Below are positions 1 to 64,000 of a stretch of 64,000 bases of DNA, piece by piece. The position numbers were made by a program, and so were the translations under genes. The first letter of the stretch is position 1, and each line of letters begins with the position of its first letter. The stretch is from Pseudomonas sp. UBA2684 (lineage in GTDB: Bacteria; Pseudomonadota; Gammaproteobacteria; Pseudomonadales; Pseudomonadaceae): assembly GCA_002354655.1 (NCBI GenBank), contig DELY01000048.1, forward strand, positions 180,034 to 244,033, in the 5' to 3' direction. The notes beneath the pieces were generated by a model, which made no database searches, was not told the DNA's origin, and worked only from the letters and a program-made list of their open reading frames with translations.

Positions 1-171
1 CCGGTACACGGCAACTGGGGCGCCAAGCTGCCGGTCGTGCACCGCTGGGCCTATGACTACAGCGTGCCGGGGATAGAACAGGATTTCGTCCCGCAAACGG
101 TCTCCGCCGAGGCGCTGGAACAACTGCGACAGCGCAGCGCCGCCACCAAGCTAGCGGGCGAAAAAACATGA
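1..171 (+). CDS. Cytochrome c oxidase subunit I, C-terminal end (partial)
   Basis: The frame is open from the first base and ends at TGA 169-171. Only the last 56 residues are present. They include the stretch WAYDYSVPG and a hydrophilic tail, as at the C-terminus of haem-copper oxidase subunit I. The assignment leans mainly on context: two subunit III-like genes and a subunit IV gene follow directly, and the stop overlaps the next start in an ATGA arrangement, which implies translational coupling. The catalytic haem and copper ligands lie upstream of the window, so the oxidase subtype (aa3 or other) cannot be read here. Confidence 0.7.
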   Translation, partial: PVHGNWGAKLPVVHRWAYDYSVPGIEQDFVPQTVSAEALEQLRQRSAATKLAGEKT

Positions 172-860
172 ACAGACAGCTTTTGAGAAACACCGACAGC
201 AACGACCCTGGGGGTAGTTGGCGTTTTGATCCAGAGGAAATTCAGCCCCCCGAGGGCGTCGACAGAGCGCAAACCGCAACAGTAGGCCTGCGCCTGTTTC
301 TGGCCGTTGTCAGCTCGCTCTTCTTGCTCTTTCTGATCGCCTTTATCGCCCGCTCACAAGTACCGGACTGGCAACCGCTGACCGAGCCCTGGGCGCCCTT
401 GGCCCATCCATGGCAGTTATGGCTGAACACCGGCTGGCTGCTACTCGGCAGCTTCGCCCTGCAGTGGGCACGCGTGGCCGCTCGGCGTGGAGACCTGGGC
501 GGCACCGTGCTTGGCTTTACGCTGGGCGGCGTATCGGCAATTGCCTTTCTGGCGGGGCAACTTTGGGTCTGGCAGCAGTTTGGCGCGTGGGGCTACTGGG
601 TTGCGAGTAATCCGGCCAACAGCTTCTTCTACCTGCTCACCGGCCTGCACGGCCTGCACCTGCTGGGCGGCCTGGTAGCCTGGGGCAGAACCCTCGCCAA
701 GCTTCGGCGCCACGTGCCACTGGCGCAGCTCAGCACCAGCGTAGAGCTGTGCGCCATCTACTGGCATTACTTGCTGGCGCTGTGGCTCCTGCTCTTCGCC
801 CTGCTGACCAGCACACCGGCAACCTATGAGGCCATCGCCGCATTCTGCGGCCTGAGGTGA
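168..860 (+). CDS. Cytochrome c oxidase subunit III-like membrane protein
   Basis: This 230-residue protein has about five hydrophobic segments, shorter than the seven of full-length subunit III. The GLHGLHLLGG motif (about residues 161-170) and the late motif ELCAIYWHYLLALW match the conserved subunit III helices. It is thought to support proton uptake and stability of subunit I in the inner membrane. ATG 168 overlaps the stop of the subunit I gene. A second subunit III-like gene begins 4 bases after the stop, so the operon carries two different paralogues in tandem. This copy is the more divergent and could be a NorE-like or accessory subunit. Confidence 0.8.
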   Translation: MNRQLLRNTDSNDPGGSWRFDPEEIQPPEGVDRAQTATVGLRLFLAVVSSLFLLFLIAFIARSQVPDWQPLTEPWAPLAHPWQLWLNTGWLLLGSFALQWARVAARRGDLGGTVLGFTLGGVSAIAFLAGQLWVWQQFGAWGYWVASNPANSFFYLLTGLHGLHLLGGLVAWGRTLAKLRRHVPLAQLSTSVELCAIYWHYLLALWLLLFALLTSTPATYEAIAAFCGLR

Positions 861-864
861 AGCC

Positions 865-1575
865 ATGGCAGCGCCCTCACCACCCACATCCGCAGACTCC
901 ACGCCACAGCGGCCTGACGCGTCAGCACCGGGCTGGCCGGGAATCGTCAGCGACTGGTCCTCGGATCAAGATGCGTTCAAGCAGGTGTCCTGGGGCAAGG
1001 CGATGATGTGGATCTTCCTGCTCAGCGATACGTTTATCTTCACCTGCTTTCTAACCGGTTACATGTCAGTGCGCATGACCACCACCGTGCCCTGGCCGAA
1101 CCCAAGTGAAGTGTTCGCCCTGACCATCGCCGGCCACCATATTCCCCTGATTCTGATCGCCATCATGACCTTCGTGCTGATCAGCAGCAGCGGCACCATG
1201 GCCATGGCAGTCAATTTCGCTTACCGCCGCGACCGGGTCAAAACCGCGGCTCTGATGCTGACAACCGCCGCCTTCGGGGTCGCCTTCGTCGGCATGCAGG
1301 CATTCGAATGGAGCAAGCTGATTGCCGAAGGAGTGCGGCCCTGGGGCAACCCCATGGGCGCGGCGCAGTTTGGCGCGAGCTTCTTCATGATCACCGGCTT
1401 CCACGGCCTGCACGTGTCCATCGGCGTCATCTACCTCACCATCGTCGCGCTGAAAGTACTGCGCGGCGATTACCAGCGCTCCGGCAACTATCAGATCGTC
1501 GAGATAGCAGGGCTGTACTGGCACTTCGTGGACTTGGTGTGGGTGTTTATTTTTGCGTTCTTCTATTTATGGTAG
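865..1575 (+). CDS. Cytochrome c oxidase subunit III
   Basis: This 236-residue integral membrane protein has the standard subunit III signatures FHGLHVSIG (about residues 175-183) and GLYWHFVDLVWVFIF near the C-terminus. Six hydrophobic segments can be counted. The N-terminal 40 residues are hydrophilic and rich in Pro and Ser. It lies four bases downstream of the divergent subunit III paralogue and 18 bases upstream of subunit IV, so all belong to one terminal oxidase operon. Its closer match to the canonical YWHFVD motif makes it the better candidate for the structural subunit III of the complex. Confidence 0.87.
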   Translation: MAAPSPPTSADSTPQRPDASAPGWPGIVSDWSSDQDAFKQVSWGKAMMWIFLLSDTFIFTCFLTGYMSVRMTTTVPWPNPSEVFALTIAGHHIPLILIAIMTFVLISSSGTMAMAVNFAYRRDRVKTAALMLTTAAFGVAFVGMQAFEWSKLIAEGVRPWGNPMGAAQFGASFFMITGFHGLHVSIGVIYLTIVALKVLRGDYQRSGNYQIVEIAGLYWHFVDLVWVFIFAFFYLW

Positions 1576-1593
1576 CGAAGAGGAGCACTGACG

Positions 1594-1932
1594 ATGGCGC
1601 ATACCCAGGAACAACAACACCCCATCGGCTTGTACCTGAAAATCTGGGGGCTGTTATTCGTCCTCAGCACCCTGTCTTACCTTGTCGACTATTTCCACTT
1701 CGCGGGCTATCTCAGGTGGTCACTTATAATCACGTTCATGTTGTTGAAGGCCGGATTAATTGTCGCCATCTTCATGCACATGGCCTGGGAGCGACTGGCC
1801 ATGGTCTACGCCATACTGCTGCCACCGTTGTGCTTGCTGGTGCTGGTGGGGCTTATGGCCAGCGAGGCGGACTATATCTTCCTGAGCCGGATCTTTTTCT
1901 TTGGGCAAAACATAGCCCCCGAATCGCCTTGA
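1594..1932 (+). CDS. Cytochrome c oxidase subunit IV family protein
   Basis: A 112-residue protein with three predicted membrane helices (about residues 13-32, 42-64 and 69-90), the size and topology of the bacterial subunit IV family. The second helix has the pattern LLKAGLIVAIFMHMAWE, typical of the family, which helps assembly of the copper centre in quinol and cytochrome oxidases. The start ATG follows a clear GAGGAG ribosome site. It is the last gene of the oxidase operon, and a palindrome overlapping its stop may end transcription. Confidence 0.85.
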   Translation: MAHTQEQQHPIGLYLKIWGLLFVLSTLSYLVDYFHFAGYLRWSLIITFMLLKAGLIVAIFMHMAWERLAMVYAILLPPLCLLVLVGLMASEADYIFLSRIFFFGQNIAPESP

Positions 1933-1945
1933 GTATTCGGGGGCT
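1914..1945. terminator. Hairpin over the end of the oxidase operon
   Basis: Arms AGCCCCCGAAT and ATTCGGGGGCT (11 bp, perfect) surround a 10-base loop and span the stop codon of the subunit IV gene. There is no T-run on either strand, so it is a weak or Rho-assisted terminator at best. It sits between two convergent genes. Confidence 0.4.
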
Positions 1946-1973
1946 GATAGACAACGGCTAATAAGAGCGGGGC

Positions 1974-2528
1974 CTATATCGTTCGCTTGAACTGATGCCA
2001 GCGCTGCAACCACGCGACTGTCCAGTGAGGCGCCGCCGAGCCAACGCCAGCCATATTGAGCATTGGATGGTGTTTGACTACCTGCTCCAATAGCGCTTCC
2101 TGCTCCGGCTCAACATCGACGAAAAAGATATGTTTGCCTTCTTTCAAGTTCTGCTTAAACCGGCGGAAATGGGTGTTTGGCACCTGGATACCAAAAAAGC
2201 CGCCTTCCCACGTGCAAAAACCAAAAACCACTATCGCGAGGAAGATAAAGGGCATCCAACCTGCCGCGGTGTCGGTCCAACCCAGCCAATAAGCGCTACC
2301 AATAACCAGCGCAGCCAGTACCACGCCGACAACCGCACCAATTTCGCCGGAGTGGACGACATCTTGTTTCATAAACGAGGGCACATCGTGCAGGTGATGC
2401 TGTTCTACATCAGCATCTTTTTCGCTGAGCACATGGATTTGCTCGGTACTAATCCCGCCAGCTTCCAACTCACGCTCAACGGTTTCAAGATCGTCGAGAT
2501 TGTCACTGATGTAATAGTGTCGATTCAT
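1974..2528 (-). CDS. Two-TM membrane protein of unknown function
   Basis: The start is ATG 2528, preceded by GAGGTG; it encodes 184 residues. About 70 soluble N-terminal residues (MNRHYYISDNLDDL...) resemble the small alpha/beta fold seen in stress-type membrane proteins. Two closely spaced helices follow (about residues 64-83 and 90-108), then the segment GIQVPNTHFRRF and a soluble tail. Similar proteins are widespread in Pseudomonas and are annotated variously as hypothetical or magnesium-transporter-like. I see no catalytic motif and assign no function. It faces the oxidase operon convergently. Confidence 0.7.
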   Translation of the reverse strand: MNRHYYISDNLDDLETVERELEAGGISTEQIHVLSEKDADVEQHHLHDVPSFMKQDVVHSGEIGAVVGVVLAALVIGSAYWLGWTDTAAGWMPFIFLAIVVFGFCTWEGGFFGIQVPNTHFRRFKQNLKEGKHIFFVDVEPEQEALLEQVVKHHPMLNMAGVGSAAPHWTVAWLQRWHQFKRTI

Positions 2529-3208
2529 CACGCACCTCTATTCTCGCTTTGCTGTAGACCACCACAACCTGACATCACAGAGGGTGTTCTACCGGTGTGA
2601 AGATGTTGCCCCCCTTCTTTTTGATCCGACGTGAGTATAGCACCGCACCCACATGACGCATTTTGCGTTTCAAGAAAAGTCAAGTCAAAAATCAAGCCAA
2701 ACAGCAAGTCCTCCATAGGTCTATCAGGCACGCTCAATGCATTGCCGATCATCGCCACCGGCTCAAACTGGCGTGACATAACATGAATCATCTGCTACGC
2801 CTTAGGGCACAACAATAAAAGTAGGGGAATTGCTATGTCAGTTTTGCACAGCCATACCCGGCAAGCCGGGCTGTTGACCAACCTTCTCGCCCTTTCCTTG
2901 CTCACCCTACCGCTACCGACTCACGCTAATGAAGGCGTCGAATCTACGCGCCAGTTGCTGCTATCCAGTAGCACCGCTTGCCCCACCGGCAGCGTTATCG
3001 AGTCGGCGGAGAGCCTGTCAAAGCCGTTGATTACCTCCTGAGCCATTCGGCAACAGCACATTGAGTCACTCCGCTTCGCAGCGTTGCCCACTCGCCGCCG
3101 CACAACCTCGCCCCATCTCGGCGCACAAATAGCTCCAGCGCGCTGTTTTGTGTCATTCGCGCACCACCCGCAAGCCTGTACATCCCCGTAAATCATGGCC
3201 TCCGCGCG
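2529..3208. other. Sparse region between membrane-protein gene and nas promoter
   Basis: About 680 bases without a convincing conserved gene. It holds the promoter side of the minus-strand gene ending at 1974 and one short plus-strand reading frame (2835-3041) with a good ribosome site. Frames on the minus strand (2528-2791 and 2921-3196) lack ribosome sites and a protein-like composition. The sequence is lower in GC than its neighbours and may contain gene remnants. Confidence 0.5.
2835..3041 (+). CDS. Small ORF with signal peptide, possibly a gene remnant
   Basis: A 68-residue frame starting at ATG 2835 with a strong AGGGGA ribosome site 7 bases upstream. The N-terminus has a polar stretch, then a hydrophobic run (LLTNLLALSLLTLPLP) and a THA-NE site fitting signal peptidase I cleavage near residue 32. 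The remaining 36 residues show no known domain, and the frame ends early. It may be a small exported protein or the 5' remnant of a longer periplasmic protein gene. It lies just upstream of the nitrate-transport promoter. I do not recognise a family. Confidence 0.3.
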   Translation: MSVLHSHTRQAGLLTNLLALSLLTLPLPTHANEGVESTRQLLLSSSTACPTGSVIESAESLSKPLITS

Positions 3209-3225
3209 TTGGCTCAGCTCTTGCT
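3209..3225 (+). promoter_or_regulatory. Sigma-54 promoter of nasA
   Basis: The core is TTGG, ten bases, then GC (GG at 3211-3212, GC at 3223-3224). This is the invariant -24/-12 spacing, and most other consensus positions also match (TGGCTCAGCTCTTGCT). The predicted start of transcription is near 3236, a few bases before the first leader hairpin, which supports the call. Sigma-54 control is expected for nitrogen-regulated nitrate assimilation. Confidence 0.75.
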
Positions 3226-3239
3226 AATGCATTGCTATC

Positions 3240-3280
3240 GGTAGCCAATGGCGGCTGCCTCACAAACGACAAAGACGTCG
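3240..3280 (+). promoter_or_regulatory. Tandem hexaloop hairpins (ANTAR/NasT target) in the nasA leader
   Basis: Hairpin P1 (3240-3259) has arms GGTAGCC and GGCTGCC around the six-base loop AATGGC. Hairpin P2 (3267-3280) has arms CGAC and GTCG around the loop AAAGAC. Both loops carry A at position 1 and G at position 4, the two bases that define the RNA recognised by ANTAR-domain antiterminators such as NasT. The 3' arm of P2 overlaps the 5' base of the following terminator, so the two structures exclude each other. Confidence 0.65.
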
Positions 3281-3323
3281 CTTCACCCGCGCTTCCGAGC
3301 GCTCAGGTGATGCGGCGTTTTTT
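3279..3323 (+). terminator. Leader terminator (attenuator) upstream of nasA
   Basis: The inner hairpin GCGCT-tccg-AGCGC (3289-3302) is extended by TCACC with GGTGA and CGC with GCG, then followed by six T at 3318-3323. Its first bases (3279-3280) are shared with the P2 antiterminator arm. This is the layout of a leader in which bound NasT prevents termination. Confidence 0.6.
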
Positions 3324-3444
3324 CGTTTTCGCCCCAGCGACTGGGGCTGGCGGTGCATCTGCGATCCAGAGGCCTCGCTGGTAACTCTCTCAACCCAGCT
3401 GTGGCTTTGGCCGCAGGGCGTTGCACCACAAGTGCCGCGCCTCC

Positions 3445-3506
3445 CCGGCGGTTGCGGCTGCCGTGTCCACGACCACGGCATGCCGCAACCGGCCGGGACC
3501 CTTTTT
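3445..3506 (+). terminator. Second strong hairpin with T-run just before nasA
   Basis: Arms CGGTTGCGGCTGCCGTG (3449-3465) and CACGGCA-T-GCCGCAACCG (3474-3491) pair along 17 bp with one bulged T and an 8-base loop. TTTTT follows at 3502-3506 after a short spacer. It ends 7 bases before the GAGGTG ribosome site of nasA. It looks like a second intrinsic terminator or attenuator in the same leader. Confidence 0.5.
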
Positions 3507-3522
3507 GCTGATGAGGTGCTCG

Positions 3523-4734
3523 ATGAATACAAGTTTCTGGAAAGCTGGCCATACCCCGACATTGTTCGCCGCTTTTCTCTATTTCGATTTGAGCTTTATG
3601 GTCTGGTACGTACTCGGCCCACTGGCGGTGCAAATTGCCACCGATCTCGATTTGACGGCCCAGCAACGTGGCCTGATGGTGGCAACGCCGATTCTCTCGG
3701 GAGCCCTGTTACGTTTCTTCATGGGCTTGCTGGCTGACCGACTGTCGCCGAAAACTGCCGGACTAATCGGTCAGGTCATCGTGATCGCCTCGCTGTTCAG
3801 CGCTTGGCAAATCGGCATCAAAACCTATGAGCAAGCCCTGCTGCTGGGCCTGTTCCTCGGTTTTGCCGGTGCCGCCTTCGCCGTGGCCCTGCCGCTGGCC
3901 TCGCAGTGGTATCCGCCGCAACATCAGGGCAAGGCCATGGGCATTGCCGGTGCAGGCAACTCGGGCACCGTGCTGGCGGCGATCTTCGCCCCAGGGCTGG
4001 CGGCGCTATTCGGCTGGCAGAACGTCTTTGGCTGGGCGTTGATCCCGCTGTTGTTGACCCTTGTGGTGTTCGCCCTGGTGGCGAAAAACGCGCCAGAACG
4101 GCCCGCACCCAAATCCATGGCCGATTACTTGAAGGCCCTCGGTGATCGCGACAGCTGGTGGTTCATGTTTTTCTACAGCGTGACCTTCGGTGGCTTTATC
4201 GGCCTGGCCAGTGCACTGCCCGGTTACTTCAACGATCAGTACGGCCTCAACCCGGTTACCGCCGGCTACTACACCGCCGCCTGCGTGTGTGCCGGCAGCC
4301 TGATGCGCCCACTCGGCGGCGCCCTGGCCGACCGCATTGGCGGTATCCGCACGCTGCTGGTGATGTACACCCTCGCTTCGCTGTGCATTGCCGCGGTGGG
4401 CTTTAATTTGCCCAGCGCCACGGCAGCTCTGGCCCTGTTCGTCGCCGCCATGCTCGGCCTGGGTGCCGGCAACGGCGCGGTGTTCCAACTGGTGCCGCAG
4501 CGTTTCCGCAAGGAAATCGGCGTGATGACCGGCCTGATCGGCATGGCCGGCGGCATCGGCGGTTTCCTGTTGGCTGCAGGCCTGGGCACCATCAAGCAGC
4601 AGACCGGCGACTACCAACTCGGCCTGTGGCTGTTCGCCAGCCTCGGCGTACTGGCCTGGGTCGGCCTGTATGGCGTCAAGCTGCGCTGGCGCACCACCTG
4701 GGGCAGCGCGGCGGTAACTGCGGCCCGGGTGTAA
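3523..4734 (+). CDS. nasA: Nitrate transporter, NNP family of the MFS
   Basis: The protein has 403 residues and about 12 membrane helices, the size of NarK/NasA nitrate importers. The two nitrate signatures are visible: AGAGNSGTVLAA (about residues 145-156) and GLGAGNGAVFQLVP (about 311-324), along with arginines in helices 2 and 8 expected to bind nitrate. It brings nitrate across the inner membrane for assimilation. ATG 3523 is chosen because GAGGTG lies just upstream and the N-terminus fits the family; the longer open frame runs through the leader hairpins. The kinase/phosphatase gene follows, as in P. aeruginosa. Confidence 0.93.
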   Translation: MNTSFWKAGHTPTLFAAFLYFDLSFMVWYVLGPLAVQIATDLDLTAQQRGLMVATPILSGALLRFFMGLLADRLSPKTAGLIGQVIVIASLFSAWQIGIKTYEQALLLGLFLGFAGAAFAVALPLASQWYPPQHQGKAMGIAGAGNSGTVLAAIFAPGLAALFGWQNVFGWALIPLLLTLVVFALVAKNAPERPAPKSMADYLKALGDRDSWWFMFFYSVTFGGFIGLASALPGYFNDQYGLNPVTAGYYTAACVCAGSLMRPLGGALADRIGGIRTLLVMYTLASLCIAAVGFNLPSATAALALFVAAMLGLGAGNGAVFQLVPQRFRKEIGVMTGLIGMAGGIGGFLLAAGLGTIKQQTGDYQLGLWLFASLGVLAWVGLYGVKLRWRTTWGSAAVTAARV

Positions 4735-4743
4735 TTGCACAGA

Positions 4744-4815
4744 CGTAGGGTGGATGACGCCTTTTTCATCCACCATGAGCCAAGGGTGGATCGGTAAAGC
4801 GCGATCCACCCTACG
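4744..4815. repeat. REP-like palindromes between nasA and the kinase gene
   Basis: The outer arms CGTAGGGTGGAT and ATCCACCCTACG enclose two inner hairpins: GGTGGATGA/TCATCCACC at 4749-4774, and AGGGTGGATC/GATCCACCCT at 4783-4812 with a 10-base loop. This is the GTAGGGTGGAT type of dispersed intergenic palindrome common in Pseudomonas. It may also weaken read-through from nasA. Confidence 0.65.
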
Positions 4816-4968
4816 CCCAACCACTGGAGGCTTGAGGCAAAGGCGGGACCGACCGGCAGCGCTGCATTGCACTGGTCAGGAAAGCGGGTGAAGTCGGCAA
4901 CGACAACCTCGTGCAGCCCGGCCCCGGTCTCGCCTTTGCCTCAAACCTTCCCCACTCAGGATGTCCGC

Positions 4969-6636
4969 ATGGCCTTGCAATTGACCTTCGGCGAAGCCAG
5001 CGCCATCGGCCCACGCAGCGAGAACCAGGACGCCATCCGAGTGGTCACCCCGGCGCCCGCCCTGGCGGCGAGCAAAGGTTATCTGTTCGCCCTGGCCGAT
5101 GGTGTCAGCCAGTGCGTCGACGGCGGCCTGGCCGCACGCGCCACCCTGCAGGCACTGGCCCTGGATTATTACTCCACGCCGGAAACCTGGGCGGTCACCC
5201 AATCCCTGGACCGCGTACTGGTCGCGCACAACCGCTGGCTGCAAGCCAATGGCAGCGGCCAGCCCCTGCTGACCACACTGAGCGCGCTGATCCTGCGTGG
5301 CCGCCGCTTTACCCTGGCGCACGTCGGCGATTGCCGCGCCTATCGCTGGCTTGGCGGCACACTTGAGCGCCTTAGCGAAGACCATGTCTGGGAACAACCC
5401 GGCATGCAGCACGTGCTCAAGCGCGCCATGGGTCTGGATCAACACCTGGTGATGGATTACCTGGACGGTGAACTGCGCCAGGGCGAGAGCTTTGTCCTGG
5501 TCAGCGACGGCGTCTGGGCAACCCTCGGCGACAGCGGCATCCAGCGCATCCTGCATGATGAACAAGACCTCGATGCCGCCAGCCGCGCGCTGGTCAACGC
5601 CGCGCACCTGGCCGGTAGCCAGGACAACGCCAGCGCCCTGCTGCTGCGCGTCGATGCCCTGCCGGAAAGTGACCTGGCCGACACCCTGGCGCAACTCGAA
5701 CACTGGCCCTTGCCACCGAAGCTGCGCGACGACCAAGATTTCGAAGGCTGGCAGGTCGAGCGCCTGCTGGCCGAGTCGCGCCAATCGCTGGTCTACCGCG
5801 TACGCGACAACCAGGCGCGGCGCTGGCTGCTGAAAACCCTGCCGGGCGGACGCAGCGAAGCCCCCCAGGCCGGCCCCGCCCTGCTGCTCGAAGAATGGTT
5901 TCTGCGCCGCGTGGCCGGGCGCTTCTTCGCCGAGGTACACCCACTGCCGCAGCGTCAGCACCTGTATTACGTGCAGCGCGAATATGCCGGGCAAACCCTC
6001 GCCGAGCATCTGCGCCTGAGCGGCCCGCTGGGCCTGCCGGAATGGCTGGACATCGCTCCGCGCCTGATCAAGGCCCTGGGCATGCTGCACCGGCGCAATA
6101 TCCTGCACCGCGACATCAAGCCGGAGAACCTGCTGTGGGGCGACGACGGCGAGTTGCGCGTGCTGGATTTTGGCCTGGCCTACTGCCCGGGCCTGAGCCG
6201 CGATGAAGCCTGCGACCTGCCGGGCACGCCCAGCTATATCGCCCCCGAAGCATTCACTGGCGCCGCTCCCACACCCCAACAGGATCTCTACAGCGCCGGC
6301 GTGACGCTCTACCACCTACTGACCGGGCATTACCCCCACGGTGAAATCGAGGCGTTCCAACACCCGCGATTCGGTAGCCCGACGCCGGCCAGCCGTTATC
6401 GCCCGGACCTACCGTCTTGGCTGGAAGAAAGCCTGGCTCGCGCAGTCAGCGCCGATCCACAACAGCGCTATGAGACCGCCGAAGAATGGCTGCTGGCCCT
6501 GGAGCAAGGCGAACGTCAGGCCCTTAGCAGCCGCCCCCGACCACTGCTGGAGCGTGAGCCGCTGAAAGTCTGGCGTACGGTGGCACTGCTTGCCTTGCTG
6601 CTGAACCTGGCCTTACTGGTTCTGCTACTCAAATAG
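4969..6636 (+). CDS. Fused PP2C phosphatase / Ser-Thr protein kinase
   Basis: A 555-residue bifunctional protein. The N-terminal PP2C domain (about 1-240) shows RSENQDAIR, ALADGVSQ, GDCRAYRW, VSDGVW and GSQDNAS, including the metal-binding aspartates. The kinase domain (about 260-520) shows HRDIKPENL with catalytic D382, DFGLA with D400 and YIAPEAF. A single C-terminal membrane helix (about 534-554) tethers it to the inner membrane. ATG 4969 was preferred over an upstream frame start because the PP2C domain begins immediately after it. It follows nasA and precedes nirB, so a role in controlling nitrate uptake or assimilation is likely but unproven. Its targets are not known to me. Confidence 0.88.
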   Translation: MALQLTFGEASAIGPRSENQDAIRVVTPAPALAASKGYLFALADGVSQCVDGGLAARATLQALALDYYSTPETWAVTQSLDRVLVAHNRWLQANGSGQPLLTTLSALILRGRRFTLAHVGDCRAYRWLGGTLERLSEDHVWEQPGMQHVLKRAMGLDQHLVMDYLDGELRQGESFVLVSDGVWATLGDSGIQRILHDEQDLDAASRALVNAAHLAGSQDNASALLLRVDALPESDLADTLAQLEHWPLPPKLRDDQDFEGWQVERLLAESRQSLVYRVRDNQARRWLLKTLPGGRSEAPQAGPALLLEEWFLRRVAGRFFAEVHPLPQRQHLYYVQREYAGQTLAEHLRLSGPLGLPEWLDIAPRLIKALGMLHRRNILHRDIKPENLLWGDDGELRVLDFGLAYCPGLSRDEACDLPGTPSYIAPEAFTGAAPTPQQDLYSAGVTLYHLLTGHYPHGEIEAFQHPRFGSPTPASRYRPDLPSWLEESLARAVSADPQQRYETAEEWLLALEQGERQALSSRPRPLLEREPLKVWRTVALLALLLNLALLVLLLK

Positions 6637-6796
6637 CGGACCGACGCAGGGCGCAGGGTGAACCTCGCCCTACGGTTTACCGATGACCCGGAAACACGCA
6701 CCAAAGCAGCGCGACTTGCCTTTATTCGGTGCAGCAAAACCACCCAGTCGCCTCAAAAAGCCCAGGCCAACCCCGCAAAATCGGGCATCTGCGAAG

Positions 6797-6813
6797 TTGG
6801 CACAGGCTCTGCA
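6797..6813 (+). promoter_or_regulatory. Sigma-54 promoter of the nirBD-nitrate reductase-cobA operon
   Basis: TTGGCAC, then AGGCTCTGCA, gives GG (6799-6800) and GC (6811-6812) separated by exactly ten bases, with TGGCAC fully matching consensus. Transcription should begin near 6824, 15 bases before the first leader hairpin. Confidence 0.82.
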
Positions 6814-6838
6814 TTAGCAATCTCACAATTTACAAAGC

Positions 6839-6882
6839 GCAGCCTTCAACGAAGAAGACTGCACTTTCCCGAGAGAACGGGA
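6839..6882 (+). promoter_or_regulatory. Tandem hexaloop hairpins (ANTAR/NasT target) in the nirB leader
   Basis: P1 (6839-6862) has arms GCAGcCTTC and GAAGaCTGC around the loop AACGAA. P2 (6867-6882) has arms TCCCG and CGGGA around the loop AGAGAA. Both loops have A1 and G4. With the terminator directly behind, this is the classical ANTAR antitermination leader known from nitrate assimilation operons of Klebsiella (NasR), Azotobacter and Pseudomonas (NasT). The nasS-nasT genes are not in this window. Confidence 0.82.
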
Positions 6883-6892
6883 CTTGGACAAA

Positions 6893-6929
6893 GGCGTCCT
6901 CGCTAGGTGACTAGCGGGACGCCTTTTTT
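6893..6929 (+). terminator. Leader terminator (attenuator) upstream of nirB
   Basis: GGCGTCC and CGCTAG pair with CTAGCG and GGACGCC (13 bp with one bulged T) around the loop GTGA, followed by TTTTTT at 6924-6929. It stands 35 bases before the nirB start and inside its transcript, so it must be read through for expression. Confidence 0.85.
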
Positions 6930-6963
6930 GTTTTCCGTGATTTTTATTCAGGAGATGGCCGGC

Positions 6964-9420
6964 ATGAAAAAACTCAAGCTGGTGATGATTGGCAACGGCA
7001 TGGCTGGTGTCAGAACCCTCGAAGAACTGCTCAAGCTCGCGCCCGACCTTTATGAAATCACGGTGTTCGGTGCCGAGCCGCACCCGAACTACAACCGCAT
7101 CCTGCTCTCGCCGGTGCTGGCCGGTGAACAGACCTTTGAGGAAATCATCCTCAACGACCTCAACTGGTATGCCGAGAACAACATCCAGCTGATGCTCAAC
7201 CGCAAAGTGGTCAGCATCGACCGCAAGAAACGCATCGTCACCGCCGATGATGGCAGCAGCGCCGAATACGACCGCCTGCTAATTGCCACCGGCTCCAACC
7301 CGTTCGTCCTACCGATCCCAGGCAACAAACTGAAAGGTGTGATCGGCTACCGTGATGTGGCCGACACCCAGACCATGATCGACACCGCCAAGACCCACAG
7401 CCACGCGGTGGTCATCGGTGGCGGCCTGCTTGGCCTGGAAGCGGCCAACGGCCTGAAGATGCGCGGCATGGACGTGACCGTGGTGCACCTCTCCGACTGG
7501 TTGCTCGAGCGTCAGCTGGACAAAACCGCTGGCAAGCTGCTGCAAACCGCGCTGGAGGCGCGCGGCATCCACTTCCGCCTGAATGAGCAGACCGAAGAAC
7601 TGATGGACAACGGCGAAGGTCGCGTCTGCGCCGTGCAGTTCAAGAGCGGCGACGTGATCCCCGCCGACCTGGTGGTGATGGCCGCCGGTATCCGCCCCAA
7701 CACCGAACTGGCCGAGAAAGCCGGGATTCCGTGCAACCGCGGCATCCTGGTCAACGACACCATGCAAACCTACGATCCGCGCGTGTATTCGATTGGCGAG
7801 TGCGCCAACCACCGCGGCATCGCCTACGGCCTGGTTGCGCCGCTGTTCGAGCAGGCCAAGGTCTGCGCCAACCACCTGGCCCAGCTCGGCTTCGCCCGCT
7901 ATCAGGGCTCGGTGACCTCGACCAAGCTGAAAGTCACCGGTATCGACCTGTTCTCCGCCGGCGACTTTATGGGTAGCGAAGGCACCGAGACCATCACCCT
8001 CTCCGACCCGATTGGCGGCGTGTACAAGAAGCTGGTGGTAAAGAACGACATCCTCGTCGGTGCCTGCCTGTATGGCGACACCGCCGACGGCGGCTGGTAT
8101 TTCCGCCAGGTCAAGGAGAACGCCAATATCAGCGAGATCCGCGATCACCTGATGTTCGGCGAAAATGCCCTGGGTGACGTCGGCCACCAAGGCCAGAGCA
8201 GCACCGCCAACATGCCCGACAGCATGGAAGTGTGCGGCTGTAACGGCGTGTGCAAGGGCACCATCGTCAAGGCGATCCAGGAGAACGGCCTGTTCTCGGT
8301 GGATGAGGTGAAGAAGCACACCAAGGCCGCCAGCTCCTGCGGCTCGTGCGCCGGCCTGGTTGAACAGATTCTGATCAGCACCGTCGGCGGCGCCGCCGAT
8401 GTGAAGCCGAAAAGCGAGAAAGCCATCTGCGGTTGCAGCGAGCTGAACCACGGGCAGATCCGCAAGGCGATCCGTGAGCAGCACCTGACCAGCATGGCGC
8501 AGACCATGGAGTTCCTGAACTGGAGCACCCCGAACGGCTGCGCCACTTGCCGTCCGGCGCTGAACTACTACCTGATTTCCACCTGGCCGGGCGAAGCCAA
8601 GGACGACCCACAGTCGCGCCTGATCAACGAACGCGCCCACGCCAACATCCAGAAAGACGGCACCTACTCGGTGGTGCCGCGCATGTGGGGCGGCGTGACC
8701 AACCCGTCCGAACTGCGCCGCATCGCCGACGTCGCCGACAAGTACAACGTGCCGATGGTCAAGGTCACCGGCGGTCAGCGTATCGACCTGCTGGGCATCA
8801 AGAAGGAAGACCTGCCAGCCGTGTGGAAAGAGCTGGACATGGCCTCTGGCCACGCCTACGGCAAGTCCATCCGCACCGTGAAGACCTGCGTCGGCAGCGA
8901 GTTCTGCCGCTTCGGCACGCAGAACTCGACCCAGCTGGGCATCGACCTGGAGCACGACCTGTTCAATATGTGGTCGCCGCACAAGGTCAAGCTCGCGGTC
9001 TCCGGCTGCCCGCGCAACTGCGCCGAGGCCGGCATCAAGGACGTCGGCATCATCGGCGTGGACTCCGGCTTCGAGATGTACATCGGCGGTAACGGCGGGA
9101 TCAAGACCGAGGTCGCCGAGTTCTTCGTCAAGGTGAAAACCGCCGAAGAAGTGCGCGAATACAACGGTGCCTTCCTCCAGCTGTACCGCGAGGAAGCCTT
9201 CTACCTGGAGCGCACCGTGCACTACATGCAGCGCGTCGGCATGGAGCACATCAAGAAGGCCGTGCTGGAGAACGAGGAAAACCGCAAAGCGCTGAATGCG
9301 CGCCTGCAGTTCGCCCTGTCGTTCGAGCAGGACCCATGGAAAGAACGCATCGAAACCCCGCAACTGAAGAAAGAGTTCGACCGCATCAGCGTCGTGCAAG
9401 TCGAGGAGGCCACCGTATGA
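6964..9420 (+). CDS. nirB: Nitrite reductase [NAD(P)H] large subunit
   Basis: This 818-residue cytoplasmic enzyme reduces nitrite to ammonium with NADH. In order it has an FAD/NAD-binding region (GNGMAG near residue 10, and GGGLLGLEAA), two BFD-like [2Fe-2S] Cys clusters (about 420-540), the ferredoxin-like half domain and the sirohaem/4Fe-4S domain. The latter has C642, C648, C682 and C686 in TCVGSEFC and GCPRNC. ATG 6964 lies 9 bases after AGGAG; the in-frame ATG 6955 abuts the ribosome site. nirD overlaps its stop. cobA at the end of the operon makes the sirohaem precursor this enzyme needs. Confidence 0.96.
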   Translation: MKKLKLVMIGNGMAGVRTLEELLKLAPDLYEITVFGAEPHPNYNRILLSPVLAGEQTFEEIILNDLNWYAENNIQLMLNRKVVSIDRKKRIVTADDGSSAEYDRLLIATGSNPFVLPIPGNKLKGVIGYRDVADTQTMIDTAKTHSHAVVIGGGLLGLEAANGLKMRGMDVTVVHLSDWLLERQLDKTAGKLLQTALEARGIHFRLNEQTEELMDNGEGRVCAVQFKSGDVIPADLVVMAAGIRPNTELAEKAGIPCNRGILVNDTMQTYDPRVYSIGECANHRGIAYGLVAPLFEQAKVCANHLAQLGFARYQGSVTSTKLKVTGIDLFSAGDFMGSEGTETITLSDPIGGVYKKLVVKNDILVGACLYGDTADGGWYFRQVKENANISEIRDHLMFGENALGDVGHQGQSSTANMPDSMEVCGCNGVCKGTIVKAIQENGLFSVDEVKKHTKAASSCGSCAGLVEQILISTVGGAADVKPKSEKAICGCSELNHGQIRKAIREQHLTSMAQTMEFLNWSTPNGCATCRPALNYYLISTWPGEAKDDPQSRLINERAHANIQKDGTYSVVPRMWGGVTNPSELRRIADVADKYNVPMVKVTGGQRIDLLGIKKEDLPAVWKELDMASGHAYGKSIRTVKTCVGSEFCRFGTQNSTQLGIDLEHDLFNMWSPHKVKLAVSGCPRNCAEAGIKDVGIIGVDSGFEMYIGGNGGIKTEVAEFFVKVKTAEEVREYNGAFLQLYREEAFYLERTVHYMQRVGMEHIKKAVLENEENRKALNARLQFALSFEQDPWKERIETPQLKKEFDRISVVQVEEATV

Positions 9421-9746
9421 ATTGGCTGGATATCTGCGCCCTGGAAGAAATCAACGTGCTCGGCTCGCGCATCATCAGCGGCCCAAAGGGCGATATCGCG
9501 ATCTTCCGCACCTCCGATGACGAAGTGTTTGCCCTCGACGACCGCTGCCCACACAAGGGCGGCCCGCTGTCCCAGGGGCTGATCTACGGCAAGCGCGTGG
9601 CCTGCCCACTGCACAACTGGCAGATCGAGCTGGCCAACGGCGAAGCGGTCGCACCGGATGTCGGCTGCGCACACAAGCACGAGGCCAAAGTGGAAAACGG
9701 CCGCGTGCTGCTGGCCCTGAAAGTTGCTATCACCGCGTGCGCATAA
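9417..9746 (+). CDS. nirD: Nitrite reductase [NAD(P)H] small subunit
   Basis: A 109-residue Rieske-type protein whose start overlaps the nirB stop (ATGA). The cluster motifs RCPHKGG and CPLHNW retain the Cys-His pairs, so this NirD should still bind a [2Fe-2S] centre, unlike NirD forms that have lost the ligands. It acts with NirB in the cytoplasm. The ATG at 9417 is preferred over the open frame further upstream because of the coupling and because MNWLDICALEE fits the family N-terminus. Confidence 0.93.
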   Translation: MNWLDICALEEINVLGSRIISGPKGDIAIFRTSDDEVFALDDRCPHKGGPLSQGLIYGKRVACPLHNWQIELANGEAVAPDVGCAHKHEAKVENGRVLLALKVAITACA

Positions 9747-9750
9747 CCCT

Positions 9751-9778
9751 GTAGGCGCGGAGCGATCCGCGCCTACAC
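9751..9778. repeat. Palindrome between nirD and nitrate reductase gene
   Basis: TGTAGGCGCGGA and TCCGCGCCTACA form a perfect 12-bp stem with the loop GCGA. This is a short REP-like unit of the TGTAGG type. It lies inside the operon and may adjust mRNA stability; no T-run follows. Confidence 0.6.
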
Positions 9779-9792
9779 ACGGAGAAACGGCC

Positions 9793-12504
9793 ATGGCCAA
9801 TCAAATCACCGCTTCGACCTGCTGCTACTGCGGTGTCGGCTGCGGCGTGCTGATCGAACACGACGGCGAGAAGATTCTCGGCGTCGCTGGCGATCCCAGC
9901 CACCCGGCCAACCTCGGCAAACTCTGCAGCAAGGGCGCAAGCCTGCACCTGACCGGCGACCTCGACGCCCGCGCGCTCTATCCCGAGCTGCGTTTGGCCA
10001 AGGGCCTGGCGCGTTCGCGCACGGATTGGGACAGCGCCCTCGATCACGCCGCCAACGTGTTCGCCGAAACTATCCGCGAGCACGGCCCGGACAGTGTCGC
10101 CTTCTATATCTCCGGCCAGCTGTTGACCGAGGATTACTACGCCTTTAACAAGCTGGCGCGAGCGTTGGTGGGAACCAACAATATCGACAGTAACTCGCGC
10201 CTGTGCATGAGCTCGGCGGTGGTCGGCTATAAGCGCAGCCTGGGTGCCGACGCGCCGCCGTGCAATTACGAGGATATCGAGCAGAGCGATTGCGTGCTGA
10301 TCGCCGGCTCCAACATGGCCTACGCCCACCCGGTGCTGTTCCGCCGCCTGGAAGAAGCCAAGGCCAAGCGCCCGCAGATGAAGGTCATCGTCATCGACCC
10401 GCGGCGCACCGACACCTGCGACCTGGCCGACCTGCACCTGGCGATTCTGCCCGGCAGTGACGTGGCGCTGTTCCACGGCATTCTGCATATCCTGATGTGG
10501 GAAGGCTGGATCGACCGCCGTTATATCGATGCCCACACCGAGGGCTTCGATGCGCTGAAAAGCCTGGTGCACGCCTATAACCCACAGATGGTCAGCGAAC
10601 TGTGCGGCATCAGCGTGGACAGCCTGCAACAGTGCGCCCAGCTGATCGGCCAGGCACCGAGCTTTCTCTCGTTGTGGTGCATGGGCCTTAACCAATCCAC
10701 CGCCGGCAGCGCCAAGAACAGCGCACTGATCAACCTGCACCTGGCCACCGGACAGATCGGCAAAGTCGGCAGCGGCCCCTTCTCCCTGACCGGCCAGCCG
10801 AACGCCATGGGTGGCCGCGAAACCGGCAGCCTGAGCAACCTGCTGCCCGGCCACCGCGAAGCTGCAAACGCCGAGCACCGCGATGAAGTGGCCAGTTACT
10901 GGGGCGTCGATGCGCTGCCAGCAAGCACCGGCCTGAGCGCGATCGAGCTGTTCGAAGCGGTGCGCGTCGGCCAGATCAAAGCGCTGTGGATCGCCTGCAC
11001 CAACCCGGCGCAATCCATGCCGGATCAGACCAAGGTGCATGAAGCCCTGGCCGCCTGCCCCTTTGTCGTGGTGCAGGAAGCCTTCTTTACCACCGAGACC
11101 TGCCACTACGCCGACCTGCTGCTGCCAGCTGCCAGCTGGGGGGAAAAAGAAGGCAGCGTGACCAACTCCGAGCGGCGCATCACCCATGTGCGCCGCGCCG
11201 TGCCAGCGCCCGCCGAGGCGCGGCCGGATTGGGCGATCACCACAGATTTCGCCCGCCGTTTAGAACTTCTGCTCCGCCCCGGCCTGCCCAGCCTGTTCGC
11301 CTTCGACAGCCCCAACGCGCTGTTCGAAGAATACAAACACCTGACTGCCAAACGCGATCTCGACCTCTCGGGGCTGAGCTACGCGATTCTGGATAACCAA
11401 GGCCCCCAGCAATGGCCGTTCCCGGCCGGCGCTACCCAGGGAACGGCGCGCCTGTATGGCGATGGCCAGTTCCCGACGGCAAACGGCCGCGCGCAGTTTC
11501 AAGCCGAGCCGTTCCGCGCGGCCAAGGAAAAGCGCGAGACGCGCTATTCCCTGACCCTCAACACCGGCCGCCTGCGTGACCAGTGGCATGGCATGAGCCG
11601 CACCGGTTCGGCCGCGCAACTGTTCGGCCACGCTCCGGAAGCGCTGCTCAGCCTGCACCCGGATGAGTTGCGCCGGCGTCGCCTGCAGAGCGGCGACCTG
11701 ATCAAGGTACGCAGCCGCCGTGGCAGCCTGATCGTGCCGGTGGTGGCCGATGAGTCGGTACGCAGCGGCCAGGCGTATATGCCCATGCACTGGGGCAATC
11801 GCTTTCTCAAGGGGCTCGGCACCAACGTGCTAACCCAGCCGGCGTTCGATCCACTGTCCAAGCAGCCGGAGCTGAAACACGCCGGCATTGAAGTAGAAAA
11901 GGTCGAGCTGCCCTGGAGTTTCTTTGCCCTGGTCGAGGGCGATGTGCAGACACGCTTCGAGGCATTGCGCCCGCTGTTCGAAGAGTTTGCCTACGCCAAC
12001 CTGACCCTGACCGGCCGTGATCGCCCTGCTCTGCTGATCCGCGCGGCCTGTGCGGTGGCACCCGAGGCCGAGCTGCTGGCACAGATCGACCGCCTGCTCG
12101 GCCTGAACAAGGGCCCGGTGCTGGCCTATGACGACCCACGCAAAGCCGTCGGCAAGCGCGTGCGTATCGAAGACGGGCGCATCACCGCGATTCGCCTGGC
12201 CGGTGAAACCGCCGCCCGCGACTGGCTGAAAACCCTGTGGAACGAAGGCCAGGCCGACGCCGACCTGCGCCGCTGGCTGCTCGCCCCGGTGTCCACACCA
12301 CCGGGTAGCGCCAGCGCTAAAACCGCCAGCAAGACCCTGTGCAACTGCCTGAACGTCAGTGAAGCCTCGGTGTGCGCCGGTATCAAACGCGGCCTCGACC
12401 TGAACGGCCTCAAGCAGGAGCTGAAATGCGGCACCAGCTGCGGTTCCTGCGTCCCCGAAATCAAGCGCCTGCTGGCCACCCAGCCGGTTGCCGTCAACGC
12501 CTAG
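9793..12504 (+). CDS. Assimilatory nitrate reductase, molybdopterin-type catalytic subunit
   Basis: A 903-residue cytoplasmic enzyme reducing nitrate to nitrite. The N-terminal [4Fe-4S] motif uses C10, C13 (or C11), C17 and C45 (CCYCGVGCG ... LCSKG). The Mo-bis-MGD domains follow, including SNSRLCMSSA, MGLNQSTAGSAKN and the late dinucleotide-binding region NTGRLRDQWHGMSRTG. A C-terminal BFD-like [2Fe-2S] domain (CNCLNVSE ... CGTSCGSC) is present, as in NasC-type enzymes that accept electrons directly. ATG 9793 follows GGAG. The enzyme shares an operon with nirBD, so the two reduction steps are produced together. The symbol varies between species (nasA, nasC), so none is given. Confidence 0.94.
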   Translation: MANQITASTCCYCGVGCGVLIEHDGEKILGVAGDPSHPANLGKLCSKGASLHLTGDLDARALYPELRLAKGLARSRTDWDSALDHAANVFAETIREHGPDSVAFYISGQLLTEDYYAFNKLARALVGTNNIDSNSRLCMSSAVVGYKRSLGADAPPCNYEDIEQSDCVLIAGSNMAYAHPVLFRRLEEAKAKRPQMKVIVIDPRRTDTCDLADLHLAILPGSDVALFHGILHILMWEGWIDRRYIDAHTEGFDALKSLVHAYNPQMVSELCGISVDSLQQCAQLIGQAPSFLSLWCMGLNQSTAGSAKNSALINLHLATGQIGKVGSGPFSLTGQPNAMGGRETGSLSNLLPGHREAANAEHRDEVASYWGVDALPASTGLSAIELFEAVRVGQIKALWIACTNPAQSMPDQTKVHEALAACPFVVVQEAFFTTETCHYADLLLPAASWGEKEGSVTNSERRITHVRRAVPAPAEARPDWAITTDFARRLELLLRPGLPSLFAFDSPNALFEEYKHLTAKRDLDLSGLSYAILDNQGPQQWPFPAGATQGTARLYGDGQFPTANGRAQFQAEPFRAAKEKRETRYSLTLNTGRLRDQWHGMSRTGSAAQLFGHAPEALLSLHPDELRRRRLQSGDLIKVRSRRGSLIVPVVADESVRSGQAYMPMHWGNRFLKGLGTNVLTQPAFDPLSKQPELKHAGIEVEKVELPWSFFALVEGDVQTRFEALRPLFEEFAYANLTLTGRDRPALLIRAACAVAPEAELLAQIDRLLGLNKGPVLAYDDPRKAVGKRVRIEDGRITAIRLAGETAARDWLKTLWNEGQADADLRRWLLAPVSTPPGSASAKTASKTLCNCLNVSEASVCAGIKRGLDLNGLKQELKCGTSCGSCVPEIKRLLATQPVAVNA

Positions 12505-12515
12505 AGGTATCCGAT

Positions 12516-13253
12516 ATGAGCGCAAAAGTCTGGCTGGTAGGCGCAGGCCCCGGTGATCCGGAGTTGCTGACCCTCAAAGCAGTAAAGGCCCTGAATCAGG
12601 CCGAGATCGTGATGATCGATGATCTGGTCAACCCCGCCGTGCTCGAACATTGCCCCGATGCGCGGGTCATCCCCGTCGGTAAGCGCGGCGGCTGCCGCTC
12701 CACCCCGCAAGCGTTTATCCACCGCCTGATGCTGCGCTATGCGCGCCAGGGCAAATGCGTGGTGCGCCTGAAAGGCGGTGACCCCTGCATCTTCGGCCGT
12801 GGCAGCGAGGAAGTCGACTGGCTCAGCGAGCACGGCATCGAGGTGGAAATGGTCAACGGCATCACCGCCGGTCTCGCCGGGGCGACCAACTGCGGCATCC
12901 CCCTGACCCTGCGCGGCATAGCCCGTGGCGTGACCCTGGTCACCGCCCACACCCAGGACGACAGCAGCCTCAACTGGGCGGCCCTGGCGCAGAGCGGCAC
13001 CACCCTGGTGGTGTACATGGGCGTGGCCAAGCTCCCGGAAATCCGTGAAAGCCTGCTGGCCGGCGGCATGCCGGCGCACATGCCAGTGGCGATGATTGAA
13101 AACGCCTCGCTGCCGCAGCAACGCGAATGCCGCAGCACGCTCGCCGCGATGCAGCAGGATGCGCTGGCCTTCCAGCTGAAAAGCCCTGCCATTCTGGTGA
13201 TCGGCGAAGTGGCGGCCGAACAACAAGCCCAAGCCATCGCAGCAATTGCCTGA
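12516..13253 (+). CDS. cobA: Uroporphyrinogen-III C-methyltransferase
   Basis: A 245-residue SAM-dependent enzyme that methylates uroporphyrinogen III twice to precorrin-2, the precursor of sirohaem and cobalamin. GAGPGDPELL (residues 9-18), VVRLKGGDPCIFGRG and NGITAG are the standard SUMT motifs. It begins 11 bases after the nitrate reductase stop. Its place at the end of the operon fits a supply of sirohaem for NirB. The open frame extends upstream into the reductase gene, but ATG 12516 gives the family N-terminus. A strong terminator follows. Confidence 0.95.
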   Translation: MSAKVWLVGAGPGDPELLTLKAVKALNQAEIVMIDDLVNPAVLEHCPDARVIPVGKRGGCRSTPQAFIHRLMLRYARQGKCVVRLKGGDPCIFGRGSEEVDWLSEHGIEVEMVNGITAGLAGATNCGIPLTLRGIARGVTLVTAHTQDDSSLNWAALAQSGTTLVVYMGVAKLPEIRESLLAGGMPAHMPVAMIENASLPQQRECRSTLAAMQQDALAFQLKSPAILVIGEVAAEQQAQAIAAIA

Positions 13254-13280
13254 CCGCTTCGCTCCTGCGAAGTTGTATTT

Positions 13281-13305
13281 GCCCGGCCTCGGCCGGGCTT
13301 TTTTT
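13281..13305 (+). terminator. Terminator of the nir-nas-cobA operon
   Basis: GCCCGGCC-tc-GGCCGGGC followed by TTTTTTT, 27 bases after the cobA stop. Confidence 0.9.
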
Positions 13306-13313
13306 CAGGCAAA

Positions 13314-13340
13314 GAAAAACCCGGCCGAAGCCGGGTTTTT
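13314..13340 (-). terminator. Terminator of oprF (bidirectional)
   Basis: AAAAACCCGGC-cgaa-GCCGGGTTTTT can end transcription on both strands. It lies just behind the oprF stop and backs up the cobA terminator. Confidence 0.88.
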
Positions 13341-13359
13341 CCTAGCAAGCAAAGACCAA

Positions 13360-14343
13360 TTACTGGGCTTGTGCTTCTACTTCAGCTTCAACGCGACGGT
13401 TTACAGCACGGCCAGAGTCGGTTGCGTTATCGGCAACCGGCTGAGCTTCGCCGTAACCAGCAGCGTTTACGCGCTCGCCTTCAACACCGTACTGGTTGAC
13501 CAGAACGTCACGAACGGCGTTTGCACGCTTCTCGGACAGACCCTGGTTGTAGGCGTCAGAACCGACGGAGTCGGTGTGGCCTTCAACGGTGGTGGTGGTT
13601 TGCGGGTATTGCTTCATGAAGTCAGCCAGGTTCTTGATGTCGCCGTAGCTTTCTTCTTTGACTTGAGCTTTGTCGAAGTCGAATTTCACGTCCAGTTCAA
13701 CGCGAACGACTTGGGCCGGCTCTTCAACCGGAGTCGGCTCAGGCATTGGCTCCGGAGCAGCTTCTACAACCTGGGCAACCGGCTTGGTGCTGCCGCCGAA
13801 GTTCAGGCCGACACCAACGCCAGCTTGCCATTCGGTGTTTTCGGTATCCAGGCTGTGCAGTACATCTACACCGGCTTTAGCGAAGAACATTTCGCTGAAG
13901 TAGTACTTCACGCCGGCACCGGCGATTGCGAAGGTGGTTTTGTCCTGGCCACGTGCTGCGGTGTTGTCCAGCTGCTGATGGCCGAAACCGGCTGAAACGT
14001 AAGGACGCAGGCTCTGGGCACCCGGGGTACCGAAGTGGTACAGGGCTTCAACAGTGCTCAGGGTGCCATCGATATCTTTCTCGCCGCTACCGCCAGGTAC
14101 CAGGTCGGCTTCGATGCTTTCGTACACACCGTGGGACAGGTTGAGGGAAACATCATCGGTCAGGTAGTAACCGACGCTGCCGCCGAACAGGTTGCCGTTA
14201 GTCACGTCGCGATTGCTTTCGGTGAAAGAGCGCTTACCAAAAGCTTCCACCTCGACGGCGCCTTGGCCTTGAGCCAACACGCTCATGGAGGAAGCGGCTA
14301 CAAGTGAGCCAATGACTACGCCTAAGGTGTTTTTCAGTTTCAT
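13360..14343 (-). CDS. oprF: Major outer-membrane porin OprF
   Basis: A 327-residue precursor with a signal peptide cleaved after A24 (VLA-QG). An eight-stranded beta-barrel spans about residues 25-190 with the typical VGYYLTDDVSLNLSHG segment. A Pro/Glu-rich linker follows (about 195-215), then the OmpA-like peptidoglycan-binding domain (KFDFDK, EGHTDSVG, NRRVEAEVEA). It provides general porin function and structural linkage of outer membrane to cell wall. The linker lacks the four-cysteine segment found in P. aeruginosa OprF; no Cys is present in the mature protein. sigX lies directly upstream, and SigX-dependent transcription is established for this gene in Pseudomonas. Confidence 0.96.
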   Translation of the reverse strand: MKLKNTLGVVIGSLVAASSMSVLAQGQGAVEVEAFGKRSFTESNRDVTNGNLFGGSVGYYLTDDVSLNLSHGVYESIEADLVPGGSGEKDIDGTLSTVEALYHFGTPGAQSLRPYVSAGFGHQQLDNTAARGQDKTTFAIAGAGVKYYFSEMFFAKAGVDVLHSLDTENTEWQAGVGVGLNFGGSTKPVAQVVEAAPEPMPEPTPVEEPAQVVRVELDVKFDFDKAQVKEESYGDIKNLADFMKQYPQTTTTVEGHTDSVGSDAYNQGLSEKRANAVRDVLVNQYGVEGERVNAAGYGEAQPVADNATDSGRAVNRRVEAEVEAQAQ

Positions 14344-14451
14344 CCGTTAAATCCCCATCTGGTGATTGATTGAATTGCGTACAGGTAGACACGCAAAACG
14401 ACGACAAGTTTATCAGAACTTGCTTTTACGCCAGAGACTATTTGCCCCGAA
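14344..14451 (-). promoter_or_regulatory. oprF promoter region
   Basis: 108 bases between sigX and oprF, read on the minus strand. In Pseudomonas this interval carries a SigX-dependent oprF promoter. I can see AT-rich stretches but cannot place the -35 and -10 elements with confidence, and no terminator separates sigX from oprF. Confidence 0.45.
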
Positions 14452-15042
14452 CTAACTTTCGGTAACACCTGCAAACTTCTCTCGTAATCGATCCAATGCG
14501 CGCTTGTAGCGCATTTTCGTGGCGCTGAGGCCCATGTGCATGATGTCCGCGATCTCTTGGAACTCCAGCTCTGCGACAAAACGTAGCACCAGAATTTCTC
14601 GGTCGATCGGATTGACGTGCACCAACCAACGATCCAAGCCGCCGCGATCCTCCGCTTTAGGCGTCTTCTCTTCAGACGCCTCTTCCAGCGGATCCAAACT
14701 TAGTGCATCCATTAAGCGACGCTTGCGCCGCTCTTTGCGGTACTGCGTGATGCACTCGTTGTAGGTAATGCTGTATAGCCAGGTTTTGAACTTCGACTTG
14801 CCCTCAAAGTTCTTCAAACCATAAAGAACTTTAAGCATGACCTCCTGACAGACATCGTCGGCATCACGATCGTTCCCTAAATAACGCGCACAGACATTAA
14901 ATAATGTGCGCTGGTAACGGCGCATCAGCTCTTCATAGGCGCGCGTAATGTGGAACAACTCGTCGTGCGCGCGCGCCACCAGCTCCTCGTCCGAGAGCTC
15001 GCGGGGGTCATAACGCAAAGACAGCGGTTGGGCTTTATTCAA
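14452..15042 (-). CDS. sigX: ECF RNA polymerase sigma factor SigX
   Basis: A 196-residue extracytoplasmic-function sigma factor. Region 2 (about 30-100) contains YLGNDRDADDVCQEVMLKV and WLYSITYNECI; region 4 (about 130-185) contains REILVLRFVAELEFQEIADIM, read here in parts. SigX governs envelope and fatty-acid genes including oprF. The start is a TTG (15042-15040), supported by the family N-terminus MNKAQ...RYDPRELS. Its neighbours cmpX and oprF match the conserved Pseudomonas order. No anti-sigma gene is adjacent; control through CmpX or the membrane state has been proposed for this group. Confidence 0.94.
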   Translation of the reverse strand: MNKAQPLSLRYDPRELSDEELVARAHDELFHITRAYEELMRRYQRTLFNVCARYLGNDRDADDVCQEVMLKVLYGLKNFEGKSKFKTWLYSITYNECITQYRKERRKRRLMDALSLDPLEEASEEKTPKAEDRGGLDRWLVHVNPIDREILVLRFVAELEFQEIADIMHMGLSATKMRYKRALDRLREKFAGVTES

Positions 15043-15072
15043 AACGAGTCGGGCCGACAGTCGGGACAGAGG

Positions 15073-15110
15073 CCGCCAACACCTGATGAATCAGGCAGTT
15101 GGGTTGGCGG
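15073..15110. other. Hairpin between cmpX and sigX
   Basis: Outer arms CCGCCAAC and GTTGGCGG, and inner arms CTGAT and ATCAG, form an imperfect stem-loop. No T-run follows on the minus strand, so it is not a typical terminator. It could reduce read-through from cmpX or stabilise the sigX mRNA 5' end. Confidence 0.4.
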
Positions 15111-15134
15111 CATACATTAGCAGGGATTAGCGCG

Positions 15135-15959
15135 TTAGCGACTGCTCACCCGTTGCTCGAGCAAGGTGCGATTGGCCACGGAGACCAGCTCGCCCGCATC
15201 GGTTAACAGGATAGTCTTGACCGTGCCAATTTCCTCGATCTGCCCTTCGACATCGCCCACCTGAACTTGTTGCCCAACCTGATACAACTCGCGCACATAG
15301 ATACCGGCCAGTATCTGTCCGGCGATTTCCCGACTACCCAGGCCCAACGCCAATGCCACGGCCAAGCCCACCGAAATAAGCACGATGGCGATGACGTTGT
15401 TCAACAGGTCGGTCTTGACCTCAAGCTGGCCGATGGCCACCGAGATGCTGATGATGATCACCAGGCCTTGGGCGATACGCCCCAGGCCATTGGCGTAATC
15501 CAACCCCACGCCCTCTGCCGCGCCGCGCACCAGACCGCTGACCAGCTGCGCCAACAACACGCCCGCAAGCAATACCAGCGCGGCGCCGAAGACTTTCGGC
15601 AGATACAACGCGAGCACGTCGAGGGTCGCGGAAACCCGCTCCAACCCCAGCGACTCGGCCGCCGAGACCAGGAAAATCAACAGCACGAACCAATAGACGA
15701 TCTTGCCGATCAGGGTCGAAACCGGCACCTGGATGCCGGCACGACCGAGCAGCTTGGTCATGCCGGTGCCGGCCATCAGGCGATCCAGTCCCAGCTTGCC
15801 AAGCAACTTGGACAGCAAGGTGTCGAGCAATTTAGCCACGACAAAGCCGAGCAGCACCAAAATCAGCGCAACGAACAGGTTCGGAATAAAGCCGGCAACC
15901 TTGGTCCACAGCGCAGTCATTGCTGCAATCAGGCTTTGAGTCCAGGGATCGAGTTCCAT
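15135..15959 (-). CDS. cmpX: Mechanosensitive-channel-like membrane protein CmpX
   Basis: A 274-residue small-conductance mechanosensitive (MscS-like) protein. Hydrophobic helices occur at about 15-42, 82-108, 120-150 and 165-205, followed by a soluble beta domain with GREIAGQILAGIYV-like sequence and VQVGDVEGQIEEIG. Such proteins open under membrane tension. In Pseudomonas cmpX lies beside sigX, and loss of CmpX affects SigX activity, so it is a likely sensor for envelope stress. The start ATG is one base after the crfX stop. Confidence 0.9.
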   Translation of the reverse strand: MELDPWTQSLIAAMTALWTKVAGFIPNLFVALILVLLGFVVAKLLDTLLSKLLGKLGLDRLMAGTGMTKLLGRAGIQVPVSTLIGKIVYWFVLLIFLVSAAESLGLERVSATLDVLALYLPKVFGAALVLLAGVLLAQLVSGLVRGAAEGVGLDYANGLGRIAQGLVIIISISVAIGQLEVKTDLLNNVIAIVLISVGLAVALALGLGSREIAGQILAGIYVRELYQVGQQVQVGDVEGQIEEIGTVKTILLTDAGELVSVANRTLLEQRVSSR

Positions 15960-15960
15960 T

Positions 15961-16206
15961 TCAGTCAGCCTTATCAGTAGAACGAGCGGAAGTGTGACGA
16001 CGCGAGACCGGCGAGACGTGCGCCGAGCCGTTGTTCAGGGCAATCATCAAGGCGCCGACCCAGTGCCCCATCAGGGCGAACAGATCGCCAGCGCCGACCT
16101 GTCGGTTGGCCGTCTTCAATACGCGGTGCAGGCACGCATCGTCGTCATGATCGGACGAGGGTGATTTGAGCAAATCGCGCAGGGATTCTTCGAATGGATC
16201 GTGCAT
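15961..16206 (-). CDS. crfX: CrfX, small protein of the sigX locus
   Basis: An 81-residue protein starting at ATG 16206 with a GAGGTG ribosome site; an in-frame codon four residues upstream lacks this support. It has a mildly hydrophobic central stretch (VGAGDLFALMGHWVGALMIAL) that could be a helix, and polar ends. It matches in size and position the gene called crfX in Pseudomonas, located between cmaX and cmpX. The biochemical role is unknown. Its stop is immediately before the cmpX start, so the two are translationally close. Confidence 0.82.
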   Translation of the reverse strand: MHDPFEESLRDLLKSPSSDHDDDACLHRVLKTANRQVGAGDLFALMGHWVGALMIALNNGSAHVSPVSRRHTSARSTDKAD

Positions 16207-16260
16207 GACGCACCTCACAGGACGTGTCGGCTAGACGAGACGAGCAACCGTCAAGTCACA

Positions 16261-17256
16261 TCAGAGCCAGCGTAAACGGCGGAATAACCACCACTGACCA
16301 AGGGCGACGGCGAGCATGATCGAACAGGCGATCAGAAACCCGTACGGGCTTTGCGAGCCAGGAATGCCGCCGACATTGATGCCGAGCAAGCCGGTGAGAA
16401 AACTCATTGGGAGAAACACCCCCGTAATGATGCCGAAGCGGTACATGATGCGGTTCATCCGCTCATCCATGCGCCGGTTTTCGGCTTCCAGCACCAGACT
16501 CACGCGCTCGCGACTGAGGTCGAGCTCTTCCAGATAACGGGTCAGACGGTTGTTCAACTCGTTCCAGTAGTCGGTGTCGTCGGCCACGAACCAGGGCTGC
16601 TGGTTGCGCGTCAGCTGTGCATAGATATCGCGCTGTGGCGCCAGGAAGCGCCGCAGGCTGGCAGCGCGCCGCCGGATCAGCAACAGCTGGCTGTGCTCCG
16701 CGGTCAGGCGCTCATCGCTATCGAAGCGCTCCTCCTGATCATCGACCTGCTCGGACAGGTCGCCGACCAAGGCTTCGACCTTGTCGGTCAAGTAATGCGC
16801 CAGGTTGAGGATCAGCTCGGAGGAGGTTTTCGGCCCCTTGCCGGCAGCCAGATCCTCGATCAGGTCTTCGGTCGCCCGCAGTGGCCGTAAACGCAGGGAG
16901 ATCACGCGCCGCGCATCGGCGAAGATGCGCACCGAGACCATATCTTCTGGCTCCGCGCCGGGATTCAGGTTGACCCCACGGAGGAACAGCAGCAACTCGT
17001 GCTCGGGCAGCGGCAATACGCGCGGCCGGGTATTTTCCTCCAGCAGCAGATCGCAGGCGAACTCACTCAGACCACTGTCACTCCGTAACCAGGTCTGCGT
17101 CTGCGGGTGGCTGCGATCCCAATGCAGCCAGAGGCTCTCCAGCGCGGCCAACTCAAGCCCGGCCAGCTGTTCACGGCCAATCGGCCGCGCGCCACCTTTG
17201 CCGTCCAGGACAAAGGCATGCACCAAGCCCCATTGCGCGTTGTCTTCCTCGTGCAT
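16261..17256 (-). CDS. cmaX: CorA/ZntB-like metal transporter CmaX
   Basis: A 331-residue protein with a long soluble N-terminal domain, a charged coiled segment (about 180-260) and two C-terminal membrane helices (about 272-292 and 303-322), the CorA family plan. The signature loop reads GLLGINVGG, with GIN instead of the GMN of magnesium-selective CorA. This is as in ZntB-like members, so substrate choice (zinc, magnesium or other) is open. The start ATG has GGGAG upstream. It is the first gene of the cmaX-crfX-cmpX-sigX-oprF cluster. Confidence 0.9.
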   Translation of the reverse strand: MHEEDNAQWGLVHAFVLDGKGGARPIGREQLAGLELAALESLWLHWDRSHPQTQTWLRSDSGLSEFACDLLLEENTRPRVLPLPEHELLLFLRGVNLNPGAEPEDMVSVRIFADARRVISLRLRPLRATEDLIEDLAAGKGPKTSSELILNLAHYLTDKVEALVGDLSEQVDDQEERFDSDERLTAEHSQLLLIRRRAASLRRFLAPQRDIYAQLTRNQQPWFVADDTDYWNELNNRLTRYLEELDLSRERVSLVLEAENRRMDERMNRIMYRFGIITGVFLPMSFLTGLLGINVGGIPGSQSPYGFLIACSIMLAVALGQWWLFRRLRWL

Positions 17257-17282
17257 CCCTTACTCCCAAGCGTTTCTGTTAC

Positions 17283-17771
17283 TTATTCCGGCATGTTCAA
17301 CGCGGTTGGCGAAATGATGATGCCGTTGTTATCGGCATACACATATTCACCGGGGCGGAAGGTCACACCGCCAAAGGTCACCAGCACATTCAGGTCGCCG
17401 ATGCCGCGCTTGTCGGTTTTCATCGGATGGCTGGCCAGCGCCTGAATACCCAGATTGGTTTGCGCGAGTACATCGACATCCCGCACGCAGCCATAGACCA
17501 CGATGCCTTCCCAGCCGTTCTTCGCCGCTTTTTCCGCGAGCATGTCGCCGAGCAGTGCGCGGCGCATGGATGCGCCACCATCGACCACCATGACCTTGCC
17601 CTTACCCGGCAACTCGACCTGCTCCTTGACCAGCGAGTTGTCCTCGAAACACTTCACCGTGACGATCTCGCCACCGAAAGAGTCGCGACCGCCAAAATTG
17701 CTAAACATCGGCTCGACGACCTGCACCAACTCCGGGTAGGCGTCACACAGATCAGGCGTGATGTAGTGCAT
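17283..17771 (-). CDS. rraA: RraA family protein (RNase E activity regulator / HMG aldolase-like)
   Basis: A 162-residue protein with the RraA fold motifs [32 protein letters not shown] and [10 protein letters not shown]. In E. coli RraA binds RNase E and lowers its activity. Related Pseudomonas proteins have 4-hydroxy-4-methyl-2-oxoglutarate aldolase or oxaloacetate decarboxylase activity, and the G-D and R-D residues needed for that are present here. Both activities therefore remain possible. The start is ATG 17771 with AAGGAG eight bases upstream; the open frame beyond it is not protein-like. Confidence 0.88.
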
Positions 17772-17945
17772 GAGAAGCTCCTTTGTTGCGTTGATAATCA
17801 GATGCCGACACGTCAGCATGCTGCGGCCTTGCGCCTGAAAGACTTGCCGATAGCCGTCTCCAGCTTCAGCAAACGCTCCAGGGCAACGAACAGCGCACCT
17901 CCGCCAATCGCAGAAAGTGACCGAAAAGCCGCCTATCGTCACATC

Positions 17946-18965
17946 TTAGCTGGATGACCGCTCTGGCGAAATGCCCGTCTCACGCTCAAGAGCGGCCATT
18001 TCAGCCGCGGCGGCAAGCACCGGGCTGTTGAGCAACCACCGTTCAACCAGTGGCCACACCTCACGCTGCGCCTCTTTGCTGACCAGCATTTCGACATGGC
18101 CAAAATCGCTGGAGAAGCCGTTTTTCTTGCCCAGGCACAGAAATTCGCTGAGCGGCGAGGCGAACTGCTCGAGCAGTTTGCGGCAGGCCCATGCTGGGTC
18201 CTGCACATCGCCAACCGCAGCGACCGCCATCACTGGCACGCGCACCTGCGCCAGCCCCGCCCACCAATCGCGCTCGGCATCGCCAAAGCGGCCAAACAAT
18301 CCATGCCAACGCAGGCTTTCCAGAGCCAGGCCGATCGGTTCGTCTTCCGGGCCGCGCTTGAGCCGCGAGCCGGACAGCACGGAGAAGCGCTTGAGCAGCA
18401 AGCGTCCGCCCCACTCCACCGGCGGCACCTTCAGCGGCCAGTAGGTGCGGCTGATCTGGCTGCCGAACAAGGCGACCGACGCCATCCGCTCCTGATCGAG
18501 GTACTGCCCGCCGAGCGCACCGGCTAAGGTGATACCGCCTAGCGAATGGCCGAGCCAGTGGGCTGGTTGCGGGTTCTGTTCATGCACGAAATCGGCAATC
18601 GCCGGCAAGTCGTAACGCACGTAGTCGCTGACCCGGTTGTGCGTGTATGCCTGGTTGCGCGGCGACAACCCATGCCCACGCATCTCGGCGATCCACACAT
18701 CGAACCCCGCACGCGCCAGGTAAGGGCCGAGGCCGATACCTTTGGGCGAGTACCAGAAGCGCCGGTTGGAGAAACTGCCAGGCAACAGGATCACCGGCAC
18801 ACCGCGCGCGGCTTCCTGGCCGGCACGGCCAAGACGCGTCAGCGCCAGTTCGACGCTAAAGTCCGGGCTGTTGCCGGGTTTGAGGCGGTAGACGTCTTCA
18901 CTCAAATCGCCACGAAATTCCGCGCTGATCAAGGCGACGGGAAAAAGCTCACTGCTGCTTTGCAT
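17946..18965 (-). CDS. Alpha/beta-fold hydrolase
   Basis: A 339-residue cytoplasmic hydrolase. The nucleophile elbow GHSLGG (about residues 144-149), an Asp in AAVGDVQDP (about 259-267) and His in DFGHVEML (about 298) form a plausible catalytic triad. The oxyanion segment is LLPGSFSNRRF. The substrate is unknown; similar proteins near ppsA in Pseudomonas are annotated as esterases or lipases. It is transcribed towards rraA. A MITE-like element lies between its start and the end of ppsA. Confidence 0.85.
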   Translation of the reverse strand: MQSSSELFPVALISAEFRGDLSEDVYRLKPGNSPDFSVELALTRLGRAGQEAARGVPVILLPGSFSNRRFWYSPKGIGLGPYLARAGFDVWIAEMRGHGLSPRNQAYTHNRVSDYVRYDLPAIADFVHEQNPQPAHWLGHSLGGITLAGALGGQYLDQERMASVALFGSQISRTYWPLKVPPVEWGGRLLLKRFSVLSGSRLKRGPEDEPIGLALESLRWHGLFGRFGDAERDWWAGLAQVRVPVMAVAAVGDVQDPAWACRKLLEQFASPLSEFLCLGKKNGFSSDFGHVEMLVSKEAQREVWPLVERWLLNSPVLAAAAEMAALERETGISPERSSS

Positions 18966-19065
18966 CTATCTTCGCTCTGGTACAAAAAATTGCTGGAAGC
19001 AATCTTTCATGTCTCATCAGCAACGGCCTGTAAGGATGGCGCCAGGGATGGCAGATCATAAAAAA

Positions 19066-19215
19066 GACTCTGTACCCGTTAACTGTTGATGCAGACCGCC
19101 GTCACGTGGGAGCGGCTTTAGCCGCGAAAGATCTTCAGTTTTCAAAGATTTTCGCGGATAAATCCGCTCCCACAAAAGCGCGACTGCTCCTGCAACACGT
19201 AACTGGGACATAGCC
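19066..19215. mobile_element. MITE-like element, copy 1 (150 bp)
   Basis: The ends form an imperfect inverted repeat: the left begins GACTCTGTACCC, and the right read in reverse begins GGCTATGTCCCAG. The direct repeat ATAAAAAA flanks it (19058-19065 and 19216-19223). The interior holds a 68-base palindrome (19106-19173) with arms GTGGGAGCGGCTTTAGCCGC and its imperfect complement, similar to Pseudomonas REP units. It has no coding capacity. A related copy lies at 46076-46283. The right repeat falls in the T-tract of the ppsA terminator. Confidence 0.65.
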
Positions 19216-19216
19216 A

Positions 19217-19242
19217 TAAAAAAGGGCAGGATTAACCTGCCC
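19217..19242 (-). terminator. Terminator of ppsA
   Basis: On the minus strand GGGCAGG and CCTGCCC form a 7-bp stem followed by TTTTTT. It starts 25 bases after the ppsA stop. Confidence 0.88.
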
Positions 19243-19267
19243 TTGCAACAAGAAGGTTAACGGCGGA

Positions 19268-21640
19268 TCAGGCGTTCTGCCCCTCGGCCAGGAAGAACCA
19301 GGTATCGAGCACCGAATCCGGGTTCAGCGACACGCTTTCGATGCCCTGCTCCATCAGCCAGCGCGCCAGATCCGGATGGTCCGACGGACCCTGACCGCAG
19401 ATGCCGATGTACTTGCCGGCCTTGTTACAGGCCTGGATGGCGTTGCTCAGCAGTTTCTTCACCGCCGGATTACGCTCATCGAACAGGTGCGCGACGATAC
19501 CGGAATCCCGATCCAGGCCCAGGGTCAGCTGGGTCAGGTCGTTGGAACCGATGGAGAAACCGTCGAAGAACTCGAGGAACTCTTCAGCCAGGATCGCGTT
19601 GGACGGCAGCTCGCACATCATGATGACTTTCAGGCCATCCTGACCACGGGCCAGGCCGTTCTGCGCCAACAGGTCGACCACCTGGCTGGCTTCGCCGAGG
19701 GTACGCACGAACGGCACCATGATCTCGACGTTGGTCAGGCCCATTTCGTTGCGTACTTTCTTCAGTGCGCGGCATTCCAGCTCGAAGCAGTCGCGGAACG
19801 ACTCGCTGATATAACGCGACGCGCCGCGGAAACCGAGCATCGGGTTCTCTTCTTCCGGCTCGTAGAGCTTGCCGCCGATCAGGTTGGCGTATTCGTTGGA
19901 CTTGAAGTCCGACAGACGCACGATGACCTTCTTCGGCCAGAACGCCGCGGCCAGGGTACTGATGCCCTCGACCAGCTTCTCGACGTAGAAATTGACTGGG
20001 TCGTCGTAACCGGCGATGCGCTTCTCGACGCTGTCCTTGATCTCCGGCGGCAGGCCGGCGAAGTTCAGCAGCGCTTTAGGGTGCACGCCGATCATGCGGT
20101 TGATGATGAATTCCAGACGCGCCAGGCCCACACCTTCGTTGGGCAGTTGAGCGAAGTCGAAGGCGCGGTCCGGGTTGCCGACGTTCATCATGATCTTGAA
20201 CGGCAGGTCCGGCATCGCGTCCACGGAATTCTTGCGGATGTCGAAGCCCAGTTCGCCTTCGAAGATGAACCCGGTGTCGCCCTCGGCACAGGAGACAGTC
20301 ACGCCCTGGCCATCTTTCAATACCTGGGTGGCGTTGCCACAGCCAACCACTGCGGGGATACCCAGCTCACGGGCGATGATCGCCGCGTGACAGGTACGCC
20401 CGCCACGGTTGGTGACGATGGCGCTGGCGCGCTTCATCACCGGTTCCCAGTCCGGGTCGGTCATGTCGGAAACTAACACGTCGCCTGGTTGGACCTTGTC
20501 CATCTCGGCGATGTCGTTGATCACCCGCACCTTGCCGGCGCCGATTTTCTGACCAATCGCTCGCCCCTCGACCAGTACGGTGCCGGTTTCCTTGAGCAGG
20601 TAACGCTCCATGACATTGACGTTGGTGCGGCTTTTCACGGTTTCCGGGCGAGCCTGGACGATATACAGCTTGCCGTCGTCACCGTCCTTGGCCCACTCGA
20701 TGTCCATCGGCCGCTGGTAGTGCTTTTCGATGATCATGGCCTGCTTGGCCAGCTCGCTGACCTCGGCATCGCTCAGGCAGAAACGCGCACGCTCGGCGCG
20801 ATCCACGTCGACGACCTTGACCGACTTACCGGCCTTGGCTTCGTCGCCGTAGATCATCTTGATCGCTTTGCTGCCCAGGTTGCGACGCAGGATCGCCGGA
20901 CGACCGGCTTCCAGCGTCTGCTTGTGTACGTAGAATTCGTCAGGGTTGACCGCGCCCTGCACCACGGTCTCGCCGAGGCCATAAGCGCCGGTGATAAACA
21001 CCACGTCACGGAAACCGGATTCGGTATCGAGGGTGAACATCACCCCGGCGGTGCCGGTTTCCGAACGCACCATGCGCTGCACGCCGGCAGACAGGGCGAC
21101 CAGTTTGTGGTCGAAGCCCTGGTGCACGCGGTAGGCGATGGCGCGATCGTTAAACAGCGAGGCGAAGACTTCCTTGGCCGCGCGGATCACGTTGTCCACG
21201 CCGCGAATGTTCAGGAAGGTTTCCTGCTGACCGGCAAACGAGGCGTCCGGCAGGTCTTCAGCGGTAGCCGACGAGCGTACGGCTACGGCCATGTTGTCGT
21301 TGCCGTTGGCCATCGCGGCGAAGGCCGTACGAATTTCAGCATCCAGGCGCGCGGGGAATTGAGCGTCCATGACCCACTGGCGGATTTGCGCGCCGGTTTT
21401 CATCAACGCATTGACGTCGTCTACGTCCAACGCGTCGAGGGCGGCGTGGATTTGCTCGTTCAGACCGCTCTGCTCGAGGAAGTCACGGTAGGCCTGAGCG
21501 GTAGTGGCGAAACCACCGGGAACCGAGACTCCGGCGCCGGCAAGGTTGCTGATCATCTCGCCCAGGGAGGCGTTCTTGCCCCCTACGTGCTCGACATCGT
21601 GGTTGCCGAGCTTATCGAGGGAAACTACGTACTCTACCAA
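19268..21640 (-). CDS. ppsA: Phosphoenolpyruvate synthase
   Basis: A 790-residue enzyme converting pyruvate and ATP to PEP, AMP and phosphate for gluconeogenesis. It has the N-terminal ATP-binding domain ([31 protein letters not shown] in parts), the central phosphohistidine swivel domain ([21 protein letters not shown] in parts, catalytic His) and the C-terminal PEP-binding TIM barrel ([30 protein letters not shown]). The start is TTG 21640 with GGAGAGA upstream, giving the family N-terminus [11 protein letters not shown]. It is divergent from its regulator ppsR. Terminator present downstream. Confidence 0.96.
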
Positions 21641-21852
21641 GGTGATCTCTCCACTAGATTGTTGGAAAAGCTCAGATACCGTTCAAGACCTGCTCGCAAA
21701 CCCTTGAACAGGCTCCTAGGGCTGGGACGTTCGGCGGTACACATGCCCGCGCGATTGTGGCCTGGCCCTGGAAAATAAGTAACAATGCCAACCCGTTCGG
21801 GCCTGCAAAAGCGGGCCTATGATAGCCAAGAATCGTCCTCAGCTTAAGGCCC
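21641..21852. promoter_or_regulatory. Divergent promoter region of ppsA and ppsR
   Basis: 212 bases separate the TTG start of ppsA (minus) from the ATG of ppsR (plus). Both promoters must lie here. I see no clear consensus elements that I could place with confidence. Confidence 0.5.
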
Positions 21853-22680
21853 ATGGCGCAAATGAAACGAACCGCTTTTTTCATCTCCGATGGCACCGGC
21901 ATCACTGCCGAAACCCTGGGCCAGAGTCTGCTGGCACAGTTTGAAACCATCGACTTCACCAAACTCACGCGACCCTACATCGACAGCGTGGAAAAAGCGC
22001 GCGCAATGGTACAACAAATCAACACCGCCGCAGAGAAAGACGGCGCACGGCCGATCATCTTCGACACCATCGTCAACCAGGACATTCGCGACATCCTGGC
22101 CGAGTCCGACGGTTTTATGATCGATATCTTCTCGACCTTCCTCGCCCCGCTGGAACAGGAACTGACGTCGCATTCGTCCTACTCGGTCGGCAAGTCCCAC
22201 TCCATCGGGCACAACTCCAACTATATGGAGCGCATCGAGGCGGTTAACTTCGCCCTCGACAACGACGACGGCGCGCGCACCCACTACTACGACAAGGCCG
22301 ACCTGATCCTGGTCGGCGTATCGCGCTGCGGCAAAACTCCGACCTGCCTGTATATGGCCATGCAATACGGTATTCGCGCCGCCAACTACCCGCTGACCGA
22401 AGACGATATGGAGCGCCTGCAACTGCCGAGCGCACTGAAGAAGTACAAGGACAAGCTATTCGGCCTGACCATCGACCCGGATCGCCTCACTTCTATACGC
22501 CACGAGCGTAAGCCCAATAGCCGCTACGCCAGCTTCGCCCAGTGCGAGTTCGAAGTGCGCGAGGTGGAAAACCTGTTCCGCCGCGAGAACATCAACTTTA
22601 TCAACTCCACCTATTTCTCCGTGGAAGAGATCTCCGCGAAGATTCTGGTGGAAAAAGGTGTTGAGCGCCGCCTCAAATAA
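21853..22680 (+). CDS. ppsR: PEP synthase regulatory protein (bifunctional kinase/pyrophosphorylase)
   Basis: A 275-residue DUF299-family protein. The P-loop GVSRCGKT (residues 155-162) and the later [11 protein letters not shown] segment are family hallmarks. It inactivates PEP synthase by ADP-dependent phosphorylation of a threonine beside the catalytic histidine and reactivates it by phosphorolysis. Its location, head-to-head with ppsA, is the usual one and supports the assignment. A strong bidirectional terminator separates it from prpF. Confidence 0.95.
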
Positions 22681-22706
22681 TCCGCGCAAGCTCCTGATCC
22701 ATAAAC

Positions 22707-22733
22707 AAAAGGCTCGAACACTTCGAGCCTTTT
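22707..22733. terminator. Bidirectional terminator between ppsR and prpF
   Basis: AAAAGGCTCGAA-cac-TTCGAGCCTTTT serves both the plus-strand ppsR and the minus-strand propionate operon. Confidence 0.9.
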
Positions 22734-22747
22734 GTTATTTATAAGCG

Positions 22748-23935
22748 CTAGAAAATATCGCCCGGCACGCGCACCCAGCCTTCCATCAATATTCGCGCGC
22801 TGCGCGACATAATGGCCTTGGTCACCGTCCACTGGCCATCGACCAGAGCCGCCTGAGCGCCAACGCGCAAGGTGCCGGATGGATGACCAAAACGCACCGC
22901 TTCGCGCGCACTGCCACCCGCCGCCAGATTGACTAACGTGCCGGGAATCGCCGCCGCGGTGCCGATAGCCACGGCGCAAGTCCCCATCATTGCGTGGTGC
23001 AGCTTGCCCATGGACAGCGCACGCACCAGCAGATCGACATCGCCTGCCTGCACCGTCTTGCCGCTGGATGACAGGTAATCCCTGGGTTTGGCGACAAAAG
23101 CGATCTTTGGCGTGTGCTGACGTTTGAGCGCTTCGTCTGCCGTCTTGATCAGCCCCATACGCAAGGCACCAGCCACGCGGATCTGCTCGAAACGCGCCAG
23201 CTGCGCAGGGTCAGCGTTGATCTGCTCGCGCAACTCGGTGCCCTGGTAGCCGATGTCTTCGGCATTGACGAACACGGTTGGGATACCGGCGCTGATCATG
23301 GTCGCCTTGAAGGTACCGACACCCGGCACCTCCAGTTCATCGACCAGATTGCCGGTGGGAAACATCGAACCACCCTCCTCGCCGTCATCGGACGGATCGA
23401 GAAACTCCAGCACGATCTCGGCTGCCGGAAAGGTCACCCCATCGAGCTCGAAATCGCCGGTTTCCTGCACCTGACCGTTGCTCACCGGCACATGGGCGAT
23501 GATGGTTTTCTGGATATTCGCCTGCCAGATACGCACCACGCACACGCCGTTCTGTGGAATACGCGCTGGATCGACCAGCCCGGCATGCAAGGCAAAGGCT
23601 CCTGCCGCAGTCGACAGGTTGCCGCAGTTACCGCTCCAGTCGACGAAAGCCTTGTCGATCGACACCTGACCGTAGAGGTAATCGACGTCGTGATCCGGCT
23701 GGCTGCTTTTCGAGAGGATCACGCACTTGCTGGTGCTGGAAGTCGCCCCGCCCATGCCGTCGATCTGCGCGGAATAAGGATCGGGACTGCCAATCACCCG
23801 CATAAACAGCGCATCACGCACCGCGCCCGGCACCTGGCAGCTTGGCGGCAGGTCCTGCAGGCGGAAGAACACGCCCTTGCTGGTGCCGCCCCGCATGTAG
23901 GTAGCGGCAATCTTGATCTGAGGTGCGTGGGGCAT
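22748..23935 (-). CDS. prpF: 2-methylaconitate isomerase PrpF (AcnD accessory)
   Basis: A 395-residue PrpF protein of the diaminopimelate-epimerase-like fold. The N-terminus has YMRGGTSKGVFF and IDGMGGATSSTSK, and the middle has WSGNCGNLSTAAGAFA, typical of PrpF. It isomerises 2-methylaconitate so that AcnD-type methylcitrate dehydration can proceed to 2-methylisocitrate. It is the last gene of the prp operon. The 108-base gap to acnD holds a long REP-like palindrome. No PrpD gene is seen, in keeping with the AcnD/PrpF variant of the pathway. Confidence 0.94.
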   Translation of the reverse strand: MPHAPQIKIAATYMRGGTSKGVFFRLQDLPPSCQVPGAVRDALFMRVIGSPDPYSAQIDGMGGATSSTSKCVILSKSSQPDHDVDYLYGQVSIDKAFVDWSGNCGNLSTAAGAFALHAGLVDPARIPQNGVCVVRIWQANIQKTIIAHVPVSNGQVQETGDFELDGVTFPAAEIVLEFLDPSDDGEEGGSMFPTGNLVDELEVPGVGTFKATMISAGIPTVFVNAEDIGYQGTELREQINADPAQLARFEQIRVAGALRMGLIKTADEALKRQHTPKIAFVAKPRDYLSSSGKTVQAGDVDLLVRALSMGKLHHAMMGTCAVAIGTAAAIPGTLVNLAAGGSAREAVRFGHPSGTLRVGAQAALVDGQWTVTKAIMSRSARILMEGWVRVPGDIF

Positions 23936-23976
23936 GGGTAAGGTCTACTCCAAATTATGTGAGGACAGCACATGTA

Positions 23977-24030
23977 GGAGGGGCTTTAGCCGCGAGCGTC
24001 TTAAAGCTAAATCGCGGCTAAAGCCCCTCC
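23977..24030. repeat. REP-like palindrome between acnD and prpF
   Basis: Arms GGAGGGGCTTTAGCCGCGA (23977-23995) and its exact complement (24012-24030) make a perfect 19-bp stem with a 16-base loop. The inner GGCTTTAGCC is shared with the palindrome inside MITE copy 1. It sits within the operon and could reduce prpF expression or protect the upstream mRNA. Confidence 0.7.
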
Positions 24031-24043
24031 CACAACAGTGCGC

Positions 24044-26635
24044 TTAAACTGCCACCGTCGCCTCGAGGAAGTCCTGAGCAAAGCGCTGCAACACGCCGCC
24101 AGCTTCGTAGATCGAGACTTCTTCGTCGCTGTCCAGGCGGCAGGTCATCGGCACTTCGACGCGCTCACCGTTCTTGCGGTTGATCACCAGGATCAGATCG
24201 TTGCGCGGCTTGCGCGCACCAACCACATCGAAGGTCTCGGTGCCGTCGATACCCAGGGTTTTGCGCGTGGTGCCCGGTTTGAACTCCAAAGGCAGCACGC
24301 CCATGCCGATCAGGTTGGTACGGTGAATGCGTTCGAAGCCTTCGGCCGCAATCGCTTCCACCCCCGCCAGACGCACGCCCTTGGCCGCCCAATCGCGGGA
24401 GCTGCCTTGGCCGTAGTCGGCACCGGCGACGATGATCAACGGCTGCTTGCGCTGCATATAGGTTTCGATGGCCTCCCACATGCGCGTGACCGTACCTTCC
24501 GGCTCGATGCGCGCCAGGGAGCCCTGCTTGACCTTGCCGTCGACCACCACCATCTCGTTGAGCAACTTGGGGTTGGCAAAGGTCGCACGCTGAGTGGTCA
24601 GGTGGTCGCCACGGTGGGTGGCGTAGGAGTTGAAGTCCTCTTCCGGCAGACCCATTTTGTGCAGGTACTCGCCTGCCGCGCTGTCGAGCATGATGGCGTT
24701 GGACGGCGACAGGTGATCGGTAGTGATGTTGTCCGGCAGCACTGCCAGCGGACGCATGCCGGTGAGCGTACGCTCGCCAGCCAACGCGCCTTCCCAGTAC
24801 GGCGGACGGCGGATGTAGGTGCTCATCTCGCGCCAGTCGTATAGCGGGCTGACCTTGGCCGCGGCTTCGCGACTGAGGTCGAACATCGGGATATACACCT
24901 GACGGAACTGCTCGGGCTTGACCGAGGATTTGACCACCGCGTCGATCTCTTCATCCGATGGCCAGATGTCCTTCAGGCGGATTTCGCGGCCATCGACCAC
25001 ACCCAGCACATCCTTCTCGATATCGAAGCGGATGGTGCCGGCAATCGCATAGGCCACCACCAGCGGCGGCGAAGCGAGAAACGCCTGCTTGGCGTAGGGA
25101 TGGATGCGCCCGTCGAAGTTGCGGTTGCCGCTCAATACGGCGGTGGCGTAGAGGTCGCGGTCGATGATTTCCTGCTGAATCACCGGGTCCAGCGCGCCGG
25201 ACATGCCGTTGCAGGTGGTGCAGGCGAAGGCCACCACACCGAAACCCAGCTGCTCCAGCTCCTGCTCCAGGCCGGCTTCCTGCAGATACAGCTTCACGGT
25301 CTTCGAACCGGGTGCCAGGGACGACTTGACCCAGGGCTTGCGCGCCAGGCCGAGCTTATTGGCGTTGCGCGCCAGCAGGCCGGCGGCAATCACGTTGCGT
25401 GGGTTACTGGTGTTGGTGCAGCTGGTGATGGCGGCGATGATCACCGCGCCATCGGGCATCTGCCCCGGCACCTCGTCCCACTGCCCGGCAATGCCCTTGG
25501 CCGCCAGGTCGCTGGTGGCGACGCGGGCGTGCGGGTTGCTCGGCCCGGCCATATTGCGCACCACACTGGACAGATCGAAGCTCAGGCTGCGTTCGTACTG
25601 CGCGGTTTTCAGGCTGTCGGCCCACAGGCCGGTGTGCTTGGCGTAGGTCTCGACCAGTTGCACCTGCTGGTCTTCACGGCCAGTGAGCTTCAAATAATCG
25701 ATGGTCTGCTGGTCGATAAAGAACATCGCCGCCGTCGCGCCGTATTCCGGCGCCATATTGGAAATGGTCGCACGATCACCCAGGGTCAGCTTTGCTGCGC
25801 CTTCACCAAAGAACTCCAGATAAGCCCCAACCACCTTCTGCTTGCGCAGGAACTCGGTCAGCGCCAACACCATATCGGTAGCGGTGATGCCGGGCTGCAG
25901 CTTGCCGCTCAGCTCGACGCCAATAATGTCCGGCAGGCGCATCCAGGAGGCGCGACCGAGCATGACGTTTTCCGCCTCCAGACCGCCGACGCCGATGGCA
26001 ATCACGCCCAACGCATCGACGTGCGGGGTGTGGCTGTCGGTGCCGACGCAAGTGTCGGGGAAAGCCACGCCATCGCGGGCCTGGATCACCGGGCTCATCT
26101 TCTCCAGGTTGATCTGGTGCATGATGCCGTTGCCCGGCGGGATCACGTCGACGTTCTTGAACGCCAGCTTGGTCCAGTCGATAAAGTGAAAACGGTCTTC
26201 GTTGCGGCGATCTTCGATGGCGCGGTTCTTCTCGAACGCCTGCGGGTCAAAACCACCGCATTCCACGGCCAATGAGTGGTCAACGATCAGTTGCACCGGC
26301 ACCACCGGGTTGACCTGTGCCGGGTCGCCACCCTGCTCGGCGATGGCATCGCGCAGACCCGCCAGGTCGACCAGCGCGGTCTGACCGAGAATGTCGTGGC
26401 ACACCACCCGCGCCGGGAACCAGGGGAAGTCGAGGTCGCGCTTGCGCTCGATCAGTTGAGTCAACGACGCCGTCAGGGTCGCCGGATCACAGCGGCGCAC
26501 CAGGTTTTCCGCCAGCACCCGCGAGGTGTAAGGCAGCGTCTCATAGGCACCAGGGGCGATGGCCTCGACGGCGGCGCGGGTATCGAAATAGTCCAGCGCA
26601 GTGCCGGGCAGGGATTTACGGTATTGGCTGTTCAT
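24044..26635 (-). CDS. acnD: Fe-S-dependent 2-methylcitrate dehydratase AcnD
   Basis: An 863-residue aconitase-superfamily enzyme. The cluster-binding cysteines are in [10 protein letters not shown] and [14 protein letters not shown]; the swivel domain has [16 protein letters not shown] and [18 protein letters not shown] in parts. With PrpF it dehydrates 2-methylcitrate in propionyl-CoA breakdown. The start is ATG 26635, which overlaps the prpC stop by four bases; the open frame further upstream is the shadow of prpC. The prp context separates it from housekeeping aconitase AcnA. Confidence 0.94.
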
Positions 26636-27792
26636 GGGCGATCCTTGAGCGGCACAAACTTGAGATCTTCCGGCCCGACATAGTTGGCGCTTGGGCGGAT
26701 GATCTTGCCGTCGATGCGTTGCTCGATGACGTGGCTGGACCAGCCCGACGTACGCGCGATGACGAACAACGGGGTGAACATGGCGGTGGGCACGCCCATC
26801 ATGTGGTAGCTGACGGCGCTGAACCAATCGAGGTTGGGGAACATCTTCTTGATTTCCCACATGGTCGATTCCAGACGCTCGGCAATGTCGTACATCTTCA
26901 TATTGCCCTGCTCCGCCGACAGCTCACGGGCCACATCCTTGATCACCTTGTTGCGCGGGTCAGCCACGGTGTACACCGGGTGGCCGAAACCGATCACCAC
27001 TTCCTTCTTCTCGACACGAGCGCGGATATCGGCCTCGGCCTCGCCCGGGTTGTCGTAGCGTTTCTGAATTTCAAAGGCGACTTCATTGGCACCGCCGTGT
27101 TTCGGCCCACGCAACGCGCCGATGCCGCCGGCAATGCAGCTGTACATGTCGGAACCGGTGCCGGCGATCACCCGCGAGGTGAAAGTCGAGGCGTTGAATT
27201 CGTGCTCGGCATACAGGTTGAGCGAGGTATGCATGGCGCGCACCCAGGACTCGCGGGGCTTCTCACCGTGCAGCAAATGCAGGAAGTGGCCGCCGATGGA
27301 GTCGTCATCGGTTTCCACGTCGATGCGCTTGCCGTTGTGGCTGAAGTGGTACCAGTACAGCAACGCGGAACCCAGCGAGGCCATCAGCTTGTCGGCGATG
27401 TCGCGGGCGCCCGGGTGGTTGTGGTCGTCCTTTTCCGGCGACACACAACCGAGCACGGACACGGCGGTGCGCATCACATCCATCGGGTGAGCAGACGGCG
27501 GCAGTTGCTCGAGCGACGCCTTCAGCGCCGCGGGCAAACCACGCAGGGCCTTGAGCTTGGCCTTGTAGCCGGCCAACTCGGCAACGTTCGGCAGCTTGCC
27601 GTGTACCAGCAGGTGGGCGATTTCTTCGAATTCGCAGCGGTTGGCAAAGTCGAGCACGTCATAGCCACGGTAGTGCAAGTCGTTGCCGGTACGGCCAACC
27701 GTGCACAGCGCGGTGTTGCCGGCAGTAGTGCCGCTCAGGGCCACGGATTTTTTCGGCTTGAAGCCTGGGGTGGTTTCTGGGGTCGCACTCAT
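26632..27792 (-). CDS. prpC: 2-methylcitrate synthase
   Basis: A 386-residue citrate-synthase-family enzyme that condenses propionyl-CoA with oxaloacetate. Characteristic motifs are [10 protein letters not shown] near residue 42, the catalytic His region ([20 protein letters not shown] in parts and GPKHGGANE) and [13 protein letters not shown] near 275. ATG 27792 follows GGAGAGA. The gene stands 54 bases after prpB and overlaps acnD, so the products are made together. Citrate synthase GltA would be longer and would not lie in a prp operon. Confidence 0.95.
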
Positions 27793-27846
27793 CGCTTATC
27801 TCTCCTCATCCGTTTAATACACAGGCGGCTAAGACCTGTGCTCCGG

Positions 27847-28731
27847 TTATTTTTTGGCGGCAAACAGCGCATCAAGGCTCTGCTCGAAGGCGTGGTAATT
27901 GATGCGCTCGTACAGCTCCATGCGCGTTTGCATGGTGTCGACCACGTTCTTCTGCGTGCCGTCACGGCGTACGGCCATGTAGACATTCTCGGCCGCCTTG
28001 TTCATGGCGCGGAAGGCCGACAGCGGGTACAGCACCAGACCGACATCCACCGAGGCCAGCTCTTCGGTGGTGTACAGCGGCGTGGCGCCGAACTCGGTGA
28101 TATTGGCCAGGATCGGCGCTTTCACCCGATCGGCGAAGGTCTTGTACATCGCCAGCTCGGTGATGGCTTCCGGGAAGATCATGTCGGCACCGGCCTCGAT
28201 GCAGGCCGCAGCACGGTCCAGCGCCGAGTTCAGGCCTTCCACCGCCAGCGCGTCGGTGCGCGCCATGATCACGAAGCTGTCGTCGGTGCGCGCATCGACG
28301 GCGGCCTTGATGCGGTCGACCATCTCCTGCTGGGTGACGATCTCCTTATTAGGGCGGTGACCGCAGCGCTTGGCGCCGACCTGGTCTTCGATATGAATCG
28401 CCGCCGCGCCGAACTTGATCATCGACTTGACCGTACGCGCCACGTTGAACGCCGAGGCCCCGAAACCGGTGTCGACATCCACCAGCAGCGGCAGGTCGCA
28501 CACGTCGGTAATGCGCCGCACGTCGGTCAGTACATCGTCCAGGCCGGTAATACCCAAATCCGGCAAGCCCAGGGAGCCCGCCGCCACGCCGCCGCCGGAC
28601 AGGTAGATCGCCTTGAAACCGGCGCGTTTGGCCAGCAAGGCATGGTTGGCGTTGATCGCACCAATGACTTGCAGCGGATGCTCTTCGGCGACGGCATCAC
28701 GAAAACGTTGGCCGGGACTTTTCAAGCTCAT
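27847..28731 (-). CDS. prpB: Methylisocitrate lyase
   Basis: A 294-residue enzyme of the isocitrate lyase/PEP mutase superfamily. It cleaves 2-methylisocitrate into pyruvate and succinate, the last step of the cycle. The active-site loop reads KRCGHRPNK (about residues 121-129), the methylisocitrate lyase variant of the KKCGH motif. DVDTGFG and [17 protein letters not shown] further support the family. Its ATG overlaps the stop of the GntR regulator gene, so the regulator and enzymes form one transcription unit. Confidence 0.95.
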
Positions 28732-29465
28732 GACTCACCTCGGGTTTTGGCTGTCTTGGAGTGCGCGCCCTGCCCCATGCTGATGGCGTAGTGGCGCTCA
28801 ATATTGCGTTTTGAGGCACCGATATGCCGGCGCATCAACAACTCGGCCAACTCGCCGTCACGCTCGGCAATCGCATCGAGAATGCGGTGGTGTTCGGCGA
28901 ACGCCTGGCGCGGCCGGTTCGGTGTGGCGGAGAACTGCAGGCGATACATGCGCACCAGTTGGTACAGCTCGCCGCAAAGCATCTGGGTCAGGGTCTTGTT
29001 GCCGCTGCCCTGGATGATCCGGTAGTGAAAGTCGAAATCGCCTTCCTGCTGGTAATAGCCGACACCGGCCTTGAAGGCGGCGTCCTGCTCATGCAGGTCG
29101 AGCACCGCGCGCAGCTCATCGATTTCCGCCTGGGTCATGCGCTCGGCGGCCAGGCGACAGGCCATACCTTCCAGCGACTCGCGGATTTCATAGAGTTCGA
29201 TCAGCTCGGCATGACTGAGCGAGACCACCCGCGCACCCACATGTGGAATGCGCACCAGCAGGCGCTGGCCTTCCAGGCGGTGAATCGCCTCGCGCAACGG
29301 GCCACGACTGATGCCGTAGGTACGCGCCAGCTCCGGCTCGGAAATCTTGCTGCCAGGGGCTATTTCACCTTTGACGATTGCCGCCTGAATGCGCCGGAAG
29401 ACATGTTCGGAAAGTGTCTCCGGATCTTCTTGAGCGGTGATAGGCAACTCAATGGCATCCAACAT
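28728..29465 (-). CDS. GntR-family (FCD-type) regulator of the prp operon
   Basis: A 245-residue regulator starting at ATG 29465. The N-terminal winged helix (about 20-85) contains [27 protein letters not shown] in parts, the GntR DNA-binding pattern. The C-terminal all-helical FCD domain (about 95-230) has the Asp/His metal or ligand residues in [11 protein letters not shown] and EHHRILDAI. It is the first gene of the prp operon and probably represses it until a pathway intermediate binds. Two similar 12-bp near-palindromes upstream, one touching the start codon, are candidate operators. The open frame before 29465 lacks a ribosome site. Confidence 0.88.
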
Positions 29466-29550
29466 ATTGTCAACACTGCTTAGGCTATTTGGCAAAAAAC
29501 TACGCTCACAGCCTGTAAATGTCAAACAATCCCACAACACTGTCGACAAT
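29466..29550 (-). promoter_or_regulatory. Prp operator pair and promoter
   Basis: The plus-strand sequences ATTGTCAACACT (29466-29477) and ACTGTCGACAAT (29539-29550) are near-palindromes of the TTGTC-RACA type bound by FCD-class GntR proteins. Their centres are 73 bases apart, close to seven helical turns. A TTGACA hexamer lies between them on the minus strand and could serve as -35. Confidence 0.45.
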
Positions 29551-29771
29551 CTACTAAGGGACTCTCTCGAACCAATCTGCTGACCTTACTTACAGAAACG
29601 CCCATAAGCGTCTGTCACAGCAGAAAAACCCCATGTTAGAATGCCGGCCACTTATACCTGGCCGAGCAGTTTCACCCTGCCTGCTAGACTCCACGCCAGG
29701 TGCAGCAGGCCCTTACGCCCCGCCCGCTGGTCTTTTCGATCCAACGATTGCGATACATCACATTAGGACTT

Positions 29772-30308
29772 ATGAGACTCAAGCCCTTCGCTCTGCTGCT
29801 TTGCCTCGTTTTTTTACCCGGCTTGAGTCTCGCCGCGGATAAGACTGTCTACGGCCTCAATGAATACGTCCGGTTGAATAATCTCGACCTGGAAGTGGCC
29901 GCCAAACTGGATACCGGTGCCAAGACGGCATCGCTCAGCGCCCGTGATATCAAACGTTTCAAGCGTGACGGCGAAACCTGGGTGCGTTTCTATCTGGCCA
30001 TCGACGGCACCCATGCACACCCCATCGAGCGCCCTCTGGCACGGATCAGCAAGATCAAACGACGCGCTGGCGACTATGATCCAGAGGAAGAAAAAACCTA
30101 TACCGCGCGCCCGGTAATCGAAATGGATATTTGCATGGGCCAAGCCCTGCGCAAGATTGAAGTGAACTTGACCGACCGTAGTGCATTCCAATACCCGCTG
30201 TTGATTGGCTCCGAAGCGCTCAAACGCTTCAGTGCCCTGGTCGATCCAAGCCTTAAATACGCAGCAGGGAAACCTGGCTGTGCCACCGACGCAAACCCTG
30301 GCGAGTAA
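29772..30308 (+). CDS. Periplasmic retropepsin-like aspartic protease (RloA type)
   Basis: A 178-residue precursor with a signal peptide cleaved near A21 (LSLA-AD). The mature domain has KLDTGAKTASLSA with D47-T48-G49, the single D-T-G of retropepsin-like proteases that work as dimers, and LLIGSEAL late in the chain. It belongs to a family formerly called 'ATP-dependent zinc protease' and now RloA. The next two genes (inactive transglutaminase with TM domain, ATP-grasp ligase) are its constant partners. In Pseudomonas such sets were linked to osmotic tolerance. The substrate is unknown. ATG 29772 gives the signal peptide. Confidence 0.85.
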   Translation: MRLKPFALLLCLVFLPGLSLAADKTVYGLNEYVRLNNLDLEVAAKLDTGAKTASLSARDIKRFKRDGETWVRFYLAIDGTHAHPIERPLARISKIKRRAGDYDPEEEKTYTARPVIEMDICMGQALRKIEVNLTDRSAFQYPLLIGSEALKRFSALVDPSLKYAAGKPGCATDANPGE

Positions 30309-30313
30309 TTCCC

Positions 30314-31840
30314 ATGCGCTCTCTTAACCTGCATCTGAAAGTCCTGATCACGCTACTGGTGAGCCTGGGCATTCTGATTACGGCCTACCAAATTTTCATT
30401 CTCGGCATCCCGGTGACCGAAGATGAAACAGACGACCTGTGGAATATCGATGCCAGAGTCGAGTTCCAGGCCAGCCCACGCGAGCCGGTCAAACTGCAGA
30501 TGTTCGTACCACCGCTGAACCAGGACTACGTCAGCCTGAATGAGAGCTTTATCTCGAATAACTACGGCGTGAGCATCAACCGCGCCGACGGCAACCGCAA
30601 AGTTACCTGGTCGGCACGGCGCGCCAGCGGCAAGCAAACTCTCTATTACCGCCTGGTGCTGACCAAGCGCTACAGCGGTGAGCAGGCCAAGGCCAAGGGG
30701 CCGATCTTCCGCGACAGCATCCCGGTAGAAGGCGCGGAGAAGATTGCCGCCGAAGCCCTGCTCGCGCCGATCCGCCAACACTCGGCGGACGTCGAGACGT
30801 TCATCAGCGAAACCGTCAAGCGGGTCAACAACGCAGGCGACGATAACGTCAAGCTGCTGCTCGGCGGCGATGCCTCGACGCCGAATAAAGCCAAGGCCAT
30901 CGAGCTGCTGCTGTCCATCGCCCACGTACCGATGGAGCGCGTGCACACCATCCGCCTGGCGGCCGAAATTCAGCAGAGCCCGGAACTGTGGCTACGCAGT
31001 TTCAACGGCGAAAAATGGCTGTACTTCAACCCGGAAACCGGCGAACAAGGCCTGCCTGCCGACCGCCTGGTCTGGTGGATCGGCGACGACAGCCTGGTCA
31101 ACCTCGAAGGCGGCAAGCAGGCGCAAGTCAGCTTCAGTCTGAACAACAGCGAAATGAACGCCATTCGCCTGGCCAAGCTGACCGACGAAAACACCGACGC
31201 CGATTTCCTCGAGTACTCGCTGTACGGCCTGCCGCTGCAAACCCAGCAGACCTTCATGATCATGGTGGTGATCCCCATCGGTGTGCTGGTGATCCTGATC
31301 CTGCGCAACCTCGGCGGCCTGCAAACGCTCGGTACCTTTACCCCGGTACTGATCGCCCTGGCCTTCCGCGAAACCCAGCTGGGCTTCGGCATCATCCTGT
31401 TCACCGTGATCACCGCGCTGGGCCTATCGCTGCGCTCCTACCTCGAACACCTGAAGTTGCAAATGCTGCCACGGCTATCGGTGGTGTTGACCTTCGTCGT
31501 GGTGCTGATTGCCGCAATCAGCCTGTTCAGCCACAAGCTGGGCCTGGAGCGCGGGTTGTCGGTGGCGCTGTTCCCGATGGTGATTCTGACCATGACCATC
31601 GAACGCCTGTCGATCACCTGGGAAGAACGTGGTGGCGGTCATGCTTTTAAAGTGGCCATCGGCACCCTGTTCGCCGCGACCCTGGCGCACTTGCTGATGA
31701 GCGTGCCGGAGCTGATTTACTTCGTCTTCACCTTCCCGGCGGTGCTGATGATTCTGGTGGGCTTCATGCTGGCGATGGGTCGCTACCGCGGCTACCGCCT
31801 GACCGAGCTGTTCCGCTTCAAAGCCTTCCTCAAGGACTAA
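30314..31840 (+). CDS. Inactive-transglutaminase membrane protein (RloB type)
   Basis: A 508-residue protein: an N-terminal membrane anchor (about 9-30), a periplasmic region containing a transglutaminase-like domain without an evident catalytic Cys, and seven helices from about residue 312 onward. The family is called inactive transglutaminase with a 7TM domain, or RloB. It starts five bases after the protease gene and ends four bases before the ligase gene. Membrane topology suggests it couples a periplasmic peptide-binding domain to a cytoplasmic partner, perhaps the ligase. That coupling is inference. Confidence 0.85.
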   Translation: MRSLNLHLKVLITLLVSLGILITAYQIFILGIPVTEDETDDLWNIDARVEFQASPREPVKLQMFVPPLNQDYVSLNESFISNNYGVSINRADGNRKVTWSARRASGKQTLYYRLVLTKRYSGEQAKAKGPIFRDSIPVEGAEKIAAEALLAPIRQHSADVETFISETVKRVNNAGDDNVKLLLGGDASTPNKAKAIELLLSIAHVPMERVHTIRLAAEIQQSPELWLRSFNGEKWLYFNPETGEQGLPADRLVWWIGDDSLVNLEGGKQAQVSFSLNNSEMNAIRLAKLTDENTDADFLEYSLYGLPLQTQQTFMIMVVIPIGVLVILILRNLGGLQTLGTFTPVLIALAFRETQLGFGIILFTVITALGLSLRSYLEHLKLQMLPRLSVVLTFVVVLIAAISLFSHKLGLERGLSVALFPMVILTMTIERLSITWEERGGGHAFKVAIGTLFAATLAHLLMSVPELIYFVFTFPAVLMILVGFMLAMGRYRGYRLTELFRFKAFLKD

Positions 31841-31844
31841 TGCC

Positions 31845-32831
31845 ATGTTCGGTCTGATCAAGACGTGGAAGGCCCTTGAAGCCAAAGGCATCATGGGCAT
31901 CAATCGGCGTAACGCGGACTACGTGCTGAAGTACAACAAACGGCACCTGTACCCGATCGTCGACGACAAGATCATCACCAAGGAGCGCGCCATCCAAGCC
32001 GGTATCCATGTACCGGAAATGTATGGCGTGATCTCCACCGAGAAGGAAATCGAAAAGCTCAACGAGATCATCGGCGGGCGTACCGATTTCGTCGTCAAGC
32101 CGGCACAGGGCGCCGGCGGCGACGGCATTCTGGTGATCGCCGACCGTTTCGAGGATCGCTACAAAACCGTCTCGGGCAAGATCATCAGTCACGAGGAAAT
32201 CGAGCATCAGATTTCCAGCATTCTCACCGGCCTCTACTCACTTGGCGGCCACCGTGATCGTGCATTGATCGAGTACCGGGTCACCCCCGATCAGATTTTC
32301 AAAAGCATCAGTTACGAAGGCGTGCCGGACATCCGCATCATCGTGCTGATGGGCTACCCGGTGATGGCCATGCTGCGCCTGCCGACCCGTCAATCCGGCG
32401 GCAAGGCCAACCTGCACCAGGGCGCCATCGGCGTCGGTGTCGACCTGGCCACCGGGGTGACCCTGCGCGGCACCTGGCTGAACAACAAGATCAGCAAGCA
32501 CCCGGACACCACCAACGCGGTGGATGGCGTGCAGTTGCCGAACTGGGATGGTTTCATGAGGTTGGCGGCCGGCTGCTATGAGTTGTGCGGCCTGGGCTAT
32601 ATCGGTGTGGACATGGTGCTCGACCAGGATAAAGGCCCGTTGATTCTCGAACTCAACGCCCGCCCCGGGTTGAACATCCAGATCGCCAACGACTGCGGCC
32701 TCACCCATCGCGCCCACGCAGTGGAAGCGCGCCTGGCGGACCTGCGTGCAAAAGGCATCGAGGAAACCGCAGAAGAGCGCATGCGCTTCTCCCAGGAGCT
32801 GTTCGGCCACGTGCCAGTCGCACCAATCTGA
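31845..32831 (+). CDS. Alpha-L-glutamate ligase-like ATP-grasp protein
   Basis: A 328-residue RimK-related ATP-grasp enzyme. FVVKPAQGAGGDGI (about residues 83-96) is the ATP-binding lysine and glycine loop, and LILELNARPGLNIQIAND (about 266-283) holds the Mg-binding Glu and Asn. Such enzymes attach amino acids, often glutamate, to a carboxyl group of a peptide or protein. The acceptor here is unknown. It ends the three-gene operon with the aspartic protease and RloB-type protein; a bidirectional terminator follows. Confidence 0.86.
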   Translation: MFGLIKTWKALEAKGIMGINRRNADYVLKYNKRHLYPIVDDKIITKERAIQAGIHVPEMYGVISTEKEIEKLNEIIGGRTDFVVKPAQGAGGDGILVIADRFEDRYKTVSGKIISHEEIEHQISSILTGLYSLGGHRDRALIEYRVTPDQIFKSISYEGVPDIRIIVLMGYPVMAMLRLPTRQSGGKANLHQGAIGVGVDLATGVTLRGTWLNNKISKHPDTTNAVDGVQLPNWDGFMRLAAGCYELCGLGYIGVDMVLDQDKGPLILELNARPGLNIQIANDCGLTHRAHAVEARLADLRAKGIEETAEERMRFSQELFGHVPVAPI

Positions 32832-32844
32832 GCGCATCGCGTCC

Positions 32845-32879
32845 ACTAAAAAGCCCGGCCAAGTGCCGGGCTTTTTAGT
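32845..32879. terminator. Bidirectional terminator between ligase gene and fil-like cluster
   Basis: ACTAAAAAGCCCGG and CCGGGCTTTTTAGT pair as one stem around a 7-base loop and can stop transcription from both sides. Confidence 0.9.
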
Positions 32880-32922
32880 CACAGCCGTTCTGGCTGCTCG
32901 GGCGGGCCAGCGACACAGGCCG

Positions 32923-34077
32923 CTAGCGCACGATAGCCAGCTCGAACGCCCCCTCATCGCTGTGGGCGTGGGTCTGCATCCCGGCCTCATCAACCGCCAG
33001 GCCCTGCAACGGGCGCTTGAACGGTTTGTTGTCCAGCGTCTGCAAGTGACGATCCTCATCGGTGGTCAGCAGCAATACATAGCGCTCCCCCGCAGCCGCC
33101 TTGACCGGTACCACACCCTCGATAAAGGCATAGCGGTACCAGGTCTCGGCATGTAACTGGTAGACCGCATCGCTGACCAAGCGCGTCGGGCGCTTGGCCT
33201 CGTCGAGAAACAGCAAAGAGGGATACACCACCTGCTTATTGGCAAAGCTGCGCACGCGCAAGCCATAGGTGCCTTGCGCACGTGGCAGTTTGAGCGCCGC
33301 GTAATAACTGCGGCCCATGGGGAAGTCCAGGCTCGGGGAAAACCGACTCAACTCTTCATAGCGCGGCTCATCGGCAGACAGGTCGGTAAACGCCTCGTCG
33401 GTCAGCTGTGCGCAGCAACGCTCGAGCAACGCCTGATGCAGTGCCCCACCAGGTTTTTCACTGCCCGCCAACAAGGCCTGCATCGCAGCCGTCGGCTGGC
33501 CATCGAGCCCCGGCAACCGCTCGGGCTTATTGGCGAATTCGACCTGACGACCTTCGCTGAAACTGATCGGCTGACTCGCCGTCCCCCGCGATGGGCCTTG
33601 CCCCGCGGCGGGCACACTGGAGTTGCGCATGCGCCCCTGCTCATCGACCCAGGTGAAATATTGCCCACCTTGCTCGCTGCGCGCATACCCCCGCCCTTCC
33701 AGCACGTCAGAATCGATGTAATCGCTGGAACGCTCACCGCTGGCCAACAACACTTCATTCCCGCCGGCCTGCTGCTGGCTACCGGCATAGAAGCTGTTTT
33801 GCAGGTTGCCGCCAGCATCGACCCAGGTGAAATAGCGGCGCTTGCTCTCGCCGCGATTCGGCGCGCCGGGCCAGCCTCCCGCACTCGCATCACGCATGCG
33901 CGCCTGGTCGCTGAGGGTGATGCGCTGCGCCGCCTGGCGTTGTTGTGCGCTGTAACGGCTGTCGACAAAGGTGTTGTGCACCCGACCGAGATCGTCGACC
34001 CAGGTCAGGTAGCGCCCGCTCGCAACCGCCACAGAGGCCACACAACTGAGGCCGAGGAACAGCAGTAGGTTACGCAT
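32923..34077 (-). CDS. FilE-like secreted protein with three WVD repeats and MalM-like domain
   Basis: A 384-residue precursor; signal peptide near residues 1-20 (AVAS-GR). Three copies of a Y-(L/F)-TWVD-x-x-G-x-x-x-N motif occur at about residues 23-38, 82-97 and 140-155, spaced 58-59 residues and reminiscent of the DUF4124 unit. The C-terminal half (about 215-384) resembles MalM-type periplasmic proteins with LDFPMGRSYYAALKLP. It matches the 'putative pilus assembly protein FilE' group next to a FadL-type and C39 gene. ATG 34077 has GGGGAG upstream. The function is unproven. It is last in the operon. Confidence 0.7.
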   Translation of the reverse strand: MRNLLLFLGLSCVASVAVASGRYLTWVDDLGRVHNTFVDSRYSAQQRQAAQRITLSDQARMRDASAGGWPGAPNRGESKRRYFTWVDAGGNLQNSFYAGSQQQAGGNEVLLASGERSSDYIDSDVLEGRGYARSEQGGQYFTWVDEQGRMRNSSVPAAGQGPSRGTASQPISFSEGRQVEFANKPERLPGLDGQPTAAMQALLAGSEKPGGALHQALLERCCAQLTDEAFTDLSADEPRYEELSRFSPSLDFPMGRSYYAALKLPRAQGTYGLRVRSFANKQVVYPSLLFLDEAKRPTRLVSDAVYQLHAETWYRYAFIEGVVPVKAAAGERYVLLLTTDEDRHLQTLDNKPFKRPLQGLAVDEAGMQTHAHSDEGAFELAIVR

Positions 34078-34094
34078 AACGGGCTCCCCTTCTC

Positions 34095-35687
34095 CTAGAA
34101 TGTGGTGCGGTACGTCAGGGCAAACACATAGGCTTTGACGGTGGTTTTTATATCGAGGTCGGCGTACGGGTTGTACACCATGCTGTCGATGGTCGAACAG
34201 TTGGTGTTGCAACTGGAGCGCGCGGGAATGTCCTGCTTGCTCACCAGGTAGTTGAAACCGATATCGATCACCGTGTCTTTATCCCATTGGTAGCCGGCGC
34301 CCAAGCCATATAGTTGCGCATCGCCAAGCGGCGCCAGCACGTCGGCCTTGTCGCCAGGGATGGCCGAAGGACGTGGCTCATAACCCGCGCGCAGGCTCAG
34401 GCGGTCGTTGACCTGGTACTCGACGCCCAGCGCCCAACTCCACACCGACTCATAGCCGCGATCGAGAATGATGCTGGTTGCGGTGGCATTTTCCGGGGAA
34501 AAAATACTGGCGATGGTCAGCACGTCCAACTGGCGGTCGAACTCCAGCTCGAACGAGTCCCAGGCCGCATAGTCGGTCCATTTCACATCGAGGTTGATCT
34601 GCCACTGCGGGTGCGGCTTGAGCTTGATGCCCGTGGCGAAATGCGCCGGGTAGGTCATGTCCAGCGAGACATTACCCTGCTCTTTGTCGAACACTCCATC
34701 GGGAGTGATGCTGTTGAAGATCGCACCGATCAGCGAGCTGTCCAGCCCCTGCCAGAAACCCTGCCAGTCTTGGGAGTAGTCCACCGTGTACTTGCCTTGC
34801 AGGCGCATCTTGGCTTCGCTCTGGTACACCGCGCCAAGCGCGAACCAGTCGTTCGGCTCCCAGAGAAAGCCGACGTTCCAGGTGGGCGACAAGCTTTGCT
34901 GCATGTCGATATCGATGTTGGCAATATCGGTGAACGGTCCCAGGTCGCCGCCGCACAGGTTGAGCAGCACCTCGAAGGGGTTACCGTCGACGGTGCACAG
35001 CGCCTCCTGGGCCGCACCGGTCAGCCCCGTCAGCACGCCCGGCGCGCGAAAATCCTGGTTGAGCGCCATGGCTTGGTGGGAGAAGCCGATCGACAAGCCG
35101 ACCGAGAGCTGATCGTTGACCTGATAGGCCACCGAGGGTGAAAAATAGGTCAGGCGCTGCAGCACCAGCTCCTTGCCCTGGTAGCGCGCTGGGTCGTCGT
35201 CCTCGCGGGAGAAACCTAATGCCTGCGGGGTATAGACGTTGGTGGCGAAAGTGAATTTCGAGCCCGGCGGGTTGATCGACACGCCCGCCAGCGGTGCAAA
35301 CAGCACCGGCACTTCCGTCGCCCCGCCGATGCCCGGCAAGTACATCGCCGAGGCGGTGGTGCGGCTGGAGGAATTGGCCACCGAGTCATCGTTCAGGCCA
35401 AAAAAATTGCTGCCGTAGTCGTCAGGCGCATCGAAGTCGGCGCGGATATCCATGATCCCGGTGATGAATTTGATCGTGCTTTGCCGGCCTTTGAGCTTGG
35501 TCAGCGCCGCCGGGTTGTAGTGCACCGCGTCGATCCCGCTGAAGTCCGCAGTAATCGCATTGCCCATGGCCATGGCTTTCGGGCTGCCTATGGTCAGGTT
35601 TTGCGCCAGCTGCGCCTGCGCGGCGCCTGCCCAGAGCAAAACGATCCCGGTAATCGCCCGTGCCAGCGGCGAAATATGCATCGTCAT
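34095..35687 (-). CDS. FadL/OmpP1-type outer-membrane protein (FilD-like)
   Basis: A 530-residue precursor. After the signal peptide (about 1-26, AQA-QL), LAQNLTIGSPKAMAMGNA followed by DFSGIDAVHYNPAAL is the N-terminal hatch region of FadL-type barrels, and the alternation of aromatic residues to the C-terminal Phe indicates a beta-barrel. FadL proteins import hydrophobic molecules. The neighbours suggest it corresponds to FilD of the Acinetobacter fil set. Two extra Cys (SSCNTNCS, about residues 498-504) may form an external disulfide. Start either 35687 or the in-frame ATG two codons later. Confidence 0.82.
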   Translation of the reverse strand: MTMHISPLARAITGIVLLWAGAAQAQLAQNLTIGSPKAMAMGNAITADFSGIDAVHYNPAALTKLKGRQSTIKFITGIMDIRADFDAPDDYGSNFFGLNDDSVANSSSRTTASAMYLPGIGGATEVPVLFAPLAGVSINPPGSKFTFATNVYTPQALGFSREDDDPARYQGKELVLQRLTYFSPSVAYQVNDQLSVGLSIGFSHQAMALNQDFRAPGVLTGLTGAAQEALCTVDGNPFEVLLNLCGGDLGPFTDIANIDIDMQQSLSPTWNVGFLWEPNDWFALGAVYQSEAKMRLQGKYTVDYSQDWQGFWQGLDSSLIGAIFNSITPDGVFDKEQGNVSLDMTYPAHFATGIKLKPHPQWQINLDVKWTDYAAWDSFELEFDRQLDVLTIASIFSPENATATSIILDRGYESVWSWALGVEYQVNDRLSLRAGYEPRPSAIPGDKADVLAPLGDAQLYGLGAGYQWDKDTVIDIGFNYLVSKQDIPARSSCNTNCSTIDSMVYNPYADLDIKTTVKAYVFALTYRTTF

Positions 35688-35705
35688 AAGGTTTTCGCTC
35701 GCCGC

Positions 35706-36710
35706 TTATTCAGCCTTCAGGCCTTTGATATCCAAGGGCATGGACAGCCCCAGCAATACATCCGGCGAGTCTTCGGTCATGCCGAATCCGGCATTCACGT
35801 TGATGATGTAATCCGGCGACGTACGCAGCCCCAGCGAGAAGTTCATCACCGCACTGGTCTGCTCGGTGCCTTCCAAACTGCCATCGGCAAAGGTGAAGGT
35901 CGGCGCCAGGTTATGCGACATCTGGTAGGAGGCTGCCAGCGACACGTCATAGGACAAGGCATAGGCGAAGCCCATGCTGAACGACAGAGCCGAGCCCGGC
36001 TCGACCTCTTGCAACAAGCGACCGCCGCGCACCTGATTGATCGTGGTGACCGGCAGGTTGTAGGTGTAACCGAGTGAGCCGAACAGCACGACCGGGTCGA
36101 TCACATAGGACAGGTTGGCGCCAAAACCGAGACTGTAGTAGCCGCTGCCGGTGGCCAGATCGCTCTGCGTATTGATGTCGTACGGGCTTTCGCCGGTGGG
36201 TAGACCGAGGCTGGCGTAGAGCGTGGTAACCGGCTTGCCGCGCAACGAGGTCCACGGCTGCCAACGCAGGCTCGCGGACACATCGCCCAGGCTGTAGGCG
36301 TTGAGGTCACGCTCGGTGTCGTACTTGGCAATGAACGGCAGACGTACGCTGAAGGTCAGGTTGTCCCACACGCCGTAATCGAAGGTGAAGGAGTTGGTGA
36401 AGGTGTGCTGCGCCTCGCTTTGCCCCACCACGCTGAACACATTGTTGCCCGTGCGCACCGTCTCGATCAGGGTGTCGCGCACCAACGAATAATCGAAGCC
36501 GTAGGTCAACGTCCGCTCGCCCTTCTTGAGCAAGGTGTAGCTTTTCTCGGCGGCCTGAAACACCTCTTCCAGCGCCTTAGCGCTGTCGGCGTCGTCTTCC
36601 TGTTTGCTCAACGCATCGCGGGCTTGATCGACCGAAGCCTCATCAGCCAGTAGCGGCGCACTGACGACCCACGTCAGCATGGCGAGCCACGCACACCCCG
36701 AAACCCTCAT
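35706..36710 (-). CDS. Outer-membrane beta-barrel protein (FilC-like)
   Basis: A 334-residue precursor with a signal peptide (about 1-22, LLA-DE), a short charged helical stretch (about 25-60, DQARDALSKQEDDADSAKAL), then repeating beta strands with aromatic belts such as LTYGFDYSLVRDT and SLRWQPWTS. It resembles transporter-like barrel proteins next to the C39 peptidase in fil-type clusters. There is no enzymatic motif. It begins 68 bases after the peptidase gene and ends 18 bases before the FadL-type gene. Confidence 0.65.
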   Translation of the reverse strand: MRVSGCAWLAMLTWVVSAPLLADEASVDQARDALSKQEDDADSAKALEEVFQAAEKSYTLLKKGERTLTYGFDYSLVRDTLIETVRTGNNVFSVVGQSEAQHTFTNSFTFDYGVWDNLTFSVRLPFIAKYDTERDLNAYSLGDVSASLRWQPWTSLRGKPVTTLYASLGLPTGESPYDINTQSDLATGSGYYSLGFGANLSYVIDPVVLFGSLGYTYNLPVTTINQVRGGRLLQEVEPGSALSFSMGFAYALSYDVSLAASYQMSHNLAPTFTFADGSLEGTEQTSAVMNFSLGLRTSPDYIINVNAGFGMTEDSPDVLLGLSMPLDIKGLKAE

Positions 36711-36778
36711 GGCACTGCCCCCAGATAGTTATTGTTATGCCGGGCAATTACTTGCGGCAAAGCGACTTCTATGCGTCG

Positions 36779-37540
36779 TCATTTACGGCGGATGTAACGA
36801 ATATCGCCGCCGGAACCCAGCTCAGTGGCCTGGTTCTCGGTGAATTTGGTAATTTGTGGAAACTCGCGAAACGCCAGCAAGCTGATGGTGCGGTCATCGA
36901 TGATGCGCAAATCGCGCTCGCTCAAGGCCAGGGCGTTCGGTGGTTCCTGGCCATTGGGGAAAATCACGAACAGCACGTTCTGATCCCAGATTTCCTCGAA
37001 GCGGCTACGGGTGAAACTGATATTGCCCAGTGCTGGATCGGCGACGAACACGTGGTCGTTGTAGACATCGCGCACCACCACGAAGTGCTTGAAGCCGGCG
37101 TACTCGATCGGCACGATCGCGGGATGCTCCAGCTCATCCAAGTCGGCAAATGCCGCGCGAAAACCACCACTCTTGTAGCCCAACGCAGTGACGAAACGCT
37201 TCATGTCGAGCAATGAAAAACCGCGCCGCTCGACGATCTTGTCGGCCTCGCCAAAACGCAGCAGGCCTTCCATCACCTGGCGTTCCTCCAGATTGCGACC
37301 GAGGAAGTAGTCCAACAGGGTGGTCAGCGCAGCCGAACCGCAGCTGTAGTCGTAGGCCTGGCGAATGACGTTGCGAAATTGCAGCTGATTCATCGGCTCC
37401 AACGTCACCGACTCACGCAATGGCCCGTTCGGCGCCAGCGCCTGGGTGAGGTTGACCGTACCCTGCGGCTGCGGCTTGGTGTCCACCGCCTCGGTAAAGC
37501 CCCACATGCCGATCAGGCTGCCCAGCAAAATCTCGACCAT
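36779..37540 (-). CDS. C39-family cysteine peptidase (FilB-like)
   Basis: A 253-residue protein with an N-terminal hydrophobic segment (about 3-15) that could be a signal or anchor. The catalytic set is complete: Q61 and C67 in RQAYDYSCGSAA, H152 in GFKHFVVV and D168 in VFVADPALG. C39 peptidases normally cut double-glycine leaders and are fused to an ABC exporter. This one stands alone beside secreted and outer-membrane proteins, so it probably acts in the periplasm on a local partner. ATG 37540 is chosen; a GTG eight codons upstream is the alternative. Confidence 0.8.
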   Translation of the reverse strand: MVEILLGSLIGMWGFTEAVDTKPQPQGTVNLTQALAPNGPLRESVTLEPMNQLQFRNVIRQAYDYSCGSAALTTLLDYFLGRNLEERQVMEGLLRFGEADKIVERRGFSLLDMKRFVTALGYKSGGFRAAFADLDELEHPAIVPIEYAGFKHFVVVRDVYNDHVFVADPALGNISFTRSRFEEIWDQNVLFVIFPNGQEPPNALALSERDLRIIDDRTISLLAFREFPQITKFTENQATELGSGGDIRYIRRK

Positions 37541-37628
37541 TCGCCCAACGCACTCCCCACACACAAGAGAAAAGTCTTACCGGCCGAGGCCGATAAGACT
37601 TTGGCAAAACTAGACCCGCTGAGTGAAC

Positions 37629-38072
37629 TCAGTGACCCCAGATTTTGACTGTGGTGCCGGCCATGTTCATGTCGCTGATGGCCAAGGAGCCGATGCTGGC
37701 AGCGCTGGTGTCGCCGATTTTGATCGCGCCAACGCTAACCTGACCGGTGATGGTCGGCAGGCTGATCTGCAATTGCTGGGTATCGGTGCCACCGATATCC
37801 GTGGTCACCACATCAACCAATACCGGGGCGGTGTCGGAGATGTTGAAGCCGGTGAACGCGATGGTTTCCAGGCGCAGGGAGCCGCCGTTAGCGTCGCCGT
37901 CGGTGTACACCACGCTGCCGATCGAACCGTTGAAGCTACCGGAGATGCTGATGCCGTCCTGACCGGTCACGGAGGACAGGGCGCTGTCATCCATGGCTTG
38001 CAGATCGGCCTGAGCCATGAATGGAGTAGCCAGAACAGCGGCAGCCAAGGCCAGTTGCTTGAAAGTTTTCAT
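37629..38072 (-). CDS. FilA-like secreted protein (DUF6160 type)
   Basis: A 147-residue precursor; signal peptide cut after A22 (AQA-DL). The mature N-terminus LQAMDDSALSSVTGQDGIS is the signature seen in FilA proteins of Acinetobacter and in related Pseudomonas proteins. The rest is rich in Gly, Ser, Thr, Asp and hydrophobic beta strands, with no Cys, fitting an extracellular or outer-membrane-associated structural protein. ATG 38072 has GGAG upstream. It is the first gene of the fil-like set and lies downstream of the two MalT-type regulators. Confidence 0.75.
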   Translation of the reverse strand: MKTFKQLALAAAVLATPFMAQADLQAMDDSALSSVTGQDGISISGSFNGSIGSVVYTDGDANGGSLRLETIAFTGFNISDTAPVLVDVVTTDIGGTDTQQLQISLPTITGQVSVGAIKIGDTSAASIGSLAISDMNMAGTTVKIWGH

Positions 38073-38317
38073 TGTTGTTATCTCCACAGTTCACTATTGG
38101 GTTATCCCCGGAGGCACTGTCCTGGACTCCTGTCTCGGGCAGTTGAACCGGCTCACGCCGCTCACCAGGTCTGGCGCTGCTTCCTTAGTCGCGCCGAGCT
38201 TGGATTCGTGAAGCACCGTGCTTCTCGTCCTGGCTACAAAACTACTGGTGCTGCCCCCGGCTGCCAGCCCATCCAAGGGATGGAGCGCCGTCGCGCGGTC
38301 AAGCAAGGCCTCTGGCA
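38073..38317 (-). promoter_or_regulatory. Upstream region of the fil-like operon
   Basis: 245 bases separate the end of the first MalT-type regulator from filA. It is long enough for a regulated promoter. No convincing terminator, sigma-54 or sigma-70 element could be placed. If the regulators bind nearby, their site should lie here. Confidence 0.4.
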
Positions 38318-41041
38318 TCAGGCTTCGCTTAATAACCCCAAACTTTTCCCCTTCAATACCGCCTGGGTGCGGCTGCGCACCCCCAGCTTGGCGAACAGGT
38401 TATGCAGGTGCCATTTGATCGTGGCTTCCGAAAGATGCACCGCCTGGGCGATTTCGCGGTTCGACAAACCTGCCGCCACGAACCGCAAAATCTCTCGCTC
38501 ACGATGGCTAACATCTTGATTTTCATCGAAAGTTTCAGGATCTACAGCCAGCCGACGGCACTGCTCGCGCAACTGCTCGGCAACCCCTTGCCAGGCCAGA
38601 GCACGCTTCGGCTCGGCAACGCGCCAGGCATCCCAAAGCGGCAGCAGCCACAAGGCGTCATCCTGGAACACCCGCCGATAGCCGCTGTTCCAGGCGTCTT
38701 CGAGGGTTGGCTGGAACAAGGCAAAGGCCTTGTCGCTGTTACCTTTGCGCCAATACGCCACAGAAAGTAACAAGGACAAACGCAAGCGGCGATCGCGCTG
38801 GTGCTCCGCCGTCTGTTTGGCCAGGCAGGCTTCCAGCACCGCCTGCGCTTTGTCCGCCCGCCGCTCGGATAACGCCAGGCGTGCCTCGCAGAGCACCAAC
38901 GCAGTGCTGGCATCGGTGTAGCGCCCCGCTGGCAATACCGCCAGGTGACGCTGCAACTGCAAACAGATGCGCTCGGCTTCGTTGGGGCGGCGCAACCACA
39001 GGAGAAACTGCACCTTGCAGCTCATGCCCAAGGCGAACACCCGCTCGTAACCCGGACCATGCAGGCTGCCCAACCACTCATCGAGCTCCGCCAAGGCCTG
39101 CTCGCCTTCGCCGGCAAAGAACCGCGCCCGCGCCAGCACCAGCTTGCCGCGGCTGATCAACTCGATAGGCGTGGCCACATCGCGCCAGGTGGTTGCCAGC
39201 GGCAACTCGGCGAGGATCGCCGCGTGCCGGTCCTGCTCGTAAAGCAGATCGGCATAGGCCAGTGACAGCGGCCCTCCCACACGGCTGCGGCGGCCGAACA
39301 CCTGCTCGACCCGAGCCCGCGCATTTTCTGCGAGAACCCGACCGCGCTCGGGCTCGCCCAATTCTTTGCAGATCAGCGACTCGATCAGGCTGACCACCAC
39401 ATGCAGGTATTCACTTTCGGTCTGCCGCAGGTTGTCGCGTGCCACGGCAATCGACTTGCCTGCCTCGCCGAACTCGCCGAGCAAGGCGTAGGCCGCTGCT
39501 TGCACACAGGACAGGCTGGCACGGAATACCGGCTGGTTATCCGGCACCAGACCAAGCCAATGCCGCGCGACCTTCAAACAGCTTTCGAGTTTGTCTTGGT
39601 ACAACATCACCAGCGCCTTGAGCACCTGCGCCGCAGCCAGCAACTCGGCCAGGCCGAAATGCAGCAGCTTGCCGCGCCCTTGCAGCAGTCGCGTGCTGAC
39701 CTCCTCGATCAGTGCTTCGGCCTCCGCGTATTTCTGCTCAAAGGCCAACTGCCAGGCATAGAAAATCTGGAACACCGGGTGCTCGCGGATCACTTCGGAC
39801 GGCACGTCCTTGAGAATCGCCAGGATGCCGTAGACCCGATTGCCGGCGATCAACCGCGCCCCCTGGCGTTCGAGCAGCTCCGCGGCAAACGTATAATCGC
39901 GGGCACGCAGGGCGTACTTGATCGATTTATCCGCCAGGTCGCGCCCTTCGCACCAGCGCGCTGCGGCATGCAGCAAATGCGTCGGATCGCCCTGCTTGGC
40001 CAAACGCCCCTGGAGAAACTCGGCGAACAAATGGTGGTAACGGAACCACTCGCCCTGCGCGTCCAGCGGAATGACGAACAGCTGTTCCTTGAACAGACGC
40101 TGCAACATCTGCTCCCCATCGCCACGGCCGGTCAGGGCGTTGCACAGTTCGGCACTGAACTCATCGAGCACCGAGGTTTGCTCGAGAAAGTGCTGCTGCT
40201 CCGCGGGCAGGCTATCGAGCACATCCTCGGCCAGGTAGTCGGCGATGTTGCGCTCGGTGCCAGACAAACCGGCCAGAAACAGGCTGCGGTCGGGATGCCG
40301 AACCAGGGCCAGCGCCACCAGGTGCAGCGCGGTAATCCAGCCTTCGGTGCGGGCATGCAGCGCGTCAAGTTCGGCCGGGCTCAGCGGCAACTGCTTGAGC
40401 TCATGAAAATACGCCTCGGTCTCGGCGCGCGTGAGGCGCATGTCCTCGGCCTTGATCCACAGCGCCCAGGGGTCGCTGGCTGACGACTGATCGACAAAAC
40501 GCGGGTTGTAGCGCGTGCTGCCGATCATCCGCACATTGGCCGGCACACGTGTGACGAAGGACTGGATCAGCGGGCCGAGATCGGCATGGCGGATACGATG
40601 AAAGTCATCGAAAACCAGATAAAGCACGCCTTTGACCCGCTTGAGGTCGGCGATGAACGAGTCGAGCAGCACCTCGTTGGGCAGGCTCAGGTCATCGCGC
40701 AACAAGCGCGCGGTGTTTTCCCCGAAACCCGGCAGTTGTGCGTCGACGGCGGCGATCAGGTACTGCAACAGGCGTTGCGGTTCGCTATCGGCTTCATCGC
40801 ATGACAGCCAGGCCACGCTGGCGCCCGCGGCTTGCAAACGCAGGCGAAACTGGCTGAGCACCGTGCTTTTGCCAAACCCTGCGGGGGCGCTCAGCAGAAT
40901 CAGGCGCTGCTCACGGGCGCTGAACAGCCGCTCGATCAACGCGGCGCGGGCAAGCAGAGGACGCCCAGCGACCTCCGCCGGAAACAACTTGGTGCGCAGC
41001 AACGGCATGCAACGCAGGCGAGGCAATGTTTGGCTGGTCAT
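38318..41041 (-). CDS. MalT-type ATP-dependent LuxR regulator (downstream copy)
   Basis: A 907-residue STAND-ATPase activator. Walker A SAPAGFGKST is at residues 51-60, followed by Walker B-like LYLVFDDFH near 138. A long helical TPR-like sensor region follows (about 350-820), then a C-terminal LuxR helix-turn-helix (about 840-900) with LSNREIAQAVHLSEATIKWH. MalT-type proteins bind an inducer, oligomerise with ATP and activate transcription. The start overlaps the stop of its upstream paralogue. The position ahead of the fil-like genes implies it controls them. The inducer is unknown. Confidence 0.88.
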   Translation of the reverse strand: MTSQTLPRLRCMPLLRTKLFPAEVAGRPLLARAALIERLFSAREQRLILLSAPAGFGKSTVLSQFRLRLQAAGASVAWLSCDEADSEPQRLLQYLIAAVDAQLPGFGENTARLLRDDLSLPNEVLLDSFIADLKRVKGVLYLVFDDFHRIRHADLGPLIQSFVTRVPANVRMIGSTRYNPRFVDQSSASDPWALWIKAEDMRLTRAETEAYFHELKQLPLSPAELDALHARTEGWITALHLVALALVRHPDRSLFLAGLSGTERNIADYLAEDVLDSLPAEQQHFLEQTSVLDEFSAELCNALTGRGDGEQMLQRLFKEQLFVIPLDAQGEWFRYHHLFAEFLQGRLAKQGDPTHLLHAAARWCEGRDLADKSIKYALRARDYTFAAELLERQGARLIAGNRVYGILAILKDVPSEVIREHPVFQIFYAWQLAFEQKYAEAEALIEEVSTRLLQGRGKLLHFGLAELLAAAQVLKALVMLYQDKLESCLKVARHWLGLVPDNQPVFRASLSCVQAAAYALLGEFGEAGKSIAVARDNLRQTESEYLHVVVSLIESLICKELGEPERGRVLAENARARVEQVFGRRSRVGGPLSLAYADLLYEQDRHAAILAELPLATTWRDVATPIELISRGKLVLARARFFAGEGEQALAELDEWLGSLHGPGYERVFALGMSCKVQFLLWLRRPNEAERICLQLQRHLAVLPAGRYTDASTALVLCEARLALSERRADKAQAVLEACLAKQTAEHQRDRRLRLSLLLSVAYWRKGNSDKAFALFQPTLEDAWNSGYRRVFQDDALWLLPLWDAWRVAEPKRALAWQGVAEQLREQCRRLAVDPETFDENQDVSHREREILRFVAAGLSNREIAQAVHLSEATIKWHLHNLFAKLGVRSRTQAVLKGKSLGLLSEA

Positions 41042-43749
41042 TCAAGCAGACTCAGCTCGCGGGCACGGCGGATGGCTTGCGTCCGATTGCGTACCTTGAG
41101 CTTCTCGTAGATGTTATGCAGATGCCATTTGACGGTTCCCAGGGCCAGCGACAGCTGCTGGCCGATCTCGTCATTGGACATGCCCTGCGCCGCCAGACAG
41201 ACCACTTCGCGCTCGCGATCGGTCAGCCCTTCCTCAAGCACTTCCAGCGCCTGGCGCGCACCCTGGCCTGGCCAAATCGCCAACAGCGCCCGAATGAAAC
41301 CCTGCAGTGCCGGTTGCCGCTCGGCCGCTTCGAGCTGCTGCAGGAGCAGACGAATCGCTTCACCTTCCTCGACAAACAGGCTGCGCACACCTTCGCGCTC
41401 GGCACCGATCAAGCACTGCACCAGCAGGCTTTGCGCCCGCTCCTGATACCCCAGGCGCTGGTAGCTCAGCGCCGCGAGCAGGTCCAGACGCAAGCGTTGC
41501 AAGCCGTGCCAATCGTCGAGCAACAAGCCGCGCAACTGAGTGATCTCATGCAGTGCTTCGCTGTAATGGCCGCGCGCCTGCTGCAAACGAATGCGGGTCA
41601 ACCCCTGCACCCAGAGCACCGGATTGAAGCGCATGTGCTGGTAATGCCCCGCCAGCTTGGGCCAATCGACGCTTTTCAGACGTTGCTCGGCGCGCTTGAA
41701 GCGATCCGTCGCGGGTTCTTGCAGGATCTGCGCGATTTCATCGCCGACCGCCTGGGCATAGAAACGCCAGGACTGGTTGCGCGCCGCCAGGTTCTGCATC
41801 AGCACCAGAGTCGCGAAGGCATCCTTGGGGTTGTCCTGCATGCGCTGTACATGCGCCACGCACAACATGCCTTGGGCATACAGGTCGATCGGGTTGATCA
41901 CATCGACGGTGGCCAAGGCCCAGCGCAGCCGCTCGTCGATGCCATCGAGGCGCCCCTGGTGATAGGCAATCAGGGCTTCGGTAATGGTCGGCAAGGCCAA
42001 GGCGCGGGATTTCTCCGCGAACCAGGGAATGATCCGCGCACGCAGCTGGCCAAACAGCAACTCCGCCTGCTTGATCTGCCCCTGCTCCAGACACAGGAGT
42101 ATCTCGACATTGGCCAGTTGCATGTCCAGGTAGCGGCCCTCGAGGAAGTGATTGCGCTGCTGCGCCAGAGCCAGCAGACGCCGCGCCGCTTCGGGCTGAC
42201 CCATCATCACGCTGGCCAGGGCGCCGACAATCAACATCGCCACTTCGAGAAAGGCGGTGTGCTGCCCCAGTTGCACTTCGACCCTGCGCGCCAGGGTCAC
42301 GCAGGTCTCCAGGTCATCCTTCTGCAAGGCGATAACGGCCTTGATCGCCAGGGTCGCCAGCAGCTTGTCGCTTAGCGGGCCACTGCTCTTGACCTGCCCC
42401 CAGCGCTGCAACAGCTCATCGAGCATGCGGTTGGCTTCCGGCAAGCCCAACTCGGCGGCACGCGTCCAGACATCGGCCAAGACCAATACCGGGAAGCGCT
42501 CGGCAATCTCGTCGGGCACATGCTGACGCCACTTGTAGATCAGGTTCAGCTGGCCGCGGTTGATCAGTTCCAGGCCGCAGCCGTCAACCAGTGCAGCGAG
42601 CATTTCCGGGTCTTCGGCCAGGCAGGCATGCTCGATGGCCAGGTTCTGCATGTGGTGGTTGGTGAACCACAAACTGGCATTGAAATGCAGCTGTTTGAGG
42701 CGCTCCGGATCGCGGTCTTGCAAACGTTTACGGAGAAACTCGGCAAACAGGTTGTGGAAGCGGTACCACTGCCGCTCACGGTCCAGTGGCAGCAAGAACA
42801 GCTGCATTGACTCCAGCTCTTCCAGCAAGCGCTGCCCGTCCTGGCGCCCGGTCAAGGCATTGGCCAAGTCGCCACTCAGTTGCTGCGCAACGCCCAAGGC
42901 CAGCAGCAGCTCCTGCTTATCCGCCGGCAACTGTTCGAACACCGTGCGCAGCAAGTAGTCGCCGACCGCCGCCTGATCGGTGCCCATATCGGCCATTTGC
43001 GCGTAAGCCTGCGGCTGATGGCGCAGCCACAGGCTGGCCAGGTGCACACCGACCATCCAACCCTCGGTGTGGCTGTACAGCGCACTGAACGCCACGGCAT
43101 CCAATTGCAGGCCACTGCGTGCCAGGTAATCGCGGGTTTCCGCCTTGCTCAGGCGTAGGTCCTGCTCACCGACCTCCACCAACAGCCCCTTGGCGCGCAG
43201 CGTCGCCAAGTTCAACGCCGGTTGCGAACGGCTGCCGATGGCCAGCGTAAAGCTGCCTGGGGCGAACTTGATGAGGCGATTGAGCGCGGCGAGCAACTCC
43301 GCATCCTGAATCAGGTGCAGGTCATCGAGCACCAGCAGCAAAGGCTGCTCCAGCGCCGCCAGATCCACCAGCAAGCTTTCCATGACAGCCGCCACCGGCA
43401 CGCGCATGGTGTTTTGCAGGTAGGCCAGCGCTTCTTCGCCGAGCCCCGGCAACAACGTGGCGAGCGCCTCGATCAGTTGCAGGAAAAACCGGGCGGGCTC
43501 GTCGTCATCGGGGCCCAGCGATAGCCAGGCAACCGCACCGCCCACGTCCAAGCGAGACTGCGCCAGCGCCGCCAAGGCGCTGGTCTTGCCGAAACCGGCA
43601 GGTGCGGAAAACAGTAAAAGACGGGCATGCGGATGAGCGGACAACGCCGCCTCAACCTGAGGCCGCGCCAAGTAATCGGCAGACGCCTGAGGAGGCGTGA
43701 GTTTCGAGCGCAGAAGGCTTCCAGCGGCTGGATCTACAACGACATCCAT
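41038..43749 (-). CDS. MalT-type ATP-dependent LuxR regulator (upstream copy)
   Basis: A 903-residue paralogue of the gene that follows it. Walker A SAPAGFGKTS is at residues 48-57 and LLLVLDDLH near 136. The helical sensor domain occupies about 340-820, and the LuxR domain (about 835-895) contains GMSNDEIGQQLSLALGTVKWH in parts. Sequence divergence from the downstream copy is large outside these motifs, so they may respond to different ligands or form a hetero-assembly. The operon begins here, divergent from pabB with 164 bases between. Confidence 0.88.
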   Translation of the reverse strand: MDVVVDPAAGSLLRSKLTPPQASADYLARPQVEAALSAHPHARLLLFSAPAGFGKTSALAALAQSRLDVGGAVAWLSLGPDDDEPARFFLQLIEALATLLPGLGEEALAYLQNTMRVPVAAVMESLLVDLAALEQPLLLVLDDLHLIQDAELLAALNRLIKFAPGSFTLAIGSRSQPALNLATLRAKGLLVEVGEQDLRLSKAETRDYLARSGLQLDAVAFSALYSHTEGWMVGVHLASLWLRHQPQAYAQMADMGTDQAAVGDYLLRTVFEQLPADKQELLLALGVAQQLSGDLANALTGRQDGQRLLEELESMQLFLLPLDRERQWYRFHNLFAEFLRKRLQDRDPERLKQLHFNASLWFTNHHMQNLAIEHACLAEDPEMLAALVDGCGLELINRGQLNLIYKWRQHVPDEIAERFPVLVLADVWTRAAELGLPEANRMLDELLQRWGQVKSSGPLSDKLLATLAIKAVIALQKDDLETCVTLARRVEVQLGQHTAFLEVAMLIVGALASVMMGQPEAARRLLALAQQRNHFLEGRYLDMQLANVEILLCLEQGQIKQAELLFGQLRARIIPWFAEKSRALALPTITEALIAYHQGRLDGIDERLRWALATVDVINPIDLYAQGMLCVAHVQRMQDNPKDAFATLVLMQNLAARNQSWRFYAQAVGDEIAQILQEPATDRFKRAEQRLKSVDWPKLAGHYQHMRFNPVLWVQGLTRIRLQQARGHYSEALHEITQLRGLLLDDWHGLQRLRLDLLAALSYQRLGYQERAQSLLVQCLIGAEREGVRSLFVEEGEAIRLLLQQLEAAERQPALQGFIRALLAIWPGQGARQALEVLEEGLTDREREVVCLAAQGMSNDEIGQQLSLALGTVKWHLHNIYEKLKVRNRTQAIRRARELSLLE

Positions 43750-43913
43750 GGCCTTGATCCCTGGTTAATTATTGTTTTAGTACTAACGTTCAACATCATG
43801 GGACCTATTCATACTAATCAGCTCGGGGCTCCCGAGTAAACCCAGGCAGAAGCTCTAGGATGAATGTTGGCGGCGTTCTACAATCGCTTTCCGCGCGCCT
43901 CTGACAGCCTCGC

Positions 43914-45278
43914 ATGCCTACTTGCCTTGTACACGCTCTGCCCTATTGTGCTGACCCTGCCGCCTATTTCAGCGCCATCTGCCATGCACCCGGCGCGGTG
44001 CTGCTAGACGCCGGGCGCCCGGCGGCCCAGCGTGGACGCTATGACCTTATGAGCGCTTGGCCATTGGCAGAGCTGGCACCAACGCCCGACGAATCGGCCA
44101 ACGACTTCCTGCAACGCCTACGCGACGCCCTTGCCACGCTGGGCACGGCCGAACCGCCCGAGGATTGTCCGTTACCATTCGTCGGCGGCTTGATCGGTTA
44201 CCTGGCGTATGACTTCGGTCGGCGCCTGGAAGTGCTCCCGCAACAGGCGATTGACGACCTCGGTTTGGGTGACGCGCGCTTCGGCGTCTATGCCTGGGCC
44301 TTGATCAGCGATCACCACCGCGGCAGCAGTCAATTGCTGTTTCATCCGGCGCTGGCCGCTGCGGAACGACAACGCCTGATCACCCTGTTCAGCTCGCCGA
44401 ACAGGCAACCGCGGCAACCGTTCCGTTTACTGCAAGCCTTTCAGGCAGAGCTCGATGAGCCAGGCTATCGCCAGGCTATCGCACGCATCCAGGCGTACAT
44501 CCAGGCGGGCGACTGCTACCAGGTGAACTTCGCCCAGCGCTTTCGCGCGCACTATCAAGGCGATCCCTGGACCGCCTACCAGGCGCTGCGGGCGGCCTGC
44601 CCGACGCCATTCGCTGGCTATCAGCGCTTGCCGGACAACGGTGCGATCATCAGCCTGTCGCCCGAGCGCTTTCTACGGCTCAGCCAGGGCCAGGTAGAAA
44701 CCCGTCCCATCAAAGGCACCCGACCGCGCGATGCAGACCCGCAGCAAGACGCCGCACAGGCCGACGCGCTGCTGAGCAGCCCCAAAGACCGCGCCGAGAA
44801 CCTGATGATTGTCGACTTGCTACGCAATGACCTGGGACGCAGTTGCCGCATTGGCACGGTGCGCGTACCGGAGTTGTTCGCGCTGGAAAGCTACCCGAAC
44901 GTGCACCACCTGGTCAGCGCGGTGACCGGCGAGCTGGCCGCCGGCAAGGATGCGCTGGACTTGATCGCCGGTAGTTTCCCAGGTGGTTCGATCACTGGGG
45001 CGCCAAAGATTCGCGCCATGCAGATCATCGATGAGCTGGAACCGACACGCCGTGCGCTCTACTGCGGCTCGCTGCTGTACCTGGATGTGCGCGGCGAAAT
45101 GGACAGCTCAATCGCCATCCGCAGCCTACTGGCCAAGGACGGGCAGATCAGTTGCTGGGGCGGCGGCGGGATTGTCGCCGACTCGGACTGGCAGGCCGAG
45201 TACCAGGAGTCGCTCACCAAGGTGAAGGTCTTGCTCGAAACCCTGGAGCGCTTGGGTAACGGCGAAAGCAAACCCTAG
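43914..45278 (+). CDS. pabB: Aminodeoxychorismate synthase component I
   Basis: A 454-residue enzyme that aminates chorismate in para-aminobenzoate and folate synthesis. RPIKGTRPR with K267 is the PabB-type (rather than anthranilate synthase) active-site motif, and SFPGGSITGAPKIRAMQIIDEL in parts and GGGGIVADSDWQAEY mark the chorismate-binding core. The amidotransferase partner is encoded elsewhere. The gene is divergent from the MalT-type regulators and in the same neighbourhood as thrH in P. aeruginosa. The ribosome site is weak, so the start is moderately certain. Confidence 0.94.
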   Translation: MPTCLVHALPYCADPAAYFSAICHAPGAVLLDAGRPAAQRGRYDLMSAWPLAELAPTPDESANDFLQRLRDALATLGTAEPPEDCPLPFVGGLIGYLAYDFGRRLEVLPQQAIDDLGLGDARFGVYAWALISDHHRGSSQLLFHPALAAAERQRLITLFSSPNRQPRQPFRLLQAFQAELDEPGYRQAIARIQAYIQAGDCYQVNFAQRFRAHYQGDPWTAYQALRAACPTPFAGYQRLPDNGAIISLSPERFLRLSQGQVETRPIKGTRPRDADPQQDAAQADALLSSPKDRAENLMIVDLLRNDLGRSCRIGTVRVPELFALESYPNVHHLVSAVTGELAAGKDALDLIAGSFPGGSITGAPKIRAMQIIDELEPTRRALYCGSLLYLDVRGEMDSSIAIRSLLAKDGQISCWGGGGIVADSDWQAEYQESLTKVKVLLETLERLGNGESKP

Positions 45279-45365
45279 GGGTGGGTTTCAGCCGCTGAGT
45301 GGTGAGCGAAGCGGATCGCCTACCCTACTTCAACGGCTAAAACACGCGGCAGCGGCAAGCGAGCG

Positions 45366-45983
45366 TTACACGCTCAACTCACGGTTGGATGCCTTGAGGA
45401 ACTCACGTTTGAGGTCTTCATAGGTGTGCACCGCCGGGAACTGCGGGAACTCGCGAATCACATTCTCTGGCGCATGGAACAGGATGCCGGCATGGGCTTC
45501 GCTGAGCATGGTGGTGTCGTTGTACGAGTCGCCAGCGGCAATCACCCGGTAGTACAGGCTCTTGAAAGCCAAGACCGACTGACGCTTGGGGTCTTTCTGG
45601 CGCAGCTGGTAACTCACCACGCGGTCGCTCTCGTCGGTGATCAGCTTGTGGCACAGCAAGGTCGGGAAACCCAGCTGACGCATCAGCGGTTGCGAGAACT
45701 CGTAGAAGGTGTCCGAGAGAATCACCACCTGGAAACGTTCGCGCAGCCAGTCGACAAACTCCACCGCACCGTCCAGCGGCTTGAGCGTGGCGATCACTTC
45801 CTGGATGTCGCGCAGCTTCAGGCCGTGCTCGTCAAGAATGCGTAGGCGCTGCTGCATCAGCACATCGTAATCCGGAATATCCCGGGTGGTCGCTTTCAGC
45901 GATTCAATGCCAGTTTTTTCCGCAAAGGCGATCCATATTTCCGGGACCAATACGCCTTCCAGGTCGAGACACGCGATTTCCAC
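45366..45983 (-). CDS. thrH: Phosphoserine phosphatase / homoserine phosphotransferase ThrH
   Basis: A 205-residue HAD-superfamily enzyme. The nucleophile motif is LDLEGVL (D7 and E9, with Glu replacing the usual second Asp), and later motifs are VVILSDTFYEF and AAGDSYNDTTML. ThrH can dephosphorylate phosphoserine and transfer the phosphate to homoserine, feeding threonine synthesis. The start is GTG 45983, supported by AGGAG six bases upstream and by the family N-terminus MEIACLDLEG. Confidence 0.94.
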   Translation of the reverse strand: MEIACLDLEGVLVPEIWIAFAEKTGIESLKATTRDIPDYDVLMQQRLRILDEHGLKLRDIQEVIATLKPLDGAVEFVDWLRERFQVVILSDTFYEFSQPLMRQLGFPTLLCHKLITDESDRVVSYQLRQKDPKRQSVLAFKSLYYRVIAAGDSYNDTTMLSEAHAGILFHAPENVIREFPQFPAVHTYEDLKREFLKASNRELSV

Positions 45984-46075
45984 AGGACACTCCTCGATTG
46001 GGCTCAAAAGAAGGCGGCACTCTAGGGGCTGTTGACGTTTCAGCGCAAGCTGCGTTGCTCGACGCTTATTTGCTA

Positions 46076-46283
46076 GGCGCTGTACCCGTTAATCGCTGAT
46101 GCGCTCCAGCGCCCAATAGCAGCCGCTTTAACCGCGATAGAGCGGCAGGTTTCTGCGGATAAATAAGCCCCCAGGCGCCGTGCGCTGGCTGGGTAGCAGT
46201 GGCCTTGGCCGCGCGCGCTTTGGTCGCGGTCAAGCCCCCTACAACAACCTGACTGCTCATGCACCACTACTGGCGACAGAGCC
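46076..46283. mobile_element. MITE-like element, copy 2 (208 bp)
   Basis: The left end begins GGCGCTGTACCCGTTAA and the right end in reverse begins GGCTCTGTCGCC, giving imperfect terminal inverted repeats. It shares with copy 1 the blocks CTGTACCCGTTAA, GCCGCTTTA-CCGCGA, GCGGATAAAT, GACTGCTC-TGCA and ACTGG-GACA-AGCC in the same order. The direct repeat ATTTGC(T/A)A flanks it at 46068-46075 and 46284-46291. The extra 50 bases lie in the interior. No reading frame of note. Confidence 0.62.
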
Positions 46284-46529
46284 ATTTGCAACGAGCAAAC
46301 CTCGCGTCTACGTGATCACATGGATGTGGCAAATGCCGCAGGCCTGCCGGGAGCGGGCGCGGTCATGCTGCAACGGCAACAGCCCCTATCGTCAGAGCCT
46401 GTGCAAGGCAACGCTTATATGTAAAACAGAGGGCAACCCAGGCACTTGGTTATTTAGCCGCATAACGCGCTTTTGCTACCATCGTCTCCACAAGACGCTC
46501 GGCGTCACCATAACTAGGAATTCAGCCCG
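46284..46529 (+). promoter_or_regulatory. Upstream region of cysH
   Basis: 246 bases between the MITE copy and cysH. CysB-dependent activation is expected for this gene, but I cannot define the operator. The AT-rich stretch near 46449-46470 is the best place for a promoter. No gene seen here. Confidence 0.4.
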
Positions 46530-47264
46530 ATGAGCCATCCCTTCGACGCCGCCGAACTGGCGGCGACTTATGCGCACAAATCGCCCCAGGACATACTCAA
46601 ACTCGCCTTCGAGCACTTCGGCGACGACCTGTGGATCTCCTTCAGCGGCGCCGAAGACGTGGTGCTGGTGGACATGGCCTGGAAACTCAACAAGAACGTC
46701 AAGGTGTTCAGCCTCGACACCGGACGCCTGCACCCGGAAACCTACCGTTTCATCGAGCAGGTGCGCGACCACTATGGCATCGCCATCGAGGTGCTCTCCC
46801 CCGACGCCACCGCGCTGGAAGCACTGGTCAAGGAAAAAGGCCTGTTCAGCTTCTATAAGGACGGCCACACTGAATGCTGCGGTATCCGCAAGACCGCACC
46901 ACTACGCCGCAAGCTGTCCACGGTCAAAGCCTGGGCCACCGGCCAGCGCCGCGACCAGAGCCCTGGCACGCGCAGCCAGGTCGCCGTGGTAGAACTCGAC
47001 GGCGCCTTCTCCACCGCGAACAACCCGCTGTACAAATTCAACCCGCTGGCGCAGATGAGCAGTGAAGACGTGTGGAACTACATCCGCATGCTGGAAATCC
47101 CCTACAACAGCCTGCATGAGCGCGGCTTCATCAGCATCGGCTGCGAGCCCTGCACCCGCCCCGTGCTGCCCAACCAGCACGAGCGCGAAGGCCGCTGGTG
47201 GTGGGAGGAAGCCACGCAAAAGGAATGCGGGCTACACGCCGGCAACCTGATCGCCCGAAACTGA
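46530..47264 (+). CDS. cysH: Adenosine-5'-phosphosulfate (APS) reductase
   Basis: A 244-residue enzyme reducing APS to sulfite with thioredoxin in assimilatory sulfate reduction. The [4Fe-4S]-binding cysteines C116-C117 (TECCGIRK) and C205/C208 (GCEPCTR) are present, which marks APS rather than PAPS specificity. The catalytic C233 is in KECGLH near the C-terminus. [10 protein letters not shown] is the nucleotide-binding P-loop-like motif. cysB, regulator of the cysteine regulon, follows convergently. Confidence 0.96.
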
Positions 47265-47275
47265 GGCGCTGATCT

Positions 47276-47314
47276 GCATAAAAAAGCCCGGCACTTAGCC
47301 GGGCTTTTTTATGC
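47276..47314. terminator. Bidirectional terminator between cysH and cysB
   Basis: GCATAAAAAAGCCCGGC and GCCGGGCTTTTTTATGC form a 17-bp stem around the 5-base loop ACTTA, with A- and T-runs built into the arms. Confidence 0.93.
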
Positions 47315-47323
47315 AGGAGTCGC

Positions 47324-48307
<984 letters not shown>

Positions 48308-48350
48308 TCAAAGCGGATAGGCAGCCGTACAGGTACCGGCGGCGTTATAT

Positions 48351-48388
48351 AACCATATTAATGGTTTAATCGTTAAATCTAGACGATT
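48351..48388 (-). promoter_or_regulatory. Inverted repeats upstream of cysB
   Basis: AACCAT-atta-ATGGTT (48351-48366) and AATCGT...ACGATT (48368-48388) are two neighbouring inverted repeats in an AT-rich stretch 53-90 bases before cysB. They fit an autoregulatory CysB or other LysR-type site. Confidence 0.4.
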
Positions 48389-48416
48389 TATTTAGATCTG
48401 CTGGTTATTCGTCGGA

Positions 48417-48917
48417 TCAAAGCTCGCCGCGGCTACGGTGCTGCAGCATCGGCACCAGATACACCGGCACTTCGGACAACTGCACCAGGCGTGCAGCCGT
48501 ACGCCCTAATGGAATGTCCAGTTCGGCGCCGTGGCTATGACTGCCTACGACCAGTAAATCCACCGCGAGTTTCTGCGCCTCCTCGAGGATCACCAGCGGC
48601 GGATCACCCTGCACCACTTTCACTGCACGGATCACATCGAGTTCATGCTGGGCTTCCCCGACCTCATCGCGAAACCCTTCCAATACACGCTGTTCGATGC
48701 TCGCCATCACCGTGCTCAGGCCTTTGCTGCGCAGCTCTTTGAGGCGCTCTTCATCCAGGTAAGTTTGTAGTACCGACTCGGCGAACAGGCCCATCGGTTC
48801 CACCGCATGCACGACATACAAGCCCGCGTTAAAGGCACGCGTTAGCGCCAGGGCGTGCTGCAGAACATAGGGGGCGTAAAGACCGAGATCAGTGGCGTAG
48901 AGAATCGAACGAATCAT
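48417..48917 (-). CDS. Universal stress protein (UspA family)
   Basis: A 166-residue single-domain Usp. The fold begins with SILYATDLG and ends with VVGSHSHGAELDIPLGRTA in parts. The G-x2-G-x9-G-(S/T)-type nucleotide loop is altered: GSHSHGAEL followed by GRTAAR keeps the general pattern. ATP binding is therefore plausible but not certain. ATG 48917 has GAGGAG upstream. It follows no operon partner; the next gene upstream on the same strand ends at 49070. Confidence 0.87.
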   Translation of the reverse strand: MIRSILYATDLGLYAPYVLQHALALTRAFNAGLYVVHAVEPMGLFAESVLQTYLDEERLKELRSKGLSTVMASIEQRVLEGFRDEVGEAQHELDVIRAVKVVQGDPPLVILEEAQKLAVDLLVVGSHSHGAELDIPLGRTAARLVQLSEVPVYLVPMLQHRSRGEL

Positions 48918-49069
48918 GCGGCCTCCTCGACTGCCTGCGCGGCGGGCCTAGCTTGAGCTTAGCAGCGCCATCCGCAAGTCAACAAAAGCGCAATCATTTA
49001 GGACCAATGGCTATATACGCAGCCGTTGACGGCCAGCGGGGCCAGATATCGCAGGGCGCGCATGGGCCA

Positions 49070-49975
49070 CTAGAGCAGCGGTTCGTTGCTCACGCCATGC
49101 GGCACGTGCCCGGTGGCTACCACTTCGCGGGCCTTCTCGCAGTGCCCGGCCTGGTCGTCGAAGAACACGTCGGCGCCAAAGGTTTCGAGAATCGCAGCCT
49201 TTTCCAGGCCGCCGAGGAAGAACGACTCATCCAGACGGATGTTCCACTCGCGCAACGTACGGATCACCCGCTCGTGTGCCGGCGCGGAACGGGCGGTGAC
49301 CAGCGCCGTGCGAATCGGGCAGGCCTCTTCGGCAAATTCCTGCTGCAAGCGGTGCAAAGCCGCGAGAAACGGCTTGAACGGCCCACCGCCGAGCAACTCG
49401 CGGGCAGACTCGCGCTCGTGACTCTGGAAGGCTTCCAGGCCACCCTGCTGATAGACCCGCTCGGACTCGTCGGAAAACAGCACCGCATCGCCATCGAAGG
49501 CGATACGCAGCTCATTGCTTGCCGCCCGCCGTGCCCCGCCAGAGAGGATGGTCGCGGCGCCGAATCCTGAGCGCAGTGCACTGCGCACATCCTCGGCATG
49601 GGTGGAAAGAAACAGGTGGCAACCGAATGCCGCCAAATACGGATCGGGGCTACGCCCGCCAACAAACGCCGCGCGCGAAATGCCCAGGCCGTAATGCTGG
49701 ATCGAGTTGAACGCGCGCAAGCCGGTGTCGGCACTGTTGCGCGACACCAGAATCACCTCGACGCGTTGCTGCTTGAGGGTGGTGTTGATCTCCAGGAGCT
49801 TCTCCACCAGAGGGAAAGCATCGCCAGGGGCGAGAATTTCGTCCTCATGCTCGATCTGGTATTGGCGATAGGCCTCGACGCCCTGGCTCTCGTAGACCTG
49901 ATGGCTGGCGCGCAGGTCAAACAGCGCCCGCGAAGAAATCGCCAATACCAGCTTATCGCCCAACCCTCTGTTCAT
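49070..49975 (-). CDS. Cytosolic 5'-nucleotidase
   Basis: A 301-residue protein starting at ATG 49975 with GAGGTG upstream. It matches the 5'-nucleotidase family related to eukaryotic cytosolic NT5C1: LVLAISSRALFDL at the N-terminus, VILVSRNSADTGLRAF near 80, RIAFDGDAVLFSDESE near 150 and GADVFFDDQ near 275, a HAD-like order of motifs. It should hydrolyse nucleoside monophosphates; the exact nucleotide preference is not visible. The PanE-like gene lies 7 bases upstream, so they are probably co-transcribed. Confidence 0.87.
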   Translation of the reverse strand: MNRGLGDKLVLAISSRALFDLRASHQVYESQGVEAYRQYQIEHEDEILAPGDAFPLVEKLLEINTTLKQQRVEVILVSRNSADTGLRAFNSIQHYGLGISRAAFVGGRSPDPYLAAFGCHLFLSTHAEDVRSALRSGFGAATILSGGARRAASNELRIAFDGDAVLFSDESERVYQQGGLEAFQSHERESARELLGGGPFKPFLAALHRLQQEFAEEACPIRTALVTARSAPAHERVIRTLREWNIRLDESFFLGGLEKAAILETFGADVFFDDQAGHCEKAREVVATGHVPHGVSNEPLL

Positions 49976-49982
49976 AGCCACC

Positions 49983-50945
49983 TCAGCCCTGCTGGTTTCG
50001 CTGATCGAGAAAACACAGCGCCTGATACAGCGCCAGCGTCCTGGGTAACGCACAATTTACCTGGGCGGCGGCAGCCAACGGCGCCGCATAGATTGCCTGC
50101 AACTCCAACGGCCGGCGCTGCACAAAGTCGTGGTACATGCTTGGCAGGTAATCGGGCATGCGATCGGTGGCCGCGAGCAACTTGCCGGCATAGCCCTCCG
50201 GCAAGCGGTGGCCGCACGCCGCAGCCGCTTCGACCACTTCCTGCATGATCGATTCGACCAGAGCGCGACTGTCGGCGCTGGCCATCAAGGCACGGGTAGC
50301 GCCGTTCAGAAGCACCGACAAACCGTTGAAAGCCACGTTCCACACCAACTTCTGCCAACGTGCCTGCTGCAATTCGGGCATGGCCGTGGCGTCTAGTCCA
50401 GCGGCCGTGAACAACGCGGCACCTTCTTCGACGATGCGCATGCGCTGCTGAGTATCCACTGCTGGCCCCGAGTGATACGCAAGGTTAACCGCCCCCAGCG
50501 CTTGATGCTCAATGACCCCAGGCGCCGAGCGATGCGCGCAGATAAAGCACAAACCGCCGAGCAAGTGCAGGGGGTCTGGCAACAGCGGGCGCAGTGCATC
50601 CTCCACAGCCAAGCCATTTTGCAGCAACAGCACTTTCGCACCGTCGGCCGCCGCCTGAACCATAGTCGGGACCAAGTCGACATTACTGGTGGTTTTCGCC
50701 CCCACCAACAGCCAGTCGCAACGCGGCATATCGGCCGCCGAGCGATAGGCTTGCACCGTGCGCAGGCTGAGTTCGCCATGCAGCACGCTATTCAATCGCA
50801 AGCCTTGCTCGGCCACCGCAGCGAACTCGCTGCGCAACAGAAAGTGCACATCGAAGCCGGCACGCGCCAGCATCAACCCATAGAAACCACCGATGGCGCC
50901 GGTACCGATGATGCCGATACGCGGACGCGGGGATACACAGATCAA
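49983..50945 (-). CDS. 2-dehydropantoate 2-reductase family protein
   Basis: A 320-residue NADPH-dependent reductase. GIIGTGAIGGFYG (about residues 10-22) is the Rossmann motif, LVGAKTTSN holds the conserved Lys region, and WQKLVWNVAFN is the PanE active-site helix with catalytic Lys. It may make pantoate for coenzyme A; several PanE paralogues with other roles exist in Pseudomonas, so the symbol is withheld. Its start overlaps the stop of the thioredoxin-like gene (ATGA). Confidence 0.85.
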   Translation of the reverse strand: MICVSPRPRIGIIGTGAIGGFYGLMLARAGFDVHFLLRSEFAAVAEQGLRLNSVLHGELSLRTVQAYRSAADMPRCDWLLVGAKTTSNVDLVPTMVQAAADGAKVLLLQNGLAVEDALRPLLPDPLHLLGGLCFICAHRSAPGVIEHQALGAVNLAYHSGPAVDTQQRMRIVEEGAALFTAAGLDATAMPELQQARWQKLVWNVAFNGLSVLLNGATRALMASADSRALVESIMQEVVEAAAACGHRLPEGYAGKLLAATDRMPDYLPSMYHDFVQRRPLELQAIYAAPLAAAAQVNCALPRTLALYQALCFLDQRNQQG

Positions 50946-51277
50946 GGAAGCTCCTCAGCCGGAAGCGACAACGCCGCCCCCAAGGCATCAATCAAATCGG
51001 CAGCCTGTAACCGACTGCTCAGTGCGCCATGGAACTGGCCATCGCGCACAACGAATAGCGCAGGCAGGTGAAATACCTCATAGCGCTCGACCAGGCCAGC
51101 ATTATCAGCGGCATCGATCCATGCCAAACGCGCAACCGGCAGCGCTAGTTTCGGTAGCTCACGCCGCGCCCAGCGACAACTGGCACAGCCTATGCTGGTA
51201 AAAATAATCAGGGACGTGCCCGGCAGATCCAGCAGGCGTCGATCCGCATCAAAATCGGTCAGTTGCAATTCAGTCAC
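50942..51277 (-). CDS. Thioredoxin-family protein
   Basis: A 111-residue protein with a C-x-x-C active site, C31 and C34, in SIGCASCRWAR and the cis-Pro loop HLPALFVV. The fold is thioredoxin-like but the active site is CASC instead of CGPC. No signal peptide is visible, so it acts in the cytoplasm. The GTG at 51277 is chosen because the open frame beyond it crosses the divergent PilZ gene. The gene overlaps the PanE-like gene. The substrate is unknown. Confidence 0.78.
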   Translation of the reverse strand: MTELQLTDFDADRRLLDLPGTSLIIFTSIGCASCRWARRELPKLALPVARLAWIDAADNAGLVERYEVFHLPALFVVRDGQFHGALSSRLQAADLIDALGAALSLPAEELP

Positions 51278-51328
51278 TATACTGTTCACAGCGATGTCAA
51301 TTTGATGGCATTGGGGGAGTCGGTAGTC

Positions 51329-51748
51329 ATGCGTCGTTTTTTGCGTCATCCCAGTGATATGCCGGTGGAGTTGGTGCTCCGTAAACAAGCCTTTGTACCC
51401 AAGCAGCGGCTGAACAATATCAGCCTCGGCGGGGTGGCATGCAATTCCAGCCGCGGCTTTCGACGTGGCAGCGCGGTCGAGCTGCGTATCCCGCTCTTTG
51501 GCGAGCAAGCGCGCTATCCCGGCGTAGTCGCCTGGTGCCGCAAGCTCTCCGATAACTACCTGGTCGGCATTGCCTTTATCGACGAAGACACATTGTTCCG
51601 CGCGCGCATGGTCGAACAGGTGTGTCAGATCGAGCATTACCGCCAGCAACGTGAACAGGAGCTCGGCGAACAACTGCCGATCGAGAGCATTGCCCAGGAG
51701 TGGATCGCGCAGCACGCCGCAGAGTTCTCCCACGCCAGCCTGAACTAG
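51329..51748 (+). CDS. PilZ-domain cyclic-di-GMP-binding protein
   Basis: A 139-residue single-domain PilZ protein. The two c-di-GMP motifs are intact: RRFLR (residues 2-6) and NISLGG (30-35). A hydrophilic C-terminal helix follows the domain. It is a likely small effector that changes a partner when c-di-GMP rises. ATG 51329 lies after GGGGAG and puts RxxxR right at the N-terminus, as usual; an ATG eight codons upstream has no ribosome site. Divergent from the thioredoxin-like gene with 51 bases between. Confidence 0.88.
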   Translation: MRRFLRHPSDMPVELVLRKQAFVPKQRLNNISLGGVACNSSRGFRRGSAVELRIPLFGEQARYPGVVAWCRKLSDNYLVGIAFIDEDTLFRARMVEQVCQIEHYRQQREQELGEQLPIESIAQEWIAQHAAEFSHASLN

Positions 51749-51920
51749 CGATTTCGCCCGGCAGCGCCCGATATAACGACCTTCGACCCATTGTCTAGGC
51801 GGCCCTTAACGCGCTAAGGTTCGGCTTCCCCGTTGTGCCCATAATGCTGTGCTCCGCCACACGGGGATCGCTGGCGGCCGGCACCCGTGACCTGACGACT
51901 CTGACCTGATGAAAAGCACG

Positions 51921-52997
51921 ATGGCTGATTTACCGATCGATGACCTCAACGTTGCCTCCAACGACACCCTGATCACGCCTGAGCAGCTCAAGCGCGAAAT
52001 CCCCCTGACCGACGCCGCGCTGCGTACCGTGGCTGCGGGTCGCCAGGTGATTCGCAATATCCTCGATGGCAAAGACCATCGGTTGTTCGTGGTGGTGGGC
52101 CCCTGCTCGATTCACGACATCAAGGCCGCCCATGAGTATGCGGAGCGCCTGAAAGTGCTGGCCGCGGAAGTGTCGGACAGCCTGTATCTGGTCATGCGCG
52201 TGTACTTCGAGAAGCCGCGCACCACGGTGGGCTGGAAAGGTCTGATCAACGACCCGTACCTGGACGACTCGTTCAAGATTCAGGATGGCCTGCACATCGG
52301 TCGCCAACTGCTGCGCGACCTGGCCGAAATGGGCTTGCCCACCGCGACCGAAGCACTCGACCCGATCTCCCCGCAGTACTTGCAGGACCTGATCAGCTGG
52401 TCGGCGATCGGCGCGCGCACCACCGAATCGCAAACCCACCGCGAAATGGCCTCAGGCCTGTCCTCGGCGGTTGGCTTCAAGAACGGCACCGATGGCGGCC
52501 TGACAGTGGCGATCAACGCCCTGCAATCCGTCTCCAGCCCACACCGGTTTCTCGGCATCAACCAAGAGGGCGGCGTATCCATCGTCACCACCAAGGGCAA
52601 TGCATACGGGCACGTGGTGTTGCGCGGTGGCAACGGCAAGCCGAACTACGATTCGGTCAGCGTTGCCGTTTGTGAGCAGGAACTGACCAAAGCCGGCATC
52701 AGCCCGAACATCATGGTCGACTGCAGCCACGCCAACTCCAACAAAGATCCGGCCCTGCAGCCACTGGTGATGGAAAACGTCGCCAACCAGATTCTTGAAG
52801 GCAACCAGTCGATTGTCGGCTTGATGGTCGAGAGCCACCTGGGCTGGGGCAGCCAGTCGATCCCCAAAGACCTCAACCAGCTCAAATACGGCGTGTCGAT
52901 CACCGATGCCTGCATCGACTGGGACAGCACCGAAAAAACCCTGCGCAGCATGCACGCCAAACTCAAGGATGTGCTACCCAAACGCCAGCGCGGCTGA
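51921..52997 (+). CDS. 3-deoxy-7-phosphoheptulonate (DAHP) synthase, class I
   Basis: A 358-residue class I DAHP synthase, first step of the shikimate pathway from PEP and erythrose-4-phosphate. GPCSIHD (residues 60-66) holds the metal-binding Cys; MRVYFEKPRTTVGWKG and ARTTESQTHREMASG are family motifs. Which aromatic amino acid inhibits it cannot be told with certainty from sequence. ATG 51921 gives the common Pseudomonas start MADLPIDDLN; ATG 51909 in frame is the alternative. A strong terminator follows. Confidence 0.94.
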   Translation: MADLPIDDLNVASNDTLITPEQLKREIPLTDAALRTVAAGRQVIRNILDGKDHRLFVVVGPCSIHDIKAAHEYAERLKVLAAEVSDSLYLVMRVYFEKPRTTVGWKGLINDPYLDDSFKIQDGLHIGRQLLRDLAEMGLPTATEALDPISPQYLQDLISWSAIGARTTESQTHREMASGLSSAVGFKNGTDGGLTVAINALQSVSSPHRFLGINQEGGVSIVTTKGNAYGHVVLRGGNGKPNYDSVSVAVCEQELTKAGISPNIMVDCSHANSNKDPALQPLVMENVANQILEGNQSIVGLMVESHLGWGSQSIPKDLNQLKYGVSITDACIDWDSTEKTLRSMHAKLKDVLPKRQRG

Positions 52998-53010
52998 AAC
53001 CGCACAAACA

Positions 53011-53040
53011 AAAACGCCGGGCATTGCCCGGCGTTTTTTT
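53011..53040. terminator. Terminator of DAHP synthase gene, bidirectional
   Basis: AAAACGCCGGG-cattg-CCCGGCGTTTTTTT. It also lies behind the minus-strand GNAT gene. Confidence 0.93.
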
Positions 53041-53053
53041 AACTATCGCTTAT

Positions 53054-53335
53054 TCAGCTTTTTGCCGTGTGCCGCTGGCGCCGCTCCATATAGCGCTCGA
53101 CGTAGGAGCACGATGGAATCACGCTATAGCCCATACGCTCTGCATACTGCAGGGCATGCTCGGTCAATGCTGCCGCAATACCACGGCCGCGCAGCGAGTT
53201 CGGCACAAATGTGCGGTAAATGTCCAAGGTCTGCTTGCCCAGATCCATATAGGCCAGATAAGCACGATCACCATCCACTGTGGTCTCGAACTGATGACCC
53301 GACAGGTCATGGTGAATGGACAACGCCTCGCTCAT
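53054..53335 (-). CDS. Small GNAT-family N-acetyltransferase
   Basis: A 93-residue protein of the short YidJ/GCN5-like acetyltransferase group. RTFVPNSLRGRGIAAALTEHAL in parts holds the acetyl-CoA-binding R-G-x-G loop (about residues 43-60), and VIPSCSYVERY follows. Such minimal GNAT proteins have few known substrates. ATG 53335 has AGGAG five bases upstream. It lies 21 bases from the unknown membrane-anchored gene on the same strand and may be co-transcribed with it. Confidence 0.85.
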   Translation of the reverse strand: MSEALSIHHDLSGHQFETTVDGDRAYLAYMDLGKQTLDIYRTFVPNSLRGRGIAAALTEHALQYAERMGYSVIPSCSYVERYMERRQRHTAKS

Positions 53336-53356
53336 CGCAACTCCTCTAATTGGGCG

Positions 53357-54622
53357 CTAAAACTGCACCCGCACCTGATCGATCTTTTCCAGACGAAGCG
53401 ACATCTCTGCCGTTCCGTTACCGCCTTGGAGGCTGAGATAAGCTTTATCGTTCACTATCCGCGTCAAAACACCTTGGTAATACATGCCATCATAGGTGAC
53501 AAAGCGCAAACGTTTGCCAACATGATCGGCCAAGCTGGCCACACTGACAAATCCCTCTTGAGCGCCACCTGACGCCACGGCGACAGCTTGTGCAGCGAGC
53601 AACTCTTGCGCCGCGACAGGCGGACGCGCATGCGGATCGACCCAGGCAAAGCCCAAGGGCGCCACCACATCGCGATTGACCAATACGGTCGGGCGCAACA
53701 TGCTCAGTACGTCTTTCGCGTCGAAAAACTGCAAACCGTCCCAAACCATGCCATCGCTCGGCTCAAGCTCTACCCGCAGCGACTGCGGATCGGCGAGGTA
53801 GCGGCCGTATGCATCCAACACCGGTTGCTCCAAGGCGATCCGCTGGCTGCGCAAGACCTTGTCGAACTGCTGTACAGCAGCTTGCAGATACGCCTCAGTG
53901 CTTAGCCCCAACTTACCTGCACAATATTCCTGGACCTTGCGCTGGTACTGGTTATCGTTGATCTCGACGGACACCCGCTGAATCTTCGGCGGATTGACCC
54001 GCAGATCGCCGGGCTTCTCTGACATATTGGCCAGCGACAAACCGACTCGCAGTTCACCCATATCGCGGGTATCGGAGGTCAGGTTGAAACTGAGCGTCTG
54101 CGCACCGGGCTGGAACAGGTAGGAAAACTGGCCATCGGTCTCGAACGTGCGATAGCCCATGTCCAGCAGCTCACCAGTACCAATGGTGCGTACCTTGCCA
54201 CAGGCCACCTCGCTCATCGCCGTGAATACGCTGCGCTCGGCTGGCGTGTCATACAGCTGCTGCATGAAAGGCCCGTGTACATCCAGCGCCAACCCCTTGA
54301 GATTAACCGCCATCTGCTCGGGGAACTTGCCTTCGGCCAGGCGCTCCTTGAAACGCAACAACTCGCCCAAACCGTTGAACTTAAGCTCTGCGTGTTCGAC
54401 CCGCAGACTGTCACGTATGACCGGGACATGGATTTCGACTTTTTCCAGGCCGATCCGGCCATCGAACGACGACGTGATGCCGCCGTAACGGATGTCCATG
54501 ATGGGCGCAAGCTGCGCAGTGGCATCGCTCATGATCGAGCGCACCGACAGCCATAATGACAACTTGATCAGCACCGCAATCGCCAGTACCGACAACAGGC
54601 CCCACTTAATCAGCTTTGACAT
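53357..54622 (-). CDS. Membrane-anchored protein of unknown function
   Basis: A 421-residue protein starting at ATG 54622 (MSKLIKWG). A single hydrophobic helix (about residues 5-25) anchors or exports it, and the rest is soluble. The middle contains LKFNGLGELLRF, GPFMQQLYDTPAE and a pair of Cys (VACGKV, YCAGKL, about 135 and 232). The C-terminal 60 residues (VGKRLRFVTYDGMYYQGVLTRI in parts) look like a small beta domain. I do not recognise the family. Similar long periplasmic proteins with one TM helix include DUF945-like and AsmA-like types, but the match is not strong. Confidence 0.6.
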   Translation of the reverse strand: MSKLIKWGLLSVLAIAVLIKLSLWLSVRSIMSDATAQLAPIMDIRYGGITSSFDGRIGLEKVEIHVPVIRDSLRVEHAELKFNGLGELLRFKERLAEGKFPEQMAVNLKGLALDVHGPFMQQLYDTPAERSVFTAMSEVACGKVRTIGTGELLDMGYRTFETDGQFSYLFQPGAQTLSFNLTSDTRDMGELRVGLSLANMSEKPGDLRVNPPKIQRVSVEINDNQYQRKVQEYCAGKLGLSTEAYLQAAVQQFDKVLRSQRIALEQPVLDAYGRYLADPQSLRVELEPSDGMVWDGLQFFDAKDVLSMLRPTVLVNRDVVAPLGFAWVDPHARPPVAAQELLAAQAVAVASGGAQEGFVSVASLADHVGKRLRFVTYDGMYYQGVLTRIVNDKAYLSLQGGNGTAEMSLRLEKIDQVRVQF

Positions 54623-54704
54623 GTGCACATCCTTGAACAAACGCAATTCCCGATGCGCGCAGCTTATCAGGACGAAAACCTCTCAGCCACGGCGAATCAA
54701 CGAC

Positions 54705-56081
54705 TTAGAGCACACTCAGCAGCGCAATACAGAGCAAGACCGCAACCACTGGAATCAGCACCGTCACCACAAAAATGTCTTTATAAGCCTGCTTATGCGT
54801 CAGCCCCATGATCATCAGCATGGCAATTACCGCACCGCAGTGCGGCAACGAATCCAACCCGCCCGCAGCAATGTTGGCGATGCGGTGCAGCACCTCGGGC
54901 TCAACGCCCATTTCCAGGTACTTCGGCGCCAGGGTCTGCATGAATATCTGCAAGCCCCCGGAGGATGAGCCGACGATCCCCGAGACCACGCTGACCGAGA
55001 CGAAAATCGATAACAGCGGCGGTAAGTCTACCGCCAGCACCCACTGGGAAAACTGACTGAACCCCGCGGTCTGAATCACCACACCGCCAAAACCGATCAC
55101 CGCGGCGGTGTTCAATAAAGGCATGATCGCATCGTCTGCGCCCTGCCCCAGCAAGGTAAGCGTATTGCGCCGCAAACCAGGAAACAGCAGCACCGCAACG
55201 CCCGTGGCAATCACCAGCGCCAGGCTCGGCCAGAGAATCGGTTGCCCCTGGCTAAAGCCGATGAGTGCGCCCAACAGCCCTTCTCCTGGCACAGCAAGCC
55301 CGCCCAGCAGCATCAAGCGCGGCAGCATGATGACGCCCAACACCAGCAGAATAGGCACTACCGCCAGCCCCCAATGCGGCCCCGTGCCAGGTTCACCGGC
55401 CAACTGCTCCATACGCAGGTCCTGCGCATTGGCTTCAAAGCCTTCCCCGCGCATACGCGCCAAGCGCCACTCACGCTGCACGTAGGCCATGCCCAACGCG
55501 ACCATCACCACACTGGCAAACAGGCCGATCCAGGCGCCGGCAAACAAATCGGTGCCCAGGGCACTGGCGGCGATCACATTATGGATAGACGGCGCGCCCG
55601 GCAAAGCGGTCATGGTGAAAGTGCCGGCACCTAACGCGGTCGCCGCACAGAACAACCGTTTAGGCAGATTGGCCTCGCGCATCAGCGTGATGCCCAGTGG
55701 GTACATGGTGAAAATCACCACGAAGACCACCACCCCACCATATGTCAGCAGCGCACAGACCGACATCGCGACCCACAAGGTGCGCGAGGTACCGAGGCTG
55801 CGTGTAATCGCTTGGGCAATGCTGCTGGCCGCCTGGCTGGCTGCCATGACCTTGCCAAAAATAGCGCCACAGAGAAACAACACGAAAAACTTACCGGCGA
55901 ATGTGAACGCACCCAACGGTCCAAAAGGGAAATACTCAAGTAGCGCCACAGGCAGCTGCAAGCCATTAGTCAACGCCACCACCGCAGCACAGAGCAAAGC
56001 GGCAATAAATATATTCACGCCACGCAAGGCCATGAAAATCAGCAGGGCCAAACCGGCCAACAACCCCATATTCCCCAGCAT
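54705..56081 (-). CDS. GntP-family permease
   Basis: A 458-residue inner-membrane transporter with about 12-14 hydrophobic helices. Regions such as TMTALPGAPSIHNVIAASALG in parts and GIVGSSSGGLQIFMQ with AGGLDSLPHCGAVIAM near the C-terminus are typical of GntP/citrate-type carboxylate transporters. The substrate may be gluconate or another hydroxy acid such as hydroxybutyrate; nothing adjacent tells which. ATG 56081 has GAGGGG six bases upstream, better than the GTG two codons earlier. A spaced inverted repeat lies 126-142 bases upstream. Confidence 0.85.
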   Translation of the reverse strand: MLGNMGLLAGLALLIFMALRGVNIFIAALLCAAVVALTNGLQLPVALLEYFPFGPLGAFTFAGKFFVLFLCGAIFGKVMAASQAASSIAQAITRSLGTSRTLWVAMSVCALLTYGGVVVFVVIFTMYPLGITLMREANLPKRLFCAATALGAGTFTMTALPGAPSIHNVIAASALGTDLFAGAWIGLFASVVMVALGMAYVQREWRLARMRGEGFEANAQDLRMEQLAGEPGTGPHWGLAVVPILLVLGVIMLPRLMLLGGLAVPGEGLLGALIGFSQGQPILWPSLALVIATGVAVLLFPGLRRNTLTLLGQGADDAIMPLLNTAAVIGFGGVVIQTAGFSQFSQWVLAVDLPPLLSIFVSVSVVSGIVGSSSGGLQIFMQTLAPKYLEMGVEPEVLHRIANIAAGGLDSLPHCGAVIAMLMIMGLTHKQAYKDIFVVTVLIPVVAVLLCIALLSVL

Positions 56082-56388
56082 GCACAACCCCTCGTTATTC
56101 TTGTTGTCGGCATAACTTCATGCCCCCACTCGCAGTGCCGTGCGGCGGGCCAAAGCATGCGCTTTATCGCAATAAAACCATACCGCAATGCCATAACCGC
56201 CTGAACTGTATGTTTTTTATACAAAACACCGCAACTTGCTGGTGCGCGCTTCGACAATATGAAAAAAAGATGCTGCACTTGCATCGGCTCCGTTTACTTA
56301 CTACACGTTATGGGTAGTATGTACGCCGGCTAATTTCCTACCGTCTGGAAATTGCTTTTATGGAAAACTCCACCTCAAGGGGAACACG
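56082..56388. promoter_or_regulatory. Divergent region between the permease gene and oprI
   Basis: 307 bases without a gene. At 56207-56223 lies TGTAT-gtttttt-ATACA, a candidate operator for the permease side. On the oprI side TTTACT, 16 bases and TAGTAT near 56293-56320 could form a sigma-70 promoter. AAGGGGA before ATG 56389 is a strong ribosome site for the abundant lipoprotein. Confidence 0.35.
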
Positions 56389-56640
56389 ATGAACAACGTT
56401 CTGAAATTCTCTGCTCTGGCTTTGGCCGCAGTTCTGGCTACCGGTTGCAGCAGCATGTCCAAAGAAACTGAAGCTCGTCTGACTGCTACTGAAGACGCAG
56501 CTGCTCGCGCTCAAGCCCGTGCCGACGAAGCCTACCGCAAGGCCGATGAAGCTATGGCTGCTGCTCAGAAGGCTCAGCAAACTGCTGATGAAGCCAATGA
56601 GCGCGCTCTGCGCATGCTTGAAAAAGCTAGCCGCAAGTAA
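56389..56640 (+). CDS. oprI: Major outer-membrane lipoprotein OprI
   Basis: An 83-residue prolipoprotein. The lipobox ends at C20 (VLATGC), which becomes the lipid-modified N-terminus, followed by SSMSK. The mature part is a continuous heptad-repeat helix rich in Ala, Glu and Lys, forming the Lpp-type trimer. It ends in K83, the residue expected to be linked to peptidoglycan. Codons are strongly biased (GCT, CGT), consistent with very high expression. The L,D-transpeptidase gene downstream is the likely anchoring enzyme. Confidence 0.97.
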
Positions 56641-56662
56641 TAACAGCCCTTCAAGGCTGACT

Positions 56663-56695
56663 AAAAGCCGACCCAGTTACTGGGTCGGCTTTTTT
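56663..56695 (+). terminator. Terminator of oprI
   Basis: AAAAGCCGACCCAG-tta-CTGGGTCGGCTTTTTT, a 10-bp GC-rich stem with a T-run. Confidence 0.94.
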
Positions 56696-56731
56696 ATTGC
56701 CGCGCGATTAGCCCGGCAATCTGCAGGCAAT

Positions 56732-56757
56732 AAAAAACCCGCTGCATGCAGCGGGTT
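56732..56757 (-). terminator. Terminator of the L,D-transpeptidase gene
   Basis: AACCCGCTGCATGCAGCGGGTT (22 bp) is a perfect palindrome; on the minus strand it is followed by TTTTTT. Confidence 0.88.
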
Positions 56758-56776
56758 GTGTTCAAGCACAAGCGCA

Positions 56777-57733
56777 TCACATATCGAGCGCTTCGCTGCT
56801 GGCAAGCGCCGCGCCTTGACCGGCAATTTCCACCGGCAGGCCATCTTCGGCGGCCACCACTTCACGCACCACTTCCCAATCCAAACGCAGACTCTCCAGT
56901 TCGTCTCGTTTGAGCAGCGCATTGATCACTGCAGTGTGCTTATCAACCACCGAAGGCACGCCGTCGTCATCCAATGGTGCATGGGCTTCCAGATAAACCT
57001 TGCCATTGCTGCGGCCAAACTTATAAGGCTCGTTGACGATGCGTACCGAGGTGCCGACTGGCGCCATGTCGGCCAGTTGCAGCACGTTATGGTTGAGCAT
57101 GCGGAAACAGCCATGACTGACGCGCATACCGATACCGAATTTCTTGTTCGAACCGTGGATCAGGTAACCCGGCACCGACAGCGCCATCTTGTAAGGCCCC
57201 AGCGGATTATCCGGACCCGGCGGCACGTAACTCGGCAGCGGATCGCCATCGGCGGCGTGCTCTTCACGAATCGACTGGGGTGGATACCAGCCCGGGTTCG
57301 GCGTCTTGGCGGTGATCCGCGCATTGGCTACCGGCGAACTCCAGCCCTCGCGACCGATCCCCAGCGGGAAGGTATGCACGACGTTCTGCCCTTTCGGGAA
57401 GTAGTACAGCCGGTATTCGGCCAGGTTGATCACAATCCCCTCGCGCGGGCCCGGCGGCAGAATGAAGCGAGTCGGCAGAATAATTTCCGCGCCTTCGCCC
57501 GGCAGCCACGCATCGATCCCTGGGTTGGCGGCAACCATTTCCAGATAACCCAGGTCGTTGGCGACCCCTAGATCGGCAAAGGTGTCTTCGTATTTGGCTT
57601 TGATCACTTGCACCTGACCAACGATGTCTTCACCGGGCGGCGGCAAAGGCAACTCCATGGCAACGGCAGAGCCCACGCCAAACAGCACGGAGAGAGACAG
57701 GCAACGGGCGACGGCAGGTGCGCGCGACAACAT
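56777..57733 (-). CDS. L,D-transpeptidase (YkuD/ErfK family)
   Basis: A 318-residue precursor starting at ATG 57733 with a signal peptide (about 1-27). A LysM-like peptidoglycan-binding stretch (about 32-82) precedes the YkuD domain. The active site is VSHGCFRM with S206, H207 and C209 and an upstream GYLIHGSN. It should join a lipoprotein or a peptide stem to peptidoglycan. Because it lies beside oprI, as the corresponding gene does in P. aeruginosa, it probably attaches OprI to the wall. The open frame before 57733 is not used. Confidence 0.92.
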   Translation of the reverse strand: MLSRAPAVARCLSLSVLFGVGSAVAMELPLPPPGEDIVGQVQVIKAKYEDTFADLGVANDLGYLEMVAANPGIDAWLPGEGAEIILPTRFILPPGPREGIVINLAEYRLYYFPKGQNVVHTFPLGIGREGWSSPVANARITAKTPNPGWYPPQSIREEHAADGDPLPSYVPPGPDNPLGPYKMALSVPGYLIHGSNKKFGIGMRVSHGCFRMLNHNVLQLADMAPVGTSVRIVNEPYKFGRSNGKVYLEAHAPLDDDGVPSVVDKHTAVINALLKRDELESLRLDWEVVREVVAAEDGLPVEIAGQGAALASSEALDM

Positions 57734-57810
57734 CCGGAAATCCTTGACAAGAGTGGCTGATAGTAAAGAGGCAGGCGATTGTACACCGCCAACGGACACA
57801 CCGGGAGACC

Positions 57811-58092
57811 TCAGCGAATAGGCCAAAGCGGCCGCTCGCCACGCTTCTGCGCATCAAAAGTTGCGCGACAAGCCGGGCACAAGCGTTTATCGCGTAACAG
57901 GCTCTTGTCCAGCTCACGCCAGAGCGGTTGAGCCGGCAGCAGGCCGCCACACAAGGTACGATCGGCAAAGCCGCCTAGCTCCAACTGGCGCGCGACCAAA
58001 TGCACGCGCACTTCACGGCAGGCGAACAGATCAAGCTGTTCGTCAGGCTCGATCAGTTGGTAGGCGTGCAAAGACCAGGCGGGACGCGGCAT
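57811..58092 (-). CDS. Small conserved protein of unknown function
   Basis: A 93-residue protein with ATG 58092 preceded by CTGGAG. Cys occur at about residues 25, 48, 72 and 75; CPAC near 72-75 looks like half of a zinc ribbon or a redox pair. There is no signal peptide and no membrane helix. It occurs at the same place between the L,D-transpeptidase and tesA genes in P. aeruginosa. No function can be assigned. Confidence 0.7.
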   Translation of the reverse strand: MPRPAWSLHAYQLIEPDEQLDLFACREVRVHLVARQLELGGFADRTLCGGLLPAQPLWRELDKSLLRDKRLCPACRATFDAQKRGERPLWPIR

Positions 58093-58150
58093 CGATGGCT
58101 CCAGAGCGGGGGCGCCACATTAGCCGAAAGGCTGCGTGCAGAAAAGCCCG

Positions 58151-58756
58151 TCAGAGCAGTGGTTGCAGGGCCGGCCAGAGGTTATCCAAGAGGATTGGCT
58201 GAGCATCCGCCGCCGGATGGATACCATCGTTTTGCATCAACGCCGGAACACCACCAACCCCCTCGAGAAAGAACGGCACCAACGGCACCTTTTTCTCTTC
58301 AGCCAGAACCGTGAACACCTGGGCGAAGGCGGTGGTATAGCGCACCCCGTAATTCGGCGGCAGACGCATACCCAATAGCAACACGTCGGCGCCGCTGGCG
58401 CGTGCGTTATCGATCATCACCGCAAGATTCTGTTGCAATTGCGCCGGCGGTTGACCACGCAGGCCATCGTTGCCGCCCAGCTCCAAAATGACCAGGTCCG
58501 GCCGGTGTTCGGTAAGTAGCGCAGGCAGCCGTGCGGCGCCGCCTGCACTGGTATCGCCACTGATCGATGCGTTCACTATCTGGTGCTGCAAACCCTGCTC
58601 GGCCAAGCGTTTTTCCAGCAAAGCCACCCAGCCTTGGCGGGTATCCAGGCCAAAAGCCGCGCTGATACTATCGCCGACGACCAGCACAGTGCCCGCCAGC
58701 GCGCTCTGTCCGTAAACCAGCAGGCCGAAGGCCGCACTTATTAACCATGCACGCAT
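58151..58756 (-). CDS. tesA: Multifunctional SGNH esterase/thioesterase TesA
   Basis: A 201-residue precursor; signal peptide about 1-21 (ALA-GT) sends it to the periplasm. The four SGNH blocks are present: VVGDSISAAFG with S30, GDTSAGG, ELGGNDGLRG, and NDGIHPAAD with the catalytic Asp-His. It hydrolyses acyl-CoA thioesters and esters and has lysophospholipase activity in relatives. ATG 58756 follows GGAGA. The start codon of the ABC transporter gene is only 10 bases away in the opposite direction, so the two promoters must reach into each other's coding sequence. Confidence 0.93.
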   Translation of the reverse strand: MRAWLISAAFGLLVYGQSALAGTVLVVGDSISAAFGLDTRQGWVALLEKRLAEQGLQHQIVNASISGDTSAGGAARLPALLTEHRPDLVILELGGNDGLRGQPPAQLQQNLAVMIDNARASGADVLLLGMRLPPNYGVRYTTAFAQVFTVLAEEKKVPLVPFFLEGVGGVPALMQNDGIHPAADAQPILLDNLWPALQPLL

Positions 58757-58766
58757 TGGATTCTCC

Positions 58767-59450
58767 ATGAGCTCAAGCATTCTCACTGCGCGGAACCTTA
58801 GCAAAGTGGTTCCAAGCGCGGAAGGCGAGTTGACCATACTCCACGGCCTTTCCCTAGAGCTGCACAAAGGCGATAGCCTGGCCATCGTCGGCAGCTCAGG
58901 CTCTGGCAAATCCACCTTGCTCGGCCTACTCGCCGGCCTCGACTTGCCGAGTGACGGCACTGTCGCGCTGGCCGGGCATGATCTGGGCAGCCTCGATGAA
59001 GACCAGCGCGCACGGGTGCGGGCCGAGCATGTCGGCTTCGTTTTCCAGTCCTTCCAGTTGCTCGACAGCCTCAATGCCCTGGAAAACGTCATGCTGCCGC
59101 TGGAGCTGGAAGGTCGCGCCGATGCTCGCCAGCGGGCTCGTAGCCTGCTCGACCGCGTCGGTCTCGGCCAGCGCCTGTCGCACTACCCACGCCAGCTCTC
59201 CGGTGGCGAACAACAGCGCGTGGCCATTGCCCGTGCCTTTGCCGCCGAACCCGACGTGCTGTTCGCCGACGAACCCACCGGCAACCTCGACAGCCATACC
59301 GGCGAACGCATCAGCGATTTGTTGTTCGAGCTGAACCAGGAACGCGGCGCGACCTTGGTTCTGGTGACTCACGACGAGCGCTTGGCGCATCGCTGCCACC
59401 GCCTGATCCGCCTTGAAGGCGGCCATCTGGTCGACCACGTGGAACCCTGA
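58767..59450 (+). CDS. ABC transporter ATP-binding protein (YbbA type)
   Basis: A 227-residue ATPase of the LolD/MacB group. Walker [10 protein letters not shown] (about 42-50), signature [14 protein letters not shown] (about 144-157) and Walker B VLFADEP are complete. In this group the ATPase powers mechanotransmission or lipoprotein release rather than classic import. It is directly followed by its permease (overlap of one base) and divergent from tesA, the common ybbA-tesA-ybbP arrangement. Confidence 0.93.
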
Positions 59451-61954
59451 TGACGCACTTGCCTTTTTCTCGACTGCTTTCGCTGGCAGCCCGCCAACTG
59501 CTGCGCGATGCACGTGCCGGCGAGCTGCGCGTCTTGTTCTTCGCCCTGATCATTGCGGTGGCCTCAAGCACGGCAATTGGCTACTTCGGCGCCCGCCTCA
59601 ACGACGGCATGCTCATGCGTGCGACCGAATTTCTGGGCGCCGATCTGGTTCTGCGGGGCAGCTCGCCGGCCGAACCGGAACAAGTCAGTCACGGCCAGCG
59701 CCTTGGCCTCGATCATGCGCAACTGGTCGAATTCTCCAGCGTGATTGCCAGCGATGAGGCGATCCAACTGGCCAGCGTCAAGGCCGCAGACAACGGCTAT
59801 CCATTACGCGGACAACTGAAAAGCGCTGCCCAGCTGTATCAGCAGGAAGAGATCAGCAGCGGTCCGCAACCCGGCGAAGCCTGGGCCGAAGCGCGCTTGT
59901 TCGCAGCCCTTGAGCTGAATATTGGCGACACCATTGAAGTCGGCGCCAAGGCCCTGCGCCTGACCCGCGTGCTGACCTATCTGCCGGACGAAGCCGGCGA
60001 TTTTTACAGCCTGACGCCCCACGTATTGATGCACCTGGATGATCTGGCTGCCACTGGCGTGGTGCAGCCGGGCAGCCGCGTGCGTTACCGGGAAATGTGG
60101 CGCGGCTCTGCCGAAGCGCTGGCCGCTTACCGCACGGCGGTCAGTCCGACGCTGGCGGCGCATCAACGCCTGGAAGATGCCCGCGACGGCAACCGCCAGG
60201 TTGGTGGCGCGCTCGGTCGCGCCGAACGCTACCTGAACCTGGCCAGCCTCGCGGCGGTATTGCTCGCCGGCGTCGCGGTCGCCCTTTCCGCGGCGCGGTT
60301 CGCGGCTCGCCGCTTCGATGCCAGCGCCCTACTGCGCTGCCTGGGCCTCTCGCGCAATCAGGCACTGGGGCTATTCAGCCTGCAACTCGCGCTGCTCGGT
60401 CTTGGCGCCAGCGCGATTGGTGCACTGCTTGGTTGGCTGGCTCAGCTGGGGTTGTTCTATGCCCTGCAAGGCCTGCTCCCGGCCCAGATACCGGCAGGTG
60501 GCGTGTGGCCTGCATTGGCGGGCATCGCCACCGGCCTGGTCGCCCTCGCCGGCTTTGCCCTGCCACCGCTCGCGGCACTGGGGCGCGTACCGCCGCTACG
60601 CGTATTGCGCCGCGACCTGCTCCCGGTGCCGGCCAGCTCCTGGCTGGTCTATGGCGCCGCCTTGCTGGCGCTGGGGTTGATCATGTGGCGCCTGAGCCTG
60701 GACCTGCAACTGACCTTCGCCCTGCTCGGCGGCGGCCTGATCACCGCACTGGTGCTCGGCGGCCTGCTGCTGCTCGCACTGCAAAGCTTGCGCCGCCTAC
60801 TCGCCCGCGCCGCCCTGCCCTGGCGCTTGGGCCTCGGTCAACTGCTCCGCCACCCCTTGGCAGCGGCGGGCCAGTCCCTGGCATTCGGTCTGATTCTGCT
60901 GGCGATGGCATTGATCGCGCTGCTGCGGGGTGAGTTGCTCGACACCTGGCAAGATCAGTTGCCCGAACGCGCGCCGAATCATTTCGCACTAAACGTACTG
61001 CCCGCCGAAAAAGATGCCTTTGCCGCCCGCCTCGCAGCCCTGTCACCGGAGCCCGCGCCACTCTACCCGGTGGTTCCAGGACGCCTGACGCTGATCAACG
61101 GAGAGCCGGTGAATCAGCTGGTGAGCAAGGAATCGCAGGGAGACCGCGCCATACGCCGCGATCTCAGCCTGACCTGGGCCGACGAATTGCCGGCGAGTAA
61201 CCAACTGCTCGCCGGTACATGGTGGATGGCCGCCCAAGCCGACGAACTGCCCGGCGTTTCCGTCGAATCGGAACTGGCCGAAAGCCTGCAAATCGCACTT
61301 GGCGACCGCCTGACCTTCAATATCGCGGGGATCGAACGCGAGGTCGCGGTGCGTAACCTGCGCGAGGTCGACTGGAACAGTTTCCAACCCAACTTCTATA
61401 TGATTTTCCAGCCCGGCACCCTACAAGACCTTCCCGTCACCTACCTGACCAGCTTCTACCTGCCGCCGCAGCAGGAGCGACAACTGGTCGAGCTGTCGCG
61501 GGCGTTTCCTGCGGTCACCCTGCTGCAAGTCGAAGCCTTGCTCGCACAACTGCGCAGCATTCTGGCGCAAGTTACCTTGGCCATCGAATTTGTCCTGCTG
61601 TTTGTGCTGGCTGCCGGCCTCGCCGTGCTGTTTGCCGGCTTGCAGGCCACCCTGGACGAGCGCATCCGCCAGGGCGCCTTGCTGCGCGCGCTCGGTGCCG
61701 AACGCAAACTGCTGATCAAGGCACGTCGCGCCGAGTTTGGCCTGCTCGGCGCAGCCAGCGGTTTGCTGGCCGCGGTCGGCTGCGAGCTGATCAGTTTTCT
61801 GCTCTACCGCTACGCCTTCCAGTTGGACTGGCGCCCTCACCCGTGGCTACTGCTGCTACCGCTGATAGGTGCATTGCTGGTCGGTGGTGCCGGCATCATC
61901 GGTACGCGCCGGGCGCTGAATGTGAGCCCGCTGACGGTGCTGCGCGAGGGCTGA
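59450..61954 (+). CDS. ABC transporter permease, FtsX-like (YbbP type)
   Basis: An 834-residue protein with an N-terminal helix (about 23-44), a large periplasmic domain, then helices grouped at about 265-290, 310-350, 360-385, 410-460 and 480-500, a second periplasmic domain, and the last helices at about 710-830. This is the 10-TM FtsX-like plan of YbbP. It partners with the ATPase encoded just before it (TGATG junction). The substrate is unknown; no MacA-like adaptor is nearby. Confidence 0.92.
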
Positions 61955-61988
61955 TAGACTCGCGCCTTATCCGTCAAACAGCAGTCAT

Positions 61989-62486
61989 ATGAGCCGCTAT
62001 CGCCCGCCCCGCAGCGCCGGAACCGCCTTGATCACCCCCGAGGGCGAGGCCCGCCTGCGGGCCGAGTTGCACGAGCTTTGGCACGTGCGTCGCCCGCAGG
62101 TCACCCAATCGGTCAGCGAAGCGGCTGCGCAAGGCGATCGCTCGGAGAACGCCGAATACACCTACGGCAAGAAAATGCTGCGCGAAATCGACAGCCGCGT
62201 GCGCTTCCTCACCAAGCGCCTGGAGAGCCTCAAGGTGGTCAGCGCCCGCCCGGCCGACCCAGACAAGGTCTACTTCGGTGCGTGGATCAGCCTTGAGGAC
62301 GAAGACGGCAAGGCATCGCGCTACCGCATCGTCGGCCCCGACGAGCTGGACCTGAAACTGAACTTGATCAGTATCGATTCGCCCCTGGCCCGCGCCTTGC
62401 TCGGCAAAGCGCTGGACGCCGAAGTACGCGTACACACACCAACCGGCGAAAAAACCTGGTACGTGGTCGCCATCGAATACCCCTGA
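61989..62486 (+). CDS. greB: Transcription elongation factor GreB
   Basis: A 165-residue Gre factor. The N-terminal coiled coil (about 10-80) carries the acidic tip in [15 protein letters not shown], and the C-terminal FKBP-like domain has [14 protein letters not shown] and [10 protein letters not shown]. The longer basic N-terminus ([11 protein letters not shown]) distinguishes GreB from GreA. It stimulates RNA polymerase to cleave backtracked transcripts. It begins 34 bases after the permease stop and may be co-transcribed with it. Confidence 0.94.
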
Positions 62487-62489
62487 ACG

Positions 62490-62798
62490 TCAGCGGCGAG
62501 TGATCAACCCTTGCCGGGCGATGCGGGTCAGCTCGCGCACCGTGTCGTGCAACTGCTCGGCGCGGGGAGCTTGCAGTACGGCCAAATCAAAGCTGTCGCT
62601 GGCAAAGCGCGCCAGCGATTCGCCGTCATGGGCAAAGTGAATCAACAACGCTCGCGAACCGCCCCAACGCTTGGGCCAGCCGTCCAGATAGCGCAGCAAG
62701 GTCGGCTGATGGCTGCCGCCGAGAAGAATTTTTGGATTGCGTTGAATCAGCCCGCAAGCAATCGGGGCCAGACGAATCAGCGGTTGGGGACATGTCAT
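62490..62798 (-). CDS. Conserved hypothetical protein
   Basis: A 102-residue protein between greB and thpR, also present at this position in P. aeruginosa. ATG 62798 follows GGAG at 10 bases. It has no signal peptide, no membrane helix and no clear motif; the sequence has a WPKRWGGSRALLIHFAHDGE stretch and a helical basic C-terminus. Its stop is three bases after the greB stop on the opposite strand. Function unknown. Confidence 0.7.
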   Translation of the reverse strand: MTCPQPLIRLAPIACGLIQRNPKILLGGSHQPTLLRYLDGWPKRWGGSRALLIHFAHDGESLARFASDSFDLAVLQAPRAEQLHDTVRELTRIARQGLITRR

Positions 62799-63023
62799 GT
62801 ACGAGTCTCCGCCTCAGAAATCCCGCTGGGCAGCGGTGAGAGGCGACACCGAACCAGCGCTTTAGCGGTATTTCGAAGCTTCCAGAGAAGTCTTCTCAGA
62901 GCCTTGCACTCGGCAAGTAACTCGGCGCCCCGCAAGTAGCTGTTTAAATCGGCGCATGGGTCGGCATCCTAGAGAAGCCTGCGCAATACTGTCAAGACAG
63001 CACCTCACCGGCGAGCCAACACC

Positions 63024-64000
<977 letters not shown>

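Follow-up and report, generated by a model that had tools for sequence, protein, structure and literature searches.

The fil locus of Pseudomonas sp. UBA2684 as a probable export system for a pilus-like fibre

What do the fil genes make, and by what route would it leave the cell? NCBIfam describes the set as a 'putative pilus system' (NF050077-NF050081; Acinetobacter), as does the available part of a paper that treats FilF as an antigen, and a diverged version lies in the window analysed here, a 64,000-nucleotide stretch of a Pseudomonas genome. We are fairly confident that the product of this locus is a pilus-like fibre, exported along a Fap-type route, with FilB maturing the subunit and the adjacent regulators in control.

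Gene content and conservation of the locus

All seven genes are open reading frames on the minus strand (ORF check), and their families were assigned with Pfam and NCBIfam profile searches of the locus proteins. Two MalT-type regulators, LuxR1 (903 residues; 41038..43749) and LuxR2 (907 residues; 38318..41041), overlap by 4 bp and share 32% identity; each carries a GerE domain (65-66 bits), and they score 340 and 290 bits, respectively, on a MalT model with a cut-off of 537. They are followed by filA (37629..38072), for which we take the ATG at 38072 as the start instead of the upstream GTG given in the ORF list, and by filB (36779..37540), which encodes a lone C39 cysteine peptidase. Downstream lie two outer-membrane barrels, filC (35706..36710) and filD (34095..35687; FadL/OmpP1 family, Toluene_X 331 bits in Pfam), and filE (32923..34077), which was assigned from its MalM (100 bits) and DUF4124 (31 bits) domains in Pfam together with its position, there being no match to the NCBIfam FilE model at E<=0.1 among the locus proteins. 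The sequence-only reading had proposed this same-strand order from the regulators through FilA to FilB, with two barrels and a MalM-like protein beyond, and the profiles bear it out. It had also noted that no FilF is seen, rightly as far as the locus goes, as the neighbour of filE is a convergent ATP-grasp gene (31845-32831).

NCBIfam treats its Fil families as exception models, with curated cut-offs of 220, 475, 630 and 970 bits for FilA to FilD, which the proteins of this locus do not reach, at 63, 292, 329 and 545 bits. Homologues of FilA to FilD are present in the order of the Fil system, as judged from the open frames, NCBIfam and related loci, and we therefore regard the locus as the same Fil gene set in diverged form. 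The order FilA-B-C-D-E is common to this locus and the Acinetobacter system; unlike the latter, the locus lies below the curated cut-offs, lacks an adjacent FilF and has two regulators in addition. Among 79 related loci, collected by a match to FilB and then searched for neighbours with phmmer, FilC lies downstream of FilB in every one (gap <=490 bp), FilD is found in 78, and FilA and FilE in 68 each; three of the 11 loci without FilA beside FilB (L065, L071 and L081) have less than 1.1 kb before FilB. Because these neighbours recur beside FilB across the collection, the gene set is not a chance grouping. The corresponding locus of P. aeruginosa PA7 is an orthologue, with identical gene order from pabB to RloA, and P. 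benzenivorans DSM 8628 (L009) is another relative that carries the locus. PA1759 and PA1760 are presumably the P. aeruginosa locus tags, and an open-access search found little on them: the Pseudomonas mention, in the available text, is limited to a single entry for loss of function of PA1760 in the resistance-variant table of one paper.

FilA, its leader and the fibre 9xfv

FilA is a DUF6160 protein of 147 residues (98 bits, above the Pfam cut-off), modelled as a single eight-strand domain, and is a candidate fibre subunit. It starts with a Sec signal peptide, read from the sequence as residues 1-22 and ending in AQA (38007..38072). This is directly followed by a 16-residue leader of the double-glycine type, DLQAMDDSALSSVTGQ (residues 23-38; 37959..38006), with hydrophobic residues at -12, -7 and mostly -4, Gly at -2, and an end in G-Q, so that cleavage is predicted between Q38 and D39. 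Compared with the double-glycine consensus of PMC6959990, 68 of 70 FilA matches have the hydrophobic -12 and -7 and the Gly at -2. The consensus Gly or Ala at -1 is replaced by Gln in 68/70, and the Glu at -8 is also not kept, Ala occupying that position in 39 of 68 FilA sequences. Since this table was anchored at G-Q alone, it is not circular. Two dispersed relatives (L090, L206) carry Ala at -1, and A-Q replaces G-Q in two FilA paralogues (L061, L087). A signal-peptidase-like site precedes the leader in 40 of 42 modelled leaders.

A structural parallel is PDB 9xfv ('Pilus-like-alpha', released 2026-02-18), a fibre from karst cave material whose subunit is a DUF6160 relative of FilA in both sequence and fold, although longer (173 against 109 residues). 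Chain 9xfv_A begins exactly after the residue matching the last Gln of the leader and is numbered from 38, so that what the chain lacks is exactly the signal peptide and leader. We sought the precursor gene and source organism of 9xfv and did not find them, and the cut is therefore read solely from the chain start and its numbering. Because this relative forms a pilus-like fibre and its chain starts after the Gln, FilA resembles a fibre subunit, and the view that the locus contains nothing like a pilus component is not supported. A longer FilA from a different family gave no match to 9xfv. As for classical pili, Pfam and NCBIfam detect no usher, chaperone, pilin or pilus ATPase family among the locus proteins, and a chaperone-usher or type IV pilus was rejected.

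Peptidase, barrels and the Fap system

FilB consists of 253 residues and contains the C39 domain only (PF03412, 74 bits), with no transporter domains in Pfam. It shares the C39 family, and the fil leader shares its spacing, with peptidase-containing ABC transporters such as PCAT1 and LahT, from which the fil arrangement differs in that the peptidase stands alone, the leader follows a Sec signal peptide and the leader ends in G-Q, not G-G; processing by a transporter-fused C39 domain is thus not what is found here. The second family match of FilB is FapD, the periplasmic C39 peptidase that partners FapF (E 2e-35; 122 bits against a cut-off of 330), and FilB homologues score at least 194 bits on the FilB model, where other C39 matches reach no more than 156. 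FilB begins with a hydrophobic stretch that carries no positive charge, and we therefore place the protein on the periplasmic side by reference to FapD and to a distant FilB (L183) with a signal-peptide-like start. Taken with the FilA leader, this candidate periplasmic maturase makes the processing of a secreted protein, as previously proposed, very probable.

It is quite unlikely that FilB is instead a leader-binding chaperone, the leader being removed by another factor, or that the leader serves FilC as a docking tag. Catalytically inactive C39-like domains do occur in some type I systems, according to the available part of PMC5557850, and Gln at -1 is unusual. Against this, the putative catalytic residues Q61, C67, H152 and D168 are invariant in 21/21 FilB sequences, the 9xfv chain has lost its leader, and FapD requires its catalytic Cys (PMC5557850, as above).

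FilC (329 bits on its NCBIfam model) has no convincing Pfam match. A sequence comparison with the PDB at E up to 1 yields a single relative, the amyloid export channel FapF (E 5e-25), and on the NCBIfam FapF model FilC scores 59 bits against a cut-off of 700; FilC is a candidate export channel. We suggest the following route. FilA would pass through Sec and lose residues 1-22 to signal peptidase; the exposed leader would dock on periplasmic FilB and be cut after G-Q; and mature FilA would leave through FilC and assemble into fibres outside, with FilD and FilE as probable accessory parts. The type II system of A. baumannii releases FilF, a surface lipoprotein (PMC12802150, available part), and in that species FilC is therefore not the exit for all fil products. 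FapF-like barrels are akin to COG4313 uptake channels (PMC6173800, available part), and such a barrel need not be an exporter.

Along the lines of the sequence-only reading, the locus could be a ligand-sensing envelope system in which the barrels import a hydrophobic molecule, the regulators detect the ligand and FilA, once processed, serves at the surface or as a carrier; this seems unlikely to us. In its favour, several of the fil loci belong to genera noted for degrading hydrocarbons, and MalT-type regulators are usually ligand-activated. FilD belongs to the FadL family, and we take PA1764 to be its P. aeruginosa orthologue. By bioinformatics PA1764 has been named a FadL homologue (PMC6137939, available part), and the likeness of FapF-like barrels to the COG4313 channels, described as hydrophobic uptake channels, also favours import (PMC6173800, as above). 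Set against these points are the kinship of FilA to a fibre subunit and the distribution of FilD, of which the region surrounding FilB and FilC showed none in two distant genomes, whereas FilB, FilC and DUF6160 occur together in 34/34.

The Fap system, the functional amyloid of Pseudomonas, likewise has a C39 peptidase near a FapF-type barrel. In 20 FapD-type neighbourhoods, peptidase and barrel lie on one strand in 11, and by eye 10 of these 11 same-strand loci have, between FapD and FapF, an open frame with a leader in the same register ending in R-G-R/K (one FapE-like leader, in L220, has Gln at -4); all seven such frames tested match the FapE model, two of them over its cut-off. The other nine neighbourhoods have a candidate leader protein nearby in only two cases (L218, L221), and no barrel was seen around L209 and L218. 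From the Fap system fil differs in having a DUF6160 subunit and many, dispersed leader proteins. With no match to FapB, FapC or FapE at E<=0.1 among the locus proteins in NCBIfam, which holds all three models, the locus is not an ordinary Fap operon. Its FapD-like and FapF-like parts could still suggest a diverged one, with FilA a FapC-like amyloid, and we hold this to be very improbable: the same missing matches speak against it, as do the single modelled eight-strand DUF6160 domain of FilA, its kinship to a fibre named pilus-like, and the presence of both Fil and Fap kinds of system in two genomes (G008, G038).

Leader proteins across genomes and control of the operon

A survey of 245 genomes from the order places FilB, FilC and DUF6160 (over cut-off) in the same 34, the over-cut-off DUF6160 genomes being identified by elimination from the tally (34/35) as all those listed except G109. 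A leader-only model gave 220 matches in the 34 FilB genomes and one in the other 211, and on this ground a chance origin of the motif within signal peptides was rejected; nor is the co-occurrence a by-product of filA lying in the operon, as 126 among the 150 matches listed lie away from FilB. Two genomes without FilB weakly break the pattern, G109 with a DUF6160 match at E 6e-5 (by elimination, the sole one under the cut-off) and G188 with one leader match at E 1.4e-4. The 42 sequences behind the leader model (A3) were picked by pattern (fixed -15, -12, -11, -10, -7, -4, -2 and -1) from FilB-bearing loci and genomes, some of them inside the survey (G000, G089, G102, G148, G259), and the model is to that extent circular; the Pfam model PF19657 itself spans the leader, and its cut-off is passed by 5 of 10 leader proteins scanned. 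The evidence free of this circularity is the absence of leaders from FilB-free genomes, the G-Q-anchored FilA table and the start of 9xfv.

FilB and FilC probably also serve these other Sec-exported proteins with the same leader. We lean, with less assurance than for the locus itself, towards a general Gram-negative two-signal sorting in which a Sec peptide and a double-glycine-type leader direct proteins to a periplasmic C39 peptidase and a FapF-type barrel. Fil (G-Q) and Fap (FapE, G-R/G-K) would be two branches of it, and in each genome from two to seventeen or more proteins would be matured by FilB and exported with FilC, many of them having bodies that are not related. If true, this names a substrate for FapD, a function for DUF6160 and an export route for the pilus-like-alpha fibre. 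The residue-level cleavage rule makes the FapD, Fil and fibre questions testable by one peptide assay, connects the recently solved fibre from the environment with a gene locus and allows exported proteins to be predicted as a set with nothing more than a genome sequence. In the open-access literature, a search that did not cover 9xfv's own publication, we found no link between Fil and Fap or between DUF6160 and a C39 peptidase.

The available parts of earlier Fap papers bear on this two-signal reading. The substrate of FapD was described as unclear in 2017 (PMC5557850) and as undetermined in 2018 (PMC6173800), and a 2025 review states that FapD is thought to process the N-terminus of FapE and FapF. 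The 2017 paper reports Fap proteins to lack a canonical C39 sequence, notes no FapE peptides from the first ~70 residues and considers FapF as a target too (PMC5557850); the leader that we read in FapE would stop at about residue 40. These 2017 statements and the nine leader-poor FapD neighbourhoods weigh against the wider reading.

The two regulators would activate the filA operon from a palindrome upstream of filA. The conserved element CCATCCCTTGGATGGGCTGGCAG (38261..38283, minus strand), with the inner palindrome CCATCC-GGATGG, was delimited in an alignment of 23 sequences and is a candidate operator. With up to four mismatches it lies upstream of filA in 51 of the 53 loci that have LuxR2 and in none of the 26 without regulators; its 19-base core occurs in the genome as one exact copy and one with two mismatches (contig 22), and shuffling the window predicts none. 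That the regulators adjoin the fil genes, as first noted from the sequence, is upheld by LuxR2 in 53/53 Pseudomonas-type loci found with FilB. Across the collection, LuxR2 is present in 53/79 loci and both regulators in 52/79 (L015 is cut by a contig end); the remaining 26 carry fil genes without them, which places the regulators outside the core of the system. Between filA and filB, a 14-pair hairpin with a T-rich tail (37571..37602, minus strand) is a candidate attenuator that may yield more filA than filB-E, and hairpins satisfying the search rule are present in 40 of the 63 loci tested.

Layout, spread and proposed control of the fil locus

The minus strand of the window carries two MalT-type LuxR regulator genes with a 4-bp overlap, followed by filA, filB, filC, filD and filE, with gaps of 245 bp between LuxR2 and filA and then 88, 68, 18 and 17 bp along filA-filE. 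On the regulator side the locus is bounded by a gene (43914-45278) that we take to be pabB. A RloA-RloB-ATP-grasp set (29700-32831; NCBIfam names) is convergent to filE, and the same set also stands beside filE in most Pseudomonas-type fil loci. ORF, Pfam and NCBIfam checks bore out all of the gene identifications made here in the sequence-only reading, and the outer-membrane barrel that it had left nameless is FilC.

Scanning named genomes with FilB gave 79 fil loci, picked by FilB presence. FilC is downstream of FilB in all 79 (gap ≤490 bp), and FilD is found in 78, FilA in 68 and FilE in 68. LuxR2 is present in 53 loci, 52 of which carry both regulators; these 53 are Pseudomonas-type (Pseudomonas, Serpens, Atopomonas and MAG titles) and include P. 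aeruginosa PA7. The regulator-less loci are of Bermanella, Thalassolituus, Oleispira, Alcanivorax, Kistimonas, Parendozoicomonas and other types, and 21/26 retain pabB within the fetched stretch. Since 26 of the 79 loci lack regulators, the fil core is distributed more widely than its regulators. Several loci depart from the common layout. In Parendozoicomonas a second FilA-like gene adjoins filA, with A-Q replacing G-Q (neighbourhoods L061, 4830-6281, and L087, 4068-5546), and the genes after FilB in L184 (6865-8860; genome G301) encode a 162-aa protein of OmpA-like appearance (by eye) and a FilC whose N-terminus is greatly extended. Near the operon end, L231 (10868-12907) and L232 (4523-7384) encode large exported proteins, of 679 and 953 aa respectively; the latter has a choice-of-anchor U domain and no FilF match, and of the two only the L231 protein matches FilF, very weakly (E 0.0065).

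An alignment of 23 sequences revealed a conserved element, CCATCCCTTGGATGGGCTGGCAG, between LuxR2 and filA. Allowing ≤4 mismatches, it is found at 51/53 LuxR2 loci versus 0/26 regulator-less loci, the sole exceptions being two Atopomonas loci from which it is missing. Its 19-base core has one exact copy in the genome, at the fil locus, and one copy with two mismatches on contig 22. This element is our best candidate for a site that the LuxR regulators would bind. A hairpin of 14 pairs with a T-rich tail lies 3' of filA, and a hairpin meeting the script's rule follows filA in 40 of 63 loci, fitting the production of more subunit than machinery.

A leader shared by FilA and dispersed proteins

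The signal peptide of FilA ends in AQA (by eye) and is directly followed by DLQAMDDSALSSVTGQ-DG. The structure-based consensus reported for C39-substrate leaders is L(-12)xxxE(-8)L(-7)xxxxG(-2)G(-1), with a helix spanning -10 to -4 and a residue at -4 that likely sets specificity (PMC6959990). Selection by phmmer gave 70 FilA hits, 68 of which have T/S-G-Q, and residues were counted in these 68, anchored at that motif: M (48) and L (20) share -12, L (54) and M (14) share -7, and -4 takes V (46), T (10), I (8), A (2), M (1) or F (1); Ala occupies -8 in 39. By these counts the two knot positions fit the consensus in 68/68 and -4 mostly fits, while -8 and -1 do not. Dispersed relatives, such as MTDAELQAVSGQ and LSEQELSEIDGA (L237), come closer to the consensus than FilA. 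In 40 of the 42 leaders modelled, a signal-peptidase-like site, [AVSTGC]-x-A, falls ≤1 residue from where the leader starts. AlphaFold places a helix at residues 7-14 of FilA without its signal peptide (leader -10 to -3), with low confidence there, and eight strands after it (mean pLDDT 80.5, pTM 0.56). At the other end, a C-terminal W-G-H (window 37632-37640) is invariant in 32/32 aligned FilA and reads W-A-H in the chain of 9xfv, a pilus-like fibre of a DUF6160 relative, which suggests a structural or assembly role.

FilB, FilC and DUF6160 over cut-off each occur in 34 of the 245 genomes of an order draw, and the three sets are identical; these 34 are spread over 8 families. Genomes are not independent samples, so no probability is attached to this co-occurrence. 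FilB hits score ≥194 bits (next hit 148) and FilC hits ≥232 bits (next 118). At weaker thresholds there are two exceptions, both without FilB: G109, with DUF6160 at E 6e-5, and G188, with one leader-model hit. In a class draw of 276 genomes (FilB ≥260 bits, next hit 156), FilB and DUF6160 (E ≤ 1e-3) share the same six, five of them over the Pfam cut-off; the genome under study and G089 are among these six and also in the order draw. Across both draws, DUF6160 was absent at E ≤ 1e-3 from genomes with only weaker C39 hits, including FapD-type ones.

A model covering just the signal peptide and leader, with no body, hit 220 times in the 34 genomes with FilB and once in the other 211. Among 150 hits listed, 126 lie outside a 10-kb range of FilB and 24 inside it, and at least 32 genomes have a distant hit among the matches listed. 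FilB and FilC are adjacent in G414 and G513, FilA and FilD were not found beside them in the 14- and 8-kb stretches fetched, and PF19657 hits are dispersed over the genome (15 and 17, respectively). For 21 leader proteins recovered from these two genomes by pattern, the signal-plus-leader is alike in 171/210 pairs and the bodies in 10/210. Among ten leader proteins from several genomes, the DUF6160 match is confined to the N-terminus in all ten (5 over cut-off), and none of them has a further Pfam match below E 0.1. NCBIfam gave the ten only weak rows, the best being the FilA N-terminus at E 0.001 and the rest 0.045 or worse. We therefore read signal-plus-leader as a putative sorting signal rather than a domain. 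Five leader hits fall in the genome under study. One is FilA, another lies on contig 37, and the remaining three are adjacent genes on contig 38 (8.9-12.1 kb; L235, 1400-4583); these encode proteins of 365, ~523 and 171 aa that all bear a signal peptide and a leader (LQPMDDRELAEVTGQ, MQVLSDEQMGEVSGA, LRPLGEEELQGVSGQ), and their neighbour is presumably a leuA-like gene. Leader genes also stand in rows in other FilB genomes (L207, L208, L237).

FilB-FilC and the FapD-FapF pair

FapD, the peptidase of the Pseudomonas functional-amyloid system, is reported to be active in the periplasm, and FapC secretion to require its Cys (PMC5557850; PMC6173800). FapD is the second NCBIfam match of FilB (E 2e-35) and the barrel FapF that of FilC (E 3e-16), both scoring well below the Fap cut-offs. 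When a profile of 21 FilC sequences was run against PDB sequences, its sole match at E ≤1 was FapF (E 5e-25). The FilB residues aligned with the peptidase Cys and His of PCAT1 are invariant in 21/21 FilB, as are one Gln and one Asp. By sequence kinship, FilB and FilC are classed as a FapD-FapF-type pair. The pair as such is already known, because colocalised fapD-fapF homologues are reported from five further phyla (PMC6173800); our open-access literature search found no published equation of FilB-FilC with it. A C39 peptidase, a FapF-type channel and a fibre are likewise known kinds, and the same type of search did not find described a Sec signal plus double-glycine-type leader serving dispersed proteins. 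One genome, G335 (L218), has seven lone FapD-type C39 peptidase hits.

We propose that FilA would cross the inner membrane by Sec and be cut by signal peptidase, whereupon its exposed leader would dock on FilB and be cleaved by it after G-Q; FilA would then leave through FilC and assemble into a fibre, with the operon under the control of the regulators. FilD and FilE may have a guarding, anchoring or gating role at the channel, and the FadL kinship of FilD would allow for a lipid or hydrocarbon cue. What our analysis itself shows is homology, leader register, co-occurrence and the residue at which a relative's chain begins.

A leader on FapE

The substrate of FapD is described as unclear, with FapE a candidate (PMC5557850; PMC6173800), and a 2025 review states that FapD is thought to process the FapE N-terminus (PMC12822426). 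Of 20 FapD-type neighbourhoods that we fetched, 11 encode the peptidase and the barrel on the same strand; leaders were counted by eye. In 10/11 the intervening ORF has a leader in the FilA register, with R-G-R or R-G-K at its end, and the eleventh has no proper ORF there; a scan of seven of the ten matched every one to the FapE model (2 over cut-off). The other nine neighbourhoods have a candidate leader protein nearby in only 2. FapE thus obeys in part the same leader rule as FilA, and the register in 10/11 loci points to FapE as a putative FapD substrate, cut after R/K. FapE alone among the Fap proteins is described as completely processed at its N-terminus, with no peptides detected over about 70 residues (PMC5557850). 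A cut after R/K is consistent in kind with the processing described, although the leader ends near residue 40, short of that peptide-free stretch of about 70.

In the FapE-like proteins of L210, L211, L212, L215, L216, L220, L224 and L226-L228, the R-G-R/K at the leader end directly precedes Y or F, which makes this junction a candidate site for FapD cleavage; the L220 leader has Gln at -4. Near a FapD-type peptidase in L225 (minus strand, 4508-5005 and 5170-5676), two signal-peptide proteins contain LTSAQMDGVSAG and LSAPQLDAVTAG, which may represent a third type of leader with A-G at its end.
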